Shown here one piece after another: positions 1 to 64,000 of a DNA stretch of 64,000 nucleotides. The stretch's first letter is position 1, and every line of letters starts with the position of its first letter. The translations under genes and the position numbers were made by a program. The stretch comes from Thermincola carboxydiphila (GTDB taxonomy: Bacteria > Bacillota > Thermincolia > Thermincolales > UBA2595), in NCBI GenBank assembly GCA_016841045.1, contig JAENZX010000015.1, positions 1 through 64,000 on the forward strand. The letters run 5' to 3'. The notes under the pieces are model-generated. The model was not told the origin of the DNA, did no database searches, and saw nothing but the letters and a program-made list of their open reading frames with translations.

Positions 1-71
1 AGGAAAAGTTGGGTCGGAGCGTAGCGGAGCCGTTTCCAGTGTTGTTAGGTGATGTGACCACAGACCCGAGA

Positions 72-665
72 TTACTCATACAGAATAAATTCAGGATCGC
101 TAAGGTACTCTATAGGATAAATATCATTTCTTGAGGAAAGTATCCCTAAAACAAATCCCGTCTTATAGCTAAATTCTTCGTCTTCGTAAAAACCCTTTTG
201 TATTCTGATATCGACAACCGCAAATACGTCTTCCCTATTCGATAATGGATAAATGACATTGGTACCGCTTAAAACTTTAAGAGGGTCGTCAAGTGTTAGA
301 AATACAAAGTTTCTATTGCCATACATTACTTTGTAAATACAATAAGCTTGCTGAACAATGAGATTAATAAATTTTTCCTTAGAAATAGTACGCTCTATCC
401 CAACAAAATAGCCTTCATCATCGGCATCGTTATGATATTCCTCCTCAAAGTCTCCATCTTCTATTGCTTGCTGGTAAATCTTGTTCATTACTTTGAGATG
501 TTTTAAATCCTCAGAAACTTTATCATCCTGCATAATTGGGATATGAAGCTTATCTTGATGAACGTACTTGCTGATGATATCCATACTTTTTTCAAATCTA
601 AACGAATCAGTTGGTTTTAAATATATATAACCCATATGGCATGTTGAATCGCAAGTTACTCTCAT
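72..665 (-). CDS. Hypothetical protein, 197 aa
   Basis: I do not recognise this protein. It is a soluble-looking, acidic protein with no signal peptide, membrane segment or repeat. An acidic stretch (DDEGYF and its surroundings) lies around residues 75-90, and the C-terminal half is rich in beta-type hydrophobic residues (NFVFLTLDD, VFAVVDIRI). The ATG start is preceded by an AGGTAGG-type ribosome site. It is divergent from the tyrosine recombinase at 893, so both could be read from the AT-rich gap between them. Whether it belongs to the recombinase module or to the housekeeping block on the left cannot be told from the sequence. Confidence 0.6.
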   Translation of the reverse strand: MRVTCDSTCHMGYIYLKPTDSFRFEKSMDIISKYVHQDKLHIPIMQDDKVSEDLKHLKVMNKIYQQAIEDGDFEEEYHNDADDEGYFVGIERTISKEKFINLIVQQAYCIYKVMYGNRNFVFLTLDDPLKVLSGTNVIYPLSNREDVFAVVDIRIQKGFYEDEEFSYKTGFVLGILSSRNDIYPIEYLSDPEFILYE

Positions 666-745
666 TCATTGCACCTACCTGTATTAAAATAAAAGACCCC
701 AAAGACCATCTCCGATATGGTCATTTCACCTAACACTTTTATATG

Positions 746-798
746 TGAACTTAGTTCGAAAAAATAAATAAAATTAAATTATATACGAAGTAAGTTCA
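746..798. repeat. Inverted repeat upstream of recombinase
   Basis: Two 13-base arms (746-758 and 786-798) are inverted copies with one mismatch, separated by 27 AT-rich bases. They lie just upstream of the recombinase promoter. They could be an operator or recombinase binding arms; the spacer is much longer than the 6 bases of a dif-type core, so a Xer core site is not supported. Confidence 0.5.
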
Positions 799-822
799 TT
801 TTACTCTGAATAGAAAAAAACA

Positions 823-851
823 TTGACATATGTCTAATTTTACCATATTAT
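823..851 (+). promoter_or_regulatory. Sigma-A promoter of recombinase gene
   Basis: TTGACA at 823-828 and TATTAT at 846-851 are separated by exactly 17 bases, about 40 bases ahead of the recombinase start. The match to the housekeeping consensus is strong. Confidence 0.7.
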
Positions 852-892
852 AAAATAAAAGATAAGGAACATATGTTCGGGGGTGCTTTTGG

Positions 893-1750
893 ATGGAGGA
901 ATATAGCAATAAACAGGAAGAAAACTATGCTAACAATCTAATTGAAGTTTATCAACGGGAAATGAAGCTCCGAAATTATAGTCAACGAACTATCAAAACT
1001 TATACCTCCCTGCTAAAGAATTTTTTGGATACCTTTTATCCTCAAGACCCTAGAAGTATTACAACTGATCAGATCAAAAAATACCTTTACGCAATAATAA
1101 ATAACAAAGGTCTAGGTTCTGCCTCAGTTGACCAGACCATTAACTCTCTAGTAATGTTATATAAACATCTATACAAACAACCATTTATTCTTGAAGAAAT
1201 TGCCCGACCCAGGTCAGAACGTCGCATTCCAATTGTCTTATCCAGGGAAGAAGTCATTAAAATATTTGATGTAACTGATAACCCCACTCACAAACTATTA
1301 CTTCAATTAATGTATTCCTCAGGACTGAGAGTATCCGAAGTAGTTAACCTAAGAGTACAGGATATTCAATTAGATAACCTGACACTGTTTGTTAGGGGTG
1401 GAAAAGGTCACAAGGACAGAATTACCGTATTTTCCCAAACTTTAAAACCTTCATTACTTAGATACATGTCAGGCAAAGAAGCTAAAGAACATCTTTTTAT
1501 GACTCAGAGAGGAGGAAAATATACAACCCGTACTCTACAGAAGGTTTTTGAGCAAGCAATTAAGAAAGCACATCTGCAAAAGTCAGCCTCCTGCCACACT
1601 CTGCGTCACTGTTTCGCTACACATCTACTAGAATCAGGCACAGATATCCGATATATTCAAAATCTTTTAGGCCATGCCAGCATAACAACAACCAACATTT
1701 ATACCAAGGTTCGCAATCCTCATCTCTTCAAAATAAAAAGCCCCCTCTAG
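893..1750 (+). CDS. Tyrosine recombinase (XerC/XerD-like integrase)
   Basis: Site-specific DNA recombinase of the tyrosine family. Residues 15-100 form the SAM-like core-binding domain and 115-275 the catalytic domain. The complete catalytic set is visible: R146 in SSGLRVSEV, K171 in GGKGHKDR, H235 and R238 in CHTLRHCFATHL, H261 in LLGHAS and the nucleophile Y270 in NIYTKV. The 285-residue length fits XerC/XerD or short integrases of the same fold. It is on the plus strand, unlike almost everything around it, has its own promoter and follows an inverted repeat, so it may be a mobile-element integrase or a solitary Xer-type resolvase rather than the chromosomal XerC/D pair. No att-type direct repeat is evident. 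The start has a GGGGGTG ribosome site. Confidence 0.9.
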   Translation: MEEYSNKQEENYANNLIEVYQREMKLRNYSQRTIKTYTSLLKNFLDTFYPQDPRSITTDQIKKYLYAIINNKGLGSASVDQTINSLVMLYKHLYKQPFILEEIARPRSERRIPIVLSREEVIKIFDVTDNPTHKLLLQLMYSSGLRVSEVVNLRVQDIQLDNLTLFVRGGKGHKDRITVFSQTLKPSLLRYMSGKEAKEHLFMTQRGGKYTTRTLQKVFEQAIKKAHLQKSASCHTLRHCFATHLLESGTDIRYIQNLLGHASITTTNIYTKVRNPHLFKIKSPL

Positions 1751-1825
1751 ATAGTTATCGGTCTCATTTAACATGTATTTGTAACAGCATATTGTAGGGT
1801 TTGGCGCCAATTCTATCATGCATCT

Positions 1826-1859
1826 TTGGATTGATATATATATCAATCCAAGCTATAAT
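1826..1859 (+). promoter_or_regulatory. Promoter overlapped by a perfect palindrome
   Basis: A perfect 26-base palindrome (1826-1851, arms TTGGATTGATATA) covers a -35 element TTGATA (1831-1836) which sits 17 bases from TATAAT (1854-1859). The layout is that of a repressor operator occluding RNA polymerase at the promoter of the coiled-coil gene at 1886. The regulator is not identified. Confidence 0.65.
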
Positions 1860-1885
1860 AAAAATAACCTAAGGAGGAAATCGTC

Positions 1886-2416
1886 ATGGAAGCAGTTTTA
1901 AATCAAATCCTTGAAGAACTAAAAACCTTAAATACCAGAGTTGGCCGCCTTGAAGAAGGTCAGAATTCTCTGCAAAAAGGCCAAGCCTCTATGCAAAAAG
2001 GCCAAGCCTCTCTGGAAAAAGGTCTAATCTCTCTGGAAAATCGTCAAGCCTCTCTAGAGCAAGGGCTGACCTCTCTAGAAAAACGTCAAGCCTCTTTAGA
2101 AAATGGTCTAACCTCTCTGGAAAATCGTCAAGCCTCTTTAGAAAATGGCCTGACCTCTCTGGAAAAACGTCAAGGATCTTTAGAAAATGGTCTGATCTCT
2201 TTGGAAAAGCGTCAAGAATCTCTGGAAGAAGGTCAAACCTCTCTGGCTGCAGAGATGCGGGCTGGATTTGAAGGTGTCAATAAAAAACTGGATACTATTT
2301 ATGCTCAAGTTGCACATAATACCGAGCAAGAAGTTAAATTGAATGAGGTAATCTCTAGGGTTAATGACCTTGAAACCGATAACAAACTAATTAAGAAGGT
2401 TATTACTAACCAATAA
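1886..2416 (+). CDS. Heptad-repeat coiled-coil protein, 176 aa
   Basis: The protein is almost entirely a predicted coiled coil. Residues about 25-120 consist of tandem 14-residue (two-heptad) units of the type SLEKRQASLENGLT, with Leu at regular spacing and Gln/Glu/Lys between. The N-terminus (MEAVLNQILEELKTL) and C-terminus (NEVISRVNDLETDN) are also amphipathic helices. No membrane segment or enzymatic motif is present. The function is unknown; a structural, scaffolding or phage-tail/anti-repressor type partner are all possible. The DNA repeats make copy-number change by slippage likely. It has a strong AAGGAGG ribosome site, its own operator-promoter and its own terminator, so it is a single-gene unit. 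Confidence 0.75.
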   Translation: MEAVLNQILEELKTLNTRVGRLEEGQNSLQKGQASMQKGQASLEKGLISLENRQASLEQGLTSLEKRQASLENGLTSLENRQASLENGLTSLEKRQGSLENGLISLEKRQESLEEGQTSLAAEMRAGFEGVNKKLDTIYAQVAHNTEQEVKLNEVISRVNDLETDNKLIKKVITNQ

Positions 2417-2420
2417 AGAA

Positions 2421-2454
2421 AAACAGTGTAGTTGCTTTATCTACACTGTTTTTT
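2421..2454 (+). terminator. Rho-independent terminator of coiled-coil gene
   Basis: An 11-base stem (AAACAGTGTAG with its complement) with a 9-base loop is followed by a T run, directly after the stop codon at 2416. Confidence 0.85.
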
Positions 2455-2487
2455 ATGTGTTTCAGAAAGATTTATTACTTCTTCAGT

Positions 2488-2697
2488 TTAATCCCGCAAT
2501 ATAATCAGCGGCCACGGAAACCTCTCCAAAATTGCCATTACATCATCATAAGTGTCAGGAGTTACATGCAGGGTCACTTCACCTGTTCCGGCTTTACCCG
2601 TGCTAACTATTGCCAGGCTGTCAAAACCTTCAATGATATTATCGAGATAAACGATATCACGCGGTTCCATCTTCACTTTTATGCTGCATTTATCCAA
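2488..2697 (-). CDS. DUF4911 family small protein
   Basis: A 69-residue protein resembling the DUF4911 family, with the core PRDIVYLDNIIEGFDSL and TLHVTPDTYDDV. A TTG start at 2697 is preferred because GGAGG lies about ten bases upstream; a longer reading would run through the end of the U32 gene. It follows the U32 protein gene with a gap of 31 bases and is probably the last gene of that operon. The fold appears alpha/beta and the role is unknown. Confidence 0.7.
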   Translation of the reverse strand: MDKCSIKVKMEPRDIVYLDNIIEGFDSLAIVSTGKAGTGEVTLHVTPDTYDDVMAILERFPWPLIILRD

Positions 2698-2728
2698 AGA
2701 ATTCACTCCTCCTCTTAAGCTTTTCCCT

Positions 2729-3949
2729 TTAAGCTTTTTCCCTGCGAAGCATATCAAGAGGATGAACCGGCTTTTCAACAGACAGAATCACCGTCTGCTG
2801 AGCATGAGGTGCTGCCTCAATTGGCTTTCCGTTACTATCACTCATGTATTTTATCTCTTGAACAAAGGTAGGGGTATCCGGACCTGTAATTTCTATTTCA
2901 TCACCCAAGCAGAATTTATTCCTTTGTTCAACCACCGCAGTTTTTGTATCGGGATTATATTCCCTTACTACACCTACGAAGTCATATTCTCTTCTATAGC
3001 CGGATGTCTCAACATTCTCGCCTTTAAAATTTTCCCGCCCAAAAAAGAATCCAGTAGTATATTCCCTGTGACTCACTTTGCGTATTTCATCGAGCCATAG
3101 CGGATTAAAACTCCATCCTTGAGGATTTTCAAAGAAACTATCAATGGCCTTTCTGTACACACCTACTACAGTGGCCACATAATGAATGCTCTTCATTCTT
3201 CCCTCAATCTTAAAACTATTTATACCTGCTTTCACTAATTCAGGTATATGTTCTATCATGCAGAGGTCCATGGAGTTAAACACATAAGAACCGTTTTCGT
3301 CTTCCTCTATGGGGAAATACTGACCTGGTCTCTTTTCTTCTACCAGAGCATATTTCCACCGGCACGGCTGGGCACATTCCCCCAGGTTTGCAGAACGACC
3401 TGTCATGAAGCTGCTCATTAGGCATCTTCCGGAATAGGACATACACATGGCACCATGCACGAAGGCCTCTAGTTCAATATCAACCTTATCTCTTATTTCC
3501 CTTATTTCTGACAGAGATAATTCCCTGGCCAGAACTATTCTTTCAGCTCCGTGCTGGGCCCAAAACTTTACTGATGCCCAATTGGTGGTATTGGCCTGAG
3601 TACTTATATGTAAAGGCAAGCCTGGGACCGTCTCCCTGGCAATAGTGAAAACCCCTGGGTCGGAAACAAGTATTGCATCTACGCCCAGCTCGTAGAGTTC
3701 ACGTAGATAACCGGGTAATTCTTCTATATGACGGTTGTGAGCAAAAACATTCACTGTAACATATACTTTTGCCCCGTGAGCATGGGCAAATTCAATGCCC
3801 TGTGCCATTTGTTCAGTATCAAAATTACCCGCAGACGCTCTAAGTCCAAACTGCCTGCCGCCCAGATAAACAGCATCAGCACCAAATCGAACGGCCATTT
3901 TCAGCTTTTCCAAATCCCCTGCGGGAGCAAGTAATTCTGGTTTATTCAT
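2729..3949 (-). CDS. U32 family protein (TrhP/YrrO-like)
   Basis: A U32 'peptidase' family protein of 406 residues. The N-terminus PELLAPAGDLEKLKMAVRFGADAVYLGG is typical, and the family signature EAFVHGAMCMSYSGRC followed by GECAQPCRW gives four conserved cysteines expected to hold an Fe-S cluster. In Bacillus the equivalent locus (yrrN-yrrO) encodes TrhP proteins that make 5-hydroxyuridine at the tRNA wobble base from prephenate, and the next gene upstream here is a TrmR-like methyltransferase that uses that base, so a tRNA modification role fits better than proteolysis. Only one U32 gene is present. ATG at 3949 is chosen because AGGAG is correctly spaced from it. Confidence 0.88.
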   Translation of the reverse strand: MNKPELLAPAGDLEKLKMAVRFGADAVYLGGRQFGLRASAGNFDTEQMAQGIEFAHAHGAKVYVTVNVFAHNRHIEELPGYLRELYELGVDAILVSDPGVFTIARETVPGLPLHISTQANTTNWASVKFWAQHGAERIVLARELSLSEIREIRDKVDIELEAFVHGAMCMSYSGRCLMSSFMTGRSANLGECAQPCRWKYALVEEKRPGQYFPIEEDENGSYVFNSMDLCMIEHIPELVKAGINSFKIEGRMKSIHYVATVVGVYRKAIDSFFENPQGWSFNPLWLDEIRKVSHREYTTGFFFGRENFKGENVETSGYRREYDFVGVVREYNPDTKTAVVEQRNKFCLGDEIEITGPDTPTFVQEIKYMSDSNGKPIEAAPHAQQTVILSVEKPVHPLDMLRREKA

Positions 3950-3961
3950 ACGGTTCAACTC

Positions 3962-4612
3962 CTACCTTTTTAGGCTGACAGCAATACCATCACCCAGTGG
4001 AATAACAGTCGTCTCAAGGCCCGGGTGAGTAGTTATCATTTTTAGGTAATCCCTTAATCTCCTGACAGATGTTTTCTGCCTATGTCTTAATTGTTCGTCA
4101 GCCAGGACAACTAATCCTTCAGCCAATACATTATCCGATACCAGTAAACCTCCAGGAACCAGCCTTGGATAAAGTTCTTCAAAAAACCAACCATACTGCC
4201 CTTTTGCGGCATCGATAAAAATAAAATCATAACTATCCTTTAGCTCAGGGATGATATCCACTGCATGTCCTTTCAAGAGAGTTATACGGTTATCCAACCC
4301 GGCAGTTTTTATATTTTGGATCGCTGTTTCAGCTCTCCGGTCATTTATTTCAATAGTAGTGATATGGCCATCACGAGGCTCTACAGCCCAGGCCAGCCAT
4401 ATTGTTGAATATGCAATGGCGGTTCCTATTTCCAATACATTACAAGAACGGTTTGTATGGATTAAGAAGGTAAGGAATTGGGCTACTTCCGGTGGAATAA
4501 TAGAAACATAATTTTCTTCCGCATATTTCTCCATTTCCAGCATAAAATCAGGTCTTCCCGGGGCAAAACTCCTAAGGTACTTTTCAATAGCTGAATCCAC
4601 AATTGATACCAT
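3962..4612 (-). CDS. trmR: SAM-dependent O-methyltransferase (TrmR-like)
   Basis: A class I O-methyltransferase of 216 residues. The SAM-binding motif is NVLEIGTAIAYSTIWLA with the acidic residue in TIEINDRRA, and DFIFIDAAKGQY is the family catalytic/metal motif of the catechol-OMT-like group. In Bacillus, YrrM (TrmR) in this position methylates 5-hydroxyuridine of tRNA to 5-methoxyuridine. Adjacency to the U32 protein supports this role here. An ATG at 4612 follows GGAGG at ideal spacing, so I prefer it to the GTG twelve bases earlier. Symbol is given by family and synteny rather than by direct proof. Confidence 0.85.
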   Translation of the reverse strand: MVSIVDSAIEKYLRSFAPGRPDFMLEMEKYAEENYVSIIPPEVAQFLTFLIHTNRSCNVLEIGTAIAYSTIWLAWAVEPRDGHITTIEINDRRAETAIQNIKTAGLDNRITLLKGHAVDIIPELKDSYDFIFIDAAKGQYGWFFEELYPRLVPGGLLVSDNVLAEGLVVLADEQLRHRQKTSVRRLRDYLKMITTHPGLETTVIPLGDGIAVSLKR

Positions 4613-4760
4613 ATATTCCTCCACTTACACGATGATTCTACTTACACGAAAATGTGTGGCCTGGCGCCACACACTCCCTTTATTTATTATAACATTATTC
4701 AGACTTTTTTAATTACTATATTATTGAGACTACTTTAATTTCAATATTCAACTATAACAT

Positions 4761-5840
4761 TTATTGAGAATTTTTTAGCTTGCTGAGGTAAACTGCCTTT
4801 GCCCGATTGTGTTCCTTCAGGGTGCGGCTGAATATATGATTACCATCTTCATATACCACAAAAAACATATAATCATCCTTTGCGGGATTGGCTACAGCCA
4901 GCAGCGAAGACTTACCAGGAGAGGATATGGGTCCTATTGGCAATCCTTTTTTTAAATAAGTGTTATATGGGGATTTTGTCTGCAGGTCTTTTGTCAACAG
5001 TCTGGTTTTATTTGTACCCAGAGCATACTGAACTGTAGCACAGGATTCAAGTTTCCAGCCCTTTTTCATCCTATTTAAAAATACAGCTGCCACCTTGGGT
5101 CTCTCGTCATCCTTCTTGGCCTCTCGTTCCACTATTGAAGCCAAAATAACAGCCTGATTCAATGTTAACCCCTGCTTAGCGATTTTTTCTCTGAATTCAG
5201 GAGTAATTTCCCGTTCAAATCTACTGAGCATCATCTCTATAATTTGCTTTTCATTTGTCTTTGTATTTATTCTGTAGGTATCAGGGAATAAATACCCTTC
5301 CAGCCTAACAGGACCTTTAGGCAGTTTTTTTACGAAATCATAATCAAAATCTTCATTTGCTGCGAGATTCATAAACTTGGCTCTATCAATAATCCCGCTC
5401 TTTTCAAGCTTGTCCGCAATTTGTTTGAGAGTGTACCCTTCGGGAATTGTAAAACTCAAATCAAGAGTTTCACCTCTGGCTATTCTCCTGGCAATCTCCT
5501 GAGTCGATAATCCTGTATTAAAAACATATTCCCCCGCCTGAAGCTTGTCCTCAAGCCCTTTTGCCTTCACATAGATACGGAAGGCAAGGCTGCTCTGAAT
5601 CAAACCCTGGTTGGCCATTATTTTTCCAATTTGCTGTGAACTTGCTCCCTTCGGAATAGTCAGCCTTTTCTCAACAGGCTTTTCTGCTCCGGCTGCAGGC
5701 TTAAGAAGCTGAGTTAAGTTATAATAACCAAAAGTTAAACCAATGATTCCAACCATAAGAAAAAGGACAATCATTGATATAATTTTTCGTAATATGCTTT
5801 TTTCCGAACGCTTCCTACGCCATTTAGCACACATCTGCAT
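4761..5840 (-). CDS. mltG: Endolytic murein transglycosylase MltG
   Basis: A YceG/MltG-like lytic transglycosylase of 359 residues that cuts nascent glycan strands at the membrane. A single N-terminal membrane helix (about residues 18-42) follows a basic tail (KWRRKRSEK). A LysM-like module (RLTIPKGASSQQIGKIM, residues 60-110) precedes the catalytic domain, whose Glu lies in ASIVEREAK and which continues through VFLNRMKKGWKLES and GLPIGPISSPG. Length and order match the family. In Bacillus the same gene (yrrL) precedes yrrM, so the order is conserved. Confidence 0.93.
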   Translation of the reverse strand: MQMCAKWRRKRSEKSILRKIISMIVLFLMVGIIGLTFGYYNLTQLLKPAAGAEKPVEKRLTIPKGASSQQIGKIMANQGLIQSSLAFRIYVKAKGLEDKLQAGEYVFNTGLSTQEIARRIARGETLDLSFTIPEGYTLKQIADKLEKSGIIDRAKFMNLAANEDFDYDFVKKLPKGPVRLEGYLFPDTYRINTKTNEKQIIEMMLSRFEREITPEFREKIAKQGLTLNQAVILASIVEREAKKDDERPKVAAVFLNRMKKGWKLESCATVQYALGTNKTRLLTKDLQTKSPYNTYLKKGLPIGPISSPGKSSLLAVANPAKDDYMFFVVYEDGNHIFSRTLKEHNRAKAVYLSKLKNSQ

Positions 5841-5938
5841 TCTCTCTTTCTACGAATCTGGTCATAGTTTCTACATCATTATACATCTTTCGGGTAAACG
5901 TAACAACATCTATAAAAAACCAACATCTATAAAAACCA

Positions 5939-5965
5939 AAAGCGTACGTTTAGAAACATACGCTT
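5939..5965 (-). terminator. Terminator after GTPase-like gene
   Basis: An 11-base inverted repeat (AAGCGTAYGTTT with its complement) lies directly downstream of the stop at 5988 on the minus strand and is followed by a T-rich stretch. Confidence 0.7.
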
Positions 5966-5987
5966 TACTAACTGCATCCCATATAAT

Positions 5988-6719
5988 TTACTTGGCAGAG
6001 CTTTCTTCCTGGTCAAGATCCAAAAGACGGATAGGATCGGCCAGGCGTTTAACTACCTCCTCAATCACTAGTTCTATATGCACACCCTTGGTGGCAACAA
6101 CAGGAATAATAGGTTTATACCTGTAAATTCTCTGTAAAAGTTTTATGGTTGTAGTGGCAACATCCCGTGGAGTCTCATCTACTTTTGTAACTATAATAAT
6201 ATCTGACTCGTCAAGAAGTATACTACCCTGTTCCATAATAATTTCATTTTTTATACCGGCGGGGACAATAGTTAAAAGCATATCCCCTAATTTTCGGGTT
6301 TCTTCTGACTTGTACCCGTCATTTATTCCCACAGCTTCTATAAGTACCACATCAGGCAGTGAAGCTACCGGGGGAATGTCCTTCTGCTGAAGGTTGCCCA
6401 GCTCGAGCACTGATCTAACTTTGTTAAGTTCTTCCAACGCTTTGCGTGCATGTTGAATAAGAGAATTCTTTTCTTTGATAAGGTTAACGGCGTTTCTAAT
6501 CACCCGATCTATATCAGATACCACATCAAAACCCGGCTCCGGGATAGCAACAGTGAGATAAGTTGCTTCAATGCCCTTAAGGAGATATGGCTTTTCATCC
6601 TGCACTCCCGAACCTACTGCCAGCGGCTGGTAATCCCGCATTTTTAGACCTTTATATATTTCCCCCAGGATAGTTGACTTGCCAGAATCGTTACGACCGG
6701 CAATAACTATTTTTTTCAA
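5988..6719 (-). CDS. P-loop GTPase-like protein
   Basis: A 243-residue P-loop protein. The Walker A motif GRNDSGKST is at residues 8-16, a Walker B-like strand LPDVVLIEAVG around 122-132 and a base-recognition motif TKVDE near 180, in the order of SIMIBI-class GTPases such as MeaB/ArgK, HypB and UreG. It does not carry the metal-binding histidines of HypB/UreG, so a metallochaperone role is not supported. The exact family is not recognised. It is flanked by terminators on both sides and appears monocistronic. Confidence 0.65.
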   Translation of the reverse strand: MKKIVIAGRNDSGKSTILGEIYKGLKMRDYQPLAVGSGVQDEKPYLLKGIEATYLTVAIPEPGFDVVSDIDRVIRNAVNLIKEKNSLIQHARKALEELNKVRSVLELGNLQQKDIPPVASLPDVVLIEAVGINDGYKSEETRKLGDMLLTIVPAGIKNEIIMEQGSILLDESDIIIVTKVDETPRDVATTTIKLLQRIYRYKPIIPVVATKGVHIELVIEEVVKRLADPIRLLDLDQEESSAK

Positions 6720-6825
6720 TATTTTCTCCCCTTTCGTAATATGCTCCTACGAATCCCAATCTTCAATAATATATATGCAAAATTAACAAAATCTTGACTG
6801 CACCGGCAAATTTCAAACGCAAAAA

Positions 6826-6851
6826 AATGACGCGATTTCCATCGCGTCATT
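6826..6851 (-). terminator. Terminator of VanW-family gene
   Basis: A perfect 11-base stem (AATGACGCGAT and complement, 4-base loop) begins at the stop codon and is followed on the minus strand by seven T. Confidence 0.9.
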
Positions 6852-8538
6852 AATTTACTGCATCAGGGCTAAGCTCCGGATAGTCTTCTACCTCTGACGG
6901 TTCAGTCTGTGGAGTCTGTGGCTTGATGACCGGTGACTCTATTGGCGGTTTCGCCGGTTTAGTCGGGTTAGTTGTTGTATTCGGTGTTGTCGGGTTAGTC
7001 GGTGTTGTCGGTGTTGTCGGGTTAGTCGTTGTAGTCGGTGTTGTCGGGTTAGTCGTTGTAGTCGGAGTAGTCGGAGTAGTCGGAGTAGTCGGTTCAGCCG
7101 GTTTAGTCGGAACAGTACCTGCCTGCCCCTGCTCAGCAGGCCGCGAAACAGATGGTTTGGTAATATTGGTTCCGGAACTAGGTTTACTCCGTACTGGTTT
7201 AGTACCTACCAGAATAATTTTATCCAGTGGTTTGTAATAACTTGAGGTAAGTTGTTTCTGTTCGATCAATTTACCGTTTTGATACACAAACATCTTAGAA
7301 ACTACCCTGTACCCATTTTCTCCATTTTGACTAACTACCTGTTTTCCTTTAGGAATAGTGGGATCATCTTTGTAAACAATCTTAAACGGATAAGTTTTTA
7401 CAACGTTATTTTTAATCTCAACATTCTTTTTAAGAGAAACATCTCCAAACAAATTGATAACAAGATTATTTCCACGTACCACCGATTGAATGATAATGGC
7501 ACTCGAAAGATTGTTCTGAAATTGAAAATCCTTAAGGCCGAAAGCTACCGCAGCATCCTGACCTAATGGTACATACTTGACAACAAGTGAATGAGACGAC
7601 CTCTCCAATATTTTAACATTAGCACGAAGCAGTGCGTTATATAAAGTTGTCGATACCTGACAAATTCCTCCACCTAAGGATTCTACGAATTCATTGTTAA
7701 TAATAACTTTTGCTTCTTTATAACCTGCCTCCTGGCTTCGCGGCCCAACAATCTTATTAAATGAGAAGGACTCCCCCGGCTTTATTACCTGACCATCCAG
7801 AGCTGCAGCAGCAACTTTTACATTAAGAGTACGGTTGGCTTTTTTAGGGTCAAACCAGGTCTCATAACTGGCCAGTAAACCGTTTACTTTCATATTCTTA
7901 ACATCCTCAGTAGTCAGTGACGGTTTCACATCAACGAAGAATAAATCTATTTCAGGCTCTTGACCTTCTTTGATAATTCCATTTATCTGATCAAAGGCAT
8001 CATTTATATCAATGCCCTTACCGTACGAGCTTTCTATAATTTGGATCGTATTTTCAGGTGTAATTACGATTTTAGCATCTCTGGGCGGTGTTCTGACATC
8101 TTTGGTCATATTTTCGAGTACTGACTTTAGTTTATCTTTCGACACAGATAATTCGAACGGTATATCCAGTCCGTTTTTTGCTATATTTTTACGCTGCTGC
8201 CACTGATAGAGAAATCCCCCTTGCCTTCCGGCTGCCCATGCTTTATTAATAACAGATGCAGTGTTAGCCTGCAGGTCTATACTGGCAAGTTTAAATTTGC
8301 CTCTCTTATTATCATAATTAACAACAATTACCTTATCTCTTAACTCTTTAGAATACTCATTTAATGCCTGGGCTGCTTCCTCTTTCGTCTTATTTCCTAA
8401 ATTAACACCACTAACGGAAATACCAGGAAAAACTTTTTCACTCCGTCCGGCCAAGGCGACCACCGAGACAAAAGAAACGATAGCAGAAACAACAACTACT
8501 GCAATAACTATGACGGCTAATTTTACCTGGCCTCTCAT
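6850..8538 (-). CDS. VanW family cell-surface protein
   Basis: A membrane-anchored extracytoplasmic protein of 562 residues. After one N-terminal helix (about 5-30) comes a region resembling the PG_binding_4 domain (about 45-200). The VanW domain (about 205-400) has the typical VNGLLASYETWF, KPGESFSFN and GGGICQVSTTLYNA motifs. The C-terminus (about 470-545) is a low-complexity Thr-Pro-Asn tail of the type TPTTPTNPTT, likely a cell-wall-spanning stalk. The ATG at 8538 has GAGGTG six bases away. Its substrate is unknown; VanW is an accessory gene name from vancomycin resistance but the domain is widespread without that role. The DNA repeats behind the tail are prone to length change. Confidence 0.85.
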   Translation of the reverse strand: MRGQVKLAVIVIAVVVVSAIVSFVSVVALAGRSEKVFPGISVSGVNLGNKTKEEAAQALNEYSKELRDKVIVVNYDNKRGKFKLASIDLQANTASVINKAWAAGRQGGFLYQWQQRKNIAKNGLDIPFELSVSKDKLKSVLENMTKDVRTPPRDAKIVITPENTIQIIESSYGKGIDINDAFDQINGIIKEGQEPEIDLFFVDVKPSLTTEDVKNMKVNGLLASYETWFDPKKANRTLNVKVAAAALDGQVIKPGESFSFNKIVGPRSQEAGYKEAKVIINNEFVESLGGGICQVSTTLYNALLRANVKILERSSHSLVVKYVPLGQDAAVAFGLKDFQFQNNLSSAIIIQSVVRGNNLVINLFGDVSLKKNVEIKNNVVKTYPFKIVYKDDPTIPKGKQVVSQNGENGYRVVSKMFVYQNGKLIEQKQLTSSYYKPLDKIILVGTKPVRSKPSSGTNITKPSVSRPAEQGQAGTVPTKPAEPTTPTTPTTPTTTTNPTTPTTTTNPTTPTTPTNPTTPNTTTNPTKPAKPPIESPVIKPQTPQTEPSEVEDYPELSPDAVN

Positions 8539-8740
8539 GAAACGCACCTCTACTATGTAGCATCATGTCAAACTTCTACGTAATATTTGACATTAGAAGA
8601 AATAATTCCTCTTTATTTCTAATCAGTGAGTAAATATTTTTTCTAGTTTTCTCATAACGATATCATTTTCAATTAATATTATTCTCCAATTCTGATATAA
8701 TTTCCAGCTTTTTACCTAGTTACAAATTAAAGAGGAAGCT

Positions 8741-9010
8741 CTAAGCTTCCTCATCTTCAATCATTGATGCATAGGTATCGGCAACCTTTTCCCATTCCTC
8801 GTCGTCTTCAATATCTACCAAGACTTCATTTCCGTCGTCATCAGTTACAATCTTTAAAATAATTGCCTCATCCTCATCGCCTTCCTGATCCTCTATAGGC
8901 ACCAAAATGGCGTATTCTGAACCTTCCATTTCAATCATATCAATAACTGAAAAATCGTGTTCGTTACCTTCCTCATCTGTCAGTGTGAGAATTTCATCTT
9001 CTTGAGTCAT
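8741..9010 (-). CDS. DUF1292 protein (YrzB-like)
   Basis: An 89-residue, strongly acidic protein of the DUF1292/YrzB family, with the characteristic EDEILTLTDEEGNEHDFSV start and YAILVPIEDQEGDEDEA core. Function is unknown. It sits between ruvX and the downstream genes exactly as yrzB does in Bacillus. ATG at 9010 follows GAGGTG. Confidence 0.85.
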   Translation of the reverse strand: MTQEDEILTLTDEEGNEHDFSVIDMIEMEGSEYAILVPIEDQEGDEDEAIILKIVTDDDGNEVLVDIEDDEEWEKVADTYASMIEDEEA

Positions 9011-9140
9011 GGAAATCACCTCTTAAGTTTAATATATGTATTGTATATTAGAAAAAATTGGTTGTCAACCAGAACCAATCTTTTAATATTTTAACCAACA
9101 TTTACTTCTCTTATACAAATGTCATGATAGACCGTTTCAT

Positions 9141-9563
9141 TTATTTTAGCGCTCCTGACATTTTGTCAAGGTAGCCCTGTAAAATCAGAACCGCTGCCAT
9201 TTTATCAATAACCTTCTTACGCTTGGCTCTCTTTACATCGGCTCCAATCAACATTTTTTCCGCTGCCACAGTGGTTAACCGTTCATCCCATGTTTCAACA
9301 GGAAGTCCTGCGGTTTCTTTTAGTACAGGAATAAACTCCATAACCAGTTCAGCCTGCGGCCCCAATGACCCATTCATATTTTTCGGCATCCCGACAACTA
9401 TCTTTTCAACATTGTACTGATCAATTATTTCCCTAAGCCTGGCTAGGTCATTGTTAAGCCCTGTTCTCCTTATGACTTCAAGTCCCTGAGCCGTCCACCC
9501 CAAAGGGTCACTAAGAGCAACTCCTATAGTCTTATTGCCAACATCTAAACCCATTAAACGCAA
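9141..9563 (-). CDS. ruvX: Putative Holliday junction resolvase RuvX/YqgF
   Basis: A 140-residue RNase H-fold protein. The first catalytic Asp is in [17 protein letters not shown], and [13 protein letters not shown] and [16 protein letters not shown] carry the other family motifs. YqgF proteins process 16S pre-rRNA ends and/or junction DNA. A TTG start at 9563 is chosen because AAGGTGG lies eight bases upstream and the protein then begins as the family does (MRLMGLDVG). It keeps the Bacillus order ireB-yrrK-yrzB, although an aldo/keto reductase is inserted before it. Confidence 0.92.
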
Positions 9564-9610
9564 TGTAATTTCCACCTTCTAAATTATTTTAATACAAAAT
9601 TCTTTACATA

Positions 9611-10558
9611 CTAAATTATTTTGATACAAAATTCTTTACATACAGGTCCACAGTAACCACATAACCTGCAAATGAGCTGGTCGACCTCAGCTTTTCCGTC
9701 AATTATTCTTATAGCACCTGCCGAACACCTGTCGGCGCAGCTGCCACAGCCTATACACCATGAATCAATCAACAGCCTGCGGGGAACAGATTTAACTTTG
9801 GCTCTAGTAACATCATCTACCTGGTTCCCGCTAAACAGAGCAATATTCATATCTACTTCTTCTATTGTCTTCATTCCTACTGCAATAGAATGCAGGTCTT
9901 TATTATCCAATACAAAAGTAAAGGCGTCTTCTGTTTTGCCAAGAAGATTCCCCCCACCCAATGGCTTCATACCATATATACCTTTACCTGCTGCCGCGGC
10001 ATTGGAGAGGGCAAACCGCATATCCTCAATAGTACCGTCATTTATCCCGATGCCATCCTTATTATAAATAGCATGTATAACGTCTATTTCCGGAACCAAG
10101 GCCGCATCCCTAACGCCCGCAACATTATGGGTAGAAATGCCAGCTGCTTTTATAATGCCTCTTTGTTTACATTCCAAAAGGTATTCATAGGCTTCCCAGT
10201 GTCCCTTTATGGTTAACATAGACTCCTGTTCATGCATAAGGAAAATATCAATGACATCTCTGCCAGTTTCAGCTCTGGCTTCCTCCACACTGGCGGCCAT
10301 TGCTTCACGGGTATAATCATATGACTTAGAAGCAATAACAACATCCCCCTGGTAGCCTTTTAAAGCTTGTCTGATATACGGGTAGGTCTTGTAATACTGT
10401 GCCGTATCCATGAAATTAACTCCGTTTTCCAGTGCATACCTGATGACGGCAGATCCTTCCTTAACAGGTAGATTGGCCTGCAGAGGTCCAACAGTAAGAA
10501 CTCCGAAGCACATCCTGGATACTTTTATTTTCGTCAAACCCAAATAATTATAGTCCAT
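9611..10558 (-). CDS. Aldo/keto reductase with ferredoxin-like tail
   Basis: A 315-residue oxidoreductase. The TIM-barrel aldo/keto reductase domain (about 1-255) has the catalytic Asp/Tyr region FMDTAQYYKTY and the Lys region VVIASKSYD. The C-terminal 55 residues hold two cysteine clusters, CIGCGSCADRC and CRLCGYCGPVCKEFC, expected to bind two [4Fe-4S] clusters. This arrangement is common in anaerobic Clostridia and suggests electron transfer to or from ferredoxin, not only NADPH. Substrate unknown. ATG at 10558 starts MDYNYLG and has GGTGAT upstream. Confidence 0.85.
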   Translation of the reverse strand: MDYNYLGLTKIKVSRMCFGVLTVGPLQANLPVKEGSAVIRYALENGVNFMDTAQYYKTYPYIRQALKGYQGDVVIASKSYDYTREAMAASVEEARAETGRDVIDIFLMHEQESMLTIKGHWEAYEYLLECKQRGIIKAAGISTHNVAGVRDAALVPEIDVIHAIYNKDGIGINDGTIEDMRFALSNAAAAGKGIYGMKPLGGGNLLGKTEDAFTFVLDNKDLHSIAVGMKTIEEVDMNIALFSGNQVDDVTRAKVKSVPRRLLIDSWCIGCGSCADRCSAGAIRIIDGKAEVDQLICRLCGYCGPVCKEFCIKII

Positions 10559-10595
10559 CAAATCACCGTTGCATAGATTTTTTTGAATAAAAATC

Positions 10596-10619
10596 AAAGG
10601 GCAGCATTGGCCGCCCTTT
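10596..10619 (-). terminator. Terminator after ireB
   Basis: AAAGGGC and complement form a short hairpin right at the ireB stop, followed by T-rich sequence on the minus strand. Confidence 0.6.
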
Positions 10620-10872
10620 ATTTATCGAGATACTGTTTAACAAGTTCTTCCACTAACTCGTCTCTTTCAATTTTGCGGATCATACTTCTGGCATTATTGT
10701 GACTGGTTATGTAAGCGGGGTCTCCTGATAACAGGTATCCTACAATTTGATTAATAGGGTTATAACCTTTTTCTTTTAAGGCATCATAAACCTTTAACAG
10801 GACATCTCTTGCTTCATTGTAATCCTCAGCTTTTACCTGAAACATCATAGTTTCTTCAAAGTTCCTGTCCAT
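10618..10872 (-). CDS. ireB: IreB family regulatory phosphoprotein
   Basis: An 84-residue protein of the IreB/YrzL (DUF965) family, with the hallmark [46 protein letters not shown]. In Enterococcus, IreB is a substrate of the Ser/Thr kinase IreK and affects cephalosporin resistance. It lies downstream of alaS, as in other Firmicutes, with a glycosyltransferase gene in between. The start has a GGGAGGG ribosome site. Confidence 0.92.
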
Positions 10873-11014
10873 CCGGTTCCCTCCCTTACAGTTTTTGTTA
10901 TAACTAGTATTCTCCGTTGTTTTGATTTTTTCCTCTATACTGGTAAAAAATTTAAAATTGTATTGTGTTTAATAAAATATGCTCATTCGGGATAAATAAT
11001 ACATTCACCTTTCC

Positions 11015-12127
11015 CTAGACAGCAAGTTCTAAAATACTTTTGGCTGCCGCAATCCCCGAATCGGGTTTACCTGCTGCTTTTGCATTTACAGATAATCGCT
11101 TTCCAGTTTCAGGAGTCAACAAAATATCCCTTACCACCACAAAAATATCATCAAAAGAATTACATTTAACAGCGGCATTCTGCTCCGTAAGGAACCTGGC
11201 ATTCCAGACCTCCTGACCGTATATAACATCAAATAACACCATTGGCAGGCCAGTTGCCAGAGCTTCTGAAGTTGTAAGTCCCCCAGGCTTTGTAACCATC
11301 ACATCTGATGCTTGCATATATTCATGAATATTACTAATAAGCCCTTTGACAATAATGTTGGGCTCCCTTTTAAAAGTACGGCATAGTGACCTCTGTAGTT
11401 GATAATTAGTTCCGGTAATAATTATAACCTGAGGCTTCTCAGGAATATCAACAATTTTTTGTGCAATTTTGCCTAGATCGCCAAGTCCCCAACCACCCCC
11501 TGCAACTGTTACGACTGGATGTTCAGCCTGTATACCCATCAGTTCTCTGGCCTGCTCCTTTGTCTTCCGTTCCGTAAACAGCGGATCAATGGGGATACCG
11601 GAAGATGATATCAACTTTGGTTCGAATTTATATCGGTCAAAGTCAGCTTCCAACTTCTTGTCCCCAATAATGTACATATCTACAAAGCTGTCCAGCCAGT
11701 AACCATGTACGTCATAATCTGTTATTATTCCAACCAGCGGAATATTTAGTCCCTGATGCTTCAGTTTACAAATTACCGCTGCTGGAAACGGATGTGTACA
11801 CACAATTATATCAGGTCTAAATTCCTCAATAGTTCTTTTTATACTTCCTACAAGTAAACGGTATACGGCTTTTTTAGAGGAATCATTGATTGAGCTTTTT
11901 CTGCCATTTTCATAAATACGATGCCATAGGTGTGGTAGGTTGGTAATAACCTGAAGATAAATATTTAGGAAGGCCTTTGTTAGTTTAGGAAAGGTTCTCT
12001 TTATACTGTTGGTATGCATAACCTGAACGTTCGGTTCGATAATCTGCATACTCCTTATAAGAGCCGATGCAGCTCGCTCATGCCCTAACCCGAAAGACTC
12101 AGAAAATATTAGCACCTTTTTTGACAT
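11015..12127 (-). CDS. MGDG synthase-family glycosyltransferase
   Basis: A 370-residue GT28-type glycosyltransferase of the monogalactosyl/diglucosyl-diacylglycerol synthase group. The N-terminal acceptor domain begins VLIFSESFGLGHERAA with the expected GxGH loop, and the C-terminal donor domain has VTVAGGGWGLGDL and MVTKPGGLTTSEALA. Related enzymes transfer sugar from a UDP-sugar to diacylglycerol at the inner leaflet (UgtP in Bacillus). Substrate is not determined. It lies between alaS and ireB on the same strand. Confidence 0.8.
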   Translation of the reverse strand: MSKKVLIFSESFGLGHERAASALIRSMQIIEPNVQVMHTNSIKRTFPKLTKAFLNIYLQVITNLPHLWHRIYENGRKSSINDSSKKAVYRLLVGSIKRTIEEFRPDIIVCTHPFPAAVICKLKHQGLNIPLVGIITDYDVHGYWLDSFVDMYIIGDKKLEADFDRYKFEPKLISSSGIPIDPLFTERKTKEQARELMGIQAEHPVVTVAGGGWGLGDLGKIAQKIVDIPEKPQVIIITGTNYQLQRSLCRTFKREPNIIVKGLISNIHEYMQASDVMVTKPGGLTTSEALATGLPMVLFDVIYGQEVWNARFLTEQNAAVKCNSFDDIFVVVRDILLTPETGKRLSVNAKAAGKPDSGIAAAKSILELAV

Positions 12128-12207
12128 TTTTCTCCCTCCATCGGCATACTACATCTGTATTATGACATGATTAGGCCTGACCTTTCAATGGTTTTAAATG
12201 GCATGAA

Positions 12208-12253
12208 AAAGAGGGCAGTTAGTCCCACTCAAGTAGGTTCTACTGTCCTCTTT
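12208..12253 (-). terminator. Terminator after alaS
   Basis: A 12-base stem (AAAGAGGGCAGT with near-perfect complement) directly downstream of the alaS stop with five T after it on the minus strand. Confidence 0.8.
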
Positions 12254-12268
12254 CCAAAATACTTTACG

Positions 12269-15220
<2,952 letters not shown>

Positions 15221-15302
15221 TACAAATTTCGTTTAAAATTATACCCAAAAGGCCGGCATCTGTCAACGCTATGGCTTTAGTTCTGGGCTTTCACTCAATT
15301 CT

Positions 15303-16349
15303 TTATGAAAAATTCTCATCAACAAGTTTTAAATATATATATCTTAAGGATACCTTTAAAACAGCAGCCAAAGGTACACCCAGGAGCAGTCCGGCAAAGC
15401 CTAATAATTTCCCTCCTGAAAGCAGAGCAAAAATAATTATCAATGGATGAAGGCCCAGATTATGCCCGAGTATTTTGGGAGAAATAACAGAATTCTCAAG
15501 CTGTTGAACTATAACTATCACTGCTACGGCATATAGTGCTGTTTTTTTTGAAACCAGCAGTGATAGAGAAATGGCCGGTACAGCAGCTATGAAGGGTCCC
15601 AGGTATGGAATTAACTCAGCTACTGCTGCTATAAACCCTATAATTACAGCAAAGTCGGCACCTATGAGATACATACCGATCCCTGTCAAAGTGCCGACAA
15701 CAGCGCTAATAGTCAGATGTCCCCGAATGAATCCGCTGATTATATCGTCAACGTCCCTGACAACAGCCATAACATCACTGCGGTATTTCCTTGGTATAGT
15801 CATCTCAAAAGAATTCTTAATCCGCCTAAAATCCTTGAGAATGTAAAAAGCAAACACCGGGGCCACAATAAAACTAACAATATACGAAAACAGCTGGAAA
15901 ACAGCATCTGTCCCGGATCGGACAATATCTACCAGACCTGATTCCATGTCATGTATACTCTCGCTAACCGCTATTTTCACTGCCTGTGGGAGAGCAAAAT
16001 TGCTGTACTCTGTTTCAAAGCTGCTGATTATTTTATGAATTTCAGCAGAAAGAATTGGAATTGCCTGGATAAGTTTATTTAGCTCCTCCAGTAAAACAGG
16101 AACACCAAAAACAACTATTCCTGTGAACAAGGTAAATACAATTGTATAAACTACGAAAATAGCAAAAACTCTTGGAACTTTCTTTTTTTCAACAAACTCC
16201 ACTAAAGGATTTAACAAATAAGCTAGAAAAAAAGCAAAAATAAAGGGAAGTAATATAGTTTTAACTTTGTATAAAAAGTATAAGCCGGCAATCGAAACCC
16301 CAAGGAGGAACAATCGCCGGTAGAAAGCATTGGTCTGTAACTTATCCAT
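15303..16349 (-). CDS. AI-2E family transporter
   Basis: An integral membrane protein of 348 residues in the AI-2E (UPF0118/PerM) family. Eight or so helices are visible with the usual arrangement: two N-terminal pairs, a long amphipathic middle region (LNKLIQAIPILSAEIHKII), and a C-terminal bundle with GFIAAVAELIPYLGPFIAAVPA and LGHNLGLHPLIIIFALLSGG motifs. Family members transport diverse small molecules or cations, and the substrate cannot be inferred. It lies two bases after a small YtxH-like gene and is probably co-transcribed with it. Confidence 0.88.
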   Translation of the reverse strand: MDKLQTNAFYRRLFLLGVSIAGLYFLYKVKTILLPFIFAFFLAYLLNPLVEFVEKKKVPRVFAIFVVYTIVFTLFTGIVVFGVPVLLEELNKLIQAIPILSAEIHKIISSFETEYSNFALPQAVKIAVSESIHDMESGLVDIVRSGTDAVFQLFSYIVSFIVAPVFAFYILKDFRRIKNSFEMTIPRKYRSDVMAVVRDVDDIISGFIRGHLTISAVVGTLTGIGMYLIGADFAVIIGFIAAVAELIPYLGPFIAAVPAISLSLLVSKKTALYAVAVIVIVQQLENSVISPKILGHNLGLHPLIIIFALLSGGKLLGFAGLLLGVPLAAVLKVSLRYIYLKLVDENFS

Positions 16350-16351
16350 AT

Positions 16352-16537
16352 TTATTTCATCCAGTCTTCTGCTAAGTTTTTAACTCCTTTAACCACCCGC
16401 CGGGCTTTGTTCCTCGCCTGCTTTGTTTCCCGTGCAATATGTTTCCTATCTCTTTTAAATTGGGGCGCCGTAAAGAGCATCAAAATACCTGCAATGAGGC
16501 CACCTGTCAGCAATCCGTTAAAAAAACCCTTCCGCAT
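16352..16537 (-). CDS. YtxH-like small membrane protein
   Basis: A 61-residue protein with one N-terminal glycine-rich helix (FFNGLLTGGLIAGILMLFTAP) and a basic amphipathic tail (RDRKHIARETKQARNKARR). This is the plan of YtxH/gas-vesicle-like stress proteins. ATG at 16537 has GGGGGTG at good spacing; a GTG nine bases earlier is possible. Function unknown. Confidence 0.7.
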   Translation of the reverse strand: MRKGFFNGLLTGGLIAGILMLFTAPQFKRDRKHIARETKQARNKARRVVKGVKNLAEDWMK

Positions 16538-16560
16538 CAATGTCACCCCCTTTTCTATTA

Positions 16561-16728
16561 CTATATTTGTTCGCTTGTGCCGTAGGCGATGAGTGACCCG
16601 TCTTCGTCAACTTCGTAAATGCTTACATCATCTTTAATCTTCTTATATTCAACACAACAATCCCAACAATAATACTGGTCTACTCCGACCTTACCGGTGG
16701 CTTTGCCGCCGCAAACCGGACAGTTCAT
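16561..16728 (-). CDS. 55-aa zinc-ribbon protein
   Basis: A short gene encoding 55 residues with two cysteine knuckles: MNCPVCGG at the start and YYCWDCCVEYKK at residues 19-30, then an acidic beta-type tail ending GSLIAYGTSEQI. It is expected to hold one Zn (rubredoxin-like knuckles). The ATG is preceded by AAGGGAG and the gene lies between the PRC-barrel and YtxH-like genes on the same strand, so it is probably a real member of that small envelope-related operon. Function unknown. Confidence 0.75.
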   Translation of the reverse strand: MNCPVCGGKATGKVGVDQYYCWDCCVEYKKIKDDVSIYEVDEDGSLIAYGTSEQI

Positions 16729-16745
16729 TTACAATTCTCCCTTCT

Positions 16746-17270
16746 TCAACTGATACTTGTATCCATATCAGATTTTATATCCACATCAGATTTTGTAACC
16801 AAATTAGATACAGTTACAACCCTGTCAGCAAGAATATTTAATCCCTCGTTAGATATAGTTGACCTGCCATCAAGAAGGTCCTGAATGACACCGTCTGATA
16901 TCTCATACCCCGTTATTTCTCCCGTCTTGTCATCAACCAGCACATCTTGAATTACACCTATACAGCGTCCATCTTCCAGTTCAACCTTCAGTCCCCTGAT
17001 ATCTTTATCAATTGCTTCCCTGACATGGTCCATCTTGCTGATCTTTTTTATTACAGATTCATCTTTTATAACAAGGCAATCTTCCTCCCGCTTTAACAAA
17101 TCTACGTGTAAGAAGCCTTTTCCTTCTCTTAGCCAGCCTCCGATATCGACCAGGTAGCCAACAATCTGATTTTTTTCAGGGTCGTATATTATGTCCTTAA
17201 TTTCACCGATTGGCTTATTATCTTCCTGGGTAACGACAGGTAAACTTAATATCTTCCTACCTTTTAACAT
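16746..17270 (-). CDS. PRC-barrel domain protein
   Basis: A 174-residue protein built of two PRC-barrel domains (about 1-75 and 80-150), each with the pattern GxIxDIIYDPEKNQIVGYLVD or GVIQDVLVDDKTGEITGYEISDG. PRC barrels are small beta modules found in RimM and in sporulation proteins of the YlmC/YmxH type. The gene starts in the stop codon of the preceding membrane protein gene (TAATG overlap), so the two are translationally coupled. Specific role unknown. Confidence 0.82.
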   Translation of the reverse strand: MLKGRKILSLPVVTQEDNKPIGEIKDIIYDPEKNQIVGYLVDIGGWLREGKGFLHVDLLKREEDCLVIKDESVIKKISKMDHVREAIDKDIRGLKVELEDGRCIGVIQDVLVDDKTGEITGYEISDGVIQDLLDGRSTISNEGLNILADRVVTVSNLVTKSDVDIKSDMDTSIS

Positions 17271-17272
17271 CA

Positions 17273-17881
17273 TTACCTCCAGTTATTACCTTGCCTTAAT
17301 GTCCTGGCCCTATTATCATTCCCGAATCTATCTTGTTCCCTTATTTTCTTAAATAATGCAAATATAACAACTCCCCAAATTACAAATGATATCCAGGGTA
17401 TCAGCAAAATCAGCACAGTAGCGGCCACAGCTGTGGCTTCTTCTATTCCTGCTGCCATTTCACCACTATTCCTGCCGCTAGAAAGGTTTTTGTACCCATC
17501 CCGCAGTCGCACCATGATAAGAAACGACAGCATCGCCAAAATCCCACCAACAATCAGGCCCACTAAAATACCAAAACCTTGGAATATAGCTGCAAATATT
17601 ACAGCTCCTCCAATTATCCTAAACCCAATATTAAATAATACTGGTGTTTCTGCAGGGTTATATACGCGTACTGACATCAATTCATAGATGGCAAGCCCCA
17701 CCAATATTAGAATGACCGGTACAGACGCAAATACTTTAAAAGGTGGTCTATAAACAAGGGTTTCAGAAAACCTTGTAATTAATCCCATTAAAATCAACGG
17801 GAAGTAGGCTCTGACTCCAACGACACCGGCCAAACCGATACCAAGTCCAAAGAACATTACGGTACCCACAGCAGCCACCAC
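17273..17881 (-). CDS. DUF4126-like membrane protein
   Basis: A 202-residue integral membrane protein with five or six hydrophobic segments. The opening GLGIGLAGVVGVRAYFPLILMGL resembles the DUF4126 family (glycine-rich helix then RAYFPL). The start is uncertain: several GTG codons follow a GGTGG, and 17881 is the earliest reasonable one. It overlaps the PRC-barrel gene by one base. Function unknown. Confidence 0.65.
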   Translation of the reverse strand: MVAAVGTVMFFGLGIGLAGVVGVRAYFPLILMGLITRFSETLVYRPPFKVFASVPVILILVGLAIYELMSVRVYNPAETPVLFNIGFRIIGGAVIFAAIFQGFGILVGLIVGGILAMLSFLIMVRLRDGYKNLSSGRNSGEMAAGIEEATAVAATVLILLIPWISFVIWGVVIFALFKKIREQDRFGNDNRARTLRQGNNWR

Positions 17882-17925
17882 CTTTCAATGTCTTCTGTAT
17901 TATGTCCAAAAAAAAGAAAAAAAAT

Positions 17926-17949
17926 GCGACAGTCTCATTAGACCATCGC
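17926..17949 (-). terminator. Terminator of ArsP_2-type permease
   Basis: A 10-base stem (GCGAtGGTCT/AGACtGTCGC) is followed by eight T on the minus strand, 40 bases after the permease stop. Confidence 0.85.
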
Positions 17950-17989
17950 AAATCCTAATAATTATTTTAAACCGTAAATTCAATTCATT

Positions 17990-18925
17990 TTAACCGTAAA
18001 ACAGATGTATAATCATTCCAAAAGTTACACTTATACTAAATAGCAGGCCTATAATTTTTATTGTTTGCTTTGTGTCAGGATTTTCTTTAAAAAGTATCAG
18101 CAGGCCAAGCCCGGAACCCGCAGATAACCCTGCAACAGTAGAACCGAAACTTAAACCGCCTCGCAGGAATACTTCAGTCACAGCAACTGACGAGGCACAG
18201 TTTGGTATTAGGCCGATGAGTGCTACGATAAATGGTTGAATAATACTTTGTCCTAAAAAGACATTTTGCAAATTATCTTCTCCCACTTTAAAAATTATCA
18301 TGTTAATAATAAGAGTTGCTGAAAAAATATATACAAATACCTTCACTGTATGGATAAGTGGATGTATTAAAATTTGTTTCAAATCCGGTTGTTTAGGATT
18401 ACAGCAGTCGTGACCACAGCACCCCTTGCCAAGTGTATCAACATCAATTAACAGTTCGCTATTTTGTTCTTCCTGTATTTCGGTTTTTTCAGAAGCAGCA
18501 CACACTTCGCTTTTTACTGCAGATTGGCCGGTCTTGTTTAAGGCAAAATCTAGTGCATAGCCGGATACAATGGCAATTATCGCCTTAACCCCCAATAACG
18601 GTAATATCAGGCCAACTTTGTCCGGGTGAGCCAGAATTATCGGTACTGCTTCATCAGATGTGGAAAGGTAAACTGCCAGTAAGGTTCCAACTGTAATACA
18701 CCTTTTTGTATAAAGAGCAGTCGATATAACCGAAAATCCACATTGAGGAATTATCCCAAATGCTGCTCCCAATGCCGGACCGGCTTTTCCCGCGGTTTTT
18801 ACTTTTGCTGCAATCTGATTTCCATACCGCGTCTCTGTAATGCTTATGCCAATATAAACAAGAATTAAAAAAGGTATCATCTTACCTGAATCTATTAAAG
18901 CATCCATAAATATATCAATCATCAT
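17990..18925 (-). CDS. ArsP_2-type heavy-metal/arsenic permease
   Basis: A 311-residue membrane protein resembling the ArsP_2 family (putative 10-TM heavy-metal exporter). Two homologous halves are visible, each with a cysteine-bearing helix start: GIIPQCGFSVISTALY (about residue 60) and GLIPNCASSVAVTEVF (about 245). The central cytoplasmic loop carries a cysteine/histidine cluster, GKGCCGHDCCNP (about residues 168-179), which looks like a metalloid-binding site. It lies upstream of mnmA with its own terminator and, in the 130-165 bases before its start, a dyad that recurs near 31.1 kb in the arsenic cluster. Arsenic is the most likely substrate; other thiophilic metals are possible. Confidence 0.78.
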   Translation of the reverse strand: MMIDIFMDALIDSGKMIPFLILVYIGISITETRYGNQIAAKVKTAGKAGPALGAAFGIIPQCGFSVISTALYTKRCITVGTLLAVYLSTSDEAVPIILAHPDKVGLILPLLGVKAIIAIVSGYALDFALNKTGQSAVKSEVCAASEKTEIQEEQNSELLIDVDTLGKGCCGHDCCNPKQPDLKQILIHPLIHTVKVFVYIFSATLIINMIIFKVGEDNLQNVFLGQSIIQPFIVALIGLIPNCASSVAVTEVFLRGGLSFGSTVAGLSAGSGLGLLILFKENPDTKQTIKIIGLLFSISVTFGMIIHLFYG

Positions 18926-19058
18926 TTACACTCTCCTATCAGTGCTCATTCCTGACAGCGCCTGCAATAACCATATATTTCAAAACGATGGCTGAAGAAT
19001 TATTCTTTTCATAATTATATTATTTCCTTCCAATCCTTGTAAATAGACAGCTCAGTCC

Positions 19059-19098
19059 TGCCACTTGAAGAAGTGGCAGTTTTAGCGGCGTTTATCTA
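19059..19098. repeat. Dyad element copy 1 in 18926-19302 gap
   Basis: In the 377-base gene-free gap, a hairpin TGCCACTTGAAGAAGTGGCA is followed by TTTAGCGGCGTTT. Nearly the same string occurs at 31100-31140. The rest of the gap is AT-rich with no credible ORF. It may be a remnant end of an IS200/IS605-like element or a shared regulatory dyad. Confidence 0.5.
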
Positions 19099-19302
19099 TC
19101 GGATAAATTGTTTTCTACTATATAAATGATAGCCCGAATAAGAGATGTTCAAACAAAAACCCTTCAAATCCCGGAAATTTTTTCTCTTTCAAAATATAAG
19201 CTCTTATACTAATAGATAATACAAAATTTTTAATATATGTTTTAAATCTGACAAAAACCATCAATAAAACTTCGTTGTGACACGAAAATATGTCTAGATA
19301 AG

Positions 19303-19331
19303 AAAACCAGCCGTTTTTTAACGACTGGTTT
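19303..19331 (-). terminator. Terminator of mnmA
   Basis: AAAACCAG(C/T)CG hairpin directly after the mnmA stop, with T-rich sequence following on the minus strand. Confidence 0.85.
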
Positions 19332-19339
19332 TGGTCTAA

Positions 19340-20419
19340 CTATCGAATTATTCTACCACCGCCGACTACATAGTCTCCTTCATAATAAACTACTGCCTGG
19401 CCCGGAGTAATCGCCCTCTGAGGTTCCATAAAGGTTACCCGTATTTTCCCGTCTTCCAGAGGATATATCGTTGCATCAGCCGGCTTTGCACTGTAACGTA
19501 TTTTTGCCTTAACGGGCAACTCCCTATCAAGCTTTTCGTATAACACAAGGTTGTTATCATCAGCAATGAGTTCACTGCCAAAAACCTCATTGTCACGTCC
19601 CAAAATCACAGCATTCCGTTCTGGGTCCAGACCAACCACGTACATGGGTTCCCCAAAAGCAATGCCAAGTCCTTTGCGCTGTCCAACTGTATAAAATGCC
19701 AGACCTGAATGCTGGCCCAATACTTTCCCTGCAGTATCCAGAAAAGGCCCCGGCTCTATCTGGTTTGCTGCTTTTTCCCGCAAAAACCTGTGATAATCAT
19801 TATCGGTAACAAAGCATATTTCCTGGCTTTCAGGTTTGTTGGCGACTTTGAGGTTATATGAAGCTGCCATCTTCCGAACCTCATCCTTAGTATAATCACC
19901 CAAAGGCATCAAAGTCCGGGATAGCTGCTCCTGAGTCATATTGTATAAAGCATAGGTCTGGTCTTTACGATTGTCCTCAGCCCTTTTTATTACAAACCGC
20001 CCGAACTTTTGCTCAAAAAAAATCCTTGCATAGTGACCGGTAGCAATATACTCCGCTCCAAGAGCAACAGCTTTTTTTAAGAAAGCGTCAAATTTAATGA
20101 ACCTGTTACAGGCAATACACGGATTCGGTGTGTAGCCCGCAAGGTATTCCTGCACAAAAAGGTCTATAACCTTTTGTTCGAAGAGTTCCCTGAAATTCAT
20201 AACATAAAAAGGAATGTCAAGGGTATCAGCAACACGACGTGCATCATTGACTGCCGATAGTGAACAGCACCCCCCGTTATCCTCTTCTTTCTCAGGGTCA
20301 TCAGAGGGCCAAATCTGCATTGTAACACCGATTACTTCATATCCTTGTTCTTTTAAAAGAGCCGCGGTCAGTGAACTATCCACCCCGCCGCTCATTGCTA
20401 CTACTACTTTCTTTTTCAT
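19340..20419 (-). CDS. mnmA: tRNA-specific 2-thiouridylase MnmA
   Basis: A 359-residue enzyme that thiolates U34 of tRNA for Lys, Glu and Gln using sulfur from a cysteine desulfurase. The PP-loop SGGVDSSLTAALL is at residues 10-22, the first catalytic Cys is in NPCIACNRFIKF (about 101-107) and the persulfide-accepting Cys in PESQEICFVTD (about 200). Length is normal. It lies downstream of iscU and iscS, its likely sulfur donors, in the conserved Firmicute order. Confidence 0.96.
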   Translation of the reverse strand: MKKKVVVAMSGGVDSSLTAALLKEQGYEVIGVTMQIWPSDDPEKEEDNGGCCSLSAVNDARRVADTLDIPFYVMNFRELFEQKVIDLFVQEYLAGYTPNPCIACNRFIKFDAFLKKAVALGAEYIATGHYARIFFEQKFGRFVIKRAEDNRKDQTYALYNMTQEQLSRTLMPLGDYTKDEVRKMAASYNLKVANKPESQEICFVTDNDYHRFLREKAANQIEPGPFLDTAGKVLGQHSGLAFYTVGQRKGLGIAFGEPMYVVGLDPERNAVILGRDNEVFGSELIADDNNLVLYEKLDRELPVKAKIRYSAKPADATIYPLEDGKIRVTFMEPQRAITPGQAVVYYEGDYVVGGGRIIR

Positions 20420-20567
20420 GGTATCACCCTTCTTAGTGGTGGGTTAGGAGTGGTGAGTGTAAAATCGGAAGTTTTGCGTAGCAAACCAACCATTAACCCC
20501 CCGAGCGCAAGCGAGTGGGGGAACCCAGGCACTGCTGCCCAGGTCACTCCCCACTCTCCACTCCATA

Positions 20568-20945
20568 CTACTTCGCTTCCAGCTTGTTCTTGTAATCCTC
20601 AATTGCTTTATGCAGTGCATCTGCTGCAAGGTTTGAACAGTGCATTTTGGCCGGGGGAAGTCCGCCTAGCTCTTCTGCAACTTGCCGGTTGGTTATCTTG
20701 AGCGCTTCCTCAAGGGTTTTTCCTTTAACCATCTCTGTTACCATACTGCTTGTTGCAACCGCAGCTCCGCAGCCGAATGTTTTGAATTTAACCTCTTCGA
20801 TTATTCCTGCATCACTAACTTTGATAGAAATCCTCATGATATCTCCGCAGGTGGTATTTCCAACCTCTCCGACACCGGATGCATCAGCAACCTCTCCGAC
20901 ATTTCGCGGATTATTGAAGTGGTCCATTACTTTCTCATTATACAT
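20568..20945 (-). CDS. iscU: Fe-S cluster scaffold protein IscU/NifU-N
   Basis: A 125-residue scaffold for Fe-S cluster assembly. The three ligand cysteines are visible in NTTCGDI, TFGCGAAVATSSM and KMHCSNLAA, with the conserved Asp after the first Cys. The ATG at 20945 starts MYNEKVMDHFNNPRNVGE as the family does; it overlaps the end of iscS by eight bases, so the two are coupled. The upstream-extended reading lies entirely in iscS and is rejected. Confidence 0.94.
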   Translation of the reverse strand: MYNEKVMDHFNNPRNVGEVADASGVGEVGNTTCGDIMRISIKVSDAGIIEEVKFKTFGCGAAVATSSMVTEMVKGKTLEEALKITNRQVAEELGGLPPAKMHCSNLAADALHKAIEDYKNKLEAK

Positions 20946-22146
20946 TTGAACAACACCCCTTTTCTTGGTGAAGGCCATTCTTAACCGCATTTGCATACAA
21001 CGGTGACATAGCCCTTAATCTCTCCACAATTTCAGGCAGCACTTCCAAAACATAATCAATCTGCTCTTCTGTATTATCTTTACCGAGTGTCAGTCTTAAT
21101 GAACCGTGTGCTGTTTCATGATTGAGACCCATAGCCAGAAGTACATGTGAAGGGTCAAGTGATCCCGATGTGCAGGCTGACCCGCTGGATGCAGCAATAC
21201 CCTTCATATCAAGACTAAGTAATAGTGATTCACCTTCAATAAATTGAAAACTCATATTTACATTATTGGGAAGCCTTTCAGTAGGGTGCCCATTCAACTT
21301 GATAAAGTCAATCCGGTCAAATATCCCATTGATAAGCTTGTCACGCAGCTTAGATTGGTAAGCCGCCTGTTCATTAATTGAATTAACCGCCTTCTCCATA
21401 GCCGCTGCAAACCCAATTATTCCGGGTACATTCTCAGTTCCCGGTCTTCTCTTCCGCTCCTGGGAACCGCCATATGATATGGGCAGTACCCTGGCTCCTT
21501 TTCTCATGTAAAGACAACCTATTCCCTTTGGTCCATAAAACTTATGTGCTGATATAGAAAGAAGGTCAATGTTAAGTTCATTAACGTTCACAGGTATTTT
21601 ACCTACAGATTGAACAGTGTCACTATGGAATGTAATTCCTCTTTCCTTGGCTAATGCACCTATTTCCTTAATAGGCTGAATAGTACCGACTTCGTTATTT
21701 GCATGCATTATCGTAATGAGGATTGTCTGATCCGTTATTGCCTTCTTTACATCCTCAACATTGACCATGCCATACTCATCTACCGGCAGGAAAGTAACCT
21801 CAAACCCTTCACGGGACAATGCTTTACAGGTATCAAGAACTGCATGATGTTCAACTGTGGAAGTTATGATATGGTTACCTCTCTTTTTGTTGGCCAGTGC
21901 AGCTCCACGAATAGCAATATTATCAGATTCTGTTCCTCCGCTGGTAAAAATGATCTCATTTGGCTCTGCACCAATGCACCGGGCAATCTTTTCCCTGGCC
22001 TCTTCAACTCCTTTTCGGACAGTTCTGCCGAAAGAGTGAATACTGGAGGGATTACCATAGTGATCAGTCATGTATTCCACCATTATTCTAGCAATATCAT
22101 CATCTGTCCTGGTGGTCGCGCTATGGTCCATATAGACCTTGTTCAC
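20938..22146 (-). CDS. iscS: Cysteine desulfurase (IscS/NifS)
   Basis: A 402-residue PLP enzyme releasing sulfur from cysteine. It begins VYMDHSATTRTD; the PLP-binding Lys is in SISAHKFYGPKG and the persulfide Cys in ASSGSACTSGSLDPSHVL. An extra C-terminal CC (EKGCCSNV) is present. It starts with GTG after AAAGGAG and is followed without gap by iscU and then mnmA, supplying both Fe-S and tRNA thiolation. The same enzyme could feed a selenium pathway, but that is inference. Confidence 0.95.
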   Translation of the reverse strand: MNKVYMDHSATTRTDDDIARIMVEYMTDHYGNPSSIHSFGRTVRKGVEEAREKIARCIGAEPNEIIFTSGGTESDNIAIRGAALANKKRGNHIITSTVEHHAVLDTCKALSREGFEVTFLPVDEYGMVNVEDVKKAITDQTILITIMHANNEVGTIQPIKEIGALAKERGITFHSDTVQSVGKIPVNVNELNIDLLSISAHKFYGPKGIGCLYMRKGARVLPISYGGSQERKRRPGTENVPGIIGFAAAMEKAVNSINEQAAYQSKLRDKLINGIFDRIDFIKLNGHPTERLPNNVNMSFQFIEGESLLLSLDMKGIAASSGSACTSGSLDPSHVLLAMGLNHETAHGSLRLTLGKDNTEEQIDYVLEVLPEIVERLRAMSPLYANAVKNGLHQEKGCCSNV

Positions 22147-22164
22147 AGTGTGTCATCTCCTTTG

Positions 22165-22617
22165 TTATATGTAGTACATATAATAATTCTTATTCATTTT
22201 CGCTTTCTCTGCGTCTTTGCACATATCAGCCAGCGAAATGGAATCCAATACATCTTCAATACTGTTACGAACCTTTTCCCAAACGCTTCTGGTAATACAA
22301 GATTCTGCTTTGTGACATTGTTCGGCGTCCTCTTCATTGACACATTCTACAGGAGCAATAGGCCCTTCAAGTACGCGTATTATGTCCCCTACTTTGATAT
22401 CATCCGGTTGGCGGGCGAGAATGTAGCCTCCCTGGGCTCCCCTAACACTTCTCACAAGCCCGGCTTTTCTCAATACCGCTATCAGTTGTTCCAGGTAATG
22501 TTCTGATAGGCCCTGTCGTTCAGCAACGCTCTTCAACGAAATAGGTCCCTCACCATAATGCTGAGCTAAGTCAAACATAGCCTGAACCCCGTAGTGACCT
22601 TTAGTCGATATTTTCAA
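22165..22617 (-). CDS. iscR: Rrf2 family regulator, IscR-like
   Basis: A 150-residue winged-helix repressor beginning LKISTKGHYGVQAMFDLA. Three cysteines in VECVNEEDAEQCHKAESC (about residues 100-117) are placed like the Fe-S ligands of IscR, which CymR lacks, so Fe-S sensing is more likely than the CymR role. The TTG at 22617 has GGGAGGG upstream; a longer reading adds a hydrophobic run unlike the family. It heads the iscR-iscS-iscU-mnmA operon and probably represses it. Confidence 0.9.
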   Translation of the reverse strand: MKISTKGHYGVQAMFDLAQHYGEGPISLKSVAERQGLSEHYLEQLIAVLRKAGLVRSVRGAQGGYILARQPDDIKVGDIIRVLEGPIAPVECVNEEDAEQCHKAESCITRSVWEKVRNSIEDVLDSISLADMCKDAEKAKMNKNYYMYYI

Positions 22618-22777
22618 AAGGTCCCTCCCCCTTGTTTTAATTCCTAGTAGTTTACTTGGTATTCTAAAAATTATGTTAGCATATAAGCAAATTAATGTCA
22701 AACCTAATTCCAACTATTTTAGTATGTTTTTTTTATCACATTTTAATTCCTTTGAAAATAAAGATCCAAATAAAAAA

Positions 22778-22792
22778 GGGGGTATATCCCCC
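22778..22792 (-). terminator. Terminator of small membrane protein
   Basis: GGGGG-TATAT-CCCCC hairpin right after the stop at 22801, followed by six T on the minus strand. Confidence 0.85.
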
Positions 22793-22800
22793 ATTTCAAT

Positions 22801-23250
22801 CTATTCTTTTACCATATTCATAAATCTTCTTAAAAATAATCCCATAACAGCTCCGGTAATTGTCAACGTTACCAAAGCCATGATATTTGTCAGCGGCTGA
22901 TTTTGAACTTGCGGAGCAATTCTCAGCAGAGGCATAAAAAGTCCCATTGAAATAAACGAGAAACCATTTAGGGCTAAAACCCCTTTTAAAGTAGCATAAT
23001 CATAGCCTGTAAATTTAAATATCATATACACGAGTATAGCACCGGCTATATTTAATGCCAAGGTACCAATCAACCCCAGAATTGTTCCTAATATAGAAGT
23101 AATATATTGTGTTGCCAAGAATATATCCGCAGCAATCTGCCAGGGAAAGGTAATATTAACACCCAAGAGCACCACCAGATATACAAACAAGTTCATAATT
23201 ACGGCACCAATAAATCCTGCCACAGTAATCTTAACAACTGAATCATTCAT
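22801..23250 (-). CDS. Four-TM membrane protein, 149 aa
   Basis: An integral membrane protein with four hydrophobic segments (about 8-32, 45-65, 70-90 and 110-140) and few charged residues. I do not recognise the family; it resembles small Clostridia membrane proteins of unknown role (YqhR-like). It is on the minus strand after the metallophosphatase gene, with a 70-base gap and a strong terminator after it. No cysteines are present, so a direct role in the arsenic cluster is not indicated. Confidence 0.65.
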   Translation of the reverse strand: MNDSVVKITVAGFIGAVIMNLFVYLVVLLGVNITFPWQIAADIFLATQYITSILGTILGLIGTLALNIAGAILVYMIFKFTGYDYATLKGVLALNGFSFISMGLFMPLLRIAPQVQNQPLTNIMALVTLTITGAVMGLFLRRFMNMVKE

Positions 23251-23320
23251 TTACATCACCCCTTGAGGATAGTGATGTTCAGTTTTTCTCAGAATATACA
23301 ACAATATTTAAATAAACGTT

Positions 23321-24037
23321 TTACCCGATTCCTTTTCTGATTAGTTCGGCAAATTCTGATGGTAATAACGAGCTTTCAATTGCCCTTGCAGTAAATTCGA
23401 AATTGTATTCAACCAATTTTATTTGTACACTTACCGTCTCTTCAATATTTACTATAACATAAGTGGACCTGGGGTCCCCATGCTTTGGCTTACCTACGCT
23501 GCCGGCATTTATTATATGCTTATCTCCAAAAACCAAATGATATGGCAAGTGAACATGACCGCAGATCAGAATTTCTGCTTGGCCTTGTTCCAGGTATTCC
23601 AGCATTTTCTCAGCAGGTGTATCTTTATAAATGTATTCGTTTAGCTTCCCCGGACTCCCATGAACTAAAAGGACTCTTTTGCCGTTTACATCAAGCCTGA
23701 TTTCATGAGGTAAAGAACGAAGGAACTCTTTATTTTCCTCAGAAGTATTTTCCTTTGTCCATAGAATAGATGACTCCCCCAGGGCCTGCGCTTTTTCGTC
23801 CTTATAGTCACACCCGCAGGTAAAACGAAGGTTACCTACTGCATCATCATAGTTGCCCATTACGGTAGGAATTTGTTTTTCTCGAATCAACTCAATTACT
23901 TCGTTTGGAAAAGGTGCATAACCGACCAAATCGCCGGTACAGTATACTCTTTCAACACTATTCCTCTCAATATCAGCCAATACAGCTTTCATGGCCTCAA
24001 TATTTGCATGTATATCTGAAATTACGGCTATTCTCAC
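23321..24037 (-). CDS. Metallophosphoesterase (YfcE/MJ0936-like)
   Basis: A 238-residue binuclear metallophosphatase. All five metal-binding blocks are present: IAVISDIHANIEA (residues 3-15), YCTGDLVGY, TVMGNYDDA, LLVHGSPG and ILICGHVHLPY. Family members cleave phosphodiesters or phosphomonoesters; the natural substrate is unknown. A GTG at 24037 is chosen because longer versions run into the ACR3 gene that ends 16 bases upstream. It is probably the last gene of the arsR-ACR3 transcript. Confidence 0.85.
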   Translation of the reverse strand: MRIAVISDIHANIEAMKAVLADIERNSVERVYCTGDLVGYAPFPNEVIELIREKQIPTVMGNYDDAVGNLRFTCGCDYKDEKAQALGESSILWTKENTSEENKEFLRSLPHEIRLDVNGKRVLLVHGSPGKLNEYIYKDTPAEKMLEYLEQGQAEILICGHVHLPYHLVFGDKHIINAGSVGKPKHGDPRSTYVIVNIEETVSVQIKLVEYNFEFTARAIESSLLPSEFAELIRKGIG

Positions 24038-24053
24038 TTTAATGTCCCTGCCT

Positions 24054-25112
24054 CTATGCCAGTTTATTTTCCATATCAAAATACTTTCGTCCCCAGCCAA
24101 GAGCTACATTAACCAATGCAATCATTACCGGCACCTCGATAAGAGGACCAATTACGGCTGCAAAAGCCTGGCCGGACTCGATTCCAAAAACCGCAACCGC
24201 TACGGCTATCGCCAACTCGAAGTTGTTACTGGCCGCAGTGAAAGAAAGGCTGGTCGTCTGCGCGTAATTGACTCCTGCCTTTAGACTGAGGAAAAAGGAA
24301 ACACCGAACATTATTACAAAGTAAATTAACAGCGGAATAGCTATACGGACAACATCCATCGGCAATTTGACAATATAGCTGCCCTTGTAGGAGAACATAA
24401 CAACAATAGTAAACAGAAGTGCAATTAAAGCAAGAGGACTGATTTTGGGTACAAAAGTCTTTTCATACCATTCTTTGCCCTTTGCTGGTTCCAGGAATAG
24501 TCGGGTTAACATACCGGCAGCAAAAGGTATACCAAGGTAGATACCTACGCTCTTGGCTACTTCACCCATTGAAATATCAACTACAGCACCTGTAAGGCCA
24601 AATATTCCGGGAAGAACAGTAATAAAGACGTAGGCATATATCGAATAGAAGATAACCTGAAATATCGAATTAAAGGCCACCAGAGCTGCAGCATATTCAG
24701 AATCACCCTTGGCAAGACTGTTCCAGACTATTACCATGGCAATACACCGGGCAAGCCCGATTAAGATAAGGCCAACCATGTATTCGGGTCTATCCCCGAG
24801 TAATGCAATAGCTAAAATAAACATAAGAACAGGTCCGATAACCCAGTTTTGAACCAGTGACAAACCCAGAACTTTCGTATTCTTAAATACTTTTCCCAGT
24901 TCCCGGTAATTAACCTTCGCCAAGGGCGGGTACATCATTACGATAAGCCCCACAGCAATGGGTATAGAGGTAGTCCCAACAGACAACCTGTCTAAAAGAT
25001 CGGCCACTCCCGGGAAAATATACCCAACACCAACTCCGATGGCCATTGCAAGGAAAATCCATAACGTTAACAGTCTGTCCAACATAGATAGTTTAGCTTC
25101 TTTTTGCTGCAC
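24054..25112 (-). CDS. acr3: Arsenite efflux permease, ACR3 family
   Basis: A 352-residue, ten-helix carrier of the ACR3/bile-arsenite-riboflavin family, which extrudes As(III) from the cytoplasm using the proton gradient. ACR3 hallmarks are present: [21 protein letters not shown] with the essential Cys of helix 4, and [17 protein letters not shown]. It lies 34 bases after an arsR gene, so it forms a classical arsR-acr3 unit, and this is the firmest indication that the surrounding cluster deals with arsenic. Normal length, no UGA. Confidence 0.93.
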
Positions 25113-25146
25113 TTTATTTTACCTCCTTTTGATTTAGTTTCTTGTT

Positions 25147-25557
25147 TTATTTAGCTTTCTGCTGCCTTTTTGTAAATGCCTCACATTTAGCTTTCTTTTG
25201 CTTATTTGCAAGTGTCTCACAAATGGACGGATCAGTTCTTACCATAGATTTTTGGAGACTTTCCACTTTCCTTCGAATAGGCGCTGCATAACTGCTTATT
25301 ACTTCCATATCTTCTGTTTCAAAAACATCCTTAAAAACACTGTCATTTAACGAATAATAAATCCATTTTCCCTCCCGGCTGTCTTTAACAAGCCCAGCCA
25401 GTCTGAGAATTTTAAGGTGATGAGAGATAGCGGGTTGAGACATATCTAATTTATCTATTATTTCACAAACACACATTTCATGTCCAGCAAGCATCTGTAT
25501 GATTTTCAACCTGGTCTCATCCCCAAGGGCTTTATAAAATTCCGCAATCTTTTTCAT
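25147..25557 (-). CDS. arsR: ArsR family repressor (CVC type)
   Basis: A 136-residue winged-helix repressor. The recognition region is SQPAISHHLKILRLAGLV, and the N-terminal side of the alpha-3 helix carries MCVCEIID, the CVC motif of As(III)-sensing ArsR proteins. The C-terminal tail is long, basic and has extra cysteines (SICETL, KAKCEAF). It precedes acr3 by 34 bases. It should release the operator upon As(III) binding. Confidence 0.9.
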   Translation of the reverse strand: MKKIAEFYKALGDETRLKIIQMLAGHEMCVCEIIDKLDMSQPAISHHLKILRLAGLVKDSREGKWIYYSLNDSVFKDVFETEDMEVISSYAAPIRRKVESLQKSMVRTDPSICETLANKQKKAKCEAFTKRQQKAK

Positions 25558-25698
25558 CTACTAGATTAACTCCACCTCCCACATTAACATATTTAAGTTT
25601 GTTTATATATATTATATTCCTTCTTTCCCTTCGTTACAACTTTTGTATGTTAAAAAACACTTAATTCATTGTTAAGCTTATTTCTACAAAATAAAAAA

Positions 25699-25714
25699 AC
25701 CCGCAACTGCGGGT
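25699..25714 (-). promoter_or_regulatory. Hairpin: terminator or C-terminal SECIS
   Basis: A 6-base stem ACCCGC/GCGGGT with loop AGTT starts 12 bases after the TGA at 25727-25729. The T run after it makes it a good terminator, but the loop distance (18 bases from UGA) and the G in the loop also satisfy the bacterial SECIS pattern. Confidence 0.6.
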
Positions 25715-25720
25715 AATTTG

Positions 25721-26548
25721 TTAACTTCAACAGGAAGAACTGTCTGAACTGGTCTGGCAGCATCCTCCAGCTTGAGTATCTGTATTTTCTTTTCTACGCT
25801 TACCTGCAAAGAATTTTTGAAGATTTTCAGGTACTTCTGTCCTTACTTCAGAATCTGCGTTTCCCCTGGTTCCCCCATATACTTCCCGCAAGATAGCATC
25901 AATGATCATACCTTTTGGCGGAGCGGTATATTCTTTGCCCTGATATGTCCAAATCCGGCAGTCAACACTGTCACCGCACAGGTCACCACAAGAATCACAT
26001 AGAGCTTCTTTGACCTCCAACTGAATATCCTGCCCATTTATTCTAATAGTTGGCGAACTTACAAAGCCTAAATTACGGGCTTGTTCTTCGGATTGAATAT
26101 GTATCTTTATAACATTCACTTCAACGCCGGTCGTCTTTAAAACCTGTGCCACTTCCGTTATGGCTTCATCCAGATTGGATTCTGTTGACTGACACCACTT
26201 ACAAACGCTCAGGTCAAGGTACATAAATTCTATGTCCAGATTTCTTCGTATCGATTGAGATTGTTCAATTTCTTTTTCCTTGGAAAGCGGTTGCATATAT
26301 TTTTGGATTTCCTGAAGTATATCTTCTTCCTTAGGTCGTTGGCTGCATGTGCCTTGATTTGAGTAAATCACACTACCATTTACGATCACCTGATAAATAC
26401 CGTTATGCCCTTCTTTTAGTTCCGCATTTATTCCAAACTTGTTTTTGATTGATGCCGCCAAACCGGAGGCTAAAGAAAGGAAGCCTCACTCAACACAATA
26501 GGTAATTTCAACATTTACATCTCTCGTTACATTACTTGAATCGCTCAT
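25721..26548 (-). CDS. Selenoprotein: SelW/Rdx-DUF2703 fusion
   Basis: A 275-residue fusion read through a TGA at 26486-26488. Residues 1-75 form a Rdx (SelW/SelT-like) domain, VEITYCVEUGFLSLASG, whose CxxU redox site puts U at residue 21; without recoding the frame has no credible start and loses half the redox motif. Residues about 85-240 form a DUF2703 domain with CKWCQ, a CDSCGDLCGDSVDCR cluster and PPKGMIIDAILREVYGG. The C-terminus is Cys-rich (GGCCQTSS...SSSC) and then meets a second TGA (25727-25729) followed by AGT TAA, which could give a terminal CUS. ATG at 26548 follows AGGGGGAT. It lies between the DUF2703 paralog and arsR-acr3. Likely a thiol/selenol protein handling arsenic; the first Sec is firm, the second tentative. 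Confidence 0.88.
26454..26470 (-). promoter_or_regulatory. SECIS candidate of Rdx-DUF2703 gene
   Basis: The hairpin GCCtCC-GGTTT-GGcGGC begins 15 bases after the TGA and presents a GG-starting loop about 21 bases from it, in the range for bacterial SECIS elements. Confidence 0.6.
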
Positions 26549-26684
26549 AACTATCCCCCTGTTCATATAATTGCACCGGCATTTCAATGCCCTTCATTGA
26601 GCCCACAAAAATTTGATGTGCAGAAAAAGCGGGCACTCTGTTGAACCCACCAACTTTTTCTTTGTTACTGTGATCAAATTGGTG

Positions 26685-27122
26685 TTAGCAGCAACCACTA
26701 CTATTACAACAGCCGGAATTTACCGTCGGCGCTTTTTTGGTTTCTTCTATACCTAATACCTTGAATGCCGCCTGCCGGATGGCCTTGGCAGGTATGTCTT
26801 CATACTCGTAGCCTTCATATTTTATAGTTCGGCAGTAAGTTTCGTTTCCCAGTAAAGCAGTACAGGAATCACAGTAGTTCTCAGATACCTCGATATCTAA
26901 AATCTCTTCAATGGGAACTCCGTTAAAGAGGATAGTATTTGATTGAGGAATTTGGGTATCGTCAAGTTTGGTCTCAAACCATTCTACCTCAATCCCCAGT
27001 GGTTGTAAGGCTCTGTTTAATCTTTTTACTTCCTGATTAAGATTTTCACCCGTATCATAACAACGGTTGCAGGTCTCCCCTGCCACATCAAGGTGCTTCC
27101 ATTCAATTTTTAGTTTTTTCAT
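26685..27122 (-). CDS. DUF2703 family protein, all-Cys paralog
   Basis: A 145-residue DUF2703 protein. It starts KKLKIEWKHLDVAGETCNRCYDTG with a CxxC, has ENYCDSCTALLGNETYC in the middle, and ends in SGCCNSSGCC before a TAA stop. The terminal GCC aligns with the SSC-TGA and GSC-TGA ends of its two larger paralogs, so Cys occupies the place where they may carry Sec. The thioredoxin-like fold of the family is inferred. AGGAGG precedes the start. Probable role: thiol-based binding or reduction of a metalloid. Confidence 0.85.
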   Translation of the reverse strand: MKKLKIEWKHLDVAGETCNRCYDTGENLNQEVKRLNRALQPLGIEVEWFETKLDDTQIPQSNTILFNGVPIEEILDIEVSENYCDSCTALLGNETYCRTIKYEGYEYEDIPAKAIRQAAFKVLGIEETKKAPTVNSGCCNSSGCC

Positions 27123-27291
27123 TGTTATACCTCCTCATATAGTGTTTCAATAAATAATGACGGAGGTTTTAACAAAAGGACGCACTTTTTTAACACTTCA
27201 TGCATGAAAATTTATTTTTGACCTTATCTTTATAACATAGATCTATTATGTTACCTGCATTATCTGATTTAACTTCACACCGCTTGAAGAG

Positions 27292-27393
27292 TTATAATAA
27301 ACTATACTGCATGCCAGGTTCGTACAAATATGATAATTCCCGCTTTCCATCAAGATACATGAATTCGATGTCCAAACGTTCTGTCATACTCAT
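27292..27393 (-). pseudogene. N-terminal remnant of a DUF2703 gene
   Basis: A 33-codon ORF with GGAGG before its ATG begins MSMTERLDIEFMYLDG, matching NLDIEFMYLDLS in the Rdx-DUF2703 protein, then diverges and stops at TAA. The CxxC that should follow is missing. TGTCAA at 27430-27435 (TTGACA on the minus strand) suggests a promoter still sits upstream. It is most simply a truncated duplicate of the DUF2703 domain. Confidence 0.6.
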
Positions 27394-27479
27394 AATCAAC
27401 CTCCATTTAAAAAATTTAGTATTGTTTGTTGTCAATTATGTAGACGAATATTCACCGATAGGACGCAGTATTTTATATT

Positions 27480-28079
27480 TTACTCTCGCTCCTTATGACA
27501 GTATCCGCAGCTGTCACCTTTATGCTGGTATTCAAGAATATTTCCCAGACTGTCGAATTCAAAATGACAACACTCGAGAAACATCTCTCTAAGCTTTGCC
27601 CTCGCCCTTTGAACTCTTGATTTAACCCCTGAATAAGATATCCCGAGTTTTTCTGCCATTTCCTTCTGGGATAACCCGCGAAAATGTGACAATATTATTA
27701 CCTCTTTATACTTATCGGGCAGATTATTAATCATCGGTTCGAGACATGCGGTCATATCATCATTAAAATCATCACCTTCATCAAACTCATCGGACTGTTT
27801 ATCTGGCATTTCTTCATTTAGCCCTGATAACTCTCCTACGGCTTTCCTTCTGCGATAATAATCGGTAATAGCATTTCGGGTAATCTGGTATATCCAGGCC
27901 TGGAGTCTATCTTCATTCTTAAGCTTATAAATTTTATCGTGAATCTTGCAGAAGACGTCCTGAAGAATATCTTCCACATCGTATTCGTTACTCACCCTTT
28001 TACGGATGAATCCCTTAAGACTGTTGCTAAATTGATTCCAAATCTGGTCTATCGATTCCCTCAATTCATCATTCCCCAT
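27480..28079 (-). CDS. sigZ: RNA polymerase sigma factor, SigZ type
   Basis: A group IV (ECF-like) sigma factor of about 199 residues. Region 2 (VEDILQDVFCKIHDKIYKL ... RLQAWIYQITRNAITDYYRR) and region 4 (LPDKYKEVIILSHFRGLSQKEMAEKLGISYSGVKSRVQRARAKL) are complete. The C-terminal tail has FLECCHFEFDSLGNILEY and ends CGYCHKE, a CC plus CxxC set that could sense thiol or metal stress. No anti-sigma gene is adjacent. The start is uncertain; 28079 is chosen since earlier codons enter the repeat-terminator at 28141. Its location inside the selenoprotein cluster suggests that it controls part of it. Confidence 0.85.
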   Translation of the reverse strand: MGNDELRESIDQIWNQFSNSLKGFIRKRVSNEYDVEDILQDVFCKIHDKIYKLKNEDRLQAWIYQITRNAITDYYRRRKAVGELSGLNEEMPDKQSDEFDEGDDFNDDMTACLEPMINNLPDKYKEVIILSHFRGLSQKEMAEKLGISYSGVKSRVQRARAKLREMFLECCHFEFDSLGNILEYQHKGDSCGYCHKERE

Positions 28080-28140
28080 TTCAAGGATACCAACGAATGT
28101 ATGGAAAAAGCTAAGCATATGGTAATGTGGTAACCCACCT

Positions 28141-28192
28141 GTAGACAAAAGGTTTTGCCGCAGTCACCTGCTGCAAAACCTTTTTCGTCTAC
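28141..28192 (-). terminator. Repeat-type terminator, copy A
   Basis: Long inverted repeat, GTAGACaAAAGGTTTTGC and its complement around a loop containing CAGTCACCTG. It separates the DUF5714 gene from sigZ. The same core recurs at 31204-31239 and as a half copy at 29601-29626. Confidence 0.75.
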
Positions 28193-28306
28193 AGTATCGA
28201 ATTGAATAGATAACCGGTTGCAAAAGTTCTTCTGTGATCTACTCCTTGTTTAATGTGATATCGGTGCGATATAATGTTCCTCAGCTTTCCCACCTCTGAT
28301 TATTTG

Positions 28307-28327
28307 ACCTGTTTATCCTAAACAGGT
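28307..28327 (-). promoter_or_regulatory. Hairpin after third UGA of DUF5714 gene
   Basis: A perfect 9-base stem (ACCTGTTTA) with loop GGA starts 15 bases after the TGA at 28343-28345. No T run follows, which makes a terminator less likely and a SECIS possible. Confidence 0.45.
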
Positions 28328-28330
28328 TCT

Positions 28331-29476
28331 TTAATATTCCCCTCAGGTTTTACACTCACCAACCGGTGCTTCAATGTTTTGTTTTTCCGAATAGGGCTGC
28401 GGGGAATGTATTTTGTCAGCCAGGGCCTTCACCTTTGACGCCCCAACGGTCATGGCAATGGCAACGGCTTCGTTTAATTCGGCTTCAGGGATGTTAAGTT
28501 CCTTTGCAACTGCAAAGCAATATTGAGTTCATGGTTCACAACCGGCAGCCAATGAAGCAGCCAGGGCAATCAAATGCTTTGTCTTTCGGCCCAATATACC
28601 TTCCTGCCCATAGATGGATGAATGAAACTGGTCATATGCATTGAACATATTGTTTTCACCTCCTGCCGGAACAGATTCCTCTCTTTGTTTATAATAAGGA
28701 CACTTATCCATTCTGCACCCATGAGGATGACGCTCAACATGCATACAAACAGTTATTTTTCCAGGTAACGGCAGGGATACATTTAAGTAATCTTTGACCA
28801 ACTTAACCGACTCGTAGAGAGCAGTTCTGACAAAGTTTTTGCAGCAGCACGGACCTGTTTGATCTGCAATAGCATTTACTATTTTACCTACAACTCTCAT
28901 CGTAGCTGCTGTTTCCTGATTCTTGGGACATGCGGCACCTAAAATAACACTAAAGCAGGCTCCAATTGCCGGAGCCACTCCACAAACTCCTGTTAGTCCG
29001 CAGTAACCCCCAATCGCCTGTTTCCTTGTCCGATTAAACACTTCATCGATTTGTTCGTTTGATATTTTGATAGTTCCTTCATTTTTTATTGCAGCCATCA
29101 AAGCACCCGCAGCGATCCATGCATTTTCGCAGCCTAGCATGGGTACTTTGTCAATATAGCCCATAAGAGTTTCCGCAATCTCAAAAGGATTGCGTGACTC
29201 TGAATTTAAAACAAATCCCTTTATTGTATCGAAAACACCCTTACCATGACACTCATCACAAATATAATGACCATTGGGGCAACTAATATTAGCAAAGTCT
29301 GCTTTCCCACAGCGAAAACAAATAAGTTTTTTGCCGCTATCAAAATACTCCAGTTTAGTGCCACAGATTTGGCAGTCTTCTGTATTAATTTCTGTCTGAT
29401 GTTGACCAGCATCGTTACCAGGGCCTCAACAACCTGTCGGTTCAGCATCATCAAGGTTCTTTAACTCCTCAACCAC
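28331..29476 (-). CDS. Selenoprotein: Zn-ribbon/DUF5714/AhpD-like
   Basis: One gene spanning two or three in-frame TGA codons. From GTG at 29476 (AAGGTG upstream): U17 in PTGCUGP (TGA 29426-29428); a zinc-ribbon region EDCQICG, LICFRCG, CPNGHYICDECHG (about 29-75); a DUF5714 domain with GGYCGLTGVCG, GPCCCKNF and CRMDKCPYY; then an AhpD/carboxymuconolactone-decarboxylase-like domain HLIALAASLAAGCEPUTQYCFAV with U316 in a CxxU site (TGA 28529-28531), followed by AELNEAVAIAMTVGA. A third TGA (28343-28345) follows GECKT; reading it as Sec would give CKTUGEY and a TAA at 28331, otherwise the protein ends at 28343 with 377 residues. Read conventionally, this locus would be three meaningless fragments. 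Role: probably a peroxidase/disulfide-type redox enzyme for the cluster. Confidence 0.87.
28502..28517 (-). promoter_or_regulatory. SECIS candidate for U316
   Basis: CTTTGC-AGTT-GCAAAG hairpin, loop 17 bases after the TGA at 28529-28531, with G in the second loop position. Confidence 0.7.
29398..29413 (-). promoter_or_regulatory. SECIS candidate for U17
   Basis: Short stem GATG/CATC with loop CTGGTCAA begins 12 bases after the TGA at 29426-29428. The loop holds GGUC, as in the E. coli fdhF element, but the stem is short. Confidence 0.5.
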
Positions 29477-29600
29477 TTATTTCACCTTCTTTTATATACC
29501 CAACATAGGTATATGTTTTATCTAATTATATTAGACATACATGAAGTTTTCAATGGTGATTAACGTCCGCTAAGCCGCCAATTCTTTAGCCCCTTCATAT

Positions 29601-29626
29601 ACTGCTGCAAAACCTTTTTAGTCTAC
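29601..29626. repeat. Half copy C of the repeat-terminator
   Basis: CTGCTGCAAAACCTTTTT-GTCTAC matches one arm of the elements at 28141 and 31204. The other arm is absent. It lies between the DGC gene and the DUF5714 gene and suggests decay of a duplicated terminator. Confidence 0.6.
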
Positions 29627-29683
29627 CATTCGCAAATACGCACTTGAAATCAGGGGAGTCAAAATTGGTGTCTTAGTTTTAAC

Positions 29684-30034
29684 CTACTTCCTACCCAATA
29701 ATCTATCGATCACTTCCTGCACTAAGTATACCTCTTCATCTATATTTAATAACTCTTCATACTTTTCATTATTCTTTGGATCAAAATCCTTGGTAATAAT
29801 GATTTCTTCATGTTGTTTAATTCTAGAAGACTCAAATTCCTTGGAAGCACATTTTGCTGGGCAGCCATTTAATGCAATATACTTTTCGTTAACACCACTT
29901 TCGTTGTCAAGAGGTAAACTACTTAAATGGGGTAGTACACGTATTAATTCGTCATCAACGAAAAATTCAGCTACCGTTTTTGTCATCATACTGACGTTAC
30001 AACGGCCTTGGCAAGGGAAAATTCCAATATTCAT
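29684..30034 (-). CDS. Putative zinc-binding protein, DGC domain
   Basis: A 116-residue protein with the DGC-family layout: an N-terminal IGIFPCQGRCNVSMMTK motif and a second LNGCPAKCASKEF motif, together four cysteines that probably bind Zn or another thiophilic ion. The rest is charged and helical. DGC proteins frequently accompany selenoprotein, arsenic or mercury genes, but no reaction is established. It lies between a DUF2703 gene and the DUF5714 selenoprotein, on the same strand, and starts after GAGGTGGAG. Confidence 0.82.
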   Translation of the reverse strand: MNIGIFPCQGRCNVSMMTKTVAEFFVDDELIRVLPHLSSLPLDNESGVNEKYIALNGCPAKCASKEFESSRIKQHEEIIITKDFDPKNNEKYEELLNIDEEVYLVQEVIDRLLGRK

Positions 30035-30129
30035 AATTGCTCCACCTCAATTCTACTGTGCCTCTTGGACAATCGTTCATAGCATAACATCGAACATAAT
30101 CACAGCCATAAAAATAAATTGTCATAAAT

Positions 30130-30146
30130 ATCCGTAAACTACGGAT
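30130..30146 (-). promoter_or_regulatory. Hairpin after terminal UGA of DUF2703 gene
   Basis: ATCCGTA-GTT-TACGGAT, a perfect 7-base stem, starts 13 bases after the TGA at 30160-30162; its G-first loop is 20 bases from the UGA. Only a weak T stretch follows, so SECIS is as plausible as terminator. Confidence 0.5.
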
Positions 30147-30153
30147 TATCTTG

Positions 30154-30963
30154 TCAGTTTCAACATGAGCCAGAATTGCCTTGGGAAGTGGAGGTGCTAA
30201 AGCGACTATTAACTTCTTTCAAATGTACATTTTCGTTGCGTTCTTTTGCTGCAAAAAACCTTTTAAGATTTTCTGGCACACCTTTCGTTTTAGAAGGAGT
30301 ATCGGCATTATCCTTAGAACCCACATATACTTCCCGTAAGATAGCATCAATGATCATACCCTTTGGCGGAGCATTATATTCCTTACCCTGATATGTCCAA
30401 AGCCGGCAGTCAACGTCCTCACCACAAAGATTACTGCATGACTCACAGGAGCTTCCTTTTACATCTAACTGAATGTCATTTTCGTTTATACGAATTGTAG
30501 GTGAAATTTCAAACCCGAGTTCGTAGGCCTGTTGCTCAGACTGAACTTGGATTTTCTTTACTGCTACATCGACCCCAGTTAACTTAAGAATATTGGCTGT
30601 TTCCGAAACTGCTTCATCCAAATTGGTTTCCGTGTCCTGACACCATTTGCAAATGCTTAGATCAAGGTATAGAAACTCAATTACCAGACTTCTTTTAGCT
30701 TCATTTGAGCAGCTCACTTTTTCTTTTATTTCCTCATCTTTCCCAATATCAAAATGTCTTTCATATGCCGCAAGCAGTCCTACCTTATATTCTTGTTCGG
30801 CACCTTCTGGAATATAATTTTTTCGTTCCACTATTTCGAACAATTTGTCTGCAGCTTTTCCACCCACTAAGTCAAGGCTCCTTACATACTGAAATGCCTC
30901 ATCTACTCTGGTCAACCCAATCACTTGGCCACCGACGTTTAGTTTATATATTTGGGGACTCAT
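30154..30963 (-). CDS. DUF2703 protein, candidate C-terminal Sec
   Basis: A protein of 267 residues up to a TGA at 30160-30162, or 269 if that codon is Sec (ending GSCUN before another TGA). Residues 1-75 (VIGLTRVDEAFQYVRSL ... GAEQEYKVGLLAAYE) match the whole 80-residue protein at 32.4-32.6 kb. Residues about 95-225 are DUF2703: LYLDLSICKWCQDTETNLDEA, SSCESCSNLCGEDVDCRLW and PPKGMIIDAILREVY, nearly identical in these blocks to the Rdx-DUF2703 protein. The terminal SC-TGA is shared with that paralog and is replaced by GCC in the short paralog. Part of the As/selenoprotein cluster; likely metalloid-thiol chemistry. Confidence 0.82.
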
Positions 30964-31023
30964 ATCTACCCTCCTAGTTTAAGAGCTCTAACAGTGTGTA
31001 CTATTTTTAACTGATAATTAACA

Positions 31024-31071
31024 GGTTTCTAGGTTCAGATGGAGTTTAAGCTCCACCTGAACTTAGAAACC
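31024..31071. repeat. 21-bp inverted repeat (long hairpin)
   Basis: Arms GGTTTCTAGGTTCAGATGGAG and its complement, with two G-U-type mismatches, surround a 6-base loop. It lies between a DUF2703 gene and the permease terminator in a 295-base gap that has no credible gene. It may be a mobile-element remnant or a leader structure for the DUF2703 gene. Confidence 0.6.
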
Positions 31072-31099
31072 GTTATCCAGGAGCTTAGCATCGCTTATC

Positions 31100-31140
31100 T
31101 GCCACTTGAAAAGTAGCAGTCTTAGCGGCGTTTTGCTATC
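31100..31140. repeat. Dyad element copy 2
   Basis: GCCACTTGAAAAGTAGC followed by AGTCTTAGCGGCGTTTT, matching the element at 19059-19098 that precedes the ArsP_2 permease gene. Here it precedes the DUF2703 gene by about 140 bases. Confidence 0.5.
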
Positions 31141-31203
31141 TGAGCCGGTGACATTAAGACCACTCCTTTTACTATATACTGCAGGTAACATACAAATTTC
31201 AAA

Positions 31204-31239
31204 AAAGGTTTTGCCTCAGTCACCTGCTGCAAAACCTTT
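31204..31239 (-). terminator. Repeat-type terminator, copy B
   Basis: AAAGGTTTTGC hairpin with the conserved loop containing CAGTCACCTG, followed by T6 on the minus strand, 20 bases after the permease stop. Confidence 0.85.
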
Positions 31240-31258
31240 CTTGTCTAAAGTATCCAAA

Positions 31259-32275
31259 CTATCTCAAAACAAATGACCAGGCATTAAACAAATAACCGAT
31301 AATAATGATACCTACCGAAACTATAGCAGTAAAAATTGCTAGGAGTTTAGGCTTTACTACTTTACTAAGCAAAATTAGTGAAGGAAGCGATAACGCAGTA
31401 ACTGACATCATAAATTCTAATACAGTACCAATTCCCACATTCTTAGCAAATAATGCTTCTGCTATTGGTAAAGTTCCAAAGATATCTGCATACATTGGAA
31501 TACCCACGACAGTAGCAAGTATTATCGCAAACGGATTATTATCTCCAACCACATTTTCTATGATTGATTGAGGAATCCAATTGTGTATTACAGCTCCTAT
31601 TCCAACACCAATTAGAACATATAACCATACTCTTTTAATAATATCAATAACCTGGGTCTTTGAGTATGATATCCTTTCCTCACGTGTCATTTTAATAATT
31701 TCAGAATCAACATTTTCTATCTCTTTAACATAACCTTCCACATACTTTTCGAGGCCCAACTTATCAATAAGAGTTCCACCAATAACTGCTAAAACCAAAC
31801 CAACAACGACGTAAGCTATGGCTATTTTGGCTCCAAAGAAAGACATTAATAATAGTATTGATGCTAAATCTACAAGGGGGGAGGATATCAAAAACGAAAA
31901 AGTCACCCCTATCGGCAAGCCTGCCGATGTGAAACCGATAAATATCGGTATACTGGAGCAGCTTCAGAAAGGAGTAATAGTTCCTAATAAAGCTCCATAA
32001 ATATTTCCTTTGATACCCTTCATTCCACCAAGAATCTTCTTGGTTCTTTCAGGCGGGAAGTAACTTTGAATGTATGATATTAAAAAGATGAGCACCGATA
32101 ATAATATGAAAATCTTTATTGTATCATAGATAAAGAAATGAATACTTCCCCCCAGCTTCTCCTGGACGGATAAACCAAATACTCGCTCCACAACAAGTCT
32201 GACAGATTCTGAGAGCCATGTCATTCTTAAAATTTGATCATTCAGCCAACTGAAGATTTGAGTTACTATATTCAT
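31259..32275 (-). CDS. Selenoprotein permease, YraQ/DUF318-like
   Basis: A 338-residue permease read through a TGA at 31964-31966 (U104). The joined protein has about eight membrane helices. The junction reads GALLGTITPFUSCSSIPIFIGFTSAG, where the family normally has TPFCSCSSIP, so Sec takes the place of the first conserved Cys at the membrane-embedded motif; the second half carries the matching VVGIPMYADIFGTLPIAEALF. Split at the TGA, neither part would be functional and the second would lack a ribosome site. Related permeases export organoarsenicals or metals (ArsP-like). It has its own terminator and is preceded by an 80-residue gene on the same strand. Confidence 0.88.
31911..31949 (-). 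promoter_or_regulatory. Tandem hairpins after permease UGA
   Basis: Hairpin 1 (31934-31949, ACCGAT-ATTT-ATCGGT) is 14 bases from the TGA but lacks a G at the loop start. Hairpin 2 (31911-31928, ATCGGCA-GGCT-TGCCGAT) has a GG loop but lies 42 bases from the TGA. One of them, or both stacked, may serve as SECIS. Confidence 0.5.
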
Positions 32276-32357
32276 AAGAATTCACCACACTTTATTCTTG
32301 ACTCAGGTGGATTGGTTTTACCCCAACCTGCGCATCGAATACTAGCTACCTGCCTTA

Positions 32358-32606
32358 TTAACATCAGGATTTAGCTATAAAATTTTTATATGCCGCAAGC
32401 AGTGCTAATTTGTATTCTAGCTCTGCACCTGGTGGGATAAAATTTTTTTGCTTCACAATTTCTAATAGTTTTTCAGCAGCTTTTTCATCCCCTAAACCAA
32501 GGCCTTTAACAGCCTGAAAAGCCTCATCTACTCTGGTTAGCCCCACCTGTATGCCACCAGCCGTCAGCATATAAACCGGGTTTTTGGGGTCACAACATTG
32601 ACTCAT
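32358..32606 (-). CDS. 80-aa protein, N-domain of DUF2703 paralog
   Basis: An 80-residue protein up to a TGA at 32364-32366. It starts MSQCCDPKNPVYML with a vicinal CC and continues VGLTRVDEAFQAVKGLGL ... GAELEYKLALLAAYK, the same domain as the first 75 residues of the DUF2703 protein at 30154. If the TGA were Sec the protein would end KSUC at a TAA (32358); no clear hairpin supports this, so a plain stop at 32364 is equally or more likely. It lies between the CxxC mini-glutaredoxin and the permease. Function unknown. Confidence 0.75.
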
Positions 32607-32698
32607 AACCGAACCCTCACTATCTGCATTAAAACATTAAAAAATCTCCGGCAGCGATAATCCCCAGGGGTTACCCCTCAGATGCTTTAAAGCTACCT

Positions 32699-32941
32699 CT
32701 ATTTCACTGCTTCAGTAATAATTTCAGTTAATTTTGCCTTGGAAGGCACGGATCCTGATAATTTTACCTGACCGTCAATCACAAGTGCAGGTGTAGACAT
32801 TACTCCCATGGCAACTATATCCTTGAATTCCCTTACATGGCTTACAGCTGCGTCAATGTTTTGCTCAGCCAAGACGTCAAAAACCATCTGCTCAAGCTTA
32901 TTGCAGTTTGCACACCCAGCTCCAAGAACTTTAATTTCCAA
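32699..32941 (-). CDS. Thioredoxin-fold protein (MTH895-like)
   Basis: An 80-residue small thioredoxin/glutaredoxin-like protein. The active site GAGCANCNKLE gives CxxC at residues 10-13 and the cis-Pro loop is MGVMSTPALVIDG. This 'TM0996/MTH895' group commonly accompanies arsR, permease and ccdA genes and is thought to pass electrons to a metalloid or a permease. Its start is two bases after the arsR stop, so the genes are co-transcribed. It keeps Cys where several neighbours use Sec. Confidence 0.9.
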   Translation of the reverse strand: MEIKVLGAGCANCNKLEQMVFDVLAEQNIDAAVSHVREFKDIVAMGVMSTPALVIDGQVKLSGSVPSKAKLTEIITEAVK

Positions 32942-32943
32942 AA

Positions 32944-33282
32944 CTATTCACCCCTTTCTTTGCTTTGCCTTTTGCTTAACAGTCCCAAAGTTTTGTTGAC
33001 CTGTGATACCAGTATGTCCTCAACAAGTTCAAGTATTTGATATACCTGAGGATATTCAACTTTATATATTACCTTCAGGCCTTCCTTACGGAAACTTACA
33101 ATACCCTGCTTCCTCAAAATTGCAAGGTGTTGGGACATATTCGACTGCTCAATATCAAGATCTTCGGTAAACTCACAGACACATCTTTCACTTTCTCTTA
33201 AATGTTTTAATATTCGAACCCTTGTCGGATGCGCCAGAGCTTTAAAAAATTCTGCTTCCATTGAAAACAGCCTTTCATCCAT
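32944..33282 (-). CDS. ArsR family repressor, second copy
   Basis: A 112-residue winged-helix repressor. The alpha-3 metal site reads SERCVCEFTEDL (CVC) and the recognition helix SNMSQHLAILRKQGIV. It is more distant from the first ArsR than a recent duplicate would be. It lies within the trx(Sec)-ccdA-arsR-trx-like run, so it probably senses As(III) or Sb(III) and autoregulates that operon. No canonical operator could be assigned by eye. Confidence 0.9.
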   Translation of the reverse strand: MDERLFSMEAEFFKALAHPTRVRILKHLRESERCVCEFTEDLDIEQSNMSQHLAILRKQGIVSFRKEGLKVIYKVEYPQVYQILELVEDILVSQVNKTLGLLSKRQSKERGE

Positions 33283-33306
33283 ATGTTATGCCTCCTTCTA
33301 TACCTA

Positions 33307-33996
33307 TCAAGCTGTCCAGGCGAAATAAAATCCAATCCCAATTAATATTATCCCGGCTGCTTTCTCAAAAACACCTGCCCATTTGGACAGACCGGGTAGT
33401 CCTTTAGCGAACCCAGTAAATGTCCCTGCAATTATCACCGGCACACCCCTACCCAAACCGTAAAGAAACAACAATACGCCTCCGTAGGCAATTTTACCTT
33501 TGCTCATGACAAGTGATAATATGGCGAAAAGTACCGGCGTACCACACTGCGAACCAGCGAGGCCAATCATTAACCCCATTAGGAATGCCGGTATAATACC
33601 TTGGCGGCTGGGTCTGCGTAGTATCTTTGAACCTATGTCTGGAAGATTAAACTTTATAACTCCCAGCATTTTAAGACCAACTATTATACTCACCGCAGCA
33701 GCAATATAAATCATCAATGATTTTGATGTACCGAAAATACCACCTATAATTGAAACAGTGACACCCAATAACGCAAAAGTTGTTGATGTACCGAGAGTGA
33801 ACGCCAAAGACAACCAAAAGCTCCTGGCTTTGCACACATCAGAAGTTCCGCCTACATAAGCCATAAGAACTGGAATCATTGATATATTACATGGCCCTAT
33901 ACTGGTAACAATCCCGCCAAAAAATACAAGTAATACAGCAAGGATTGAATATCCCTGTAACAGTTGGGACAAATAGTGAGTAACAACTTCCTCCAT
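33307..33996 (-). CDS. ccdA: CcdA/DsbD-type thiol electron carrier
   Basis: A 229-residue, six-helix membrane protein of the CcdA family that moves reducing equivalents across the membrane. The two helix-embedded cysteine motifs are GIVTSIGPCNISMIPV (about residue 33) and GLAGSQCGTPVLFAI (about 150), both with the usual neighbouring Pro. Its start is one base after the stop of the Sec-containing thioredoxin-like gene, so it probably reduces, or is reduced by, that extracytoplasmic protein. Normal length. Confidence 0.9.
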   Translation of the reverse strand: MEEVVTHYLSQLLQGYSILAVLLVFFGGIVTSIGPCNISMIPVLMAYVGGTSDVCKARSFWLSLAFTLGTSTTFALLGVTVSIIGGIFGTSKSLMIYIAAAVSIIVGLKMLGVIKFNLPDIGSKILRRPSRQGIIPAFLMGLMIGLAGSQCGTPVLFAILSLVMSKGKIAYGGVLLFLYGLGRGVPVIIAGTFTGFAKGLPGLSKWAGVFEKAAGIILIGIGFYFAWTA

Positions 33997-33997
33997 C

Positions 33998-34438
33998 CTA
34001 TTTGCCCTCCAACAATGCCTTTAATTTCGTGTTCATTTCTTCCTGGTTAATCACACCAACATAATTAAAGGTTGATTCACCTTTTGAGTTCAAAAAATAC
34101 GTAGTGGGAATATACTGAATCTGGTATTGAGCACATAACGCCTGATCAGCCGGGTCATTCACGTTTATATTAATAAATGCTACTTTCCCCTCAAATTTAG
34201 GTTTTAGCCACTGGAACACCCGTTCCATTTCTACACAGGACTGTCAGGTCGTGGAATGGAATAAGAGCCAAGCTGGCTGCCCCTTTTGTTTAGCCTGTTC
34301 GATTAAACCTGCAGCCTGGGAAACAGAACTGTTTGAAGAAAAATCTTGCTGGACATTTTCTGTTTTAACTCCTTTGGCGGCAATTAACGCAACCACCGCT
34401 GCAAGTAAAACCATCAACACTATTGCCTTTAACTTCAA
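33998..34438 (-). CDS. Selenoprotein thioredoxin-like, UxxC site
   Basis: A 146-residue membrane-anchored thioredoxin-fold protein read through a TGA at 34244-34246. Residues 4-21 are a signal anchor (AIVLMVLLAAVVALIAA). The active site is FHSTTUQSCVEME with U65 in the place of the first catalytic Cys; the second part has VAFININVNDPADQALC and the cis-Pro loop IQYIPTTYF. Both halves are needed for the fold, and the downstream piece alone has no signal or active site. TTG start with GGGGAGGG. A six-base stem with loop GGGT follows the UGA. It lies directly before ccdA, its likely electron partner. Confidence 0.93.
34212..34227 (-). promoter_or_regulatory. SECIS candidate of thioredoxin-like gene
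   Basis: TGGAAC-GGGT-GTTCCA hairpin; loop begins about 22 bases after the TGA with G first. This is the best SECIS match in the cluster. Confidence 0.75.
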
Positions 34439-34902
34439 AACTTTCCCTCCCCTGTTTTTAATTATTTAAGTGTTAAAATTACAAACGTAGGACAGGAATG
34501 TATTTTCGATGTTATTTATCCGTTATAATCTATTAATGAACATGCTCGCAGGATGCCCTTTTGACTATCATCTCTATGGTAACCAAAAGTTTTTTCCATT
34601 GACGATTCTTTTTTCGCCTGATGATAGGCAAGCCAGACCAAGCCTAAAGCCGCCGCATCCGGTTAACAACAATTTCTTTATTACTATATGATTATCTTCT
34701 AATATTAGTTTATTACTTCTTATTATGACAGTCAATTATTTATTTTCTTTATTTATTTTCTTTATTTATTTTCTTTATTAATTGCTTCTCTATAGTATAG
34801 CCAGGCTTTTTAAGCCTGGCTATTCAAATATTCCAGAGCGTATTTGGGCGGATCTTTAACAATTGTTCAATACTCATATTATTTTGCATTTTTATACACT
34901 CT
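34439..34902. other. Intergenic gap, AT-rich, no gene seen
   Basis: 464 bases without a convincing gene. It holds a 13-base unit (ATTTATTTTCTTT) repeated three times exactly at 34738-34776 and a 10-base hairpin AGCCAGGCTT at 34799-34821 that may end the MFS transcript, though it lacks a T run. Two short minus-strand reading frames at about 34520-34720 have no ribosome site. Confidence 0.6.
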
Positions 34903-36096
34903 TTATCTAATTTCCAGTCTCTGTGCTGCTGGTTCTACTACCTGGCTTTCACATTTTACGAGAACCCCTGCTAAAAAGATTAATATCAGTAAAGCAATTC
35001 CGTAATAAGAGAAGAAAGTTTCAAAACCAACGCTTTTAATTATATTACCACCAATAGCGGTCCCAATGCCCCCGCCTCCCATAAAGCAAAATGCTACAAG
35101 GGACATGGCTGCGCCCCTGGCTTTGGCAGCAAACTCAGTGGCAATAGTCAGCAAGGTTGAATGAGCCAGCATAAAACCTAACCCCAGTAAAGCCACTCCA
35201 GTTACTAAGACCCAGAGCATATTTCCACCGAAGTAAAACAATGCATCTGCAATTGTCGCAGAAGTCAGGCCAAACACAAGAACCTTTCTGCGCCCTAACT
35301 TGCCAGCCAGCTTACCGCTCAAACGCCCCCCAATGACCGCAGTTACGCCAAAAGCCGTCATAATAAAACCAATATTTAGATAATTGAATTTATATAGATT
35401 TTCAATAAACGCCCCGAGGTATGAGAACGAACCTAATATAAACATTCCCTCCAGCAGCACTATCAGATAAAGTATTAAGCTGGGAGCATTGCCAAGGAGT
35501 CTCCCATAGGGAGCCAGAAATTCACTGTTGGGATTTTTTTCTGAAGGTATTTTCCGACCGGCTGTAAAAAACAGAACGGTTACCAGTGCAGCTAACACAG
35601 AATAAGCCGCAAAAACACCTCTCCAACTCAGGAAAAATGCAATGGATCCTCCGATTGCCATACTTAAACCCTGCCCTAGAAAAGATATCCCCATAAATGT
35701 ACCTATGGCTGACTGTCGTTCCCCCATTGGAACCAGGTCCCCTATCAAAGCCAAAGAAACAGGCATAACCGAGGCTGCGAAAATACCGGTCACTGCACGG
35801 TAGATAGTCAAATCGCCGATACCCTTGCCAATAGCAGTCAAGGCTGTAGCAAAGGTAAAGAAAAACATGGCGAAATTTAAAATCTGCCGTTTACCGAAAC
35901 GGTCCGCCAAAGGTCCGAATACTAATTGAAATAACCCAAAGGGCAGCATATATGAAGTAATCAACAATCCTGCTGATGTTGCGGGAACACCGATATCTTT
36001 GGCTATAGCGGGCAGAATCGGAGATACCACCCAGTTATCGGCCATAACGGTAAAACCGGCTAAACCTAAAATAAGTAAAATAGTACTGCGCTTCAT
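34903..36096 (-). CDS. MFS transporter, 397 aa
   Basis: A major facilitator superfamily protein with twelve helices. The loop 2-3 signature FGPLADRFGKRQIL and the helix 8-9 counterpart GRLSGKLAGKLGRRKVL are clear, and motif RAVTGIFAASVMPVSLALIGDL lies in helix 4. The overall pattern is that of DHA1-type drug/metabolite exporters. Substrate unknown. ATG at 36096 (MKRSTILL) follows GGAGAG; the longer N-terminus has no ribosome site. It borders the arsenic cluster but lacks Cys motifs, so a link to it is speculative. Confidence 0.87.
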   Translation of the reverse strand: MKRSTILLILGLAGFTVMADNWVVSPILPAIAKDIGVPATSAGLLITSYMLPFGLFQLVFGPLADRFGKRQILNFAMFFFTFATALTAIGKGIGDLTIYRAVTGIFAASVMPVSLALIGDLVPMGERQSAIGTFMGISFLGQGLSMAIGGSIAFFLSWRGVFAAYSVLAALVTVLFFTAGRKIPSEKNPNSEFLAPYGRLLGNAPSLILYLIVLLEGMFILGSFSYLGAFIENLYKFNYLNIGFIMTAFGVTAVIGGRLSGKLAGKLGRRKVLVFGLTSATIADALFYFGGNMLWVLVTGVALLGLGFMLAHSTLLTIATEFAAKARGAAMSLVAFCFMGGGGIGTAIGGNIIKSVGFETFFSYYGIALLILIFLAGVLVKCESQVVEPAAQRLEIR

Positions 36097-36374
36097 GATT
36101 TCACTCTCCTTATCTGTCTCATTTAAAAAAGTCAAACCTTACGATAATTGAATTCCACCCCCTTTAGTTACAATTTATTTATATTATAATATTCTAATAT
36201 TGTTAAGCACATTATACCCCCTATAGGTATTTGTAGTCAATAATTATATTTGTCTAATATTTGCTGTATTCTTTTTTATAAACTGCTCAATCAGCACATT
36301 TTCTTTTATTTATAGGGTATTTCTGACAAAAACGAATGGTTATATATTCAATCATTCTAACGAAACAAAAAATC

Positions 36375-36447
36375 AGCCACGGATACACACCGATGCACAC
36401 GGATATTTTAAAGTTTTATCCATGTTAATCAGTGTTCATCCGTGGCT
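36375..36447. repeat. Inverted repeat AGCCACGGAT type
   Basis: Arms AGCCACGGAT (36375-36384) and ATCCGTGGCT (36438-36447) flank internal copies of CACGGAT and TTCATCCG. This 'ACGGATnnACACGGAT' family of dispersed intergenic repeats occurs in many bacteria. The rest of the 36097-36483 gap is AT-rich with nothing recognisable. Confidence 0.65.
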
Positions 36448-36483
36448 TATGCTTTTGATTAAAAATAATAACGTTTTTGTTTT

Positions 36484-37182
36484 TTATTTTTTATCTTCCA
36501 ATATCCGCAGGACTGCACTGTAAATCTCGTCATTAATGTCCTGAATGCTTCGTAATCTATCTTCCTTCACACATTCTATCCTGGTCCAGTTATATCTTCT
36601 CACAATATCTGTGGCACTTAGATAAGACTCTCTAAGGTGATTGATATCCCGTTCATGAATGTCTTTCTCCTGTGCGCCGGTAAACTTATTATTGCGGTCA
36701 GCCATTAATTTTTCATTATATTCCGGCGGGACATCCAGAAAAAATACTGCATCGGGAATAGGCAGCTTATATAAATTATATTCAAAATCCCAAAGCCAAT
36801 TCAGGAACCTTTCACGCTCCTGAACGTCCCCTATCTTCCCGGCCTGATGGACAAAATTTGATGTGGTATACCTGTCGGCAATTACTATGCCGCCTTCGAG
36901 GTAAAACTGCTGCCAGTCCTGCTTATAGGAAGCATACCTGTCCACAGCATAAAAAGTAGATGCTACATAAGGACTTATGTCAGCTGCCTTATCTCCAAAA
37001 TCACCCCTCAGGTACATCTTTATCAGAGCAGAGGATTCACTGTCATACCTGGGAAACTCAATTTTTTTAACCTGCACTCCGTCAGTTGTCAGTCGTTCAA
37101 AAAGCCTTTTAGTTTGAGTTTCCTTTCCGCTGCCATCCAGGCCTTCAACAACTATCAGGCTGCCTTTAATTTCATTTATCAT
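36484..37182 (-). CDS. Thymidylate kinase-like protein
   Basis: A 232-residue P-loop kinase of the thymidylate kinase superfamily. The Walker A GLDGSGKETQ (residues 14-23) is followed by the TMP-binding FPRYDSES, DRYASYKQDW and DRYTTSNFVHQ motifs; the lid region is KFTGAQEKDIHERD. It differs from the usual 205-215-residue bacterial Tmk by longer loops, resembling the eukaryote/archaea-like Clostridial variant. It would phosphorylate dTMP to dTDP; whether another tmk exists elsewhere cannot be seen. Start after AAAGGAG. Confidence 0.82.
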   Translation of the reverse strand: MINEIKGSLIVVEGLDGSGKETQTKRLFERLTTDGVQVKKIEFPRYDSESSALIKMYLRGDFGDKAADISPYVASTFYAVDRYASYKQDWQQFYLEGGIVIADRYTTSNFVHQAGKIGDVQERERFLNWLWDFEYNLYKLPIPDAVFFLDVPPEYNEKLMADRNNKFTGAQEKDIHERDINHLRESYLSATDIVRRYNWTRIECVKEDRLRSIQDINDEIYSAVLRILEDKK

Positions 37183-37324
37183 CGTAATTCTCCTTTATTT
37201 AGTTGACACTGGTAAATATTTAGATTCTTCTTCTCCAAAATCCTCCAAATTCATAACTTTTTTTTAGTTTGCCATAACTTAGAAACCTCAAACAAAAATA
37301 AGACATATTTTGGAAAAATTTGTG

Positions 37325-37354
37325 TTGACAACGAACATTTGTTCGTGGTAATAT
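37325..37354 (+). promoter_or_regulatory. Promoter with embedded LexA (DinR) box
   Basis: TTGACA (37325-37330) and TAATAT (37349-37354), 18 bases apart, enclose the palindrome CGAACATTTGTTCG (37332-37345), an exact Gram-positive LexA/DinR box (GAAC-N4-GTTC). LexA binding would block the promoter until DNA damage. Confidence 0.8.
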
Positions 37355-37370
37355 TTGGTTAAGGAGGTGG

Positions 37371-37472
37371 ATGCCTGGTAATAAAGCAGGGAAATCGCTG
37401 GTTTGCCCGGGCCCGGCTAATAAGCTGAATTTCTCAACTACACAAATATCTGAACATGACCAGGCAGCATAA
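37371..37472 (+). CDS. 33-aa ORF behind the LexA-box promoter
   Basis: AAGGAGGTGG precedes an ATG reading MPGNKAGKSLVCPGPANKL and 14 further residues to a TAA one base before the spoVG start codon. The ribosome site is the strongest in the area and the overlap suggests translational coupling with spoVG. It could be an SOS peptide or a leader peptide. I recognise no homolog. Confidence 0.5.
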   Translation: MPGNKAGKSLVCPGPANKLNFSTTQISEHDQAA

Positions 37473-37473
37473 A

Positions 37474-37725
37474 ATGAAAATTACAGAGGTAAGAATTAAA
37501 AAAATCCACGGGGACACCAGCATTAGAGCATTTGCATCAATAACGATTGATAATGAATTTGTTGTAAAAGACATTAAGGTTGTTGAAGGCAAAAACGGCT
37601 TGTTTGTAGCAATGCCCAGCAAGAAAGTCGGAGACAAATATGTTGATATCTCGCATCCTATTACAACCCAAAGCCGCTCTGTATTGTTTGATGCGGTGTT
37701 GAATGAATACAGCCAAATGGCATAG
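37474..37725 (+). CDS. spoVG: SpoVG family regulator
   Basis: An 83-residue SpoVG protein, a nucleic-acid-binding regulator of cell division/sporulation in Bacillus and of virulence genes in Staphylococcus. MKITEVRIKKIHGDTSIRAFASITIDNEFVVKDIKV and GLFVAMPSKKVGDKYVDI match the family throughout. The ATG at 37474 is chosen to match family starts; it lies right after the upstream 33-codon ORF. In Bacillus it is a SigH gene, but here the visible promoter is housekeeping type with a LexA box. Confidence 0.93.
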   Translation: MKITEVRIKKIHGDTSIRAFASITIDNEFVVKDIKVVEGKNGLFVAMPSKKVGDKYVDISHPITTQSRSVLFDAVLNEYSQMA

Positions 37726-37730
37726 TTTAA

Positions 37731-37752
37731 GGCCGCACTCGCGGCCTTTTTT
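37731..37752 (+). terminator. Terminator of spoVG
   Basis: GGCCGC-ACTC-GCGGCC stem followed by six T. Confidence 0.95.
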
Positions 37753-37796
37753 ATTGATTATTGACTAAATACGCCTCACGATGTTGTCTATACTTG

Positions 37797-38990
37797 CTAT
37801 TCCTGAACAGCTTCTTCAGGTTTTACTTCTGGGCTGACCAGGAAATAAAAAGCACCTACTATGCCTGAAATTAAAGAACCAATTATTATGGAGAGCTTAG
37901 CAATAGATAAATCAGTTCCTGATTCTAAAGACAGGTCAGCAATAAATATTGACATGGTAAAACCAATACTGCCCATAATTGCAGCTCCATAAATTTGCCG
38001 CCAGGTAGCCCCTTCCGACAGCTCTGCCACCCTTAATTTTACTGCAAGAAATGCTGTCAAAGCTATGCCTAACTGTTTACCTAAAAACAACCCCAGAACT
38101 ATTCCAACAGCCAGAGGGTGAGACAGTGTTTCTCTCAACATCCCAAGATCAACACTAATACCTGAGTTGGCCAGTCCAAATACAGGTATTACTAAAAAAG
38201 TTGACCACGGCAGGAAATTATTCTCTGCTTTATGCAGCGGTGAGTCAAACCCAGGCTGCTTGTGCTTACCAGGTGTGAATAAGCCTAAAATCACACCGGC
38301 AATTGTTGGATGAACTCCCGCCTCAAAAAACGCCAGCCATAAAAGCACTCCAATAAAAAGATATGGATATAAACTAGAAACTCTTCTATGATTTAAGATA
38401 AATAAGGTAATCATTAATACTAAACCTATGGCCAGTGCGTATAAGTTAATTCCTTTTGAATAGAACAAAGCAATTACAATAACTGCTCCCAAGTCATCAA
38501 CAATAGCCAAAGCAGTCAAAAATACAACAACCGACTTAGAAACCCTGGACCTAAAAAGCCTGATAATTGCCATTGCAAATGCAATATCCGTCGCCATTGG
38601 AATAGCCCATCCACTTACGTAATCTGTACTCAGATTAAATACCAGGAAGATAAGCACAGGAATAACCATGCCACCCAATGCCCCCGCCACAGGAAGAGCG
38701 GCTTTCTTAAGTGAATCTAATTCACCACTTGAAAGCTCTCTCTTTATTTCCAGCCCCACAACGTAGAAAAAAATAGCCATCAGGCCTTCATTAATCCAGA
38801 GTCTCAGGGGCTCCACCAGATGAAGTGGACCAAGATTAAAACCGATATGGTAATCAAATATTTTATCATAGAGTCCAGCCGCCGGTGAATTAGCCCAAAT
38901 CATTGCCAAAGTTGCTGTAATAAACAGCAAAATACCTCCCGCCGACTCATGTTTGAAAAATTCTTCAAAAGTCCTTAATAATCTGTTCAC
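37797..38990 (-). CDS. nhaA: Na+/H+ antiporter NhaA
   Basis: A 397-residue NhaA antiporter. Eleven or twelve helices, the family motif FFYVVGLEIKREL, and the ion-binding pair in ALAIVDDLGAVIVIA (DD at about 158-159) are present, as are the discontinuous-helix motifs WAIPMATDIAFA and GIVLGLFLGKQLG. A GTG at 38990 (VNRLLRTFEEFF) after GAGGTG is preferred; the longer N-terminus falls in a structured leader. Exchanges Na+ or Li+ for H+. Confidence 0.93.
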   Translation of the reverse strand: MNRLLRTFEEFFKHESAGGILLFITATLAMIWANSPAAGLYDKIFDYHIGFNLGPLHLVEPLRLWINEGLMAIFFYVVGLEIKRELSSGELDSLKKAALPVAGALGGMVIPVLIFLVFNLSTDYVSGWAIPMATDIAFAMAIIRLFRSRVSKSVVVFLTALAIVDDLGAVIVIALFYSKGINLYALAIGLVLMITLFILNHRRVSSLYPYLFIGVLLWLAFFEAGVHPTIAGVILGLFTPGKHKQPGFDSPLHKAENNFLPWSTFLVIPVFGLANSGISVDLGMLRETLSHPLAVGIVLGLFLGKQLGIALTAFLAVKLRVAELSEGATWRQIYGAAIMGSIGFTMSIFIADLSLESGTDLSIAKLSIIIGSLISGIVGAFYFLVSPEVKPEEAVQE

Positions 38991-39000
38991 ACAAAACACC

Positions 39001-39115
39001 TCATTATATATATTTCCCCAAAATAAAAGAAGCAGTCCATAAAATGGACTACTCCGCCCTGAGAAGTCATAATTTCCTTGCAGCCCGGCTATCCTTAGTG
39101 GCAAGTTAGTAGAGG
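39001..39115 (-). ncRNA. Structured leader of nhaA, possible riboswitch
   Basis: The leader contains GATAGCCGGGCTGCAAGG, then AGGGCGGAG, then a hairpin GTAGTCC-ATTTTAT-GGACTGC followed by a T-rich stretch, placed just before the nhaA ribosome site. A conserved-looking aptamer plus terminator-like platform before a cation antiporter suggests an ion-sensing riboswitch (Na+/Li+ classes are known upstream of such genes). I cannot match the class consensus by eye. Confidence 0.4.
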
Positions 39116-39342
39116 TTAGCGGCTAGTTATTTGGCTGCATTCTTTGCCTTTAAACTAATCACTAGTCACTACACACTAGTCACTACTAGAACCCTTAGAC
39201 TTTAGCGCCCTCAGCTTTTGCTGAGTTTACTTCAACCTTTAAATCATTATAGAAGCTTTATATTTAAGATACATTTTATACTTTCCCATAATATATTTCA
39301 ATCTCTTTTTTGATTTTTTTAACTTTTTTTAATTTTCTTTTT

Positions 39343-40644
39343 TTACTTTTCTTTTTTAACTTTTGCTTCAAACCCGTTGTCACTAGGTTGATAATATTTT
39401 ACTCCCTGAAGCTCATCAGGCAAATACTGCTGTTTCACATAGTTTCCCTCAAAATCATGTGGGTATTTATATCCCTTGCCGTGCCCCAGTTTAGCTGCTC
39501 CTTTATAATGGGAGTCTCTTAAATGAATCGGTACAGGCCCCAGTTTCTTTTGTTCTATATCGTCCAAAGCCCTGTCAATGGCTTTTATGACTGCATTGCT
39601 TTTAGGTGCATTAGCTATATAGATGACTGCTTCTGCCAATGGAATTCTTGCCTCAGGCATTCCTATATATTCCAGCGCATATGCAGCAGATGTTGCCACA
39701 ACTAGCGCATTGGGGTCCGCAATTCCCACGTCCTCAGCAGCATGCACAATCAAACGCCTGGCAATAAAACGAGGGTCTTCTCCTGCATAAATCATACGAG
39801 CAAGCCAGTGAAGGGCAGCATCAGGATCAGAACCCCTGAGACTTTTTATAAAAGCCGAAACCACATCATAATGCTGATCACCTGACTTGTCATAACGGAC
39901 TGATCTTTTTTGTATCGACTCTTCCGCTACTTCGAGAGTAATCTCCCTAATGCCATCTGTTCCCGGAAAAGTTGTTAGTACTGCCAGTTCTACAGCATTT
40001 AAAGCAGACCTGGCATCACCATTGGCTATATTCACAATATGATGTAGAGCATCGTCATGCAGGTTAACCCGAAACCTTCCCAGTCCTCTATCCGAGTCAT
40101 CTAAGGCATTATTAATCAACCTGATAAGATCCTCATCCTTTAAGTGCCTGAAGCCGAAAATCCTTGATCTTGACAATAGTGGAGCATTTACCTCAAAATA
40201 GGGGTTTTCCGTAGTGGCTCCAATTAAAACCACTGTGCCATCTTCGACAAAGGGTAAAAGGGCATCCTGCTGTGATTTGTTAAACCTATGTATTTCATCG
40301 ATAAAAAGTATTGTTCTTTGATTATACATTCCCAGCCTGTCCCTGGCGGTTTTTACAACCTGTTTAATATCAGCCACACCCGAAGTTACTGCATTCAACT
40401 GTTCAAAATAAGCCTTGGTTGTATTGGCGATAATTCTGGCCAGAGTTGTTTTGCCGGTTCCTGGAGGCCCGTAAAAAATAACCGAAGAAAGCTGGTCAGC
40501 CTCAATTGCCCGGCGAAGGAGCTTACCTTTACCAACAATCTCTTCCTGCCCTACAAACTCATCAAGAGTGCGGGCCCGCATACGCACCGCAAGAGGGGCT
40601 TCTTTCTTCAACTGCTGCTGCCTGCTGGCTTCAAAAAGGTCCAT
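39343..40644 (-). CDS. rarA: Replication-associated recombination protein RarA
   Basis: A 433-residue AAA+ ATPase of the RarA/MgsA/WRNIP1 family that acts at stalled forks. Walker A is FYGPPGTGKTTLARI (about 50-64), Walker B TILFIDEIHRFNK and sensor 1 VLIGATTENPYF; the C-terminal half has RSARYDKSGD-type (RSVRYDKSGDQHYD) and HLRDSHYKGAAKLGHG motifs. In Bacillus it follows tcdA and precedes cymR; here the whole 22.8-39 kb region lies between those two. Confidence 0.95.
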   Translation of the reverse strand: MDLFEASRQQQLKKEAPLAVRMRARTLDEFVGQEEIVGKGKLLRRAIEADQLSSVIFYGPPGTGKTTLARIIANTTKAYFEQLNAVTSGVADIKQVVKTARDRLGMYNQRTILFIDEIHRFNKSQQDALLPFVEDGTVVLIGATTENPYFEVNAPLLSRSRIFGFRHLKDEDLIRLINNALDDSDRGLGRFRVNLHDDALHHIVNIANGDARSALNAVELAVLTTFPGTDGIREITLEVAEESIQKRSVRYDKSGDQHYDVVSAFIKSLRGSDPDAALHWLARMIYAGEDPRFIARRLIVHAAEDVGIADPNALVVATSAAYALEYIGMPEARIPLAEAVIYIANAPKSNAVIKAIDRALDDIEQKKLGPVPIHLRDSHYKGAAKLGHGKGYKYPHDFEGNYVKQQYLPDELQGVKYYQPSDNGFEAKVKKEK

Positions 40645-40738
40645 AAACTGCCTCCAATATTAGCTAATTCCTTATTATAGTAAACCGCGTGTAGTCCTTA
40701 TGTCAACTGTCATGTTCGGACAATGATGTTACAAGATT

Positions 40739-40940
40739 AACCGCAAAGGTGAATTGATTCATTTGAGGCATAAGAAGAGGACGCAAAGTGCGCAAAGAGT
40801 CACAGTTCTCCAAACGTATGGTCTTCTTCAAAAGTAACACTGCTATCGGATAGAAAAAATTAAGTTGACGTTGGCAGTGTCTCTCTGCGTCCTTTGCGTC
40901 CTCAGACCACTGAGCAGTGCCCATGAGTAACTTTGCGGTT
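40739..40940. repeat. Large nested inverted repeat, GCAAAG type
   Basis: Outer arms AACCGCAAAG and CTTTGCGGTT, inner arms GAGGACGCAAAGTGCGCAAAGAG and CTCTGCGTCCTTTGCGTCCTC. This is another widespread dispersed intergenic repeat family. The 40645-40995 gap holds no convincing gene; the reading frames across it simply traverse the repeat. Confidence 0.7.
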
Positions 40941-40995
40941 AAACGTTCTTTTTTTAATGTTTTTATATCTGCAAAATAAAAGAATTAAATAAAAA

Positions 40996-41017
40996 AGGAC
41001 TGCAAAATTACAGTCCT
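40996..41017 (-). terminator. Terminator of trxA
   Basis: AGGACTG-CAAAATTA-CAGTCCT hairpin, then six T on the minus strand. Confidence 0.9.
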
Positions 41018-41043
41018 CAGAGATTATATCATTGTCAATCAGA

Positions 41044-41373
41044 TTAAAGCAGTTTTTCCAGCAGGCTGGCCAGTTCGTTTTTGGCCTTGTAACCAACTAC
41101 TCTTTCAACAGCCTTGCCGTCCTTAAAGATAATTAAAGTTGGTATACTCATAACACCGTATTCTATAGCTACCTCACGATTATCATCAACATTGACTTTA
41201 CCAACTTTGACCTTCCCGTCAAAGTCTGAAGCCAGTTCGTCCACAATAGGAGCTATCATTCTACACGGTGAACACCACGGAGCCCAAAAATCAACCAGTA
41301 CAGGCATGCCTGCATCAAGAACTTCTTCCTTAAAATTATTATTGGTAAACGTAAGTACTTTGTCACTTGCCAT
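41044..41373 (-). CDS. trxA: Thioredoxin
   Basis: A 109-residue classical thioredoxin. [21 protein letters not shown] carries a CSPC active site (usual CGPC, so a small change) and [11 protein letters not shown] the cis-Pro loop. ATG at 41373 is nine bases after GGGGAGG. It follows a csoR-type gene on the same strand with 42 bases between. General disulfide reductant of the cytoplasm. Confidence 0.95.
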
Positions 41374-41415
41374 GGTCATCATCCTCCCCTTATAAATATT
41401 AATGAAAAATCTTTG

Positions 41416-41697
41416 CTAATCAGCAAATCTGGCAATAGTTTGAATTAGTTTCTGCAATTCTTCCATTTTTATTTTTTTATCTTTTGCTGACATCGTAGAA
41501 ACGATGCATTCACCAGCGTAATGGTTAAGAACCAGATTACCTACCATCTTCATAGCAGACCTGGCGGCAGAAACCTGTGTAAGGATATCCTGACAATCTT
41601 TACCCTCATCGATCATCCTTCTTATGCCCTTGACCTGACCCTCTATCCTCTTGAGTCTTTTATCCAAATTATCTTTAATGTCCTGAACCTTTTCCAA
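41416..41697 (-). CDS. CsoR/FrmR family metal-sensing repressor
   Basis: A 93-residue DUF156 repressor, four-helix type. The ligand set of copper sensors is present: Cys in GKDCQDILTQ (about 38), His and Cys in NHYAGECIVS (about 63 and 68). The basic DNA-contact residues RLKRIEGQVKGIRRM are typical. TTG start with GGGAGGG. It lies upstream of trxA and may regulate it in response to Cu or a persulfide. Confidence 0.88.
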   Translation of the reverse strand: MEKVQDIKDNLDKRLKRIEGQVKGIRRMIDEGKDCQDILTQVSAARSAMKMVGNLVLNHYAGECIVSTMSAKDKKIKMEELQKLIQTIARFAD

Positions 41698-41807
41698 TAA
41701 GTATCCCTCCCATATTACCCTCCGGGGGTATTATGTATTTTTATTATAATATTCCCAAGTTAAAATGTCAATTTTTTGCACAAATTTGCACATAAATGAT
41801 AAAACAC

Positions 41808-42581
41808 TTAATTTTTACTATCTTTAATACCAATTATATCTTTCACCACTACTCCCGCCAATATCAATCCCATAACTGACGGAACAAATGAAATGCTTCC
41901 CGGAATTTGCCTTCTGAGAGCACAATTTGAAACTGCCTCTTTATTAGTACAAACACAGTGATTCCTGCAGTTTACCTCAACCTCTCTTGGTATCAAAGGC
42001 TGTTCCTTAGAATAGACAACCTTAACACCACGAAGTATCCCATATTTTTTTAACTCTCTTCTGACTACACGGGCCAAAGGGTCAACCGATGTTTCAGATA
42101 TATCTGCAACCTCAAAAGCTGTGGGATCCAATTTGTTCCCTGCCCCCATGGCAGAAACAATCATAATTTCTTTGCTATAGGCCTTTTTAATAAGGTCCAG
42201 TTTCCCTGTGACATTATCGATGGCGTCTATTATGTAATCAATATCCTCGGGTATTAGCTTATCACTTTTATCTGGCGCATAAAACTCCCTAAAAACTTCC
42301 ACGTTAGCAGCAGGGTTTATCTGATGTATCCTTTCTTTCATCAAATCTACCTTTGGCTGCCCTACCGTAGAGTCAAGTGCGTGAAGCTGCCTATTAATAT
42401 TTGTCAGGCATATATCATCGTAATCTACCAGGATAAAGTTCCCTATCCCTGCACGGGCTAAACCTTCAACGGCAAAAGATCCAACTCCTCCAATCCCGTA
42501 TACTGCGACCCTGCTTTTATATAATTTTTCCAGCCCTTCAGAACCAATTAGAAGCTCACTTCTAGAAAATCTATGCAGCAT
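41808..42581 (-). CDS. tcdA: tRNA threonylcarbamoyladenosine dehydratase
   Basis: A 257-residue E1-like enzyme (TcdA/CsdL/YrvM) that cyclises t6A37 of tRNA with ATP. The Rossmann loop VYGIGGVGSFAVEGLARAG and the Arg/Lys adenylation residues in DICLTNINRQLHAL are clear, and a C-terminal cysteine set CRNHCVC...SNCALRR probably binds a metal. Conserved position between aspS/6S RNA and rarA. Confidence 0.93.
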   Translation of the reverse strand: MLHRFSRSELLIGSEGLEKLYKSRVAVYGIGGVGSFAVEGLARAGIGNFILVDYDDICLTNINRQLHALDSTVGQPKVDLMKERIHQINPAANVEVFREFYAPDKSDKLIPEDIDYIIDAIDNVTGKLDLIKKAYSKEIMIVSAMGAGNKLDPTAFEVADISETSVDPLARVVRRELKKYGILRGVKVVYSKEQPLIPREVEVNCRNHCVCTNKEAVSNCALRRQIPGSISFVPSVMGLILAGVVVKDIIGIKDSKN

Positions 42582-42607
42582 ACAACTACTCCCTGTATAT
42601 AAAAATA

Positions 42608-42786
42608 AAACCCCACCTATGCCGTGAGGCCGCCTTGTTTGAACCTGTTCTCACAGGTGGGTGTTCACCCAAAAGTTTTTTGTGTCCTCAACTAATGGAG
42701 GCATACAAGCCACTATCGGAGATGAACTCCCTTAGTATTGGTGTTGGCTCAATACTAAACGGCCGCGCACGCGCATCGTAGGGTTG
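42608..42786 (-). ncRNA. ssrS: 6S RNA
   Basis: The two ends of this 179-base segment pair (AACCC...GCGGCC with GGCCGCC...GGGTT) and a large central open region is bounded by short helices (GTATTGAGCC/ GGTGTTGGCTCAATAC side and CACCCACCTGTGAG side), the plan of 6S RNA mimicking an open promoter. In Bacillus bsrA (6S-1) occupies this exact place between tcdA and aspS. It is on the same strand, followed by T-rich sequence. Confidence 0.85.
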
Positions 42787-42963
42787 TTTTTTATTGCTGA
42801 ATTGTAACTTTACTATACCATATAACTTTTCAACCTTTCAAGTGCCAATAATTACAGCATTTTCTTGTTACATCTAGTATCACAAATAACCGTTGTTTTT
42901 ATTCAGGTTATATTTAGCACTTCGTCTAGTTCCGTTCTTGACAACCCACGTATTTGTATTTAA

Positions 42964-44757
42964 TTATTTTTTTGCCTTGGCTATATTTAATTTTACATGA
43001 AGCTCATTCAACTGTTTAGGAGCTACTTCTGACGGAGCTTGAGTCATCAGATCGGTTGCACTCTGAGTTTTTGGGAAAGCAATAACATCTCTTATTGATT
43101 CCTTACCTGCCATAAGCATTACCATCCTGTCAAGTCCAAAGGCTATTCCGCCGTGGGGAGGAGTTCCGTATTCAAAAGCTTCCAGCAAGTAACCAAACTT
43201 ATCTTTGGCTTCTTCCTCAGATAACCCCAAAAGGCTAAACATTTTCTCCTGTACGTCACGTCTATGAATCCTGATACTTCCCCCGCCAAGCTCGATTCCG
43301 TTTAAGACCATATCATAAGCTCTCGCCCTTACTTTACCAGGTTCTGTTTCCATTAATTCTATATCTTCTTCAAATGGTGATGTAAACGGATGATGGATAG
43401 CAACAAAACGGCGTTCTTCCTCATCATATTCTACCAGAGGGAATTCAACAACCCATGCAAACTTAAATACATTTGGGTCAATAAGCTCTTTTTTCTTTGC
43501 CAGTTCCACCCTAAGAGCGCCCAAGGCTGCAGCCACTACAGAAGGCTTATCTGCTACGAAGAACAGGAGGTCTCCCGGTTCAGCATTAAACTTTTCAAGC
43601 ATTGCATCTATTTCTTCCTGTTGGAAGAACTTAAGAATTGGTGACTTAAGGCCTTCTTCTGTAACTACAATATAGGCCAGTCCCTTAGCTCCATAGATAG
43701 CAACAAACTGTGTCAGGTCATCAATTTCTTTCCTGCTGAAATTGGCACAGCCCTTAGCGTTTATACCCTTTACCTGCCCCCCGGAATTAGCAACATCCGC
43801 AAAAACTTTAAACCCGGAATTTGCCACCAGAGCAGTAAAGTCTTTCAGTTCCAGTCCGAAGCGAAGGTCAGGCTTATCTGAACCATACCTACCGATAGCT
43901 TCGTTATAAGTGAGCCTTGGGAAGGGAGTTTCGATTTCAACTCCGGTAGCTTCCTCGAATATGTATGCAATCATTTGCTCCATAAGTGTTAATACATCTT
44001 CCACATCCACAAAGGACATTTCCAGGTCTATCTGTGTAAACTCAGGTTGTCTGTCAGCCCTTAAATCCTCATCCCTGAAACAGCGAACTACCTGGAAATA
44101 CTTATCCATTCCGGCTACCATAAGTATCTGTTTGAAAATCTGCGGAGACTGGGGCAGGGCGTAAAATTTGCCCGGGTTAACCCTGCTGGGTACAAGATAG
44201 TCCCTTGCTCCTTCGGGTGAACTCTTGGTCAGCATTGGAGTCTCAATTTCGAGAAATCCTTTCTTATCCAGGAAATCCCTGGCAGCCTTTGTTACTTTAT
44301 GCCTTAATATAATATTATTTTGCATGTCGGGACGTCTCAGGTCAAGATAGCGGTAGCGTAGCCTGATGTTCTCGTCTACTTCCACATTTTCCTCGATATA
44401 AAACGGAGGGGTCTTGGCCCTGTTTAAAACACGTAAATCATCTATATAGACTTCAATTTCTCCCGTTTTTAGTTTTGGGTTAATAGTTAGTTCACTGCGG
44501 TTACGTACTGTTCCAGCCACTGCCAGTACATACTCACTACGAATTTTCTCAGCTTTCTCAAAAGCTTCCATACCTGTCTCAGGACTAAAGACCAATTGAA
44601 TAAGGCCTGTCCTATCTCTTAAATCAACAAATATCAGACCACCGTGATCCCGGCGGGTATTTACCCATCCTGTTAAAATAACCTTCTCCCCTACATTGGC
44701 AGTGGATAATTCAGTGGCCATGTGAGTTCTGTTCAGTCCTTGCATGGAATCAATCAT
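42964..44757 (-). CDS. aspS: Aspartyl-tRNA synthetase
   Basis: A 597-residue bacterial-type AspRS. N-terminal OB-fold ([24 protein letters not shown], 26-50), class II motif 2 [23 protein letters not shown], the bacteria-specific GAD insertion (about 290-425) and motif 3 [18 protein letters not shown]. Length is normal. Start after GGGGAGG. Forms an operon with hisS under the T-box upstream of hisS. Whether it is discriminating cannot be concluded. Confidence 0.96.
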
Positions 44758-44785
44758 GTTTAAATCCTCCCCTGGCTAAAATGTT

Positions 44786-46045
44786 TTATAATTTTTCTGC
44801 AATATATTGAACAACTTCCTGAAGAGGTACCTCAGCCTGTTCTCCGTTTGCCATGTCTCTTACCACAGCAATACCCTTCTCAAGTTCTTCCTCACCTAGA
44901 ATCAGTGTAAACTTACATTCGAACCTGTTGGCTTGTTTCATCTGTGCTTTAAGACTTTTCCCCACGAGATCCATTTCAGCAGCCAATCCGCTTCCACGTA
45001 AGTTATAAACCAGTTGAAAAGCCTTCGTTTTAGCCTTCTCTCCAAGTGTTGCTATAAATACATCAACCTGTGCTCCCTTAGGGAAACTTATACCCTGGCG
45101 CTCCATTGTGGTGATAATACGTTCCATCCCTAAAGCATAGCCTATTCCTGGTGTAGGCGGCCCGCCAACCTGTTCAATAAGTCCGTCATATCTACCGCCT
45201 CCTCCTATGGAACTCTGAGCACCTATGTCCCTGGCCATAATTTCAAAAGCGGTGTTTGTATAATAATCCAGTCCTCTGACTAGTCTCTTATCAACTATGT
45301 AAGAAATTCCTATGCTGTCAAGCAGCTTTTTTACACCTTCAAAGTGAACCGCACACTCTTCACAGAGGCAGTCGGTTGTTGTTGGTGCGTCCTTGCTAAA
45401 CTTTTGACACTGCTCTTCTTTACAGTCAAGTATCCGCATTGGATTTCTTGTAAATCTTGACTGACAAAGCTTACAGAGGCCGTCAAAATTGGGTTTAAGA
45501 TAATTATGCAGTTCTTCTCTGTGGGCAGAACGACATTGGGGACATCCCACGCTATTGATATGTAATTCGATTTCTTTAAGCCCCAGCCTGTTATAAAAGT
45601 CCATAGCCATCGCGATAACCTCTGCATCAACAGCAGGATCACGGCTCCCAAAGACTTCTACCCCAAACTGGTGAAACTGCCGATATCTGCCGGCCTGCAC
45701 ATTTGCGTACCTGAACATTTGACCTATGTAGTAAACCTTAACCGGTTGAGGACTAGCATACAGTTTGTGTTCGACATATGCTCTTACCGCGCTGGCGGTA
45801 TTTTCCGGCCGCAGGCTAATGCTTCGCTTTCCCTTATCTTCAAAAGTGTACATTTCTTTTTCTACCACATCAGTTGTATCACCTACGCCCCGGTGAAACA
45901 ATTCGGTATGCTCAAAAATTGGTGTCCGAATCTCACTGTAGCCATATTCGTGACATATTTTACGGATTATGTCCTCTATATAGTGCCATTTTTCGATTTC
46001 TCCAGGCATGATATCGTTTGTACCCTTCGGTCCTAACGTTAACAT
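44786..46045 (-). CDS. hisS: Histidyl-tRNA synthetase
   Basis: A 419-residue class II HisRS. KGTNDIMPGEIEKWHYIED start, RTPIFEHTELFHRGVGDTTDVVEKEMYTF (motif 1-2 region), the histidine-A motif LVRGLDYYTNTAFEI and the C-terminal anticodon domain from about 325. A cysteine cluster CPQCRSAHREELHNYLK, CKLCQSRF, CKEEQC marks the zinc-binding insertion typical of many Clostridia. ATG at 46045 follows GAGGAGGG. Confidence 0.95.
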   Translation of the reverse strand: MLTLGPKGTNDIMPGEIEKWHYIEDIIRKICHEYGYSEIRTPIFEHTELFHRGVGDTTDVVEKEMYTFEDKGKRSISLRPENTASAVRAYVEHKLYASPQPVKVYYIGQMFRYANVQAGRYRQFHQFGVEVFGSRDPAVDAEVIAMAMDFYNRLGLKEIELHINSVGCPQCRSAHREELHNYLKPNFDGLCKLCQSRFTRNPMRILDCKEEQCQKFSKDAPTTTDCLCEECAVHFEGVKKLLDSIGISYIVDKRLVRGLDYYTNTAFEIMARDIGAQSSIGGGGRYDGLIEQVGGPPTPGIGYALGMERIITTMERQGISFPKGAQVDVFIATLGEKAKTKAFQLVYNLRGSGLAAEMDLVGKSLKAQMKQANRFECKFTLILGEEELEKGIAVVRDMANGEQAEVPLQEVVQYIAEKL

Positions 46046-46099
46046 CAGAGAACCCCTCCTCAACATTTCTACTTAGCTTCTTTATAATTGCCGTTTTTG

Positions 46100-46390
46100 G
46101 GCAAAAATAAAAACTCCCGTCTCTAACAATGTGTTACATTGCCAGGGACGAGAGAAAATCCCGCGGTGCCACCCTGCTTGGATGATTGTATTACAATATC
46201 ATCCCACTCAAACTTGTAACGGCAGTGTCCCGGGCTTCAAATCCTGTTCCGCCTCAAGATGGACGTTCCATTTCTCAAAAAGCCTGGCTCCAAGGTGTCT
46301 TCACCAATTCAATCCCTGGGGATGCTTTCAGTCTAGGACATCCCCTCCCTGATAGGTCTGATATTGTTACTACTCCTTTTCAAAGCCAAT
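46100..46390 (-). promoter_or_regulatory. T-box leader, His/Asp
   Basis: T-box core AGGGTGGCACCGCG lies at about 46161-46174 (minus strand) and a terminator hairpin CTCTCGTC/GACGGGAG at 46113-46154 with T run. In stem I the specifier loop shows GACACC (46294-46299), in which GAC (Asp) and CAC (His) overlap by shifting two bases. It controls hisS-aspS. Confidence 0.92.
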
Positions 46391-46505
46391 ATCAAAATAT
46401 GTTTTTTAGTTTAAACGTACAATATAAATTTTATCTAAACCGACACTGCTTGTCAATTGTTGTTTAATTTAGTTAGTAAGTTTAATCCATTAAACAGCAT
46501 AAAAC

Positions 46506-48017
46506 TTACTTTAATCTGTAATGCCTGGACTTTGTCTGCAATTCATTAAATAACTTGTTAAGTTCCTCAACCTGCTCTCTTATCTGATATGTAGTTGCTG
46601 TCACTTCCTCTGCTGAAGCATTAACTTCCTCTGTAGCGGCAGCATTTTCTTCAGATATTGAAGAAACATTCATTACTGATTCCATCGCTTTTCGGCTTTC
46701 TTTCATCAATTCATCAGTTATTACAGAGTTATTTTCTGTGGTCCTGGCAATAACATTCACAGCTTCAACAACTTCCCTGCTTTTACCCTTCATGTTTTCC
46801 ATTTCAGCATTTATTTCATTGACTTCGGTCAGAAGCTTATTAACTGCGGCAATAATGTTTCTCAGAGCCGTCCCTGCTTTGTAAGCTACTTTTTCCCCTC
46901 TCTCAACATCTTCAGTAGCTCTACCCATTTCACCGATAACATTAGAAGTTTCACTCTGGATACCCATTATAAGGCTCCTTATTTCTTCAGTTGATTTCCT
47001 GCTGTTTTCGGCCAGCTTCCTGACTTCATCAGCCACAACAGCAAACCCTTTGCCGTGTTCACCCGCTCTTGCTGCTTCAATTGCCGCATTAAGTGCCAAC
47101 AAATTGGTTTGTTCGGCGATGTCCTGAATAACCTGTATAATTTCACCAATCTGCTGGGAACGCTCGCCTAACTGAGTAATTTGTAAAGCCAGCCTATCAA
47201 CCATGTCTTTGATACTTTTCATCCCGTCAATGGTTTCGTCAACGAGTTCCTTACCCTCAGAAGCCGCATCAAATGTGTTTTGAGTGTCATCAGTAATAAG
47301 TTTTGTGTTATCAACTACCTTATCCATAACTTTTGACATTTCGTCAATAAAGTCTGTTGTCTTGTCTACATTTTGTTTTTGCTGTACAGAACTGTCCTTA
47401 ATAGTATCTATTACCTGGTCAAGGGTGGTTATCATTGCAGAGGTGTTTTGTAAATCTCTGGCCTGCTCGTGGCTTCCCATAGCAACCTGTTGTATTGCTG
47501 TAGTTACTTGCTCAATTGACCTTAGGTTAGTTTCCGCATTGTTATTTACATTGTTGCTTGCTGCCACCATCTGATCAGTGGCAGAAAAAATGTTATAAAG
47601 AAAAGTTCTGATATTTTGATACATTTCCTTTAATGAAATTCCCAGTTCCTCAAGTTCGTCCCTCGTTTTTAATATTTCCAGTTCATTTGCTTTAGCCGTC
47701 ATATTACCCTCAGCAATTTGCTGCATCAGTTCCTTATATTTATTCACAGGTTTAATTACATTTCTTATCAGATAAACTGCAAAAAACAATGAAACAGCTA
47801 AAACCACCAAAATAACTATGCCTGTTTGCGCAACCAGGCCGCTCGCACTGCTTTCAACCATCTCTTTAAGCCGACCAGCGTCAAGGTTGCTGCTATTAAC
47901 AATTTCATTACCAAGACTGTTAAGCTTCATGTAGCCCAAAACAGCTACCAATACCATTGACCAAAAAATAAATGTAAAAGCACCACAAATTTTGTAAGCA
48001 ATCTTAATTTTCATCAA
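46506..48017 (-). CDS. Methyl-accepting chemotaxis protein
   Basis: A 503-residue chemoreceptor. Two membrane helices (about 8-30 and 62-84) enclose only about 30 extracytoplasmic residues, far too few for a ligand domain, so it probably senses membrane or cytoplasmic state. A HAMP domain (about 85-137) is followed by the signalling coiled coil with the hairpin tip [43 protein letters not shown]. No CheA/CheW genes nearby. Ends [18 protein letters not shown] without a CheR-binding pentapeptide. Confidence 0.9.
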
Positions 48018-48169
48018 TCCTCATCTCCCCAAATCGATATCTAAAACTTATATCTAAATCTGTCTCAGCTAATTAATTAACCAAATAGTTCGACATCTAG
48101 CTGCTTTTACCTTTTTATTCCGAGAATTTTTTGGTTAATTTTACCGAATTTTTTTGGTTAATTTTACTC

Positions 48170-49666
48170 CTACTTACTAATAAGGGCAAAATGCTTTTGC
48201 AATAATTCTTTTTTTCGCTCTATTAATTCGTCTATACGATTGATGTAAGTCTGGGGATCTTTGGGGTTATATTGGCTTGTAAGATACCAAGTACCCGGTT
48301 CTACAAACTTTGAGCCAGCACCGCCTCCGATTCCAACCAAAGTCTGCCTTTCTTCAATTATTTGGATGTTGTATAAGCATTCCCTGCCAGGTATAGCGTA
48401 CCCAATATTTTCATAAGGTCCAACCATTTTCTTTTGCCGGTAAAGGTAGTACGGTCTCATTCCCATCTTTGCTGCAGCGCCCGACGTAATTTCAAGCATT
48501 TGGCTGACCTCTTCTCCACTGGGTAGACGATAATTTTCTTTTGCCTCTTTTATGTGTGAAGCCCTTTTTACGGCCAGAGTATGTACCGTAAGGTTTTCAG
48601 GACCAAGTCGTGCTAACTGCGCCAGCGTATTTTCAACATGCCAAGAATTCTCTCCAGGCAGCCCCAGGATTATATCCATATTTATATTGTCAAAACCGGC
48701 ACTTCGGGCCAGGTTAAATGCCCAAACGACTTCTTCAGCATCATGACAGCGTCCGATAGCTTTTAAGGTCTCTTGGTTCATTGTCTGGGGATTTATGCTT
48801 ACCCTTGTAACCCCAAATTCACGGGCAAGCTGTAACTTTTCTGCCGTTATTGTATCAGGCCTTCCTGCTTCAAGGGTAAACTCAGTCGTATCCGGCGAAA
48901 CAAGTGACTCACTGCAGGCAATCAATATAGTCTTTAAATCCGAACAGTCAAGGACTGTAGGAGTACCTCCGCCTATATATATTGTCTGTACTGTTTTACC
49001 AACCCTATTTAAATAATTTCCGACCTCGCGTATCTCCTTCTCCAGCGCTGTCAAAAAAGGCCTCATCAGAGCTCCTGAACTCCCGGCAGAAAAAGCAGGA
49101 AATGAACAGTACGCACATCTAGTTGGACAGAACGGTATCCCAAGATATACACTGACTTTATTTTCGGCCTCTTTATCACTCAGCAAAAAGGGTCTTTGCC
49201 TCAGGGCAATATCAGTGAGCAGGGCTGCCTTAGACGTGGCCATATCATAGCCGCCGGTCAGAAATAGTTCTATCCGGTTCCTGTTCCATCCTAAGTCCAA
49301 TAGCCTGTGCACTATTTTAGTGGGTCTTATGCCGGTCAGTATTCCCCAAGGGCCTGGTGAAACTTCCGTAAACCTGCATAAAAGCCTGAAAATGGCCAAT
49401 TTAACCAGTCTCTTTTGGTGGTTTCTTTCATCCCCTAGTTCAGAGGCATAATAATCCCCCGCATCTTCTGACAGTACTAAACCGCCTTTATACAATGCAG
49501 CATATCCTGTCAGATTCTCATTCTTTCGGGAAGCCCATAATTTTATCTCGAAGTCATATTCATTGGCGGACTCAAAATAAATTCTGGCCTCCGGGTAAAA
49601 AAGTCTTAAAACATCCTGCCCAGTGACCAAAAGTTCTTTATCTCCTGTTAATAATAAGTGCAGCAT
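48170..49666 (-). CDS. hemZ: HemZ-like radical SAM protein
   Basis: A 498-residue radical SAM protein of the coproporphyrinogen dehydrogenase HemZ family. An N-terminal domain (1-160) unlike HemN precedes the SAM core with YLGIPFCPTRCAYCSFPAF (CxxxCxxC at about 177-184), TIYIGGGTPTVL, and the VSINPQTMNQETLKAIGR block. HemZ homologs are common in anaerobic Firmicutes, and the true reaction (heme synthesis or transfer) is uncertain. Position between relA-dtd and hisS is conserved. Confidence 0.9.
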   Translation of the reverse strand: MLHLLLTGDKELLVTGQDVLRLFYPEARIYFESANEYDFEIKLWASRKNENLTGYAALYKGGLVLSEDAGDYYASELGDERNHQKRLVKLAIFRLLCRFTEVSPGPWGILTGIRPTKIVHRLLDLGWNRNRIELFLTGGYDMATSKAALLTDIALRQRPFLLSDKEAENKVSVYLGIPFCPTRCAYCSFPAFSAGSSGALMRPFLTALEKEIREVGNYLNRVGKTVQTIYIGGGTPTVLDCSDLKTILIACSESLVSPDTTEFTLEAGRPDTITAEKLQLAREFGVTRVSINPQTMNQETLKAIGRCHDAEEVVWAFNLARSAGFDNINMDIILGLPGENSWHVENTLAQLARLGPENLTVHTLAVKRASHIKEAKENYRLPSGEEVSQMLEITSGAAAKMGMRPYYLYRQKKMVGPYENIGYAIPGRECLYNIQIIEERQTLVGIGGGAGSKFVEPGTWYLTSQYNPKDPQTYINRIDELIERKKELLQKHFALISK

Positions 49667-49795
49667 TTCAAATAACCCTTCTGTTCTACCTGATATTTAG
49701 ATTCAATTATACCAAAGTTTACAACAAAAATCCTACTTATCAAAAATTTGTATCACATTATAAATCAAAATAATCAAAAAATTAAGTAAAAAAAA

Positions 49796-49826
49796 GAGGT
49801 TCCAGGTATTCTTTCCGGAAACCTCC
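49796..49826 (-). terminator. Terminator of deacetylase gene
   Basis: AGGTTTCC/GGAACCT hairpin with a long T run on the minus strand, after the stop at 49841. Confidence 0.85.
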
Positions 49827-49840
49827 TAAGCAGCATAGAG

Positions 49841-50677
49841 CTAAATCTCATTTATGGGAACAAGTTTATAGCCCTTTTCTCTTATCTGAATAATAATTTG
49901 TTCCAGTCCGTTTGCCACATCTTCAGAATTACCATGTAGTAAAACAACTGCCCCGTTATGAAGCTGACTGATAATACCCTGAACAGCTTTGTCAGCCCCG
50001 CCCATGGGGAGCCAGTCTTTTATTGCTACGCTCCAAAAGGCTGTTCTGTACCCCAAGTCCTTTGTAATCTTAAGAGTCCGTTCACTATATTCCCCCATGG
50101 GAGGACGCATATATTTATACCCTATTTTATAACCAGCTTCAGCTTTAGCTACCTGCTCCCATCCAAGAATCTCTTGTTTTAGCTCTTCATCTGATATTGT
50201 AGGCAGACTCTTATGCTTGACAGTATGATTACCCAATACATGCCCTTCCTTTATGAGCCGCTTTGCTAATTCCGGGTTTTTTTCAATCCAGTAGGTCGTT
50301 ACAAAAAAAGATGCTTTAACATTATGCTTTTTTAGCGTATCAAGTATTTTAGGTGTTAAGCCTTCCTTTTCGTAACCCATATCAAAAGTTAAGGTAATTT
50401 GAGGTAACTTATCATTTCCTATAAACAGTGCATTGTACTTCTTGACCAGGTTCTTCTGGTGTCCAGTAACCTCAGGCATCTTGCCGTTCCTGGACTTGAC
50501 AAACCCCCAACCTTCTTTACGGTTTAAGGTTTCGGCTGTATTTAATGATGACTTTTTTTCATAAGTTATAGGTTTTTGTTGTTCCATCAATAGATTGTCC
50601 TGCCAAAATATATTAAGTCCGGCTAATCCCGAAATCATAAACATTATAGCTCCCAGAAAAATAATTTTGTTTTTCAT
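49841..50677 (-). CDS. Polysaccharide deacetylase, PdaA-like
   Basis: A 278-residue secreted NodB-domain enzyme. Signal anchor 5-22 (IIFLGAIMFMISGLAGLNIF). The metal motif is TFDMGYEKEGLTPKIL, where the second Asp is replaced by Met-Gly as in PdaA-type (TFDNGYE) proteins; HTVKHKSLP gives the His pair; MRPPMGEYSERTL and VVLLHGNSED complete the site. PdaA makes muramic delta-lactam in spore cortex, so a sporulation role is plausible. The start follows ACGGAGG. Confidence 0.88.
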   Translation of the reverse strand: MKNKIIFLGAIMFMISGLAGLNIFWQDNLLMEQQKPITYEKKSSLNTAETLNRKEGWGFVKSRNGKMPEVTGHQKNLVKKYNALFIGNDKLPQITLTFDMGYEKEGLTPKILDTLKKHNVKASFFVTTYWIEKNPELAKRLIKEGHVLGNHTVKHKSLPTISDEELKQEILGWEQVAKAEAGYKIGYKYMRPPMGEYSERTLKITKDLGYRTAFWSVAIKDWLPMGGADKAVQGIISQLHNGAVVLLHGNSEDVANGLEQIIIQIREKGYKLVPINEI

Positions 50678-50895
50678 ATCAAAACCTCCGTCTTAAAAAT
50701 TTACTAAAAACTATCACCGAAAAACTACTAGGTAGTTTCTGCAGAATGACGGAGGTATATGTAAAAGGTAAAAAGGTAATTTAAAGAACTTTGAAGAACT
50801 AAACATTATCCAAAAACTAATCCTGACAATATAAACAAACTAATCGTGGCTTGATTAAGCAAAGAATTACTCAAAAAGAGAAAGGAGATTACAAG

Positions 50896-51339
50896 TTGCA
50901 GGTAAGACCAAGTGTGATAATTCTTGATGGAGATAAAATTTTATTAATGAAATATAATTACAGCGGGAACGAAGTTTTTGCGCTTCCCGGAGGTAACCCT
51001 GAAGGTACCGAAACGCTGGAAAAGACTCTTGTAAGAGAATTACAGGAAGAGTTAAACCTGAGTATCACTGTTACTTCACTGGTTCTTGTCGGAGAAGTCA
51101 TCTTCCATGAAAACAGTAAATCTACACTACACTGCATTTTCCTTGGACGCATACTGTCAGGAAAGCCTGAACTAAACCCGGAGCATACATCTGCTCTGGG
51201 TTTGGAATGGGTACCTATATCGAAAGCCATTGATTTAAATATGTATCCTAATGTGGGTAAATATATCATCAGCGTAAGAGACCAACAATCACAAACTAAG
51301 CATCTCTATATTGGTCAGATTCAGCAAAAATGGTTCTAA
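50896..51339 (+). CDS. Nudix hydrolase
   Basis: A 147-residue Nudix protein. The Nudix box is complete: GGNPEGTETLEKTLVRELQEEL with the REUxEE core. N-terminal strand VRPSVIILDGDKILLMK and C-terminal LGLEWVPISKAIDLNMYP fit the fold. Substrate unknown (nucleoside diphosphate linked to X). The TTG at 50896 has AAAGGAG eight bases before it; the longer frame from 50851 lacks one. It is on the plus strand, unlike the neighbours. Confidence 0.85.
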   Translation: MQVRPSVIILDGDKILLMKYNYSGNEVFALPGGNPEGTETLEKTLVRELQEELNLSITVTSLVLVGEVIFHENSKSTLHCIFLGRILSGKPELNPEHTSALGLEWVPISKAIDLNMYPNVGKYIISVRDQQSQTKHLYIGQIQQKWF

Positions 51340-51351
51340 GCTCCCTTTTTA

Positions 51352-51978
51352 CTACTTGCCATCCATTTGATTTAACTGACTATCGTGAATTTTTCTTAAA
51401 GTCAAAAGGGACAAAACTGCACCGCATAATGCAAGAAACATATCCCATTGGCTGTCCCATTTATCACCCTGTGTAGCTAAAAAGTCCCTCGCCTGGCGGC
51501 CTGCTATTTCAGCTGCGGCCCACTCAATCAGTTCATAAGCTGCACTCAACGCCAGGCTAACGCTGACCGCTATAAGGAATACGTAGAGATTCCGCCGAAT
51601 CTGGGTTTTACGTAACAGAACTTCCCTTGTAAGAATTGCAGGAAGCACACCCTGGGCAAAATGTCCAAACCGGTCATAATGATTTCTAGCCAAGTCAAAG
51701 TGGTTCTGAAGCCATTCAAACAAAGGCATCTCCGAATACGTATAATGTCCCCCTATTAGGACTATTACTACATCTATCCATATAATTACATAAGAAAGAT
51801 TGGTCAATCTGAATCTGTTGTATGTTGCAAGTATTAATAGAACACCTACTATTACGGGAAAAACTTCAGCAATCCAAACCCCGTAATTACGCGGATTTAT
51901 CACCGACCATAGAAAAACAGCTAAAAAGCTAATCAATAAAAACCTGTGATATTTTTCTTCTGTTGATGTTATCCTCAT
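51352..51978 (-). CDS. DUF2238 (YjdF-like) membrane protein
   Basis: A 208-residue integral membrane protein with six helices and the DUF2238 motifs YSEMPLFEWLQNHFDLARNHYDRFGHFAQG and SAAYELIEWAAAEI ... QGDKWDSQWDMFLALCGA. His/Asp/Arg-rich first motif lies in a loop. Function unknown. ATG at 51978 (MRITSTEEKY) has GGAGCG upstream. Convergent with the Nudix gene, whose end is 12 bases away. Confidence 0.85.
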   Translation of the reverse strand: MRITSTEEKYHRFLLISFLAVFLWSVINPRNYGVWIAEVFPVIVGVLLILATYNRFRLTNLSYVIIWIDVVIVLIGGHYTYSEMPLFEWLQNHFDLARNHYDRFGHFAQGVLPAILTREVLLRKTQIRRNLYVFLIAVSVSLALSAAYELIEWAAAEIAGRQARDFLATQGDKWDSQWDMFLALCGAVLSLLTLRKIHDSQLNQMDGK

Positions 51979-52053
51979 AATGACGCTCCACATATGCTGT
52001 TAATTGTTATTTCTTTACACTAGTGTAACCCCTGTCTTAAAACAATATTAGAA

Positions 52054-52088
52054 AAAGCGGGCAACCGTTTGAGCCGGTCACCCGCTTT
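52054..52088 (-). terminator. Terminator of MBL hydrolase gene
   Basis: AAAGCGGG/CCCGCTTT stem with inner CCGG pairs, after the stop at 52105, followed by five T. Confidence 0.9.
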
Positions 52089-52104
52089 ATTTCCAATACT
52101 TCAG

Positions 52105-52731
52105 CTACCGTAAAAAAGAATTGTGATTACGTTCATACCCTATAGTTGAGCTTCCCATGTGACCGGGATATACAGCTGTATCATCGGGCAATGAGAGTAA
52201 TTTTGTCTTAATTGAATTAATTATGGTGTCGTAGTCTCCACCAGGGAAATCAGTACGACCTATAGAAAGATTGAACAGAGTATCTCCGCTAAAGACAACT
52301 CCTTCACCTACCAGGCATATTCCACCCCTCGTATGACCGGGGGTATGTAATACTTGTAACTTAATGTTTCCGATTTCAATTGTGTCACCATCCTTCAAAA
52401 GACGGTCTGCCGGCTTAAATTGGAAGGGCATACCTACCATATTGGATAGATTATGTCTTGCTTGGGTCAACATTTCCCCATCCAGTTCATGGATGAGTAC
52501 CTGAGCGCCAGTTGCCTCTTTCAAAGCGTCATTTCCTGCAATATGGTCAATATGACCGTGAGTGTTTATAATATACTTTAGTTTAAGCCCCTTTTTATTG
52601 ATCACTCCGACTATTTTTTCCGCATCTCCACCCGGGTCTATTACCGCCGCTTCTCCTGTTTTCTCACATCCTACAACATAACAGTTGGCCCCCAGTTCTC
52701 CTACTACCAAACACTCTGTTATCAACTTCAT
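52105..52731 (-). CDS. MBL-fold hydrolase (glyoxalase II-like)
   Basis: A 208-residue metallo-beta-lactamase-fold hydrolase. Metal site motifs: NTHGHIDHIAGN, HTPGHTRGG, FSGDTLFNLSIGRTD and YPGHMGSSTIG. It belongs to the YqgX/glyoxalase-II-like group that often neighbours dtd and relA. It would hydrolyse a thioester or similar; substrate unproven. AAAGGAGG immediately upstream of the ATG. Confidence 0.9.
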   Translation of the reverse strand: MKLITECLVVGELGANCYVVGCEKTGEAAVIDPGGDAEKIVGVINKKGLKLKYIINTHGHIDHIAGNDALKEATGAQVLIHELDGEMLTQARHNLSNMVGMPFQFKPADRLLKDGDTIEIGNIKLQVLHTPGHTRGGICLVGEGVVFSGDTLFNLSIGRTDFPGGDYDTIINSIKTKLLSLPDDTAVYPGHMGSSTIGYERNHNSFLR

Positions 52732-52761
52732 TCCTCCTTTTGAAATTTTTCGTCTTTACCA

Positions 52762-53214
52762 CTAAAATAGCCTTTTGCTATCTAAAAGCATTGTAACCGG
52801 ACCGTCATTATGAATTTCTACCATCATCATTGTCTGAAAGCAGCCGGTATTAACAGTTATGTCATCATATTCGCGCAGTATTTCTACAAAACTATTGTAT
52901 AGAGACTCTGCCTGCCCGGCAGCTGCTGCCTGGGAAAAACTTGGTCTTCTGCCTTTTCTGCAGTCCCCGTACAGAGTAAATTGGGACACAGCCAGAATTC
53001 CTCCTTTTATATCGCAAACTGATAAGTTCAGTTTTCCTTCCTCATCCTCAAAAATACGGAGGTTGACGATTTTCTCTGCAAGATACCGGGCATCCTCGAT
53101 ATTATCTTCTTTACTCACTCCAAGTAGAACTACCAATCCCTGTTGGATATTTCCTACTATTTCACCTTCTACTGTCACTTTCCCCCGGCTCACCCTTTGT
53201 ACTACTGCCCGCAT
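52762..53214 (-). CDS. dtd: D-aminoacyl-tRNA deacylase
   Basis: A 150-residue DTD that removes D-amino acids from mischarged t[21 protein letters not shown] start, the catalytic [17 protein letters not shown] block and [14 protein letters not shown] (the gly-cisPro-type motif of the family) are present. ATG at 53214 follows GGAGGC. Lies 38 bases after relA, the standard Firmicute order. Confidence 0.95.
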
Positions 53215-53252
53215 CACTGCCTCCATTATTTTATCTTTAATTTACGTAATAA

Positions 53253-55418
53253 TTATACCCTAGGAGTAACGCGCCATATATCATAAACATCCGGGATACG
53301 GCGAATTTTACTCATTATATGATCCAATTGCTGAAGACTACTTACCTCAAGAACTAAATCAATAGTTGCCATTCTGTTTTTGATACCCCTTGCACTGACG
53401 TAATCAGCACTGATTTTGAGATCGGAGAGTACGGTCATAACATCATTGAGGAGACCGGCCCTGTCCATTGCCGATATTTCAAGATGAACGTGATAAGACC
53501 CTTTATCGGCAACATCCCAGGATACTTCTATCATCCTTTCGTCATCTCCAAGACCATGCTGGACAACATTCCGGCAATCCTTCCGATGTACCGAAACACC
53601 CCTGCCTCTGGTAATATAACCTACTATCGGGTCACCCGGAACAGGATTACAGCAACGGGCAAGTCGTATCAATACATCCTGTTCGCCCTTTACAATTACC
53701 CCCGTATTTGACCTGGGTTTCTTTTTCCTCTGGTCTTTTCCTACAAAATCATCGATATTGATAACTTTATCTTTTTTAGTTTCGTCCCTTACCTTAGCAA
53801 TAATCTGTTGAGGGGTAACAACACCCATACCAACAGCACAGTAGAGGTCCTCAGCAGAGACAAAGTTCATTTTCCTGGCTATTTTACCAAGCTGCTCTGT
53901 CTTTATTAGCTCTGCAGGTTCATCATACCCCATTTTTTTGATTTCTTTTTCCAGCGAATCCTTGCCTTTTATAATATTCTCATCCCGGTTCTGGTTTTTA
54001 AACCACGACCTTATTTTGTTTCTGGCTTCGTTAGTCTGGACTATATTGAGCCAATCCCTGCTTGGCCCGTTAGCCTGTTTTGTGGTGACAATCTCTACTA
54101 TGTCCCCATTTTTAAGTTTATAGTCTAAAGTGACAAGCTTACTATTAACCTTTGCTCCCACGCAGCGATGACCTACCTGTGTATGAATCCGGTACGCAAA
54201 ATCTATGGGCACTGAATCCTTGGGAAGCTCCACCACATCACCTTTGGGTGTAAAAACAAATACAGTATCGGAAAATAGGTCTATTTTGAGGGTTTCCATA
54301 AATTCCCTAGCATCCCTCATATCGTTCTGCCATTCAAGCAGCTGTCTTAACCACGACAATTTTTGCTCAAAATCCCTGTCACCGGTGCCGCCGTCTTTAT
54401 ACCGCCAGTGCGCTGCAATACCGTATTCTGATGTACGGTGCATATCCCATGTTCTAAGCTGAATTTCCAGCGGTTCACCCTCAGGGCCAATTACTGTAGT
54501 ATGCAGCGACTGATACATGTTGGACTTAGGCATTGCAATATAATCCTTAAACCTTCCGGGAATAGGCTTCCAAAGAGAGTGAATCATTCCAAGGGTACCA
54601 TAGCAGTCCTTGACATTATCAACTAGTACTCTAACAGCCATAAGGTCATAAATTTGATTTAGCTCCTTGTTCTGTTCTTTCATCTTGACATAAATACTAT
54701 AGAAATTTTTCGGTCTCCCTTGAATGTCTGCAACGATACCAACCGAAGTCAACTTTTCTCTTAGTAATTCCGCCACATTCCTAATGTATTCTTCCCTTTT
54801 TGCCCGCTTGGTTGCAACACTGGCAACCATTTGTCTATATTGTTCGGGTTCTAAGTAACGAAAAGCCAAATCTTCCAGTTCCCATTTTAGTTTATAAATT
54901 CCCAGCCGATGAGCAAGAGGAGCAAATATATCCAGAGTTTCCCTGGAAATTTCTCTTCGTTTCTCATCGTTCATACATTTTAATGTACGCATATTGTGGA
55001 GCCTATCTGCCAGTTTAATCAGAATAACCCGGATGTCTTTGGCCATGGCAAGAAACATCTTTCGAAGGTTATCCACCTTTTGTTCCATCTTACTTTTATA
55101 TTCAATCCTGCTTAGTTTGGTAACCCCATCCACAAGCAGGGCAACCTCTGACCCAAAGGTTTCTTCAATCTTCTCCAGAGGAATATCTGTATCTTCAACG
55201 ACATCATGTAATAACCCTGCGGCTATGGTCACCACGTCCAACTCTAGGCCGGCCAAGATGAAGGCCACATTCTGGGGGTGAATGATAAAGGGTTCTCCGG
55301 AAACCCTGTTCTGACCCTCGTGAGCTTTAGCAGCAAAGTCGTAAGCCTTGCTGAGTAACTGGATATCTACATTAGGTGTGTATTTTTTTATTTCGCCGAC
55401 CAGTTGCTCCAAGTTCAC
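53253..55418 (-). CDS. relA: Bifunctional (p)ppGpp synthetase/hydrolase
   Basis: A 721-residue Rel protein. The HD hydrolase domain (about 25-195) has HDVVEDTD and HRLHNMR-type (DRLHNMRTL) motifs; the synthetase domain (230-345) has YSIYVKMKEQNKEL, DCYGTLGMIHSLWKPIPGRFKDY; then TGS (about 385-445), a Zn-finger region with LARCCNPVPGD and a C-terminal ACT domain from about 645. Both active sites look intact, so it makes and degrades the stringent alarmone. GTG start. Confidence 0.96.
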   Translation of the reverse strand: MNLEQLVGEIKKYTPNVDIQLLSKAYDFAAKAHEGQNRVSGEPFIIHPQNVAFILAGLELDVVTIAAGLLHDVVEDTDIPLEKIEETFGSEVALLVDGVTKLSRIEYKSKMEQKVDNLRKMFLAMAKDIRVILIKLADRLHNMRTLKCMNDEKRREISRETLDIFAPLAHRLGIYKLKWELEDLAFRYLEPEQYRQMVASVATKRAKREEYIRNVAELLREKLTSVGIVADIQGRPKNFYSIYVKMKEQNKELNQIYDLMAVRVLVDNVKDCYGTLGMIHSLWKPIPGRFKDYIAMPKSNMYQSLHTTVIGPEGEPLEIQLRTWDMHRTSEYGIAAHWRYKDGGTGDRDFEQKLSWLRQLLEWQNDMRDAREFMETLKIDLFSDTVFVFTPKGDVVELPKDSVPIDFAYRIHTQVGHRCVGAKVNSKLVTLDYKLKNGDIVEIVTTKQANGPSRDWLNIVQTNEARNKIRSWFKNQNRDENIIKGKDSLEKEIKKMGYDEPAELIKTEQLGKIARKMNFVSAEDLYCAVGMGVVTPQQIIAKVRDETKKDKVINIDDFVGKDQRKKKPRSNTGVIVKGEQDVLIRLARCCNPVPGDPIVGYITRGRGVSVHRKDCRNVVQHGLGDDERMIEVSWDVADKGSYHVHLEISAMDRAGLLNDVMTVLSDLKISADYVSARGIKNRMATIDLVLEVSSLQQLDHIMSKIRRIPDVYDIWRVTPRV

Positions 55419-55505
55419 CAGAACACCTTCCCTTGAAAAGTACTTTCGAATATCTTAATTAAATATTATAACATATATTGCTTATCAGAAACAGCATTAA
55501 CAACC

Positions 55506-58500
55506 TCATCCAAGCTTTTGATCAACCCCTGTTTCTTCCTGATAGTATTTGTTAGGATAAATAGGCCTATTGATAAGACTAAGGAGTTCGTCTGAAGAGG
55601 CTTCAAAAAAATACTGTTCGAAATTTTTAAACTGCGTGATTTCCTCCTGTCCTTCCAAAAACCTTAAAGATTGCTCCAGATTAATTTTACCTTCGATAGA
55701 TGCCAGGTAAATCTGTCTGTTTCTGCCCATAACTTCCCTATGAAGCAGTCCCAATTCCTCAAAAATACCCACTCCAACAGAAACAAGATTTGGCCTGGCA
55801 AAACGCATTCCCGCTGCTTTAAGGAGTTTTGCAATTTCATCATTTGTTAAAGTTATAGGAGTTGATTTAAAGGACTGTTCTTTTAAAGTGAGATAGAGTT
55901 GAGCTAAAGTATCCCTGTCAGGAGATGATGTCTCAAGAATAAATTGATTTATTCCGGCATCACGTTTAGTGCAGATGAGGTGAATTTCTGCCTCTCTGCC
56001 ATCCCTTCCGCATCTGCCGCACTGTTGGTTAAATTCTGTAAAACTAAAATTCAGGTGATATATAACCACATGCTTTATATCAGGAATATCAATACCTTCG
56101 CCAAAGGCAGAGGTGGAAACAACAGTACAAACTTCACCGTTTCTGAACATCTTCTCAATAGTATTCCTTTGTTCCGTACTAAGGCCGGCATGATAAAAGA
56201 CAATATTATCAGCCAAATGAGCCAGTTCCTCACGAAGCATAGCAGCCAGTTCAACCGTTTGGAGCCTGCTGTTTACATAGATTATTGTCTTAGCCCCACT
56301 GTTTACCACCTGTTTGAGATATCTGTTTTTATCGGGATAATCCCTCCGGTCTATTAACCGAAGATTTTGCCTGATATGCGGGTCTATAACCACTTTATCA
56401 ATGTTAAGGGTATCAATTATCTCGTTGGCCACTTCATCATTGGCAGTGGCAGTCACAGCAAGAGTAACAGGATTTCCAAGGGAAGCAGCGATTTCACCTA
56501 GTCTTTTATATATAGGCCGGTGAGACTGTGTAGAGATACCAATATGGTGGCTTTCGTCCACAACAAATAACCCGGTCTCTATTTTCATGTTCGTTATTTT
56601 CTTTATATGATGGGTGACAAACTCAGGTGTGGTGAGAAGAATGTCAATTTCATTTTTTTCAATAGCTTCAAAAAGGTTAGCCCGTTCCATGTCAGAAATG
56701 GAACCATTTCCCTTAAACACCCTTAATCCAAGCCTTTCCAGACGAACCGACATGTTCTCGAACTGATCGTTAACAAGGGCTCTTAAAGGATATATGATTA
56801 CAGTTAATTGGTTATACCGAAGCGCCTTAAAAGCAGCCATGGTTTGAAATACAGCAGATTTTCCCCGTCCGGTCCCAAATATCGCTAAAGTATTAAATCC
56901 GCCCGCCAGATGCTGAAGAGACTCCTGCTGTTTGGGCCGGTAGGGGTTACCCCCTAAAAAGACCTCTCTTATTCTTTCCATTAGAATTTCATCAGGAAGA
57001 ACTGATAACTCATCTCTCAGGGCACTAAGAGCCTGACGCTGTGCTTTGGAGTTACCTATTAATAATTTTTGAATAACAATGTTAACTCCGTAATTCCTGT
57101 CTTTTCCACCGGTAATCTGTGATACCAAGGCCTGATACTCTTCACCACGTTCAAGCAAAGGAGAAAAATGTTTGGCCAGTTTTGCATTCAGATACCCAAC
57201 CTGAAGACCGGAGCCAGTGATGACTTTCACGGCATTGGGGTCATATTCATTATTAGGCTCACGCAGCAATTTCAATGGTTGACCTTCATACATACTTGAT
57301 ATGATTTCCTGCCGGTTTTCAAATGTAACCCCAACAACCTTGGTGTAAAACTCATCCTTATCTGCAATATTCCTATAAAAATCATCAGCAAGATATGTAA
57401 TAGCATTCCTAAACAGATTTTCAATGAAATGGTCACGCTCCGGTTCATTTAAAACCGGTACTGAGCACGCGGAGGGTTTGATATCCTGGACGTTTAGCTG
57501 TAAAGTAGACCTGCCCTTCCACTCATTTTTCTCTACCGAAAAAACTATATCAAAATCATAGGACTCACTACTTTTAAACAATTCCTGCATGCAGGCAAGG
57601 TTAAAACCAATGGCATCAAATATGCATCTTTTTTCACTCACCCTCATTTTTAAATGAGTTCTGTCAGCTCCTACAGCACGGTGTTCAACAATCGAGGCAT
57701 TCTGGCAAGCAAGCGCGGGGTACGGATTTTCACTTCCAAAAGGGGCCAACATCTGAAGTTGCCTAAAAAAAGAATCATTAATTAGATTAAAATCTACAAT
57801 CGTGTCCACAGACAATTCCGGCAGTAAATCTTCATCTTTAAGATTCGCTTCTGCGTAACTGTTTAATTTGTTCTTTAATTCTTCTATTTTGTCAGAAAAC
57901 AGCGTCAAACCAGCGGCCTGACTGTGTCCTCCATATTTCTGAAGACATGTATCGGCACTTTTTAGCGCTTCATAAATATTAAACGAGGGTATACTTCGAG
58001 CTGATCCTTTTGCAGTATCTCCATCAATGCTGAGAAGGACGACAGGCCTGAAATAATCCTTGACCAATTTTGAAGCAACAATGCCAATGACCCCCAAGTG
58101 CCAGTCCGTGCCAGCCAAAACAATAACCCTTTCCTTAGGGGTAACTCCGCCTTGTTCAATAAGCTTGACAGCTTCAAGATAGATTGAAGCCTCTATTGCC
58201 TGTCTTTCATCATTTAAACGATGAAGCTCTGAAGCAAGAGAGGATGCTTGTTGATAGTTTTCACTCAGAAGAAGTTTAACACCCAGAGCAGCATCCGCAA
58301 TCCGTCCTGCAGCATTTATTTTCGGAGCTACCTGAAATGCGACCTGTCTGGCATCTGGTTCACACCCGCTAAGTCCACACTCATCTATTAATGCCTTAAG
58401 TCCTATGGAATTAGTGTGCGAAATTGACTTAAGTCCATTTTTGACCAGTATACGGTTCTCACCTTTTAAGGGGACTATGTCAGCAATGGTACCCAAACAA

Positions 58501-59177
58501 GCCAGCTCAAGCATATCTTCAGGCCATGTAATACATTTAGTATCCAGCAGAGCCTGTCCAAGCTTAAATGCCACTCCAGCACCGGCCAGATCTTTAAAAG
58601 GGTACTGGCAATCTTTTTGCTTCGGATTTATTACTGCTGCCGCGTCAGGAATTTCGTCCGGAGGTTCATGGTGATCAGTGATAATTATATTAATACCAAG
58701 TTCCCCGGCATAGGCAACCTCATCCCGGGCAGAAATCCCGCTATCAACTGTAATTATCAGGGAAACACCATCAGAATAGGCCCGTTTGATAGCGCCCATG
58801 TTTAATCCATAGCCCTCAGTCAATCTTCCTGGAATATAGTAATCAACATTACCTCCCATGGCCTTAAGTACGCGCATCATTATTGTGGTGCTGGTTATCC
58901 CGTCAACATCGTAATCGCCGAAAACCCGGATTTTCTCTCCTGAATTCACAGCCTGTATTATTCTATTAACTGCATCACTCATATCCTTCATTAATAATGG
59001 ATTGTGAAGTAATTGCATATCAGGGTTCAGGAATGCCTTTGCCTGCTCAATGGTTGTAATACCCCGATTAATTAAAACCTGGGCAACCACTTTCGATATG
59101 CCCAGTTTCAGAGAAAATATCTCCTGCAAAGCAGTGTTTGGTTTAGCCAGACTCCATCTTCTTGTATGTCGGGTCAT
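55506..59177 (-). CDS. recJ: RecJ-HIRAN-RecQ fusion protein
   Basis: A 1223-residue protein, about twice normal RecJ length, with no break. Residues about 1-560 are RecJ: DHH phosphoesterase blocks FGDYDVDGITSTTIM (86-100), TVDSGISA, ITDHHEPPDE, and DHHA1 with KYGGHSQAAGLTL. Residues about 611-706 match a HIRAN domain (KVVGVTFENRQE, REPNNEYDPNAVKV, VGYLNAKLA). Residues about 735-1080 form a superfamily 2 helicase of RecQ type: Walker A GTGRGKS (about 767), VVDESHH (about 877), TAVTATA-like LAVTATAND, and QQCGRCGRDGR (about 1054). It combines a 5'-3' ssDNA exonuclease with the helicase that normally feeds it. Gene lies between relA and secF. Confidence 0.93.
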   Translation of the reverse strand: MTRHTRRWSLAKPNTALQEIFSLKLGISKVVAQVLINRGITTIEQAKAFLNPDMQLLHNPLLMKDMSDAVNRIIQAVNSGEKIRVFGDYDVDGITSTTIMMRVLKAMGGNVDYYIPGRLTEGYGLNMGAIKRAYSDGVSLIITVDSGISARDEVAYAGELGINIIITDHHEPPDEIPDAAAVINPKQKDCQYPFKDLAGAGVAFKLGQALLDTKCITWPEDMLELACLGTIADIVPLKGENRILVKNGLKSISHTNSIGLKALIDECGLSGCEPDARQVAFQVAPKINAAGRIADAALGVKLLLSENYQQASSLASELHRLNDERQAIEASIYLEAVKLIEQGGVTPKERVIVLAGTDWHLGVIGIVASKLVKDYFRPVVLLSIDGDTAKGSARSIPSFNIYEALKSADTCLQKYGGHSQAAGLTLFSDKIEELKNKLNSYAEANLKDEDLLPELSVDTIVDFNLINDSFFRQLQMLAPFGSENPYPALACQNASIVEHRAVGADRTHLKMRVSEKRCIFDAIGFNLACMQELFKSSESYDFDIVFSVEKNEWKGRSTLQLNVQDIKPSACSVPVLNEPERDHFIENLFRNAITYLADDFYRNIADKDEFYTKVVGVTFENRQEIISSMYEGQPLKLLREPNNEYDPNAVKVITGSGLQVGYLNAKLAKHFSPLLERGEEYQALVSQITGGKDRNYGVNIVIQKLLIGNSKAQRQALSALRDELSVLPDEILMERIREVFLGGNPYRPKQQESLQHLAGGFNTLAIFGTGRGKSAVFQTMAAFKALRYNQLTVIIYPLRALVNDQFENMSVRLERLGLRVFKGNGSISDMERANLFEAIEKNEIDILLTTPEFVTHHIKKITNMKIETGLFVVDESHHIGISTQSHRPIYKRLGEIAASLGNPVTLAVTATANDEVANEIIDTLNIDKVVIDPHIRQNLRLIDRRDYPDKNRYLKQVVNSGAKTIIYVNSRLQTVELAAMLREELAHLADNIVFYHAGLSTEQRNTIEKMFRNGEVCTVVSTSAFGEGIDIPDIKHVVIYHLNFSFTEFNQQCGRCGRDGREAEIHLICTKRDAGINQFILETSSPDRDTLAQLYLTLKEQSFKSTPITLTNDEIAKLLKAAGMRFARPNLVSVGVGIFEELGLLHREVMGRNRQIYLASIEGKINLEQSLRFLEGQEEITQFKNFEQYFFEASSDELLSLINRPIYPNKYYQEETGVDQKLG

Positions 59178-59305
59178 TTTGCCTCCATTTATAACCAGTG
59201 TTTAATCATCTTTAATTATAAACATTATCGCTGAATGTATCAACTTGAATATATCATTCAACAAAAAGTCCTGGAGGAGGTAACCCGTCATTTTACAAAA
59301 AACAT

Positions 59306-59755
59306 TTAAAATATCATATAAGACACAATACCCGAAAATATTAACCCATACATTACCTTTAATACACCTGCAGCAAAGCTCTTGACTATTGGCATTACAC
59401 CGATAGAAACAGGCTCCGTTATAAGTCTGCCTATAAGCCCCCACCAGGTAAAAAAACCCAGCAGAGCACCCGTAAACAAGCTGGCCAGAAGTACCGTGGC
59501 AAAACCCGTAATACCGGCTCCCGTAAAAGCAAGGTTAGCCTGGCGGTATTTGTTGCTGTACCAAAAGAAAATGTTTTGAAAAAGCAGGTGTATAACAGTC
59601 AGTATTATTAGACCTGTGACAGATAAAAATACAAACCCTTCATAATATCCGTATATCCACAGACAAGCAAGGGGCAGGAAAATTCCTACAGAGTTTTTCC
59701 ATGTGGAAATGAGTGTTGATGAAATAAGTATTAAGACGACAACCACTTTTAACAT
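59306..59755 (-). CDS. Membrane protein, 149 aa
   Basis: An integral membrane protein with four hydrophobic segments (about 3-35, 40-65, 80-105, 125-148) and no catalytic motif. The family is not recognised; similar small proteins accompany secF-recJ in Peptococcaceae. The start could be ATG 59755 or TTG 59758, both reached from GAGGTG. It is on the minus strand, downstream of secF with a terminator in between. Confidence 0.6.
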   Translation of the reverse strand: MLKVVVVLILISSTLISTWKNSVGIFLPLACLWIYGYYEGFVFLSVTGLIILTVIHLLFQNIFFWYSNKYRQANLAFTGAGITGFATVLLASLFTGALLGFFTWWGLIGRLITEPVSIGVMPIVKSFAAGVLKVMYGLIFSGIVSYMIF

Positions 59756-59863
59756 CAAGAAAGCATCACCTCGTGCCAATATATACCTATAATCTCCGCC
59801 GGTTTAACTTCCTATACTTTTCTAACAAGCAAAGTCTTCTCCCAACTATCTGTGCATAAAGAA

Positions 59864-59887
59864 ACCCCGCACTACAAAATGCGGGGA
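59864..59887 (-). terminator. Terminator of secF
   Basis: ACCCCGC-ACTACAAAAT-GCGGGG stem followed by T3-C-T3 sequence. Confidence 0.85.
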
Positions 59888-59916
59888 TTCACACCTAAAA
59901 CTTGCTATATTTTGGA

Positions 59917-60804
59917 CTATGCATGCAGTCTTCCCTTTTCCATATTTTTTAACACAAACCACATAGGGCTAGCATTAAATATTGAGGAATAAGCACCACT
60001 AACTACACCTATAAGCATTGCCAGGGTGAACAGCTTGATTGTTGATCCACCCAGGACCAGCAAAGCAACAAGTATAATTACCACTGTTAAAACTGTGTTT
60101 ATGGACCGTGTCATAGTCTGCATAATGCTGTTATTAACCAGTTCTTCAAGATCTTGTCCTTTTTTGCGTCTGTTGAGATTCTCCCTAATACGGTCAAAAA
60201 TAACAATTGTATCATTGATGGAGTAACCGATGATTGTCAATATAGCTGCCACAAAGGCACTGTCAATTTCCCACCAGAATAACGAAAACAAACCAAGTAC
60301 CACAAATACATCATGCAACAGTGCAACAATAGCCGCAATTCCAAACTTAAATTCAAATCTGAAGGTTATGTAAATAACCATCAGGACTGAAGCGATTAGC
60401 AGGGCCAGAAGGGCATTAGTAGTTAGTTCCTTTCCAATTACAGGACCTACTTTATTAACGTTCAGCTTGTCCTTATTAATAGGAGCAGCCTTTTCAGATA
60501 ATGCAGCAAAAAGGTCAGCCTGTTCCTTATCATTTAGTACCGGCGTCCTTATAATCGCACCACGGTTTCCGGACATCTGAATAACACTCTTTTCAAGTTT
60601 AACCGCTTTCAGCGCTTCACGAATCTGATTGACTGAGACATCACTTTTAAATTCAATATTAAACAGGTTTCCCCCTGTAAAATCTATACCCAGATTTAAC
60701 GGACTTCCAGTAGTTGTCCACCGGTACATCATTGTTATAAGACCCGGGATAATTATCAGCAGTGAAATAGCGAACCATATTTTACGTCTTCCGATAATAT
60801 TCAA
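59917..60804 (-). CDS. secF: Protein translocase subunit SecF
   Basis: A 295-residue Sec accessory membrane protein with six helices and one large periplasmic domain (about 35-125). Family motifs [25 protein letters not shown]-type ([13 protein letters not shown]), [23 protein letters not shown] and the C-terminal [25 protein letters not shown] are present. Twelve bases after secD, TTG start after GGAGGT. Works with SecD to complete export using the proton gradient. Confidence 0.96.
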   Translation of the reverse strand: [295 protein letters not shown]

Positions 60805-60816
60805 TTCCGGTACCTC

Positions 60817-62058
60817 CTATGCCCCGTATAAGGCTTTGTTTTTTGCTCCGCTGTCAATAAGTAATTTAAGCAGCCACCTGGAGAGGGTAATTGCCGTAAA
60901 CATACTTGTCAGGATACCGATACTTAATGTAAGAGCAAATCCTCTTATTGCACCGGTCCCAAAATAGTAAAGGATAGCAGCCGCAATCAGTGTAGTAACA
61001 TTGGAGTCAAATATCGTCCAGAAAGCCCTTGAGAATCCAGCTTCCAAAGCCTTACGCATGGAATTACCCTCTCTTATTTCCTCCTTTAGCCGTTCAAAAA
61101 TAATTATGTTTGCATCAACTGCCATACCTATTGATAGGAGAAATCCTGCTATACCTGGAAGGGTAAGAGTAGCATGAAGGGCTGCCATGATGCCAAGAAC
61201 TATAAGCATATAAGCCGCCAGGGCAATGTTTGCCATCAGTCCCGGAAGTCTATAATAAGCTATCATAAATACTAAAATTGCTGCAATACCGGCAATACCG
61301 GCCTTTTGGGATTTTGCCAGTGAATCGGCACCCAGTGTAGGACCAACTGTCTGAACAGCTGCCTTTTCCAGTTTTACAGGAAGTGCACCTGAACGAAGCA
61401 GTATTGCAGTATTGTTGGCATCAACCAGATCCTTATAACCGCCGCTGATTTGGGCATCCCCAGTTGTAATAGCACTGCGAACTGTAGGATTGGTTAATAA
61501 ATCTTCGTCGAGGTAAATAGCTATTCGCCTCTTAGGGTCATTTGGGTCAGGGTACTTGTTAACAAGCTCAGTAGTAATAGCCCCAAATTTTCTGGCACCT
61601 TCGGCGTTAAATTTCAGTGAAACATAAGGTTCGTTAGAATTAGGATCTACCGCAGCCTGCGCATCCTTGAGGTCTTCACCCTTAACGACAACTCTGCCAT
61701 CAGCAGTAACAAACTTTAGCATTGCTGTTTTATCAATGGTCGCAATAGCTGATTCAGCGTCTTTTACGCCTGCAAGTTCAACAATTAATCTGCGGTTGCC
61801 TTCCTTCTGAATGATAGGCTCCTTTACTCCGAGACCATTAACACGATTCTCGATAACAGCTTTTACCCGATCGATAGAGTCAGGCTTTACCGGTGCCTCA
61901 GGGGTATCTACAGCTTCTAATACAACATGAACTCCACCCTGTAGATCTAGTCCAAGGTTGATATTATTCTGAATTAGCTTATTCTTAACTATTAAAAAAC
62001 CACCAACTCCAAGCACCAAAATTATTGTCAAAAGAATGGCGAGACTTTTGCCCCTCAT
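60817..62058 (-). CDS. secD: Protein translocase subunit SecD
   Basis: A 413-residue SecD with an N-terminal helix (6-26), the P1 region starting LGLDLQGGVHVVLEA, and the C-terminal six-helix part with SIGMAVDANIIIFERLKEEIREG and GTGAIRGFALTLSIGILTSMFTAI. First gene of the secD-secF pair. Length is normal for the short Firmicute form. Confidence 0.96.
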   Translation of the reverse strand: MRGKSLAILLTIILVLGVGGFLIVKNKLIQNNINLGLDLQGGVHVVLEAVDTPEAPVKPDSIDRVKAVIENRVNGLGVKEPIIQKEGNRRLIVELAGVKDAESAIATIDKTAMLKFVTADGRVVVKGEDLKDAQAAVDPNSNEPYVSLKFNAEGARKFGAITTELVNKYPDPNDPKRRIAIYLDEDLLTNPTVRSAITTGDAQISGGYKDLVDANNTAILLRSGALPVKLEKAAVQTVGPTLGADSLAKSQKAGIAGIAAILVFMIAYYRLPGLMANIALAAYMLIVLGIMAALHATLTLPGIAGFLLSIGMAVDANIIIFERLKEEIREGNSMRKALEAGFSRAFWTIFDSNVTTLIAAAILYYFGTGAIRGFALTLSIGILTSMFTAITLSRWLLKLLIDSGAKNKALYGA

Positions 62059-62208
62059 TATGTACTATTCCCCCCCTAAATTTTGATCCGAGGCGTAAAA
62101 TCGGTACCTGCCCTCCCAATTTCACACGATTCAATTATATAACCTGCCAATACCGTTGTCAATCGACATAAATGGTTTAACGAATGAATGGCTAAATGCT
62201 TGAAAGGC

Positions 62209-62868
62209 TTAGATAAGTTTAGCTCCATTTATCTCCAGTGCAAAGTGACTCTTCAGAGCATCGGCAGCTCTTCGGCAAAGTACCATCCGGCTCAAAAATA
62301 TTTCAAAATACTCCATAACGGGACAAATCTCAATGTCAATGGTAAGTTCCATACTTATTGTACGAGTCTCTCCATCTACCCTTAAATATGAGTGTTCAAC
62401 AGCATAATTGACACGATCATGAATATCAAAGGTGGCAAAATCCTGGTTTCTCACTCTTGAACGGTGTACATCAGACTTATCTGCCAAAATCAGTGCCGCA
62501 GCGACGCTGTTAACAGGCTGTCCATATTCTTCCTCGTGGTTTCCTATAGCGGCGATTACAGTGGCAATATCTTCTGCAGGCATACCCATCTTAGACAGGA
62601 AGTGAAAAGCAAGAGTTGCTCCTGACTGCCCGTGGTCATAACGCGATATAACGTTTCCAATATCGTGCATATATCCCGCTATTGAAGCCAACTCAATATC
62701 ACGTTGAGGGTAATTCAGTCGTTCAAGAATATTTCGAGCAATCCTGGAAATAAGATTAATATGTCTGTACCCGTGTTCTGTAAATCCCATAACGCCCAGG
62801 TATTCATTGCCCTTTCTGATACATGTGTCAATAAACGGGTCTTTTTTTATATCTTCTAATGTAATCAT
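62209..62868 (-). CDS. HD domain phosphohydrolase
   Basis: A 219-residue HD-domain protein. The metal residues are in GYRHINLISRIARN, AGYMHDIGNVISRYDH and IGNHEEEYGQ. Such proteins hydrolyse nucleotides or nucleotide derivatives; the substrate is unknown. In Desulfotomaculum-like genomes it separates yajC from secD, so the position appears conserved. Confidence 0.85.
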   Translation of the reverse strand: MITLEDIKKDPFIDTCIRKGNEYLGVMGFTEHGYRHINLISRIARNILERLNYPQRDIELASIAGYMHDIGNVISRYDHGQSGATLAFHFLSKMGMPAEDIATVIAAIGNHEEEYGQPVNSVAAALILADKSDVHRSRVRNQDFATFDIHDRVNYAVEHSYLRVDGETRTISMELTIDIEICPVMEYFEIFLSRMVLCRRAADALKSHFALEINGAKLI

Positions 62869-62952
62869 TTTAATACCCCCATGTAAGCCAAAATCACCAC
62901 TGTTATCAAATATCTCTTTTTAATATGTATTTGCGTGATGACCTCTCTACAC

Positions 62953-63222
62953 CTATTTTTTCTCTTCTTTATTGATGTAGGCCACAGCAGATTTTAGAAC
63001 CTCTAAATCTACATTATCGGCAACATTGAGAATAATTGTGTTATCTTTAACTTTAACTACCTTTCCAAGCATCCCGCCAATGGTGGTTACACTAACATTT
63101 GGCTTAAGTTCATTAATAGTATCTTGATGCTGCTTCTGTCTTTGCTTCTGAGGACGTAAAATTATGAAGTAAAAGATGGCTATCATTGCGACGATGTAAA
63201 GTATGCCTCCGTATTTTTCCAT
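62953..63222 (-). CDS. yajC: Preprotein translocase subunit YajC
   Basis: An 89-residue single-helix membrane protein. Helix 8-24 (LYIVAMIAIFYFIILRP) with the family motif ILRPQKQRQKQHQ and the SH3-like tail VTTIGGMLGKVVKVKDNTIILNVAD. Associates with SecDF. Lies between tgt and the HD gene. Confidence 0.95.
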   Translation of the reverse strand: MEKYGGILYIVAMIAIFYFIILRPQKQRQKQHQDTINELKPNVSVTTIGGMLGKVVKVKDNTIILNVADNVDLEVLKSAVAYINKEEKK

Positions 63223-63312
63223 ATGTTATCCTCCTCTACTATAAAATTATTTGTTCCTTATCAATACTTCAAATATTAACAGGCGTTTAGCTATCGTATA
63301 AAACGTCAGCTT

Positions 63313-64000
<688 letters not shown>

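Follow-up and report, generated by a model that had tools for sequence, protein, structure and literature searches.

A stretch of 64,000 nucleotides from Thermincola carboxydiphila (assembly GCA_016841045.1, contig JAENZX010000015.1, positions 1 to 64,000 of the forward strand; hereafter, the window) contains an arsenic gene cluster with eight supported selenocysteine (Sec) codons in five genes within 11 kb. The host is an anaerobic bacterium. The cluster, which extends on the minus strand from about 34,440 to 23,320, comprises two CVC-type ArsR repressors, ACR3, an ArsP-type permease, CcdA and DUF2703 genes, and the five genes interrupted by in-frame TGA are distributed among them. Based on the sequence evidence, Sec decoding at the eight sites is near certain. 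As a whole, the cluster is best explained as a resistance locus induced by arsenic, with Sec in place of cysteine (Cys) where the thiols are most reactive; the probability of this explanation is put at roughly 60%.

The best-known relation between selenium and arsenic is one of antagonism, and animal selenoproteins are poisoned by arsenicals. The cluster described here has Sec where an export pump presumably binds arsenic and in the tails of probable arsenic carriers, an indication that arsenic handling in some microbes involves selenium and not sulfur alone. A preceding sequence-only reading had described a selenoprotein-rich arsenic cluster, a description that is now supported by the Sec machinery of the genome, by Cys/Sec exchange among homologues, by hairpins and by the ars genes themselves.

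Gene Content of the Cluster

All features given below lie on the minus strand. The cluster qualifies as an ars locus by its ArsR proteins with CVC motifs and by the arsenite exporter ACR3 (24054..25112; TIGR00832, 462 bits, cut-off 283). ArsR-type repressor 1 (25147..25557; NF033788, 110 bits) reads EMCVCEI, and ArsR-type repressor 2 (32944..33282; NF033788, 100 bits) reads ERCVCEF, with the CVC motif seen in the sequence. A calcineurin-type metallophosphoesterase (23321..24043; PF12850) is kept beside ArsR/ACR3 in other genomes as well, and its homologues, 51–69% identical, adjoin ACR3 in three relative loci (L023, L050 and L105). Further members are a CcdA/DsbD-type transmembrane electron carrier (33307..33996; PF02683, 99 bits), a mini-thioredoxin of the MTH895/ArsE family with a CANC motif (32699..32941; TIGR00412, 96 bits, cut-off 62), a Cys-rich DGC-domain protein (29684..30034; PF08859, 45 bits), and a SigZ-type ECF sigma factor with a Cys-rich C-terminus (27480..28148; NF007215, 234 bits, over the cut-off). 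The gene of the SigZ-type factor adjoins DUF2703 in the relative loci L103 and L104. For ACR3, both CVC-type ArsR proteins, ccdA, the CxxC mini-thioredoxin, DGC and DUF2703, the profile matches confirm the identities assigned previously from the sequence.

The core of ArsR, mini-thioredoxin and permease, together with ArsR and ACR3, is conserved in five genomes. The gaps between the genes suggest several transcription units rather than one operon.

Evidence for Decoding of UGA as Selenocysteine

The genome encodes tRNA-Sec (selC, 74 bits), SelB (360 bits), SelA (635 bits) and SelD (400 bits), all over the curated cut-offs, with selD itself carrying one in-frame TGA. The complete set disposes of the objection that the sequence-only reading had raised against itself, namely, that the genome might lack these genes.

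The hairpins at the eight sites were compared with those at 1,934 control TGAs from the same window, yielding a combined p of 2e-5; six of the eight reach p ≤ 0.041 individually. A bSECIS-type arrangement, i.e., a hairpin 16–37 nt past the UGA with a G early in the loop, is likewise present at six of the eight window sites, while a GT-loop motif among the hairpins was defined after the loops had been seen and is descriptive only. Wherever dS could be estimated, dN/dS downstream of the TGA is well below 1 (thioredoxin-like protein, dN 0.14, dS 1.97; permease, dN 0.10, dS 1.49). In homologues of the permease, the thioredoxin-like protein and the DUF2703 tails, the UGA aligns with Cys; homologue alignment, which had been proposed as a check, thus revealed Cys/Sec exchange and not truncation at the TGA sites. 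Most TGAs recur in independent genomes and are, therefore, not sequencing errors.

Four TGA-containing genes had been singled out at the outset, encoding a UxxC thioredoxin-like protein, the permease, an Rdx protein and an AhpD-like protein, and all of them are found in place. A single TGA per gene applies to the thioredoxin-like protein and the permease, whereas the number of Sec codons rises to three for AhpD and to two for Rdx. Among the two or three weaker cases, the additional AhpD, the Rdx-tail and the second DUF2703-tail TGAs hold, but the small gene at 32606-32358 does not; Sec codons in protein tails had been under-called.

The ArsP-Type Permease

The permease (31259..32275; PF03773, 222 bits, cut-off 32) reads TPF-U-SCSS, with the Sec TGA at 31966-31964 (position 104). 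Both its PF03773 membership and its TPF-C(S/T)C motif, present here as TPF-U-SC and with Cys in relatives, assign it to the ArsP type, and the Sec residue takes the place of the first Cys of the C(S/T)C motif that is conserved in ArsP organoarsenical permeases. According to the literature, C(S/T)C occurs in all ArsP homologues, with tPF ahead of it in cluster 2, and organoarsenicals are the transport substrates of ArsP (PMC4435449).

At position 104, the 52 homologue matches have TGA (10), TGC (22), TGT (19) or TCC (1), and the permease tree implies at least three to four changes between Sec and Cys. The permease of the relative locus L097, being 87% identical, has TGC at the Sec position; such a natural Sec/Cys pair offers a clean system for asking why cells pay for Sec. 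The SECIS-like hairpin (31934..31949) has its 6 bp intact in all eight distinct TGA genes versus one of 27 Cys genes (Fisher p = 3.8e-7, phylogeny ignored). Its apical loop is devoid of G, hence, it departs from the consensus bSECIS. A sequence search of the PDB yielded no relatives of the permease.

The Thioredoxin-Like Selenoprotein and CcdA

TrxU (33998..34438; PF00085/PF13098) is a membrane-anchored thioredoxin-like selenoprotein of the UxxC type that reads STT-U-QSC, with the Sec TGA at 34246-34244 and a hairpin with a GGGT loop at 34212-34227. The TGA aligns with TGT/TGC in L100, L103 and L104 and with TGA in L097; in all four loci, a CcdA that is 78–89% identical lies beside TrxU. The terminal TGA of CcdA was considered as a Sec codon and rejected, being part of an ordinary double stop (TGATAG) without a hairpin.

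The MbdU-Like DUF5714-AhpD Fusion

The gene at 28331..29476 (NF045648, PF18978, PF02627) encodes a fusion of an MbdU-like DUF5714 part and an AhpD domain with three Sec codons, located at 29428-29426 (GC-U-GPG), 28531-28529 (CEP-U-TQYC) and, near the C-terminus, 28345-28343; Sec sits also in the disordered ends of the protein. The codon of residue 17 is TGA in 33 of 35 homologues. The SECIS hairpin following it (29398..29413), which has one mismatch in the window copy, covaries among 34 sequences, with double changes in 6/6 pairs and 35 cells versus 10.0 ± 2.4 in shuffled data. Residue 316 is encoded by TGA in L015 and L016 and by TGC in L164, and residue 378 by TGA in L015, with no Cys seen at this AhpD position among the homologues aligned. 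The NF045648 score of 413.5 bits is below the cut-off of 600 (profile positions 7–288 of 468). A solved relative was found for the AhpD part alone (3bey) and none for the DUF5714 part.

DUF2703 Proteins and Their Cysteine- and Selenocysteine-Containing Tails

One DUF2703 protein (26685..27122; PF10865, 141 bits) has Cys throughout and the tail SGCCNSSGCC. The Rdx/SelW-DUF2703 fusion (25721..26548; PF10262 and PF10865) carries two Sec codons, the first (26488-26486) within YCVE-U-GF and the second (25729-25727) as the penultimate codon, yielding SSC-U-S before the stop. Both sites are TGA in L097, L099, L103 and L104. Cys homologues of the fusion terminate in KCCN, KCCG or KCCK, while at the Rdx-domain site the loci seen have TGA or Arg only, with Arg (CGA) in one relative. 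For the tail TGA, a hairpin past the stop codon (25699..25714), ACCCGCAGTT(T)GCGGGT, is found at equal distance from the TGA in five genomes (p = 0.006); with a T run behind it, this hairpin could act in part or exclusively as a terminator. A single-sequence structure model of the fusion (pLDDT 53) was too poor to use.

A second fusion, consisting of a small N-terminal domain and DUF2703 (30154..30963, gene listed as 30963-30139; PF10865, 115 bits), has the tail GSC-U-N. Its Sec TGA (30162-30160) aligns with TGC in 10 homologue matches and is accompanied by a hairpin with a GTT loop at 30130-30146 (p = 0.03). The following TGA (30156-30154) is unlikely to encode Sec and is better taken as the stop after SC-U-N. 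A small gene without a family match (32606-32358, or to 32364 if its TGA is a stop) is homologous to the N-terminus of this fusion. It was rejected as a selenoprotein gene, given homologue tails without Cys (L161, L053) and the lack of a good hairpin; its terminal TGA (32366-32364) is probably an ordinary stop. The Sec tails on DUF2703, the SelW-DUF2703 fusion and the triple-Sec DUF5714-AhpD fusion are candidates for experiments that gene calling under the standard code would truncate.

ArsD, like DUF2703, belongs to the thioredoxin-like fold class. The DUF2703 profile matches that of the mini-thioredoxin (hhalign P 88%, E 3e-6), and homology to ArsD was rejected by profile comparison (hhalign P 3%), with the functional analogy kept; ArsD (PF06953) has no match in the genome. 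ArsD tails (SSCCGPKGCC) resemble those of DUF2703, where the tail Sec sits within CC..CU. Since DUF2703 is not homologous to ArsD, a chaperone role for DUF2703 rests on this convergence of tails and on gene context: independent of Sec, DUF2703 adjoins arsR/acr3/arsC or arsR/arsI/arsenic transporter/arsC in two named plasmids.

Proposed Function and Alternative Explanations

Arsenic handling by the cluster is likely. Induction, ligand roles, substrate and the direction of electron flow, as we infer them, would be as follows. The CVC-type ArsR repressors would release transcription upon As(III) exposure. The DUF2703 proteins, including SelW-DUF2703, which presumably combine a thioredoxin-like core with flexible CC...C(C/U) tails, would take up As(III) or organoarsenicals as ligands and hand over this cargo in the manner of ArsD in other ars operons. 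Trivalent, probably organic, arsenicals would leave the cell through the ArsP-type permease, whose transmembrane UxC motif contains Sec, while ACR3 would account for arsenite export. Electrons would cross the membrane by way of CcdA and reach the exported UxxC protein; domains of the mini-thioredoxin, SelW and AhpD types would maintain thiols and selenols in reduced form or reduce pentavalent arsenicals.

A stronger version, in which selenolates in the DUF2703 tail, the MbdU-like ends and the permease UxC are themselves arsenic ligands and export proceeds from selenol to selenol with reducing power from CcdA, is tentative, and we would not wager on it at even odds. If true, Sec in an ArsP-type motif and in carrier-like tails would make the selenolate an arsenic-handling ligand. 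The selenol/thiol relay initially proposed, which would start at CcdA and end at the permease and carriers, is compatible with the anatomy of the cluster, but the ArsP C(S/T)C motif and the ArsD-like tails point at least as well to Sec as a metalloid ligand as to electron transfer alone.

Alternatively, Sec may be real but merely a stronger redox thiol, serving thiol-disulfide or peroxide repair under arsenic stress without arsenic binding or transport. The redox families among the Sec proteins (thioredoxin UxxC, SelW CxxU, AhpD CxxU) would suit such a role, with CcdA as electron source, and redox operons are known to include SelW-like and AhpD-like selenoproteins. However, Sec also occupies the ArsP transport motif, the DUF2703 tails and the disordered MbdU-like ends, which are not redox-enzyme sites, and DUF2703 is ars-linked in unrelated plasmids, rendering this alternative unlikely, if the most serious one. 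The substrate could also be a different thiophilic species, such as Sb or Hg. That the cluster handles such a toxin (organomercury, antimony or a SAO-like organometallic), with arsenic genes as mere neighbours, is improbable: the models of SaoE (112 bits, cut-off 325) and of the SO_0444 Cu/Zn exporter (102 bits, likewise sub-cut-off) do give scores with the permease, and many metals are sensed by ArsR-family proteins, but ACR3 is present in the cluster and in conserved relatives, both ArsR proteins have CVC, DUF2703 recurs with arsenic genes, and SaoB was not found in the genome in a search without positive control.

Eight in-frame TGAs in 11 kb resemble decay under the standard code, but pseudogenes or sequencing errors are already refuted: TGA is the sole interrupting codon and recurs at these places in independent genomes, other homologues have Cys there, selection past the TGA is purifying, hairpins covary and the Sec machinery is complete. 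Reassignment of TGA, e.g., to Trp, or non-specific readthrough would equally leave the frames open, but has practically no chance given that the aligned residue is Cys and not Trp, that the SelABCD/tRNA-Sec set is complete, and that hairpins accompany the TGA codons.

Comparison with Known Systems

The sequence-only reading had considered such a density of Sec genes in an arsenic operon undescribed. Neither the same gene combination nor a Sec-rich ACR3-type ars cluster was found in the open-access papers searched, a scope outside of which the primary SAO and Tso papers lie; yet Sec-rich operons as such are not new, since SAO (six selenoprotein genes) and Tso have been published. In addition, a review (PMC13188914) already lists Sec-containing members of the SO_0444 permease family (UxC), of SelW-like and AhpD-like (CxxU) proteins, of MbdU and of the DF-family. 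Like the present cluster, SAO (Sec-assisted organometallic operon, Haft and Gwadz 2023) unites several selenoprotein genes in one locus and has been linked to metal(loid) handling; its permease (SaoE) belongs to the same broad family as the one here, and a thioredoxin-like selenoprotein and a protein ending in Cys-Cys are further common elements. Tso (three selenoprotein operon, Haft and Tolstoy 2025) is likewise a selenoprotein cluster, with DsbD-like and thioredoxin-like components and a regulator of the ArsR type. Membership in either system was rejected, with scores below the curated cut-offs for the Sao models and for TsoB (30 and 86 bits, cut-off 805) and TsoR (70 and 43 bits, cut-off 115); in contrast to SAO, the cluster is defined by ACR3, ArsR and DUF2703.

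In the ArsEFG organoarsenical system (Chen et al. 2019, as cited in PMC9144182), an ArsE-family mini-thioredoxin lies beside an efflux permease, as is the case here, where the ArsE/MTH895 model is matched and ArsF stays below its cut-off (22.7 versus 60 bits); CcdA, ACR3 and the Sec proteins are additional. ArsD shares with DUF2703 the C-terminal vicinal Cys pairs and the ars operon context, but differs by the absence of sequence homology and of Sec in the tail. With MbdU (metal-binding double selenoprotein, NF045648), the match covers the N-terminal 60%, including the CU motif and its hairpin, whereas the C-terminal part is replaced in the fusion by an AhpD domain, which contributes CxxU, and the tail adds a third Sec. 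ArsP cluster 2 has in common with the permease PF03773, TPF ahead of C(S/T)C and the occurrence with ACR3 in ars operons (PMC4435449), the difference being Sec as the first Cys of the motif.

Cluster Layout and Selenocysteine Codons

The source genome comprises 4.16 Mb on 75 contigs, with the window located on contig C8. Here, a minus-strand block of 11 kb begins with a thioredoxin-like gene (34438), ends with a metallophosphoesterase gene (23321) and includes thioredoxin, CcdA, ArsR, MTH895/ArsE mini-thioredoxin, PF03773 permease, DUF2703 (three genes), DGC, DUF5714-AhpD, SigZ sigma factor, a further ArsR and ACR3. All four TGA-interrupted genes claimed in a sequence-only reading were found, and the revised tally is eight selenocysteine (Sec) codons in five genes—one each in the thioredoxin-like gene, the ArsP-type permease (31259–32275, minus strand) and a small-domain-DUF2703 gene (30154–30963, minus strand), two in an Rdx-DUF2703 (SelW-DUF2703) fusion (25721–26548, minus strand), and three in the MbdU-like DUF5714-AhpD fusion (28331–29476, minus strand; residues 17, 316 and 378). 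Support is weakest at residue 378 and in the small-domain-DUF2703 tail, with one line of evidence missing in each case. Among the genomes searched, all five Sec genes occur together only in that of the window.

A small gene (32606–32358) and the ccdA stop were dropped as selenoprotein sites. The small domain, of no known family, is found alone at 32358–32606 and as the N-terminus of the DUF2703 fusion at 30720–30963; homologues lie near arsenic-type permeases in two related loci (L161, L167). The window also holds two T-box leaders (14978–15197, 46141–46392) and one 6S RNA (42606–42787).

Sec Machinery and Codon Exchange in Relatives

The Sec machinery that the sequence-only reading named as a check is present, with tRNA-Sec, SelA, SelB and SelD each above the curated cut-off in the genome. 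The selD gene itself carries a single in-frame TGA, as is often the case in Sec-type SelD.

The strongest evidence for the predicted Sec reading is comparative. The permease TGA is replaced by TGC in an 87% identical protein (locus L097), and 52 homologue hits carry TGA (10), TGC (22), TGT (19) or TCC (1), in line with the Cys/Sec exchange proposed earlier. The thioredoxin-like gene has TGA in L097 and TGT/TGC in L100, L103 and L104. In the MbdU-like gene, 33 of 35 relatives have TGA at residue 17 (the others one TGT, one TCA); at residue 316 (AhpD CxxU), L015 and L016 have TGA and L164 has TGC; at residue 378, L015 has TGA. At the Rdx site, five relatives have TGA and a sixth, represented twice among the loci (L165, also L115), has Arg, encoded by CGA, a single-base difference. 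The tail codon of this fusion is TGA in the window and four relatives, while Cys homologues of the DUF2703 tail end in KCCN, KCCG or KCCK. Downstream of the TGAs, dN is far below dS wherever dS is estimable.

A gene in a related ars-type cluster (L103, 15783–16646) has an in-frame TGA at a GUGYG motif; the exported redox protein that it encodes is likely an additional selenoprotein.

SECIS Hairpins

In the published model, a bSECIS element has a small loop with a G within its first two positions, 16–37 nt after UGA (PMC13188914). With a similar model (loop start 13–33 nt after UGA) and 1,934 TGAs of the window as controls, six of eight sites were individually supported (p ≤ 0.041; all eight combined, p = 2e-5), which agrees with the hairpins noticed earlier after most TGAs. 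The two low-scoring sites, residue 17 and the permease, are explained by comparison with relatives. The residue-17 hairpin, with one mismatch in the window copy, covaries across 34 relatives, all six pairs showing both-side changes somewhere (35 cells vs 10.0 ± 2.4 in shuffles). The permease hairpin, devoid of the loop G, has its six pairs intact in 8/8 distinct TGA genes vs 1/27 Cys genes (p = 3.8e-7, uncorrected for phylogeny); on the tree, the Sec/Cys state switches at least 3 to 4 times, and independent pairs number three, too small a set for phylogenetic correction. For the Rdx-DUF2703 tail, the hairpin ACCCGCAGTT(T)GCGGGT lies beyond the stop codon, at constant distance but with variable spacer in five genomes; since it resembles a terminator, it may serve both roles.

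Arsenic Context

The core of ArsR-mini-thioredoxin-permease and ArsR-ACR3 is kept in five related genomes (G001, G002, G004, G005, G006), the permease having Cys in G002 and Sec in the other four. G002, G004, G006 and G009 carry the DUF2703-SelW fusion, in each case with its two Sec codons. On a Peptoclostridium acidaminophilum plasmid, a Sec-free DUF2703 gene has arsR, acr3 and arsC as neighbours; on pGIAK1, the neighbours of another are arsR, arsI, an arsenic transporter and arsC.

The calcineurin-type metallophosphoesterase (23321–24043) adjoins ArsR/ACR3, as do 51–69% identical relatives in L023 (Desulfosporosinus metallidurans), L050 (Desulfoscipio geothermicus) and L105; in L160, a 52% identical relative lies near an ACR3-like gene. 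It is a candidate for an unrecognised arsenic-linked enzyme. The SigZ-type ECF sigma factor (27480–28148), with a Cys-containing C-terminus, lies between selenoprotein and DUF2703 genes; as it adjoins DUF2703 again in L103 and L104, it may respond to arsenic or redox state.

Possible Roles of Sec

ArsP permeases, which transport organoarsenicals, share a universal C(S/T)C membrane motif, preceded by tPF in cluster 2 (PMC4435449). The window permease reads TPF-U-SC; thus, Sec is the first residue of this motif. Profile comparison marks DUF2703 as thioredoxin-like (mini-thioredoxin, P 88%), with thioredoxins as its best solved relatives (E 0.004). Its Cys-rich tails (SGCCNSSGCC, CCQTSSDSSSCUS) resemble that of ArsD (SSCCGPKGCC), although the two are not homologous, and no ArsD was found in the window's genome. 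In the AlphaFold model of DUF5714-AhpD, both Sec-bearing ends are disordered. Given the ArsP-motif Sec, the ArsD-like tails and these ends, Sec as a mobile metalloid ligand fits as well as Sec as a redox residue. CcdA and the anchored UxxC protein would supply electrons to the outside, and the mini-thioredoxin and SelW domains would act in cytosolic reduction, in an order of transfer that we infer.

In L097 (15189–16145; genome G002), an ArsA-like ATPase adjoins ACR3, with no ArsD seen within that stretch, consistent with a DUF2703 protein taking the place of ArsD. The same locus has cysteine-desulfurase-like, SufC-like and SufB/D-like genes and a ferredoxin (8124–11748) between the permease and Rdx-DUF2703 genes. 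Directly downstream of the window's cluster, NifU-like, NifS cysteine desulfurase and CymR/IscR-type regulator genes (20568–22713) may have a bearing on the supply of S or Se.

Comparison with Known Systems

The locus falls below the model cut-offs for the Sec-rich operons SAO and Tso, as well as for MbdU and ArsF. The novelty claimed in the sequence-only reading holds in part: no Sec-rich ACR3-type ars cluster was found described in the open-access library searched, a scope outside which the SAO and Tso papers lie, but these Sec-rich operons exist, and Sec versions are already on record for SO_0444-type permeases as well as for SelW-like, AhpD-like, MbdU and DF-family proteins (PMC13188914). 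What is new, therefore, is the arsenic setting, the DUF2703 tail Sec, the fusion of SelW to DUF2703 and the fusion with three Sec codons.

Follow-up and report, generated by a model that had tools for sequence, protein, structure and literature searches.

The terminal UGAs of two DUF2703 genes of Thermincola carboxydiphila, A and B, are very probably selenocysteine (Sec) codons, and Sec is the predicted next-to-last residue of both products. The genes lie in a stretch of 64,000 nucleotides, here called the window, and all features described below are located on its minus strand. The reading is computational and draws on a recoding signature, on conservation, on compensatory changes in the hairpin stems, on Cys counterparts, and on the presence of Sec machinery.

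Results

Gene ends and hairpins

Gene A (25721..26548) encodes a fusion of an Rdx (SelW-like) domain with DUF2703, comprising 275 aa with two Sec residues when TGA is read as U, and stops at a TAA (25721-25723). In a Pfam profile search it matched DUF2703 with 7.6e-38 (129.7 bits) and Rdx with 2e-10. Gene B (30154..30963; stop TGA at 30154-30156) combines an 80-aa N-terminal domain with DUF2703 (2.1e-33, 115.4 bits), and the short paralog S (26685..27122) is a Cys form with a DUF2703 match of 140.7 bits. All three are above the Pfam cut-off of 23.6 for this family (PF10865).

Coordinates and translation bore out the gene ends described in the initial annotation. Gene A ends SSSC-TGA-AGT-TAA (UGA at 25727..25729), gene B ends GSC-TGA-AAC-TGA (UGA at 30160..30162), and S ends SGCC-TAA. 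The perfect hairpins reported at both TGAs were also confirmed. That of A, ACCCGC[AGTT]GCGGGT (25699..25714), has its loop 18 nt past the UGA and is followed by UUUUUUU. That of B, ATCCGTA[GTT]TACGGAT (30130..30146), has its loop at 20 nt and no U-run; its stem differs from that of A in two compensatory pairs, and the loop is kept. No hairpin was found at the corresponding end position of S. Bacterial SECIS elements are stem-loops located just 3' of the UGA, with a small apical loop containing G (PMC1088965), and the AGTT and GTT loops agree with this description in both position and composition.

Conservation and Cys counterparts

Each of the four A orthologs from the same family ends TGA-(AGT/AGC/AAA)-TAG and has the hairpin at 19 nt. 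A UGA with a second stop one codon later was present in 6/6 sequences (A, B, and the four orthologs). An end with TAA or TAG right after the Cys, which the initial annotation had set against Sec, did not occur in the orthologs or in B. In the alignment of the terminal hairpins, 100% of the cells were paired, with 2 compensatory pairs, and pairing was destroyed when the partners were slid. In the tree, B clusters with the A orthologs; it diverged early, yet the layout of UGA, codon, stop, and hairpin is kept. The six sequences come from five genomes of one family, and their conservation thus partly reflects shared ancestry.

The residue before the terminal UGA is C in A and B, T in L020, L021, and L045, and G in L022. 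Thus, Sec is conserved and the vicinal Cys is not. A Cys-TGA-X-stop end had been anticipated in homologs: TGA-X-stop and the hairpin recurred, whereas the orthologs end CT-TGA or SG-TGA, and a Cys directly before the TGA is restricted to A and B. Likewise, the proposal of a terminal Cys-Sec pair similar to that of thioredoxin reductases stood with respect to Sec only. With tails of the types CU, CTU, or SGU, we rejected a vicinal Cys-Sec pair as a conserved feature.

Relatives were sampled within Bacillota; a second phylum search, centered on Sedimentibacter, returned the same genomes. The second Cys expected in Cys relatives was present: S and its ortholog(s) end CC-stop, with the last Cys aligned in the Sec column, and other relatives end CC-x-stop (KCC-x-stop in family f14, KCCGK in G152). 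Alignment of the CTU orthologs with the Cys forms required a one-residue gap in the tail. A hairpin was found at only 1 of the 22 Cys-form gene ends examined (Fisher 1.9e-5). A search across the order of G152 added no further Rdx-DUF2703 fusions. Relatives were not found in phages, nor relatives of B in viral contigs, and a plasmid search gave two partial matches, in Peptoclostridium and Bacillaceae.

Rarity of the element and Sec machinery

Of the 2367 TGAs in the window, 20 (0.8%) have a perfect stem of at least 6 bp with a loop of 3-5 nt at a distance of 16-22 nt downstream. Among TGA-ended frames of at least 100 codons, such a stem was present in 4 of 21, namely at the internal Sec-UGAs of ArsP and CMD and at the terminal UGAs of A and B. 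The other 17 lack such a hairpin, and general TGA recoding was rejected on this ground. TAA- or TAG-ended frames had it in 2 of 78 cases. A combined loop-plus-stem filter passed 27 of 16174 TGAs; approximately 18 of these are Sec sites, all six terminal sites included. When ten related genomes were searched with covariance model R1, the six terminal sites had E values of at most 2.2e-6 and the next site had 0.16. No other strong site was detected in these genomes, and the best weak ones, which lie in G003 and G006, do not represent gene ends of the type described here.

A recurrent genome terminator was also considered and rejected: with one mismatch allowed, CCCGCAGTTNGCGGG gave one other site in 4.16 Mb, the pattern comprising 15 bases and not fitting the window's own 14-base version. 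The genome encodes SelB (C17:31662-33548, 360 bits) and tRNA-Sec (C28:28862, 73.9 bits).

Other Sec sites and candidates in the neighborhood

Undisputed neighboring Sec-UGAs carry the same element as the terminal UGAs. The internal Sec-UGA of the CMD domain (28529-28531) has the SECIS CTTTGC[AGTT]GCAAAG (28502..28517), with the loop of A's terminal element 17 nt past the UGA, nearly the spacing found in A. Hairpins of Rdx-UGAs have a GGTTT or AGTTT loop at 21 nt, similar in loop type to the terminal elements, and those of the ArsP (20 nt) and Trx (22 nt) Sec-UGAs share stem size and spacing with them.

Two sites go beyond the initial annotation, the N-terminal Rdx CxxU Sec of A and the terminal UGA of an MbdU-like gene. 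In A, the reading frame and the Rdx match run through a UGA at 26486..26488, giving ITYCVEUGF (CxxU, SelW type). This TGA is conserved among the A orthologs, and CC[GGTTT]GG lies downstream with its loop 21 nt past the UGA. The MbdU-like gene (28331..29476), located between A and B, encodes a DUF5714-CMD selenoprotein with in-frame UGAs at 29426-29428, 28529-28531, and 28343-28345. The last gives CKT-U-GEY-stop and is followed by the hairpin ACCTGTTTA[GGA]TAAACAGGT (28307..28327) without a U-run. The CKT-UGA-x-stop end and the hairpin are also present in three relatives, and the gene is likely a further terminal-Sec case.

Arsenic context

Genes A and B lie beside genes for an ArsR-type regulator (25147..25557; Pfam HTH_5, NCBIfam HTH_metalloreg) and an ACR3 arsenite efflux transporter (24054..25112; TIGR00832, 462 bits versus a cut-off of 283). 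Neighborhoods of relatives contain arsD and arsA (L020) or arsM (L021), and Peptoclostridium has the order arsR-DUF2703-ACR3-arsC. DUF2703 has a conserved CxxC. Its region in a predicted model of low confidence (mean pLDDT 61.6) gave weak thioredoxin-fold matches with Z up to 6.9, and the tail is disordered in this model (pLDDT <40). In A, the tail is Cys-rich (GGCC...SSSCU), with spacing that is not conserved. A sequence search for a solved structure of a DUF2703 relative gave none.

Discussion

If the UGAs were ordinary stops, the hairpins would be rho-independent terminators or 3'-end stabilizers. The hairpin of A, with its U-run, did score as a terminator and may have a second role as such, and the earlier remark that one hairpin is terminator-like holds for A only. 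On B's strand no terminator was called, and the U-run is missing. Among the orthologs, the U-runs are often broken (GGGTTTTCTTT, GGGTTTTTAATA), whereas stem, loop, and distance to the UGA are kept. Moreover, 21 of the 22 Cys-form gene ends have no hairpin, the genome does not use the hairpin sequence as a common terminator, and the second stop one codon after every terminal UGA would be left unexplained. We rejected a plain terminator as the sole explanation, also for A, where it is insufficient, and consider ordinary stops very improbable.

Reading of the UGA affects just two residues, so ordinary termination would still leave the protein almost whole. Recoding by way of a SECIS is as a rule incomplete, and within the Sec reading the UGA could act as a selenium-dependent switch for which both the short and the Sec-ending products matter. 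Truncated A and B would still end in Cys, and the hairpin of A unites SECIS and terminator features. However, B has no terminator feature, and a function of the truncated forms is speculation; we regard such a switch as unlikely.

According to the preferred Sec reading, each terminal UGA would be served by a separate bacterial SECIS hairpin that lies in the 3' UTR, immediately beyond the real stop. The products would have the ends ...SSSC-U-S and ...SGSC-U-N, which correspond, with Sec, to Cys-Cys-x in relatives, and A would carry a second Sec in its SelW-like domain. The last 15-20 residues could form a flexible Cys/Sec arm partnering the CxxC of a thioredoxin-fold DUF2703 and, in A, also working with the Rdx CxxU. 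Such an arm could either work as a redox relay or offer a soft-ligand tip that binds As(III) or methyl-As(III), and would feed the neighboring ArsR-regulated ACR3 efflux system. Judging from neighborhood and fold, A and B probably have a role in arsenic(III) handling or reduction.

Alternatively, Sec may be inserted and the tail may serve as a metal(loid) ligand for ArsD-like As(III) delivery instead of a redox center. The Cys-rich, disordered tail of variable spacing, the neighbors arsD, arsA, acr3, and arsM, and a CKTU tail on a second type of protein at the same locus speak for a ligand. Given the CxxC and the weak thioredoxin-fold matches of DUF2703, a redox function fits at least as well, and we consider the ligand role a serious possibility that falls somewhat short of probable. 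Tentatively, the short C(x)T-Sec-Ser-stop tail with a SECIS past the stop may be a portable module of the Thermincola family. Two or more unrelated proteins of arsenic loci (Rdx-DUF2703 and MbdU-like DUF5714) would then have in common a selenol tip that transfers or reduces metalloids.

Several known systems resemble A and B in part. The DF family (NF049942) has a predicted selenoprotein form in Desulfosediminicola flagellatus (deep-Sep paper, PMC12013277). Its model aligns with the DUF2703 core of both A (57.1 bits) and B (45.1 bits), below the curated cut-off of 70; the match stops at this core, and the terminal Sec falls outside. KCU-star (NF033934) and the SaoC Cys-Cys-COOH selenoprotein (NF040734) have a CU motif, C-terminal by name (PMC13188914), whereas A and B have one residue after Sec and no fixed preceding Cys. 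Neither model was among the NCBIfam matches of A, S, and B at E values up to 0.01. Animal thioredoxin reductase, which ends Gly-Cys-Sec-Gly, and selenoprotein S (PMC3628699) also have a penultimate Sec on a flexible tail. However, A and B are not homologous to them, contain no flavoprotein domain, use a bacterial SECIS, and do not conserve the vicinal Cys. The metal-binding double selenoprotein MbdU (NF045648) matches the gene at 28331-29476 with 413.6 bits over profile positions 7-287 of 468 and shares the CU site at the start, but the score stays under the 600-bit cut-off, and the window protein differs in its CMD domain and in its CKT-U tail, the latter lying outside the matched part. Finally, the N-terminal domain of A resembles SelW-like/Rdx selenoproteins (PF10262) in its CxxU and in a SelW-related fold match (Z ~12); it differs in the fusion to DUF2703 and the second Sec at the terminus.

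Gene callers cannot see a terminal Sec codon, since a gene truncated there still looks intact, and standard annotation drops the likely reactive end residue of A and B. Screening for a TGA followed by a few codons, a stop, and a hairpin loop 17-24 nt on, with Cys-Cys ends in relatives, is suggested. The case ties Sec to arsenic-resistance loci and offers a testable function for DUF2703.

Terminal UGAs in DUF2703 genes

Three DUF2703 genes, and no more, were found in the 4.16-Mb genome of this member of the Bacillota, all on the reverse strand of the window. Gene A (25721-26548) ends SSSC-TGA-AGT-TAA, the short gene S (26685-27122) ends SGCC-TAA, and gene B (30154-30963) ends GSC-TGA-AAC-TGA. 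The initial annotation had described these ends together with hairpins after the UGAs of gene A (ACCCGC[AGTT]GCGGGT, loop 18 nt 3' of the UGA) and gene B (ATCCGTA[GTT]TACGGAT, loop 20 nt 3' of the UGA), and the sequence bore out every detail. A point absent from it is that the frame of gene A runs on in the 5' direction past a further UGA, where it encodes a SelW-like domain (ITYCVEUGF) that matches Pfam Rdx at 2e-10 with the UGA read through. Because this upstream UGA leads into the Rdx domain, gene A is a candidate for a double selenoprotein gene. Its named relatives are from Thermincola ferriacetica and two Firmicutes MAGs. At 27300-27400 (reverse strand), a short remnant resembling a DUF2703 start (TERLDIEFMYLDG) is apparently a decayed fourth copy. 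An 80-amino-acid ORF (32364-32606, reverse strand; VGLTRVDEAFQAV...) is a stand-alone relative of the gene B N-terminal domain and had no match in Pfam or NCBIfam.

The genome encodes both tRNA-Sec, scoring 73.9 bits against a gathering score of 47, and SelB, scoring 360 bits against a cut-off of 242. In the whole window, a perfect stem of at least 6 bp with a 3- to 5-nt loop, located 16-22 nt downstream, followed 20 of 2367 TGAs. Such hairpins accompanied 4 of the 21 TGA-ended open frames of at least 100 codons and 2 of the 78 TAA/TAG-ended frames. The four comprise internal Sec-UGAs of an ArsP permease (PFUSC) and a CMD domain (CEPU), and the terminal UGAs of genes A and B. When the loop motif [AG]?GT[TC]T? 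was added and TGAs of relatives were included, 27 of 16174 TGAs were retained, among them all six terminal DUF2703 UGAs; about 18 of the 27 are Sec sites as judged by context (MbdU SSCU, CMD CEPU, FKYGUGYG and similar).

The ArsP-type permease (TPFUSCSSIP; UGA 31964-31966, reverse strand) has the hairpin ACCGAT[ATTT]ATCGGT, and its homolog at the related locus L021 has Cys at the Sec place (TPFCSCSS). A thioredoxin-like protein has a UxxC motif (TTUQSC; UGA 34244-34246, reverse strand) and the hairpin TGGAAC[GGGT]GTTCCA; its L021 homolog reads CQPC.

Conservation and proposed origin of the terminal element

The gene A orthologs at loci L020, L021, L022 and L045 of relatives end GCT-U-K, KCT-U-S, SSG-U-S and KCT-U-S, respectively. 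All four then have TAG and CCCGCA[GTT]TGCGGG at 19 nt. The loci belong, in this order, to genomes G002, G001, G004 and G007, an assignment inferred from the identity of their proteins. A tree of 78 proteins placed gene B together with the orthologs of gene A in a single group (support 99/78). Despite its large distance from A (branch 0.68), gene B retains the UGA-codon-stop arrangement, the loop and its spacing; in the stem, two C-G pairs are replaced by U-A in a compensatory manner. Over the six terminal elements, 41 of 41 counted cells were paired, falling to at most 54% when partners were slid by 1-3 columns; 14 of 500 shuffles equaled the observed pairing, a modest result, as expected with six sequences. 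A covariance model (R1) built from the six sites recovered them in ten related genomes (E ≤2.2e-6), where no other site had E <0.16.

A terminator would also explain the gene A hairpin, which is directly followed by seven U. However, this U-run decays in the orthologs, which retain the stem, loop and distance from the UGA, and the gene B hairpin lacks a U-run on its strand. The gene A hairpin may be both a SECIS, the hairpin after a Sec-UGA, and a terminator.

In S and its ortholog, the final Cys aligns with the terminal Sec. A CC ending with at most two further residues was present in 32 of the 78 DUF2703 proteins; genomes not scored as lacking SelB held 31 of these 32, versus 27 of the 37 proteins without a Cys tail, in a comparison that ignores phylogeny. 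The stop was followed at 10-30 nt by a hairpin in 1 of 22 Cys-ended relatives examined versus 6 of 6 UGA-ended ones (Fisher 1.9e-5, a value inflated by relatedness). The larger tree group around A and B also holds a clade ending KCC-D/N/K/E/G-stop and an Rdx-DUF2703 fusion ending KCCGK. Since the A/B group shares this larger group with CC-x-ending relatives, the simplest account is that an ancestral CC-x end lost its second Cys to Sec once in Thermincola's family, as read from a tree whose branching order is not firm here. In the fusion (locus L092, genome G152), CGA (Arg) stands in place of the Rdx Sec codon, a single transition away from TGA; a SECIS-like remnant, GCTTCC[AGTCT]GGAGGC, is present, and the tail is Cys-Cys-Gly-Lys.

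A terminal UGA in an unrelated gene of the locus

The MbdU-like gene between A and B (28331-29476, reverse strand) has three in-frame UGAs. The last (28343-28345) gives the end CKT-UGA-GEY-stop and is followed by a hairpin with a 9-bp stem (28307-28327). Relatives in three genomes (G008, G004 and G007; loci L145, L147 and L148) end CKT-UGA-AGT-TAA, that is, CKTUS-stop. The conserved hairpin, CCTGTTTA[GG(A/T)]TAAACAGG, is partly formed by G-U pairs in G008 and lacks a U-run, and the CKT-U tail is retained with or without the CMD domain. The conserved tail and the hairpin without a U-run therefore make this protein a probable second, unrelated terminal-Sec protein of the locus. Near-identical intergenic copies of GCAGTCACCTGCTGCAAAACCTTT lie at 28160-28183 and 31216-31239 (forward strand) within a palindrome-like repeat, with a partial copy near 29600.

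Arsenic context and proposed role

In the window, arsR and acr3 come next after gene A. The order at L020 is A, arsR-like, acr3-like, arsD, arsA; at L021, arsM is near the gene A ortholog, and a Peptoclostridium cluster reads arsR-DUF2703-ACR3-arsC. Beside arsA at L020 (9812-10183, forward strand), a small protein with an in-frame UGA (GSGGUNCSGGDCGP) is a selenoprotein candidate. Sec is the penultimate residue of animal thioredoxin reductase. The NCBIfam DF family combines a DUF2703-like core with a Sec, but A and B score below its cut-off. KCU-star and SaoC proteins are established cases of terminal Cys-Sec (PMC13188914), and selenoprotein S is one of penultimate Sec (PMC3628699). A search mostly of non-subscription journals gave only two papers that mention DUF2703: one proposes that the DUF2703 gene of a Rhodococcus ars cluster encodes a thioredoxin partner of ArsC (PMC6514093), and the other proposes a thioredoxin-like fold for DUF2703 (PMC3091736). 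Neither describes a Sec in DUF2703 in the passages that deal with it.

The AlphaFold model of the gene A product is poor (mean pLDDT 61.6); in it, the SelW-like domain matched SelW-related folds with Z of about 12, DUF2703 matched thioredoxin folds weakly (Z up to 6.9), and the C-terminal tail was disordered. We infer that the tail serves as a flexible Cys/Sec arm, which would either relay electrons to the CxxC or hold As(III), both options being compatible with the data.

Follow-up and report, generated by a model that had tools for sequence, protein, structure and literature searches.

A predicted three-selenocysteine protein joining an MbdU-like front to an AhpD module in an arsenic-resistance island of Thermincola carboxydiphila

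The 64,000-nucleotide stretch of Thermincola carboxydiphila DNA analysed here (the window) carries what appears, from its sequence, to be one selenoprotein gene with three conserved TGA codons and three associated hairpins. Judged by its modules, the predicted protein is a new combination within a known kind of selenoprotein, the MbdU type: a Zn-ribbon/DUF5714 front is joined to an AhpD domain and a Sec-containing tail. The features of the gene are as follows.

28331..29476, minus strand: whole gene, 381 codons, with a GTG start at 29476, three in-frame TGA codons and a TAA stop at 28333-28331
29426..29428, minus strand: TGA 1, Sec17 (U17), motif CU, in a predicted flexible N-terminal arm
29398..29413, minus strand: bSECIS hairpin 1, GATGCT[GGTC]AACATC, loop 18 nt past TGA 1
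29246..29374, minus strand: Zn-ribbon-like Cys/His region, CxxC..CxxC..C..H..CxxCH, residues 35-77
28691..29224, minus strand: DUF5714 domain, residues 85-262 (Pfam, 173.9 bits), making up the front half of MbdU together with the ribbon
28436..28648, minus strand: AhpD/CMD domain, residues 277-347 (Pfam CMD, 43.5 bits, over the cut-off)
28529..28531, minus strand: TGA 2, Sec316 (U316), motif CEPUTQYC, aligned with the second Cys of the AhpD CxxC
28499..28520, minus strand: bSECIS hairpin 2, TTGCTTTGC[AGTT]GCAAAGGAA, loop 17 nt past TGA 2
28343..28354, minus strand: CKTU motif at the C-terminus, with TGA 3, Sec378 (U378), at 28345-28343
28307..28327, minus strand: bSECIS hairpin 3, ACCTGTTTA[GGA]TAAACAGGT, 3' of the stop codon, loop 24 nt past TGA 3

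Three UGA codons and their hairpins

The earlier note had placed TGA codons at 29428, 28531 and 28345, in CU, CEPU and CKTU contexts, in one frame; this was confirmed, and the frame is open over 381 codons. The gene is present as a single copy in the genome. Counting the window gene, all four full-length homologues have TGA at all three Sec positions, which supports the proposal that Zn-ribbon, DUF5714 and AhpD form one gene with three Sec. The other three come from a MAG named Thermincola ferriacetica (L016, identical to L002), Desulfosporosinus sp. BG (L017, identical to L093) and a second Desulfosporosinus-family genome (L094). TGA 1 is kept in 45 of the 46 distinct homologues read. The sole loss of Sec17 among them is in a Pelotomaculum MbdU gene (L046:5001-5771), in which TCA (Ser) replaces TGA 1 and the hairpin is still intact. 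The third Sec, which had been considered doubtful, is now well supported because an ECKTU or NCKTU tail and its hairpin recur in relatives both with and without AhpD.

The hairpins were assessed as bSECIS elements by the presence of a G among the first two loop bases, 16-37 nt after the UGA. All three show this feature, with covariation or conservation at each, and all three lie where they had been put previously; the window copy of hairpin 1, however, has one C.A mismatch, adjoining the U-A pair that closes the GGUC loop. Its fold in the window is weak (-6.0 kcal/mol, above the -7.5 limit of the review cited below). Scored against the 2367 TGA triplets of the window, hairpin 2 ranks among the best 4% and hairpin 3 among the best 0.5%. 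Hairpin 1 failed this comparison as a stand-alone signal, being matched by half of the triplets, and was rescued by covariation only. Among 30 distinct homologous sequences, its pairing is present in 91% of cells and all six pairs vary at both positions, with 32 compensatory cells; almost every loop reads GGUC. The covariation score was reached by none of 500 shuffles and collapsed in slid versions.

Nowhere in the gene are synonymous sites more frozen than in the stretch that holds hairpin 2. Of the 11 codons following U316, nine are the same in three divergent homologues, compared with 46 of 197 such codons in other parts of the gene (Fisher p=1.3e-4). For hairpin 3, seven sequences keep the pattern CCTGTTT..GG..AAACAGG, allowing for G-U variants, and MbdU relatives with no AhpD domain are among them. 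It would represent a natural SECIS situated past the stop codon.

Synonymous sites are near saturation across the three lineages of full-length homologues. The pN/pS ratio in these homologues is about 0.25 upstream and downstream of U316 alike, and falls to 0.08-0.14 over the 35 codons directly 3' of U316. The similar ratios on both sides argue that the AhpD part is translated and under selection. The same genome encodes SelB (359.9 bits, over the cut-off in a profile search) and tRNA-Sec (73.9 bits, over the gathering score). SelB would thus be expected to decode the three UGA codons, each with its own hairpin, and all three are almost certainly read as Sec. Annotation pipelines will split the gene at its TGAs.

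Modules shared with known selenoprotein families

Residues 15-284 match the NCBIfam model MbdU (metal-binding double selenoprotein, NF045648) with 413.5 bits over profile positions 7-288 of 468. The score lies below the curated cut-off of 600 bits because the profile continues into another domain, and the protein has an MbdU-like front rather than membership of the curated model. The CU arm, Zn-ribbon-like region and DUF5714 are common to both. A full-scoring MbdU member (L025, 789 bits) continues into DUF2284 with its own TGA/Sec, whereas the window protein lacks this DUF2284 back half with its second Sec and has instead the AhpD-CEPU and CKTU elements, giving three Sec. A 2026 selenoproteome review (PMC13188914) attributes the MbdU family to Haft and Tolstoy 2025. 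MbdU and MduS are both in its list, as are the two ArsM fusions, of which the ArsM-AhpD fusion is given three Sec.

The back half resembles other families. The AhpD domain and C-terminal tail align with MduS (methyltransferase domain selenoprotein, NF045649) through position 337 of 338 of its profile, by which the comparison was made; the front is a methyltransferase in MduS and Zn-ribbon/DUF5714 here. The score of 75.1 bits covers the back half only and, without the methyltransferase front, misses the cut-off of 380. No MduS protein over the cut-off was found in 397 genomes. The AhpD-Sec back half is also common to ArsM_AhpD_UU (arsenite methyltransferase/AhpD selenoprotein, NF041537), in which the front is ArsM and not DUF5714. 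The match (95.6 bits, profile 262-341 of 345) is confined to the AhpD part and, without the ArsM front, misses the cut-off of 510. That profile stops four positions past the match, apparently without the long linker or the CKTU tail found in the window protein.

A fourth family, ArsM_DUF2284_UU (NF041536), has no domain in common with the window protein but shares its DUF2284-Sec back half with MbdU, which indicates that back modules have been swapped between ArsM and DUF5714 fronts. As read from these profiles, all four pairings of an ArsM or DUF5714 front with a DUF2284-Sec or AhpD-Sec back occur; three are named families and the window protein fills the fourth, for which no NCBIfam 20.0 model scores above its cut-off. 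That all four occur suggests one common substrate or reaction. Few proteins combine three Sec with swappable modules, and the chemistry of such proteins lacks an explanation. The kinship to MbdU was not foreseen in the earlier note, nor were the optional nature of the AhpD module and the possible internal start described below.

Most MbdU homologues end past DUF5714 and lack AhpD, and some keep the CKTU tail with AhpD absent (L004, L005/L019 and L060). A tree built from the DUF5714 part puts the AhpD-bearing genes at two distinct positions and the tail-only genes beside the T. ferriacetica homologue (support 0.996). This distribution is consistent with an AhpD module that was lost, gained or transferred more than once. 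The AhpD-tail module was found in 2 of 398 genomes of the phylum and in 3 of 45 Desulfosporosinus-family genomes, one copy being degenerate. It was found in none of the viral contigs searched, and the plasmid search returned distant DUF5714 or AhpD relatives only. A planctomycete locus (L073:2658-5672) has radical SAM, methyltransferase and DUF5714 domains fused in one frame of 1005 residues.

C35, C38, C53, C56, C66, H70, C73, C76 and H77 of the Zn-ribbon-like region are invariant in 38 sequences, and C159, C165, C211, C212, C244 and C254 are further invariant residues. In the structure model the DUF5714 core is predicted with confidence and the AhpD domain with moderate confidence, while both Sec arms (residues 1-28 and 355-381) have pLDDT <50 and are predicted to be disordered. 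DUF5714 modelled alone reached a pLDDT of 89.7 and gave no significant PDB match with Foldseek. Its best structural alignments were weak, to PrpD, IRG1 and L-serine dehydratase (Z 4.8-5.7, 138-143 residues, rmsd 4.0-4.5). Profile support for an L-serine dehydratase alpha/PrpD-like fold was likewise weak (hhalign P=0.06), making this resemblance a lead only. DUF5714 was not mentioned in the literature searched. The AhpD part matches 3bey (Foldseek probability 1.00), 1vke and other AhpD folds.

An internal start and the products of the gene

Two further features lie at the junction of DUF5714 and AhpD and downstream of it.

28657..28664, minus strand: internal Shine-Dalgarno-like AGGAGGTG, upstream of the in-frame ATG at 28648
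28331..28648, minus strand: possible internally initiated AhpD-Sec protein of 105 aa with two Sec

Every ATG, GTG and TTG in the gene was scored for pairing of its upstream bases with the 16S anti-Shine-Dalgarno, giving 70-81 candidates per homologue in four homologues. The ATG at 28648 is the best of 81 sites in the window gene, with -15.7 kcal/mol compared with -10.5 at the GTG start. The start of the AhpD domain also ranks first in the T. ferriacetica homologue (ATG, -10.4 kcal/mol), in Desulfosporosinus sp. BG (ATG, -8.2) and in L094 (GTG, -9.0); the last two are close relatives, and the ranking represents three lineages, not four. The Pfam AhpD domain begins exactly at the Met of ATG 28648. 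A degenerate stand-alone AhpD-Sec copy with the motif GCKP-U-TSY, in a Desulfosporosinus-family genome (L095, about 1528-1720, minus strand), starts at the equivalent of this Met.

The conserved internal site, as read from these sequences, may be a functional start or a relic of fusion. It is possible, and we hold it tentatively, that one gene gives rise to two selenoproteins, the three-Sec fusion and a separate two-Sec AhpD-CKTU protein made from the conserved internal ribosome-binding site. If both are made, the gene would supply a protein that captures metal(loid)s along with the redox partner of that protein, the two having two SECIS elements in common.

Two other accounts of the products were considered. 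In one, the main product is the short AhpD selenoprotein with two Sec, for which translation starts at 28648 from a separate ribosome-binding site, and the three-Sec fusion is minor. The internal site outscores that of the GTG start, its equivalent ranks first in the four homologues and the stand-alone relic begins at the same Met. Nevertheless, in all four homologues the frame runs from one part into the other with no intervening stop codon, where separate genes would be expected to have one, and we consider this account unlikely. The other takes the TGAs as real stops, so that the locus would consist of short ORFs or a decayed gene. That hairpin 1 is by itself no better than background is in its favour. 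It is contradicted by the conservation of TGA at three sites, the covariation of hairpin 1, the synonymous freeze, the purifying selection across U316 and the presence of SelB and tRNA-Sec, and its probability is very small indeed. The reading of the locus as one gene for a three-Sec fusion is retained below.

Genomic setting and possible function

By its neighbours, the gene is located in an arsenic-resistance island. Same-strand neighbours encode ACR3, two ArsR proteins, an Rdx-DUF2703 protein, two further DUF2703 proteins, SigZ, a DGC protein, an ArsP_1 permease, an ArsE-type thioredoxin-like protein, a CcdA-like protein and a thioredoxin. Upstream of the GTG start is a putative control region.

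29494..29553, minus strand: candidate promoter TTGAAA-17-TATAAT (29553-29525) followed by the inverted repeat ATATACC/GGTATAT (29494-29514), a near-consensus match only

ACR3/ArsR genes are also found near MbdU in L023 and L051. The arsenic link proposed earlier draws its support from gene neighbourhood only. Most MbdU homologues have unrelated neighbours and no arsenic genes within 5 kb, so the connection with arsenic may hold for this locus alone, or a soft metal other than arsenic may be the substrate.

We lean towards a protein that captures soft metal(loid)s, probably arsenic species, and handles them by redox chemistry. Counted for this reading were the profile matches to MbdU, MduS and ArsM_AhpD_UU, the arsenic-gene neighbours here and near MbdU in L023 and L051, the TGA-containing ArsR gene next to MbdU in Desulfosporosinus described below, the disordered Sec arms and the radical SAM/methyltransferase/DUF5714 fusion. 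The metal(loid) substrate, the relay described here and the use of the internal start are inferred. From N- to C-terminus, the predicted protein has a flexible CU arm, a Zn-ribbon/DUF5714 core rich in Cys, a modified form of AhpD in which CxxU is the reactive pair, and a second flexible arm with CKTU. Soft metal(loid)s, probably arsenic in trivalent or organic form, would be captured by the selenol/thiol arms, and these species or electrons might then move among the arms, the core and the CxxU site of AhpD, the protein acting as part of the island. By analogy, flexible selenol arms that feed the core and the CxxU site would recall the Cys arms of mercuric reductase and the Sec tail found at the C-terminus of mammalian thioredoxin reductase.

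A peroxidase role had been suggested before and is weakened by the present comparison. As a selenol peroxidase, the protein would reduce hydroperoxides at Sec316 of AhpD, with electrons given by the CU and CKTU arms and DUF5714 serving as a scaffold. The window protein shares with the AhpD/CMD fold (Pfam CMD; 3bey, 1vke, 5dik) both the fold and a CxxC-type motif, in which Sec takes the place of the second Cys, and thioredoxin-like and CcdA-like genes lie nearby. However, the Glu and His around the AhpD CxxC are absent; they align with His and Cys, respectively, in all four full-length homologues (CEPUTQYC), giving CxxU...C, and ordinary peroxidase activity is less likely as a result. Moreover, the CKTU tail persists in relatives without AhpD, so the arms would serve DUF5714 independently of AhpD. 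Overall, a peroxidase seems improbable. Methyl-group or organometal chemistry, which we rate slightly lower again, would have DUF5714 and a methyltransferase (ArsM-type or MetE-like) form or cleave a metal-carbon bond, with AhpD-Sec accepting or reducing the product. It is in keeping with the NCBIfam families in which AhpD-Sec and DUF2284-Sec back modules are fused to ArsM, the methyltransferase-DUF5714 fusion of the planctomycete and a MetE-like gene that follows MbdU in Desulfosporosinus sp. BG. Against it, no methyltransferase gene was identified adjoining the window gene, and nothing found ties DUF5714 to catalysis.

Several other genes with in-frame TGA codons were noted. In Desulfosporosinus (L017:4622-4942, and also L023, L028 and L094), the gene immediately 5' of MbdU belongs to the ArsR family and contains an in-frame TGA (..ASFxFY-U-I[TA]D..) followed by a conserved GGA-loop hairpin, making it a candidate Sec-containing ArsR regulator; the term 'ArsR' is absent from the 2026 review (PMC13188914). 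Within the window, all on the minus strand, the ArsP_1 permease gene (31259-32275) has a Pfam match of 222.5 bits spanning an in-frame TGA at TPF-U-SCSS; the permease is related to the SaoE and SO_0444 transporters and lies under both cut-offs. A SelW/Rdx-like domain with CVE-U is fused to DUF2703 and ends in SSC-U-S, forming a probable double-Sec protein (25724-26545). In a thioredoxin-like gene (33998-34438), UQSC replaces CxxC (TTUQSC). The genes at 30139-30963 and 32358-32606 have a small N-terminal domain in common, in one case fused to DUF2703, and their frames run past terminal TGAs (GSC-U-N-U.. and KS-U-C). Two T-box leaders and a 6S RNA are found at 14978-15197, 46141-46392 and 42606-42787, also on the minus strand.

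Follow-up and report, generated by a model that had tools for sequence, protein, structure and literature searches.

A cluster of arsenic-type genes with in-frame UGA codons

The DNA analysed here (the window) is a stretch of 64,000 nucleotides from a contig of Thermincola carboxydiphila. From 34.4 to 24.0 kb it carries a cluster of genes encoding, in this order, a membrane thioredoxin, CcdA, an ArsR regulator, an ArsE-family thioredoxin, a permease, DUF2703 proteins, a second ArsR, and ACR3; all features of the cluster located below are on the minus strand. The permease gene (31259–32275) runs from an ATG at 32275 to a TAA and contains a single TGA at codon 104 (31964–31966). The frame is open throughout once this UGA is read through, and then encodes an ArsP_1 (PF03773) permease of 338 residues in which the UGA would specify selenocysteine (Sec). 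These coordinates agree with those given in the sequence-only reading, in which the strand was left unstated. The UGA is found in the context ...LLGTITPF-U-SCSSIPIFIGF..., and the Pfam ArsP_1 match spans it (residues 43–331, 222.5 bits for a cutoff of 32.3).

On one side of the permease lie an 80-aa protein of no family (32364–32606), the small thioredoxin of the ArsE/MTH895 family with its CANC motif (32699–32941; TIGR00412, 96 bits, cutoff 62), the ArsR/SmtB-family regulator (32944–33282; NF033788, 100 bits, cutoff 55; PF01022), the transmembrane electron carrier CcdA/DsbD (33307–33996; PF02683), and the membrane-anchored thioredoxin (33998–34438). At the other end, the cluster closes with the second ArsR/SmtB regulator (25147–25557; NF033788, 110 bits) and the arsenite efflux transporter ACR3 (24054–25112; TIGR00832, 462 bits, cutoff 283). 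The 80-aa protein has a stretch in common with the N-terminus of a DUF2703 protein (30963–30160), GLTRVDEAFQ...PGAE.EYK...LLAAY, and its gene therefore appears to be a copy of this domain that has become detached. A DUF2703 protein encoded at 27122–26685 is 90% identical to its counterpart in genome G007 (L063:16539–16973), which is above most nearby shared genes and possibly reflects a recent transfer. Finally, a second PF03773 relative is encoded at 18005–18820 on the minus strand; it scores 29 bits to ArsP_1 and 258 bits (cutoff 100) to the "arsenic efflux protein" model NF037962.

Beside the permease, three further selenoprotein candidates contribute four more UGAs, which brings the cluster to five UGA sites, spread over four genes in 9 kb. 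The membrane-anchored thioredoxin is likely a selenoprotein: its UGA (34246–34244) lies in the motif STT-U-QSC and is trailed by a 6-bp hairpin with a GGGU loop. The ortholog in genome G002 (L060), which belongs to the window's own family, has a UGA at the same site (STK-U-PSC), though the G002 permease has Cys. The pair CcdA plus membrane thioredoxin was found in four genomes of this family, the thioredoxin having Sec in G000 and G002. Another candidate is the fusion of a SelW-like (Rdx, CVE-U) domain with DUF2703 (25727–26548; UGA 26488–26486), which has Sec relatives at L063 (G007) and L016 and whose DUF2703 domain is near a DF-family (seleno)protein model. The fusion of an MbdU-like/DUF5714 domain with AhpD (28346–29476) would be a double selenoprotein, with UGAs at 29428–29426 and 28531–28529 in the motifs TGC-U-GP and GCEP-U; its N-terminal MbdU/DUF5714 half scores 414 bits, under the cutoff of 600, and no NCBIfam model is over its cutoff for the fusion. 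Since no hairpin excess over synonymous shuffles was found at the DUF5714 and SelW UGAs, the candidacy of these two proteins is based on motif and homology.

Codon 104 in the permease family

Full-length homologs of the permease, with identities reaching 87%, were found in a search of 300 relatives, and several of them contain one TGA. In addition, about 85,000 named genomes were scanned with an exact pattern for the UGA motif. Of the resulting 25 stretches, 16 contain a genuine read-through permease, while nine are chance matches without a permease (L064, L065, L070, L071, L075, L076, L077, L083, and L088). The window's own clade has AGT as its second Ser codon and for this reason escaped the pattern, so the named Sec relatives are drawn from sister clades. 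We did not retain matches with other stops or with a UGA elsewhere (G114, G057, and others); in G114, for instance, the UGA is the terminal stop.

Overall, a UGA at codon 104 is present in 21 non-redundant genes (the window gene and 20 others) of 18 genomes from Bacillota and Actinomycetota, and four cultured isolates carry it, namely Pelotomaculum terephthalicicum, P. propionicicum, Desulfoscipio geothermicus, and Desulfotruncus alcoholivorax. Among 94 non-redundant homologs, codon 104 is TGC or TGT (Cys) in 73 and TGA in 21, with no other codon. This tabulation bears out the initial claim of Sec in a transporter at TPF-U-SCSSIP where homologs have Cys. The motif itself (T-P-F-U-S-C-S-S-I-P, 31946–31975), whose conservation had been singled out as a point to check, is strictly conserved, residues P102, F103, C/U104, C106, S107, and P110 being invariant in 71 homologs. 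The U/C pair had also been described as vicinal; what is present is a U-x-C pair with one intervening residue (U-S-C).

A maximum-likelihood tree of the permease homologs requires seven Sec/Cys changes, six of which are forced by well-supported branches; these counts do not separate gain from loss. Judging from the sequences compared, the Sec/Cys swap has arisen or been lost several times in this family. G002 has its Cys permease inside an otherwise Sec clade. As for G007, its Sec permease is accompanied by a Cys paralog, the two lying in separate arsenic-type clusters (C8 at L051, C18 at L063), and the Cys paralog adjoins CcdA and a thioredoxin.

Decoding of the permease UGA

The region downstream of the UGA was evaluated according to bSECIS criteria, i.e., a stem-loop with its loop 16–37 nt after the UGA, an MFE ≤ −7.5, and a G in the first two loop positions. 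The window permease has a SECIS-like hairpin, with its upper stem-loop at 31934–31949, whose 6-bp stem, 20-nt distance from the UGA to the loop, and energy of −10.2 kcal/mol agree with the stem, spacing, and energy criteria; the loop, AUUU, has no G in its first two positions and thus departs from the loop rule. The loop G is present in 10 of the 21 Sec permease genes and absent in 11, including the window gene. Given that some putative bSECIS elements are reported to deviate from the published model (PMC13188914), this departure was not counted as excluding Sec.

A hairpin with the loop starting 20 nt past the UGA is found in 20 of the 21 UGA permease genes. When folding was compared with that of shuffles preserving the amino acids and each gene's own codon usage, the mean z was −2.32 for the Sec genes versus −0.07 for the Cys genes (Mann-Whitney p = 1.6e-8, the sequences being related and not independent), and at eight other offsets, used as controls, z was near 0. 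The window gene alone gives a modest signal (z about −1.8, rank about 0.05–0.06). Furthermore, compensatory changes preserve the upper stem across the Sec rows, with GC/CG/UA at one pair and GC/AU/GU/CG at another, whereas this preservation is not seen in near Cys rows. The Ser codon right after codon 104 (31963–31961), which pairs in the lower stem of the hairpin, is AGC in 18 of 21 Sec genes versus 1 of 73 Cys genes, nearly all of the latter having TCN or AGT. An AGC after the UGA could possibly serve as a simple marker of the Sec genes in this family.

The genome encodes selA, selB, selD, and tRNA-Sec, all found over cutoff, and its own fdhA and selD contain Sec in the classical motifs CARLUHS and SCSAGUAAK. 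selB was found in all the Sec-permease genomes tested. Among the nearest Cys relatives, none was detected over cutoff in G232, G205, G298, and G092; on the other hand, most other Cys-permease relatives tested do have selB, and Sec would therefore be optional rather than required in this permease.

Could the UGA be a true stop, with the gene reduced to two fragments or a pseudogene, or could it stem from a sequencing error? UGA does stop translation in cells devoid of the Sec machinery, and standard ORF calling splits the gene into two pieces of 103 and 219 aa. However, the permease is collinear past the UGA with uninterrupted Cys homologs (identity up to 87%), and purifying selection continues beyond this codon, dN/dS being 0.06–0.12 on its 3′ side and in the same range on its 5′ side. 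Downstream of the UGA, the earliest codon that could initiate translation is a TTG at a distance of 48 nt; it falls within the conserved motif and has no Shine-Dalgarno sequence. A two-gene split with its own ribosome site, the outcome that the sequence-only reading had regarded as fatal to its proposal, was therefore looked for without success. The presence of UGA at the same codon in homologs (21 genes from two phyla, four cultured isolates among their sources) excludes a split gene, a pseudogene, or a sequencing error, and this genome carries the Sec machinery; we therefore consider termination at codon 104 extremely improbable. Insertion of another amino acid, through Trp or near-cognate suppression, appears just as improbable: the loop of the window hairpin is indeed off the SECIS consensus, but the aligned residue is always Cys and never Trp or Arg, selB accompanies the UGA gene in every Sec-bearing genome tested, and the hairpin is under selection in UGA genes only. 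Based on these comparisons, UGA 104 is almost certainly decoded as selenocysteine, a reading whose support comes close to the most that sequence comparison can give.

Predicted function and precedents of the Sec permease

The gene neighbourhood recurs in the other Sec lineages, in which ArsR, ArsE-thioredoxin, permease, and ACR3 form a common set and the ArsE-type protein adjoins the permease in most cases. The Cys permease relatives are accompanied by ArsR and a small thioredoxin, and Cys homologs also occur alongside arsC, ACR3, and arsH in named arsenic islands, for instance on plasmids of Acinetobacter pseudolwoffii and Pseudorhizobium banfieldiae NT-26. The arsenic context is thus a strong one. 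Since ArsR, an ArsE-type thioredoxin, and ACR3 are its neighbours, the window permease would, by analogy, most likely export As(III) or organo-As(III), and a role in arsenic-related efflux is, in our judgement, likely.

Well-studied selenoproteins are almost all soluble redox enzymes. The sequence-only reading had called Sec in a transporter core very unusual; the location in a transporter core stands, but the rarity was overstated. A 2026 catalogue of 119 prokaryotic selenoprotein families/subfamilies lists the UxC form of the SO_0444 Cu/Zn efflux transporter, annotated in GenBank, as well as predicted Sec in MerT-like proteins, E1-E2 cation (P-type) ATPases, YeeE/YedE, and SaoP (PMC13188914). 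These last four resemble the permease in combining predicted Sec with membrane transport, mostly of metals, while their families and motifs are unrelated to it. SO_0444 (NF033936), a Cu/Zn efflux protein according to mutant fitness (PMC3219624), is a related permease from another branch of the same Pfam family, and its C-S-C aligns with the U-S-C described here, so that Sec at the aligned position is not without precedent. The two proteins differ in motif (LCSCG versus TPFUSCS), the window permease scores 102 bits against the cutoff of 300 for SO_0444 (its Sec homologs 91–114) and is not assigned to it, and SO_0444 is present in only one of the 300 relatives searched. The best NCBIfam match is SaoE (NF040736), an efflux component of the Sec-assisted organometallic (SAO) system, which is encoded in a selenoprotein-rich operon. 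The permease does not qualify as SaoE either, with 112 bits against a cutoff of 325 (Sec homologs 117–136), and no sao gene family is over cutoff among the genes scanned; unlike the permease, for which Sec is predicted, SaoE is not among the selenoproteins of the review (PMC13188914).

ArsP of C. jejuni (TC 2.A.119) is, like the window protein, a PF03773 permease, the likeness being one of family and description. Its substrates include MAs(III) and trivalent roxarsone, whereas arsenite is not exported (PMC6205960); it coexists with Acr3 in the ars operon (PMC6205960; PMC7176098) and, unlike the window permease, is described without selenocysteine. None of the NCBIfam models (June 2026) names the window permease or its Sec relatives above cutoff, and no description of this subfamily was found in the literature searched, which spanned part of the main selenoprotein-discovery work.

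Two AlphaFold models of the permease (pLDDT 79.5 and 82.4; pTM 0.74 and 0.79) contain a helix break at residues 101–104, flanked by helices of 14 and 13 residues, each too short to span the membrane alone, and a matching break at 259–264 in the second half of the protein; the halves align weakly (E 0.0028, probability 11%). Foldseek found no PDB fold match at E 0.001, and no PDB relative was found by sequence. The most probable Foldseek match is TRAP SiaQM (prob 0.99, but E 0.05 and TM 0.43), followed by concentrative nucleoside transporters (prob 0.75–0.89), both of which are elevator transporters with re-entrant hairpins. We infer from the models that U104 and C106 may sit at the tip of a re-entrant hairpin in the substrate pocket.

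In the mechanism that we propose, SelA, SelB, SelC, and SelD of the cell would insert Sec at UGA 104, steered by the stem-loop just downstream, and the U-S-C pair at the hairpin tip would line the substrate pocket. Together, its selenolate and thiolate would bind a thiophilic trivalent arsenical (most likely an organo-As(III), methylated or otherwise; As(III) and Sb(III) are further possibilities), which the permease would let go on the outer side, while the neighbouring ArsE-type thioredoxin may keep the U-S-C pair reduced or remove bound substrate. Compared with sulfur, selenium offers tighter binding and faster ligand exchange, and the residue is deprotonated at neutral pH. Cys homologs would do the same job without selenium, which would explain the repeated Sec/Cys exchange. 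The odds that the U/C pair ligates the substrate directly seem to us about even, and those that the ArsE-type thioredoxin is a partner of the permease slightly lower. Both roles suggested for the pair in the sequence-only reading, As(III) binding and a redox step, would be consistent with the observations.

Two other functions deserve consideration, each of which we regard as rather unlikely. A selenoprotein transporter that expels soft metals or organometals generally (Cu, Zn, Hg, organomercury) and not arsenic, comparable to SO_0444 or SaoE, would fit the nearest NCBIfam models, SaoE at 112–136 bits and SO_0444 at 91–114 bits, although both are under cutoff, and ArsR-family regulators respond to many metals; yet the recurring neighbours are ACR3 and an ArsE-type thioredoxin, and the Cys homologs adjoin arsC, arsH, and ACR3. 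Alternatively, U-x-C could be a redox centre, engaged in electron or disulfide transfer or in reduction of the substrate during its passage, with electrons from the operon thioredoxins and CcdA. The ArsE thioredoxin next to the permease at most loci and the CcdA-membrane thioredoxin pair in the four family genomes noted above, two of them with Sec in this thioredoxin, are consistent with this possibility, but several Sec lineages have neither CcdA nor a second thioredoxin at the locus, within the limited flanks available, and the pair is spaced C-x-C instead of the usual CxxC. Taken together, an ArsP_1-family selenoprotein permease with Sec at 104 and the proposed U-S-C mechanism of arsenical export is the reading that we hold to be probable. 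A broader picture, in which an uncatalogued arsenic-permease selenoprotein subfamily uses selenium as a direct ligand in the transport path and forms a selenium-assisted arsenic detoxification island together with the thioredoxin and the SelW-DUF2703 and MbdU-like/AhpD selenoproteins, is put forward tentatively; the surrounding cluster of UGA genes may even outweigh the permease itself as the story.

The finding places selenium in the probable substrate pocket of a transporter from a family in which at least six exchanges between Sec and Cys have occurred at a single codon. Sec and Cys homologs that are 84–87% identical to each other offer a way to measure the effect of a single Se-for-S exchange on metalloid transport. 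Finally, genes of this permease family in Sec-using anaerobes, including the Pelotomaculum and Desulfoscipio isolates, risk being annotated as truncated or split; arsenic resistance may therefore be under-read in anaerobic soils and digesters.
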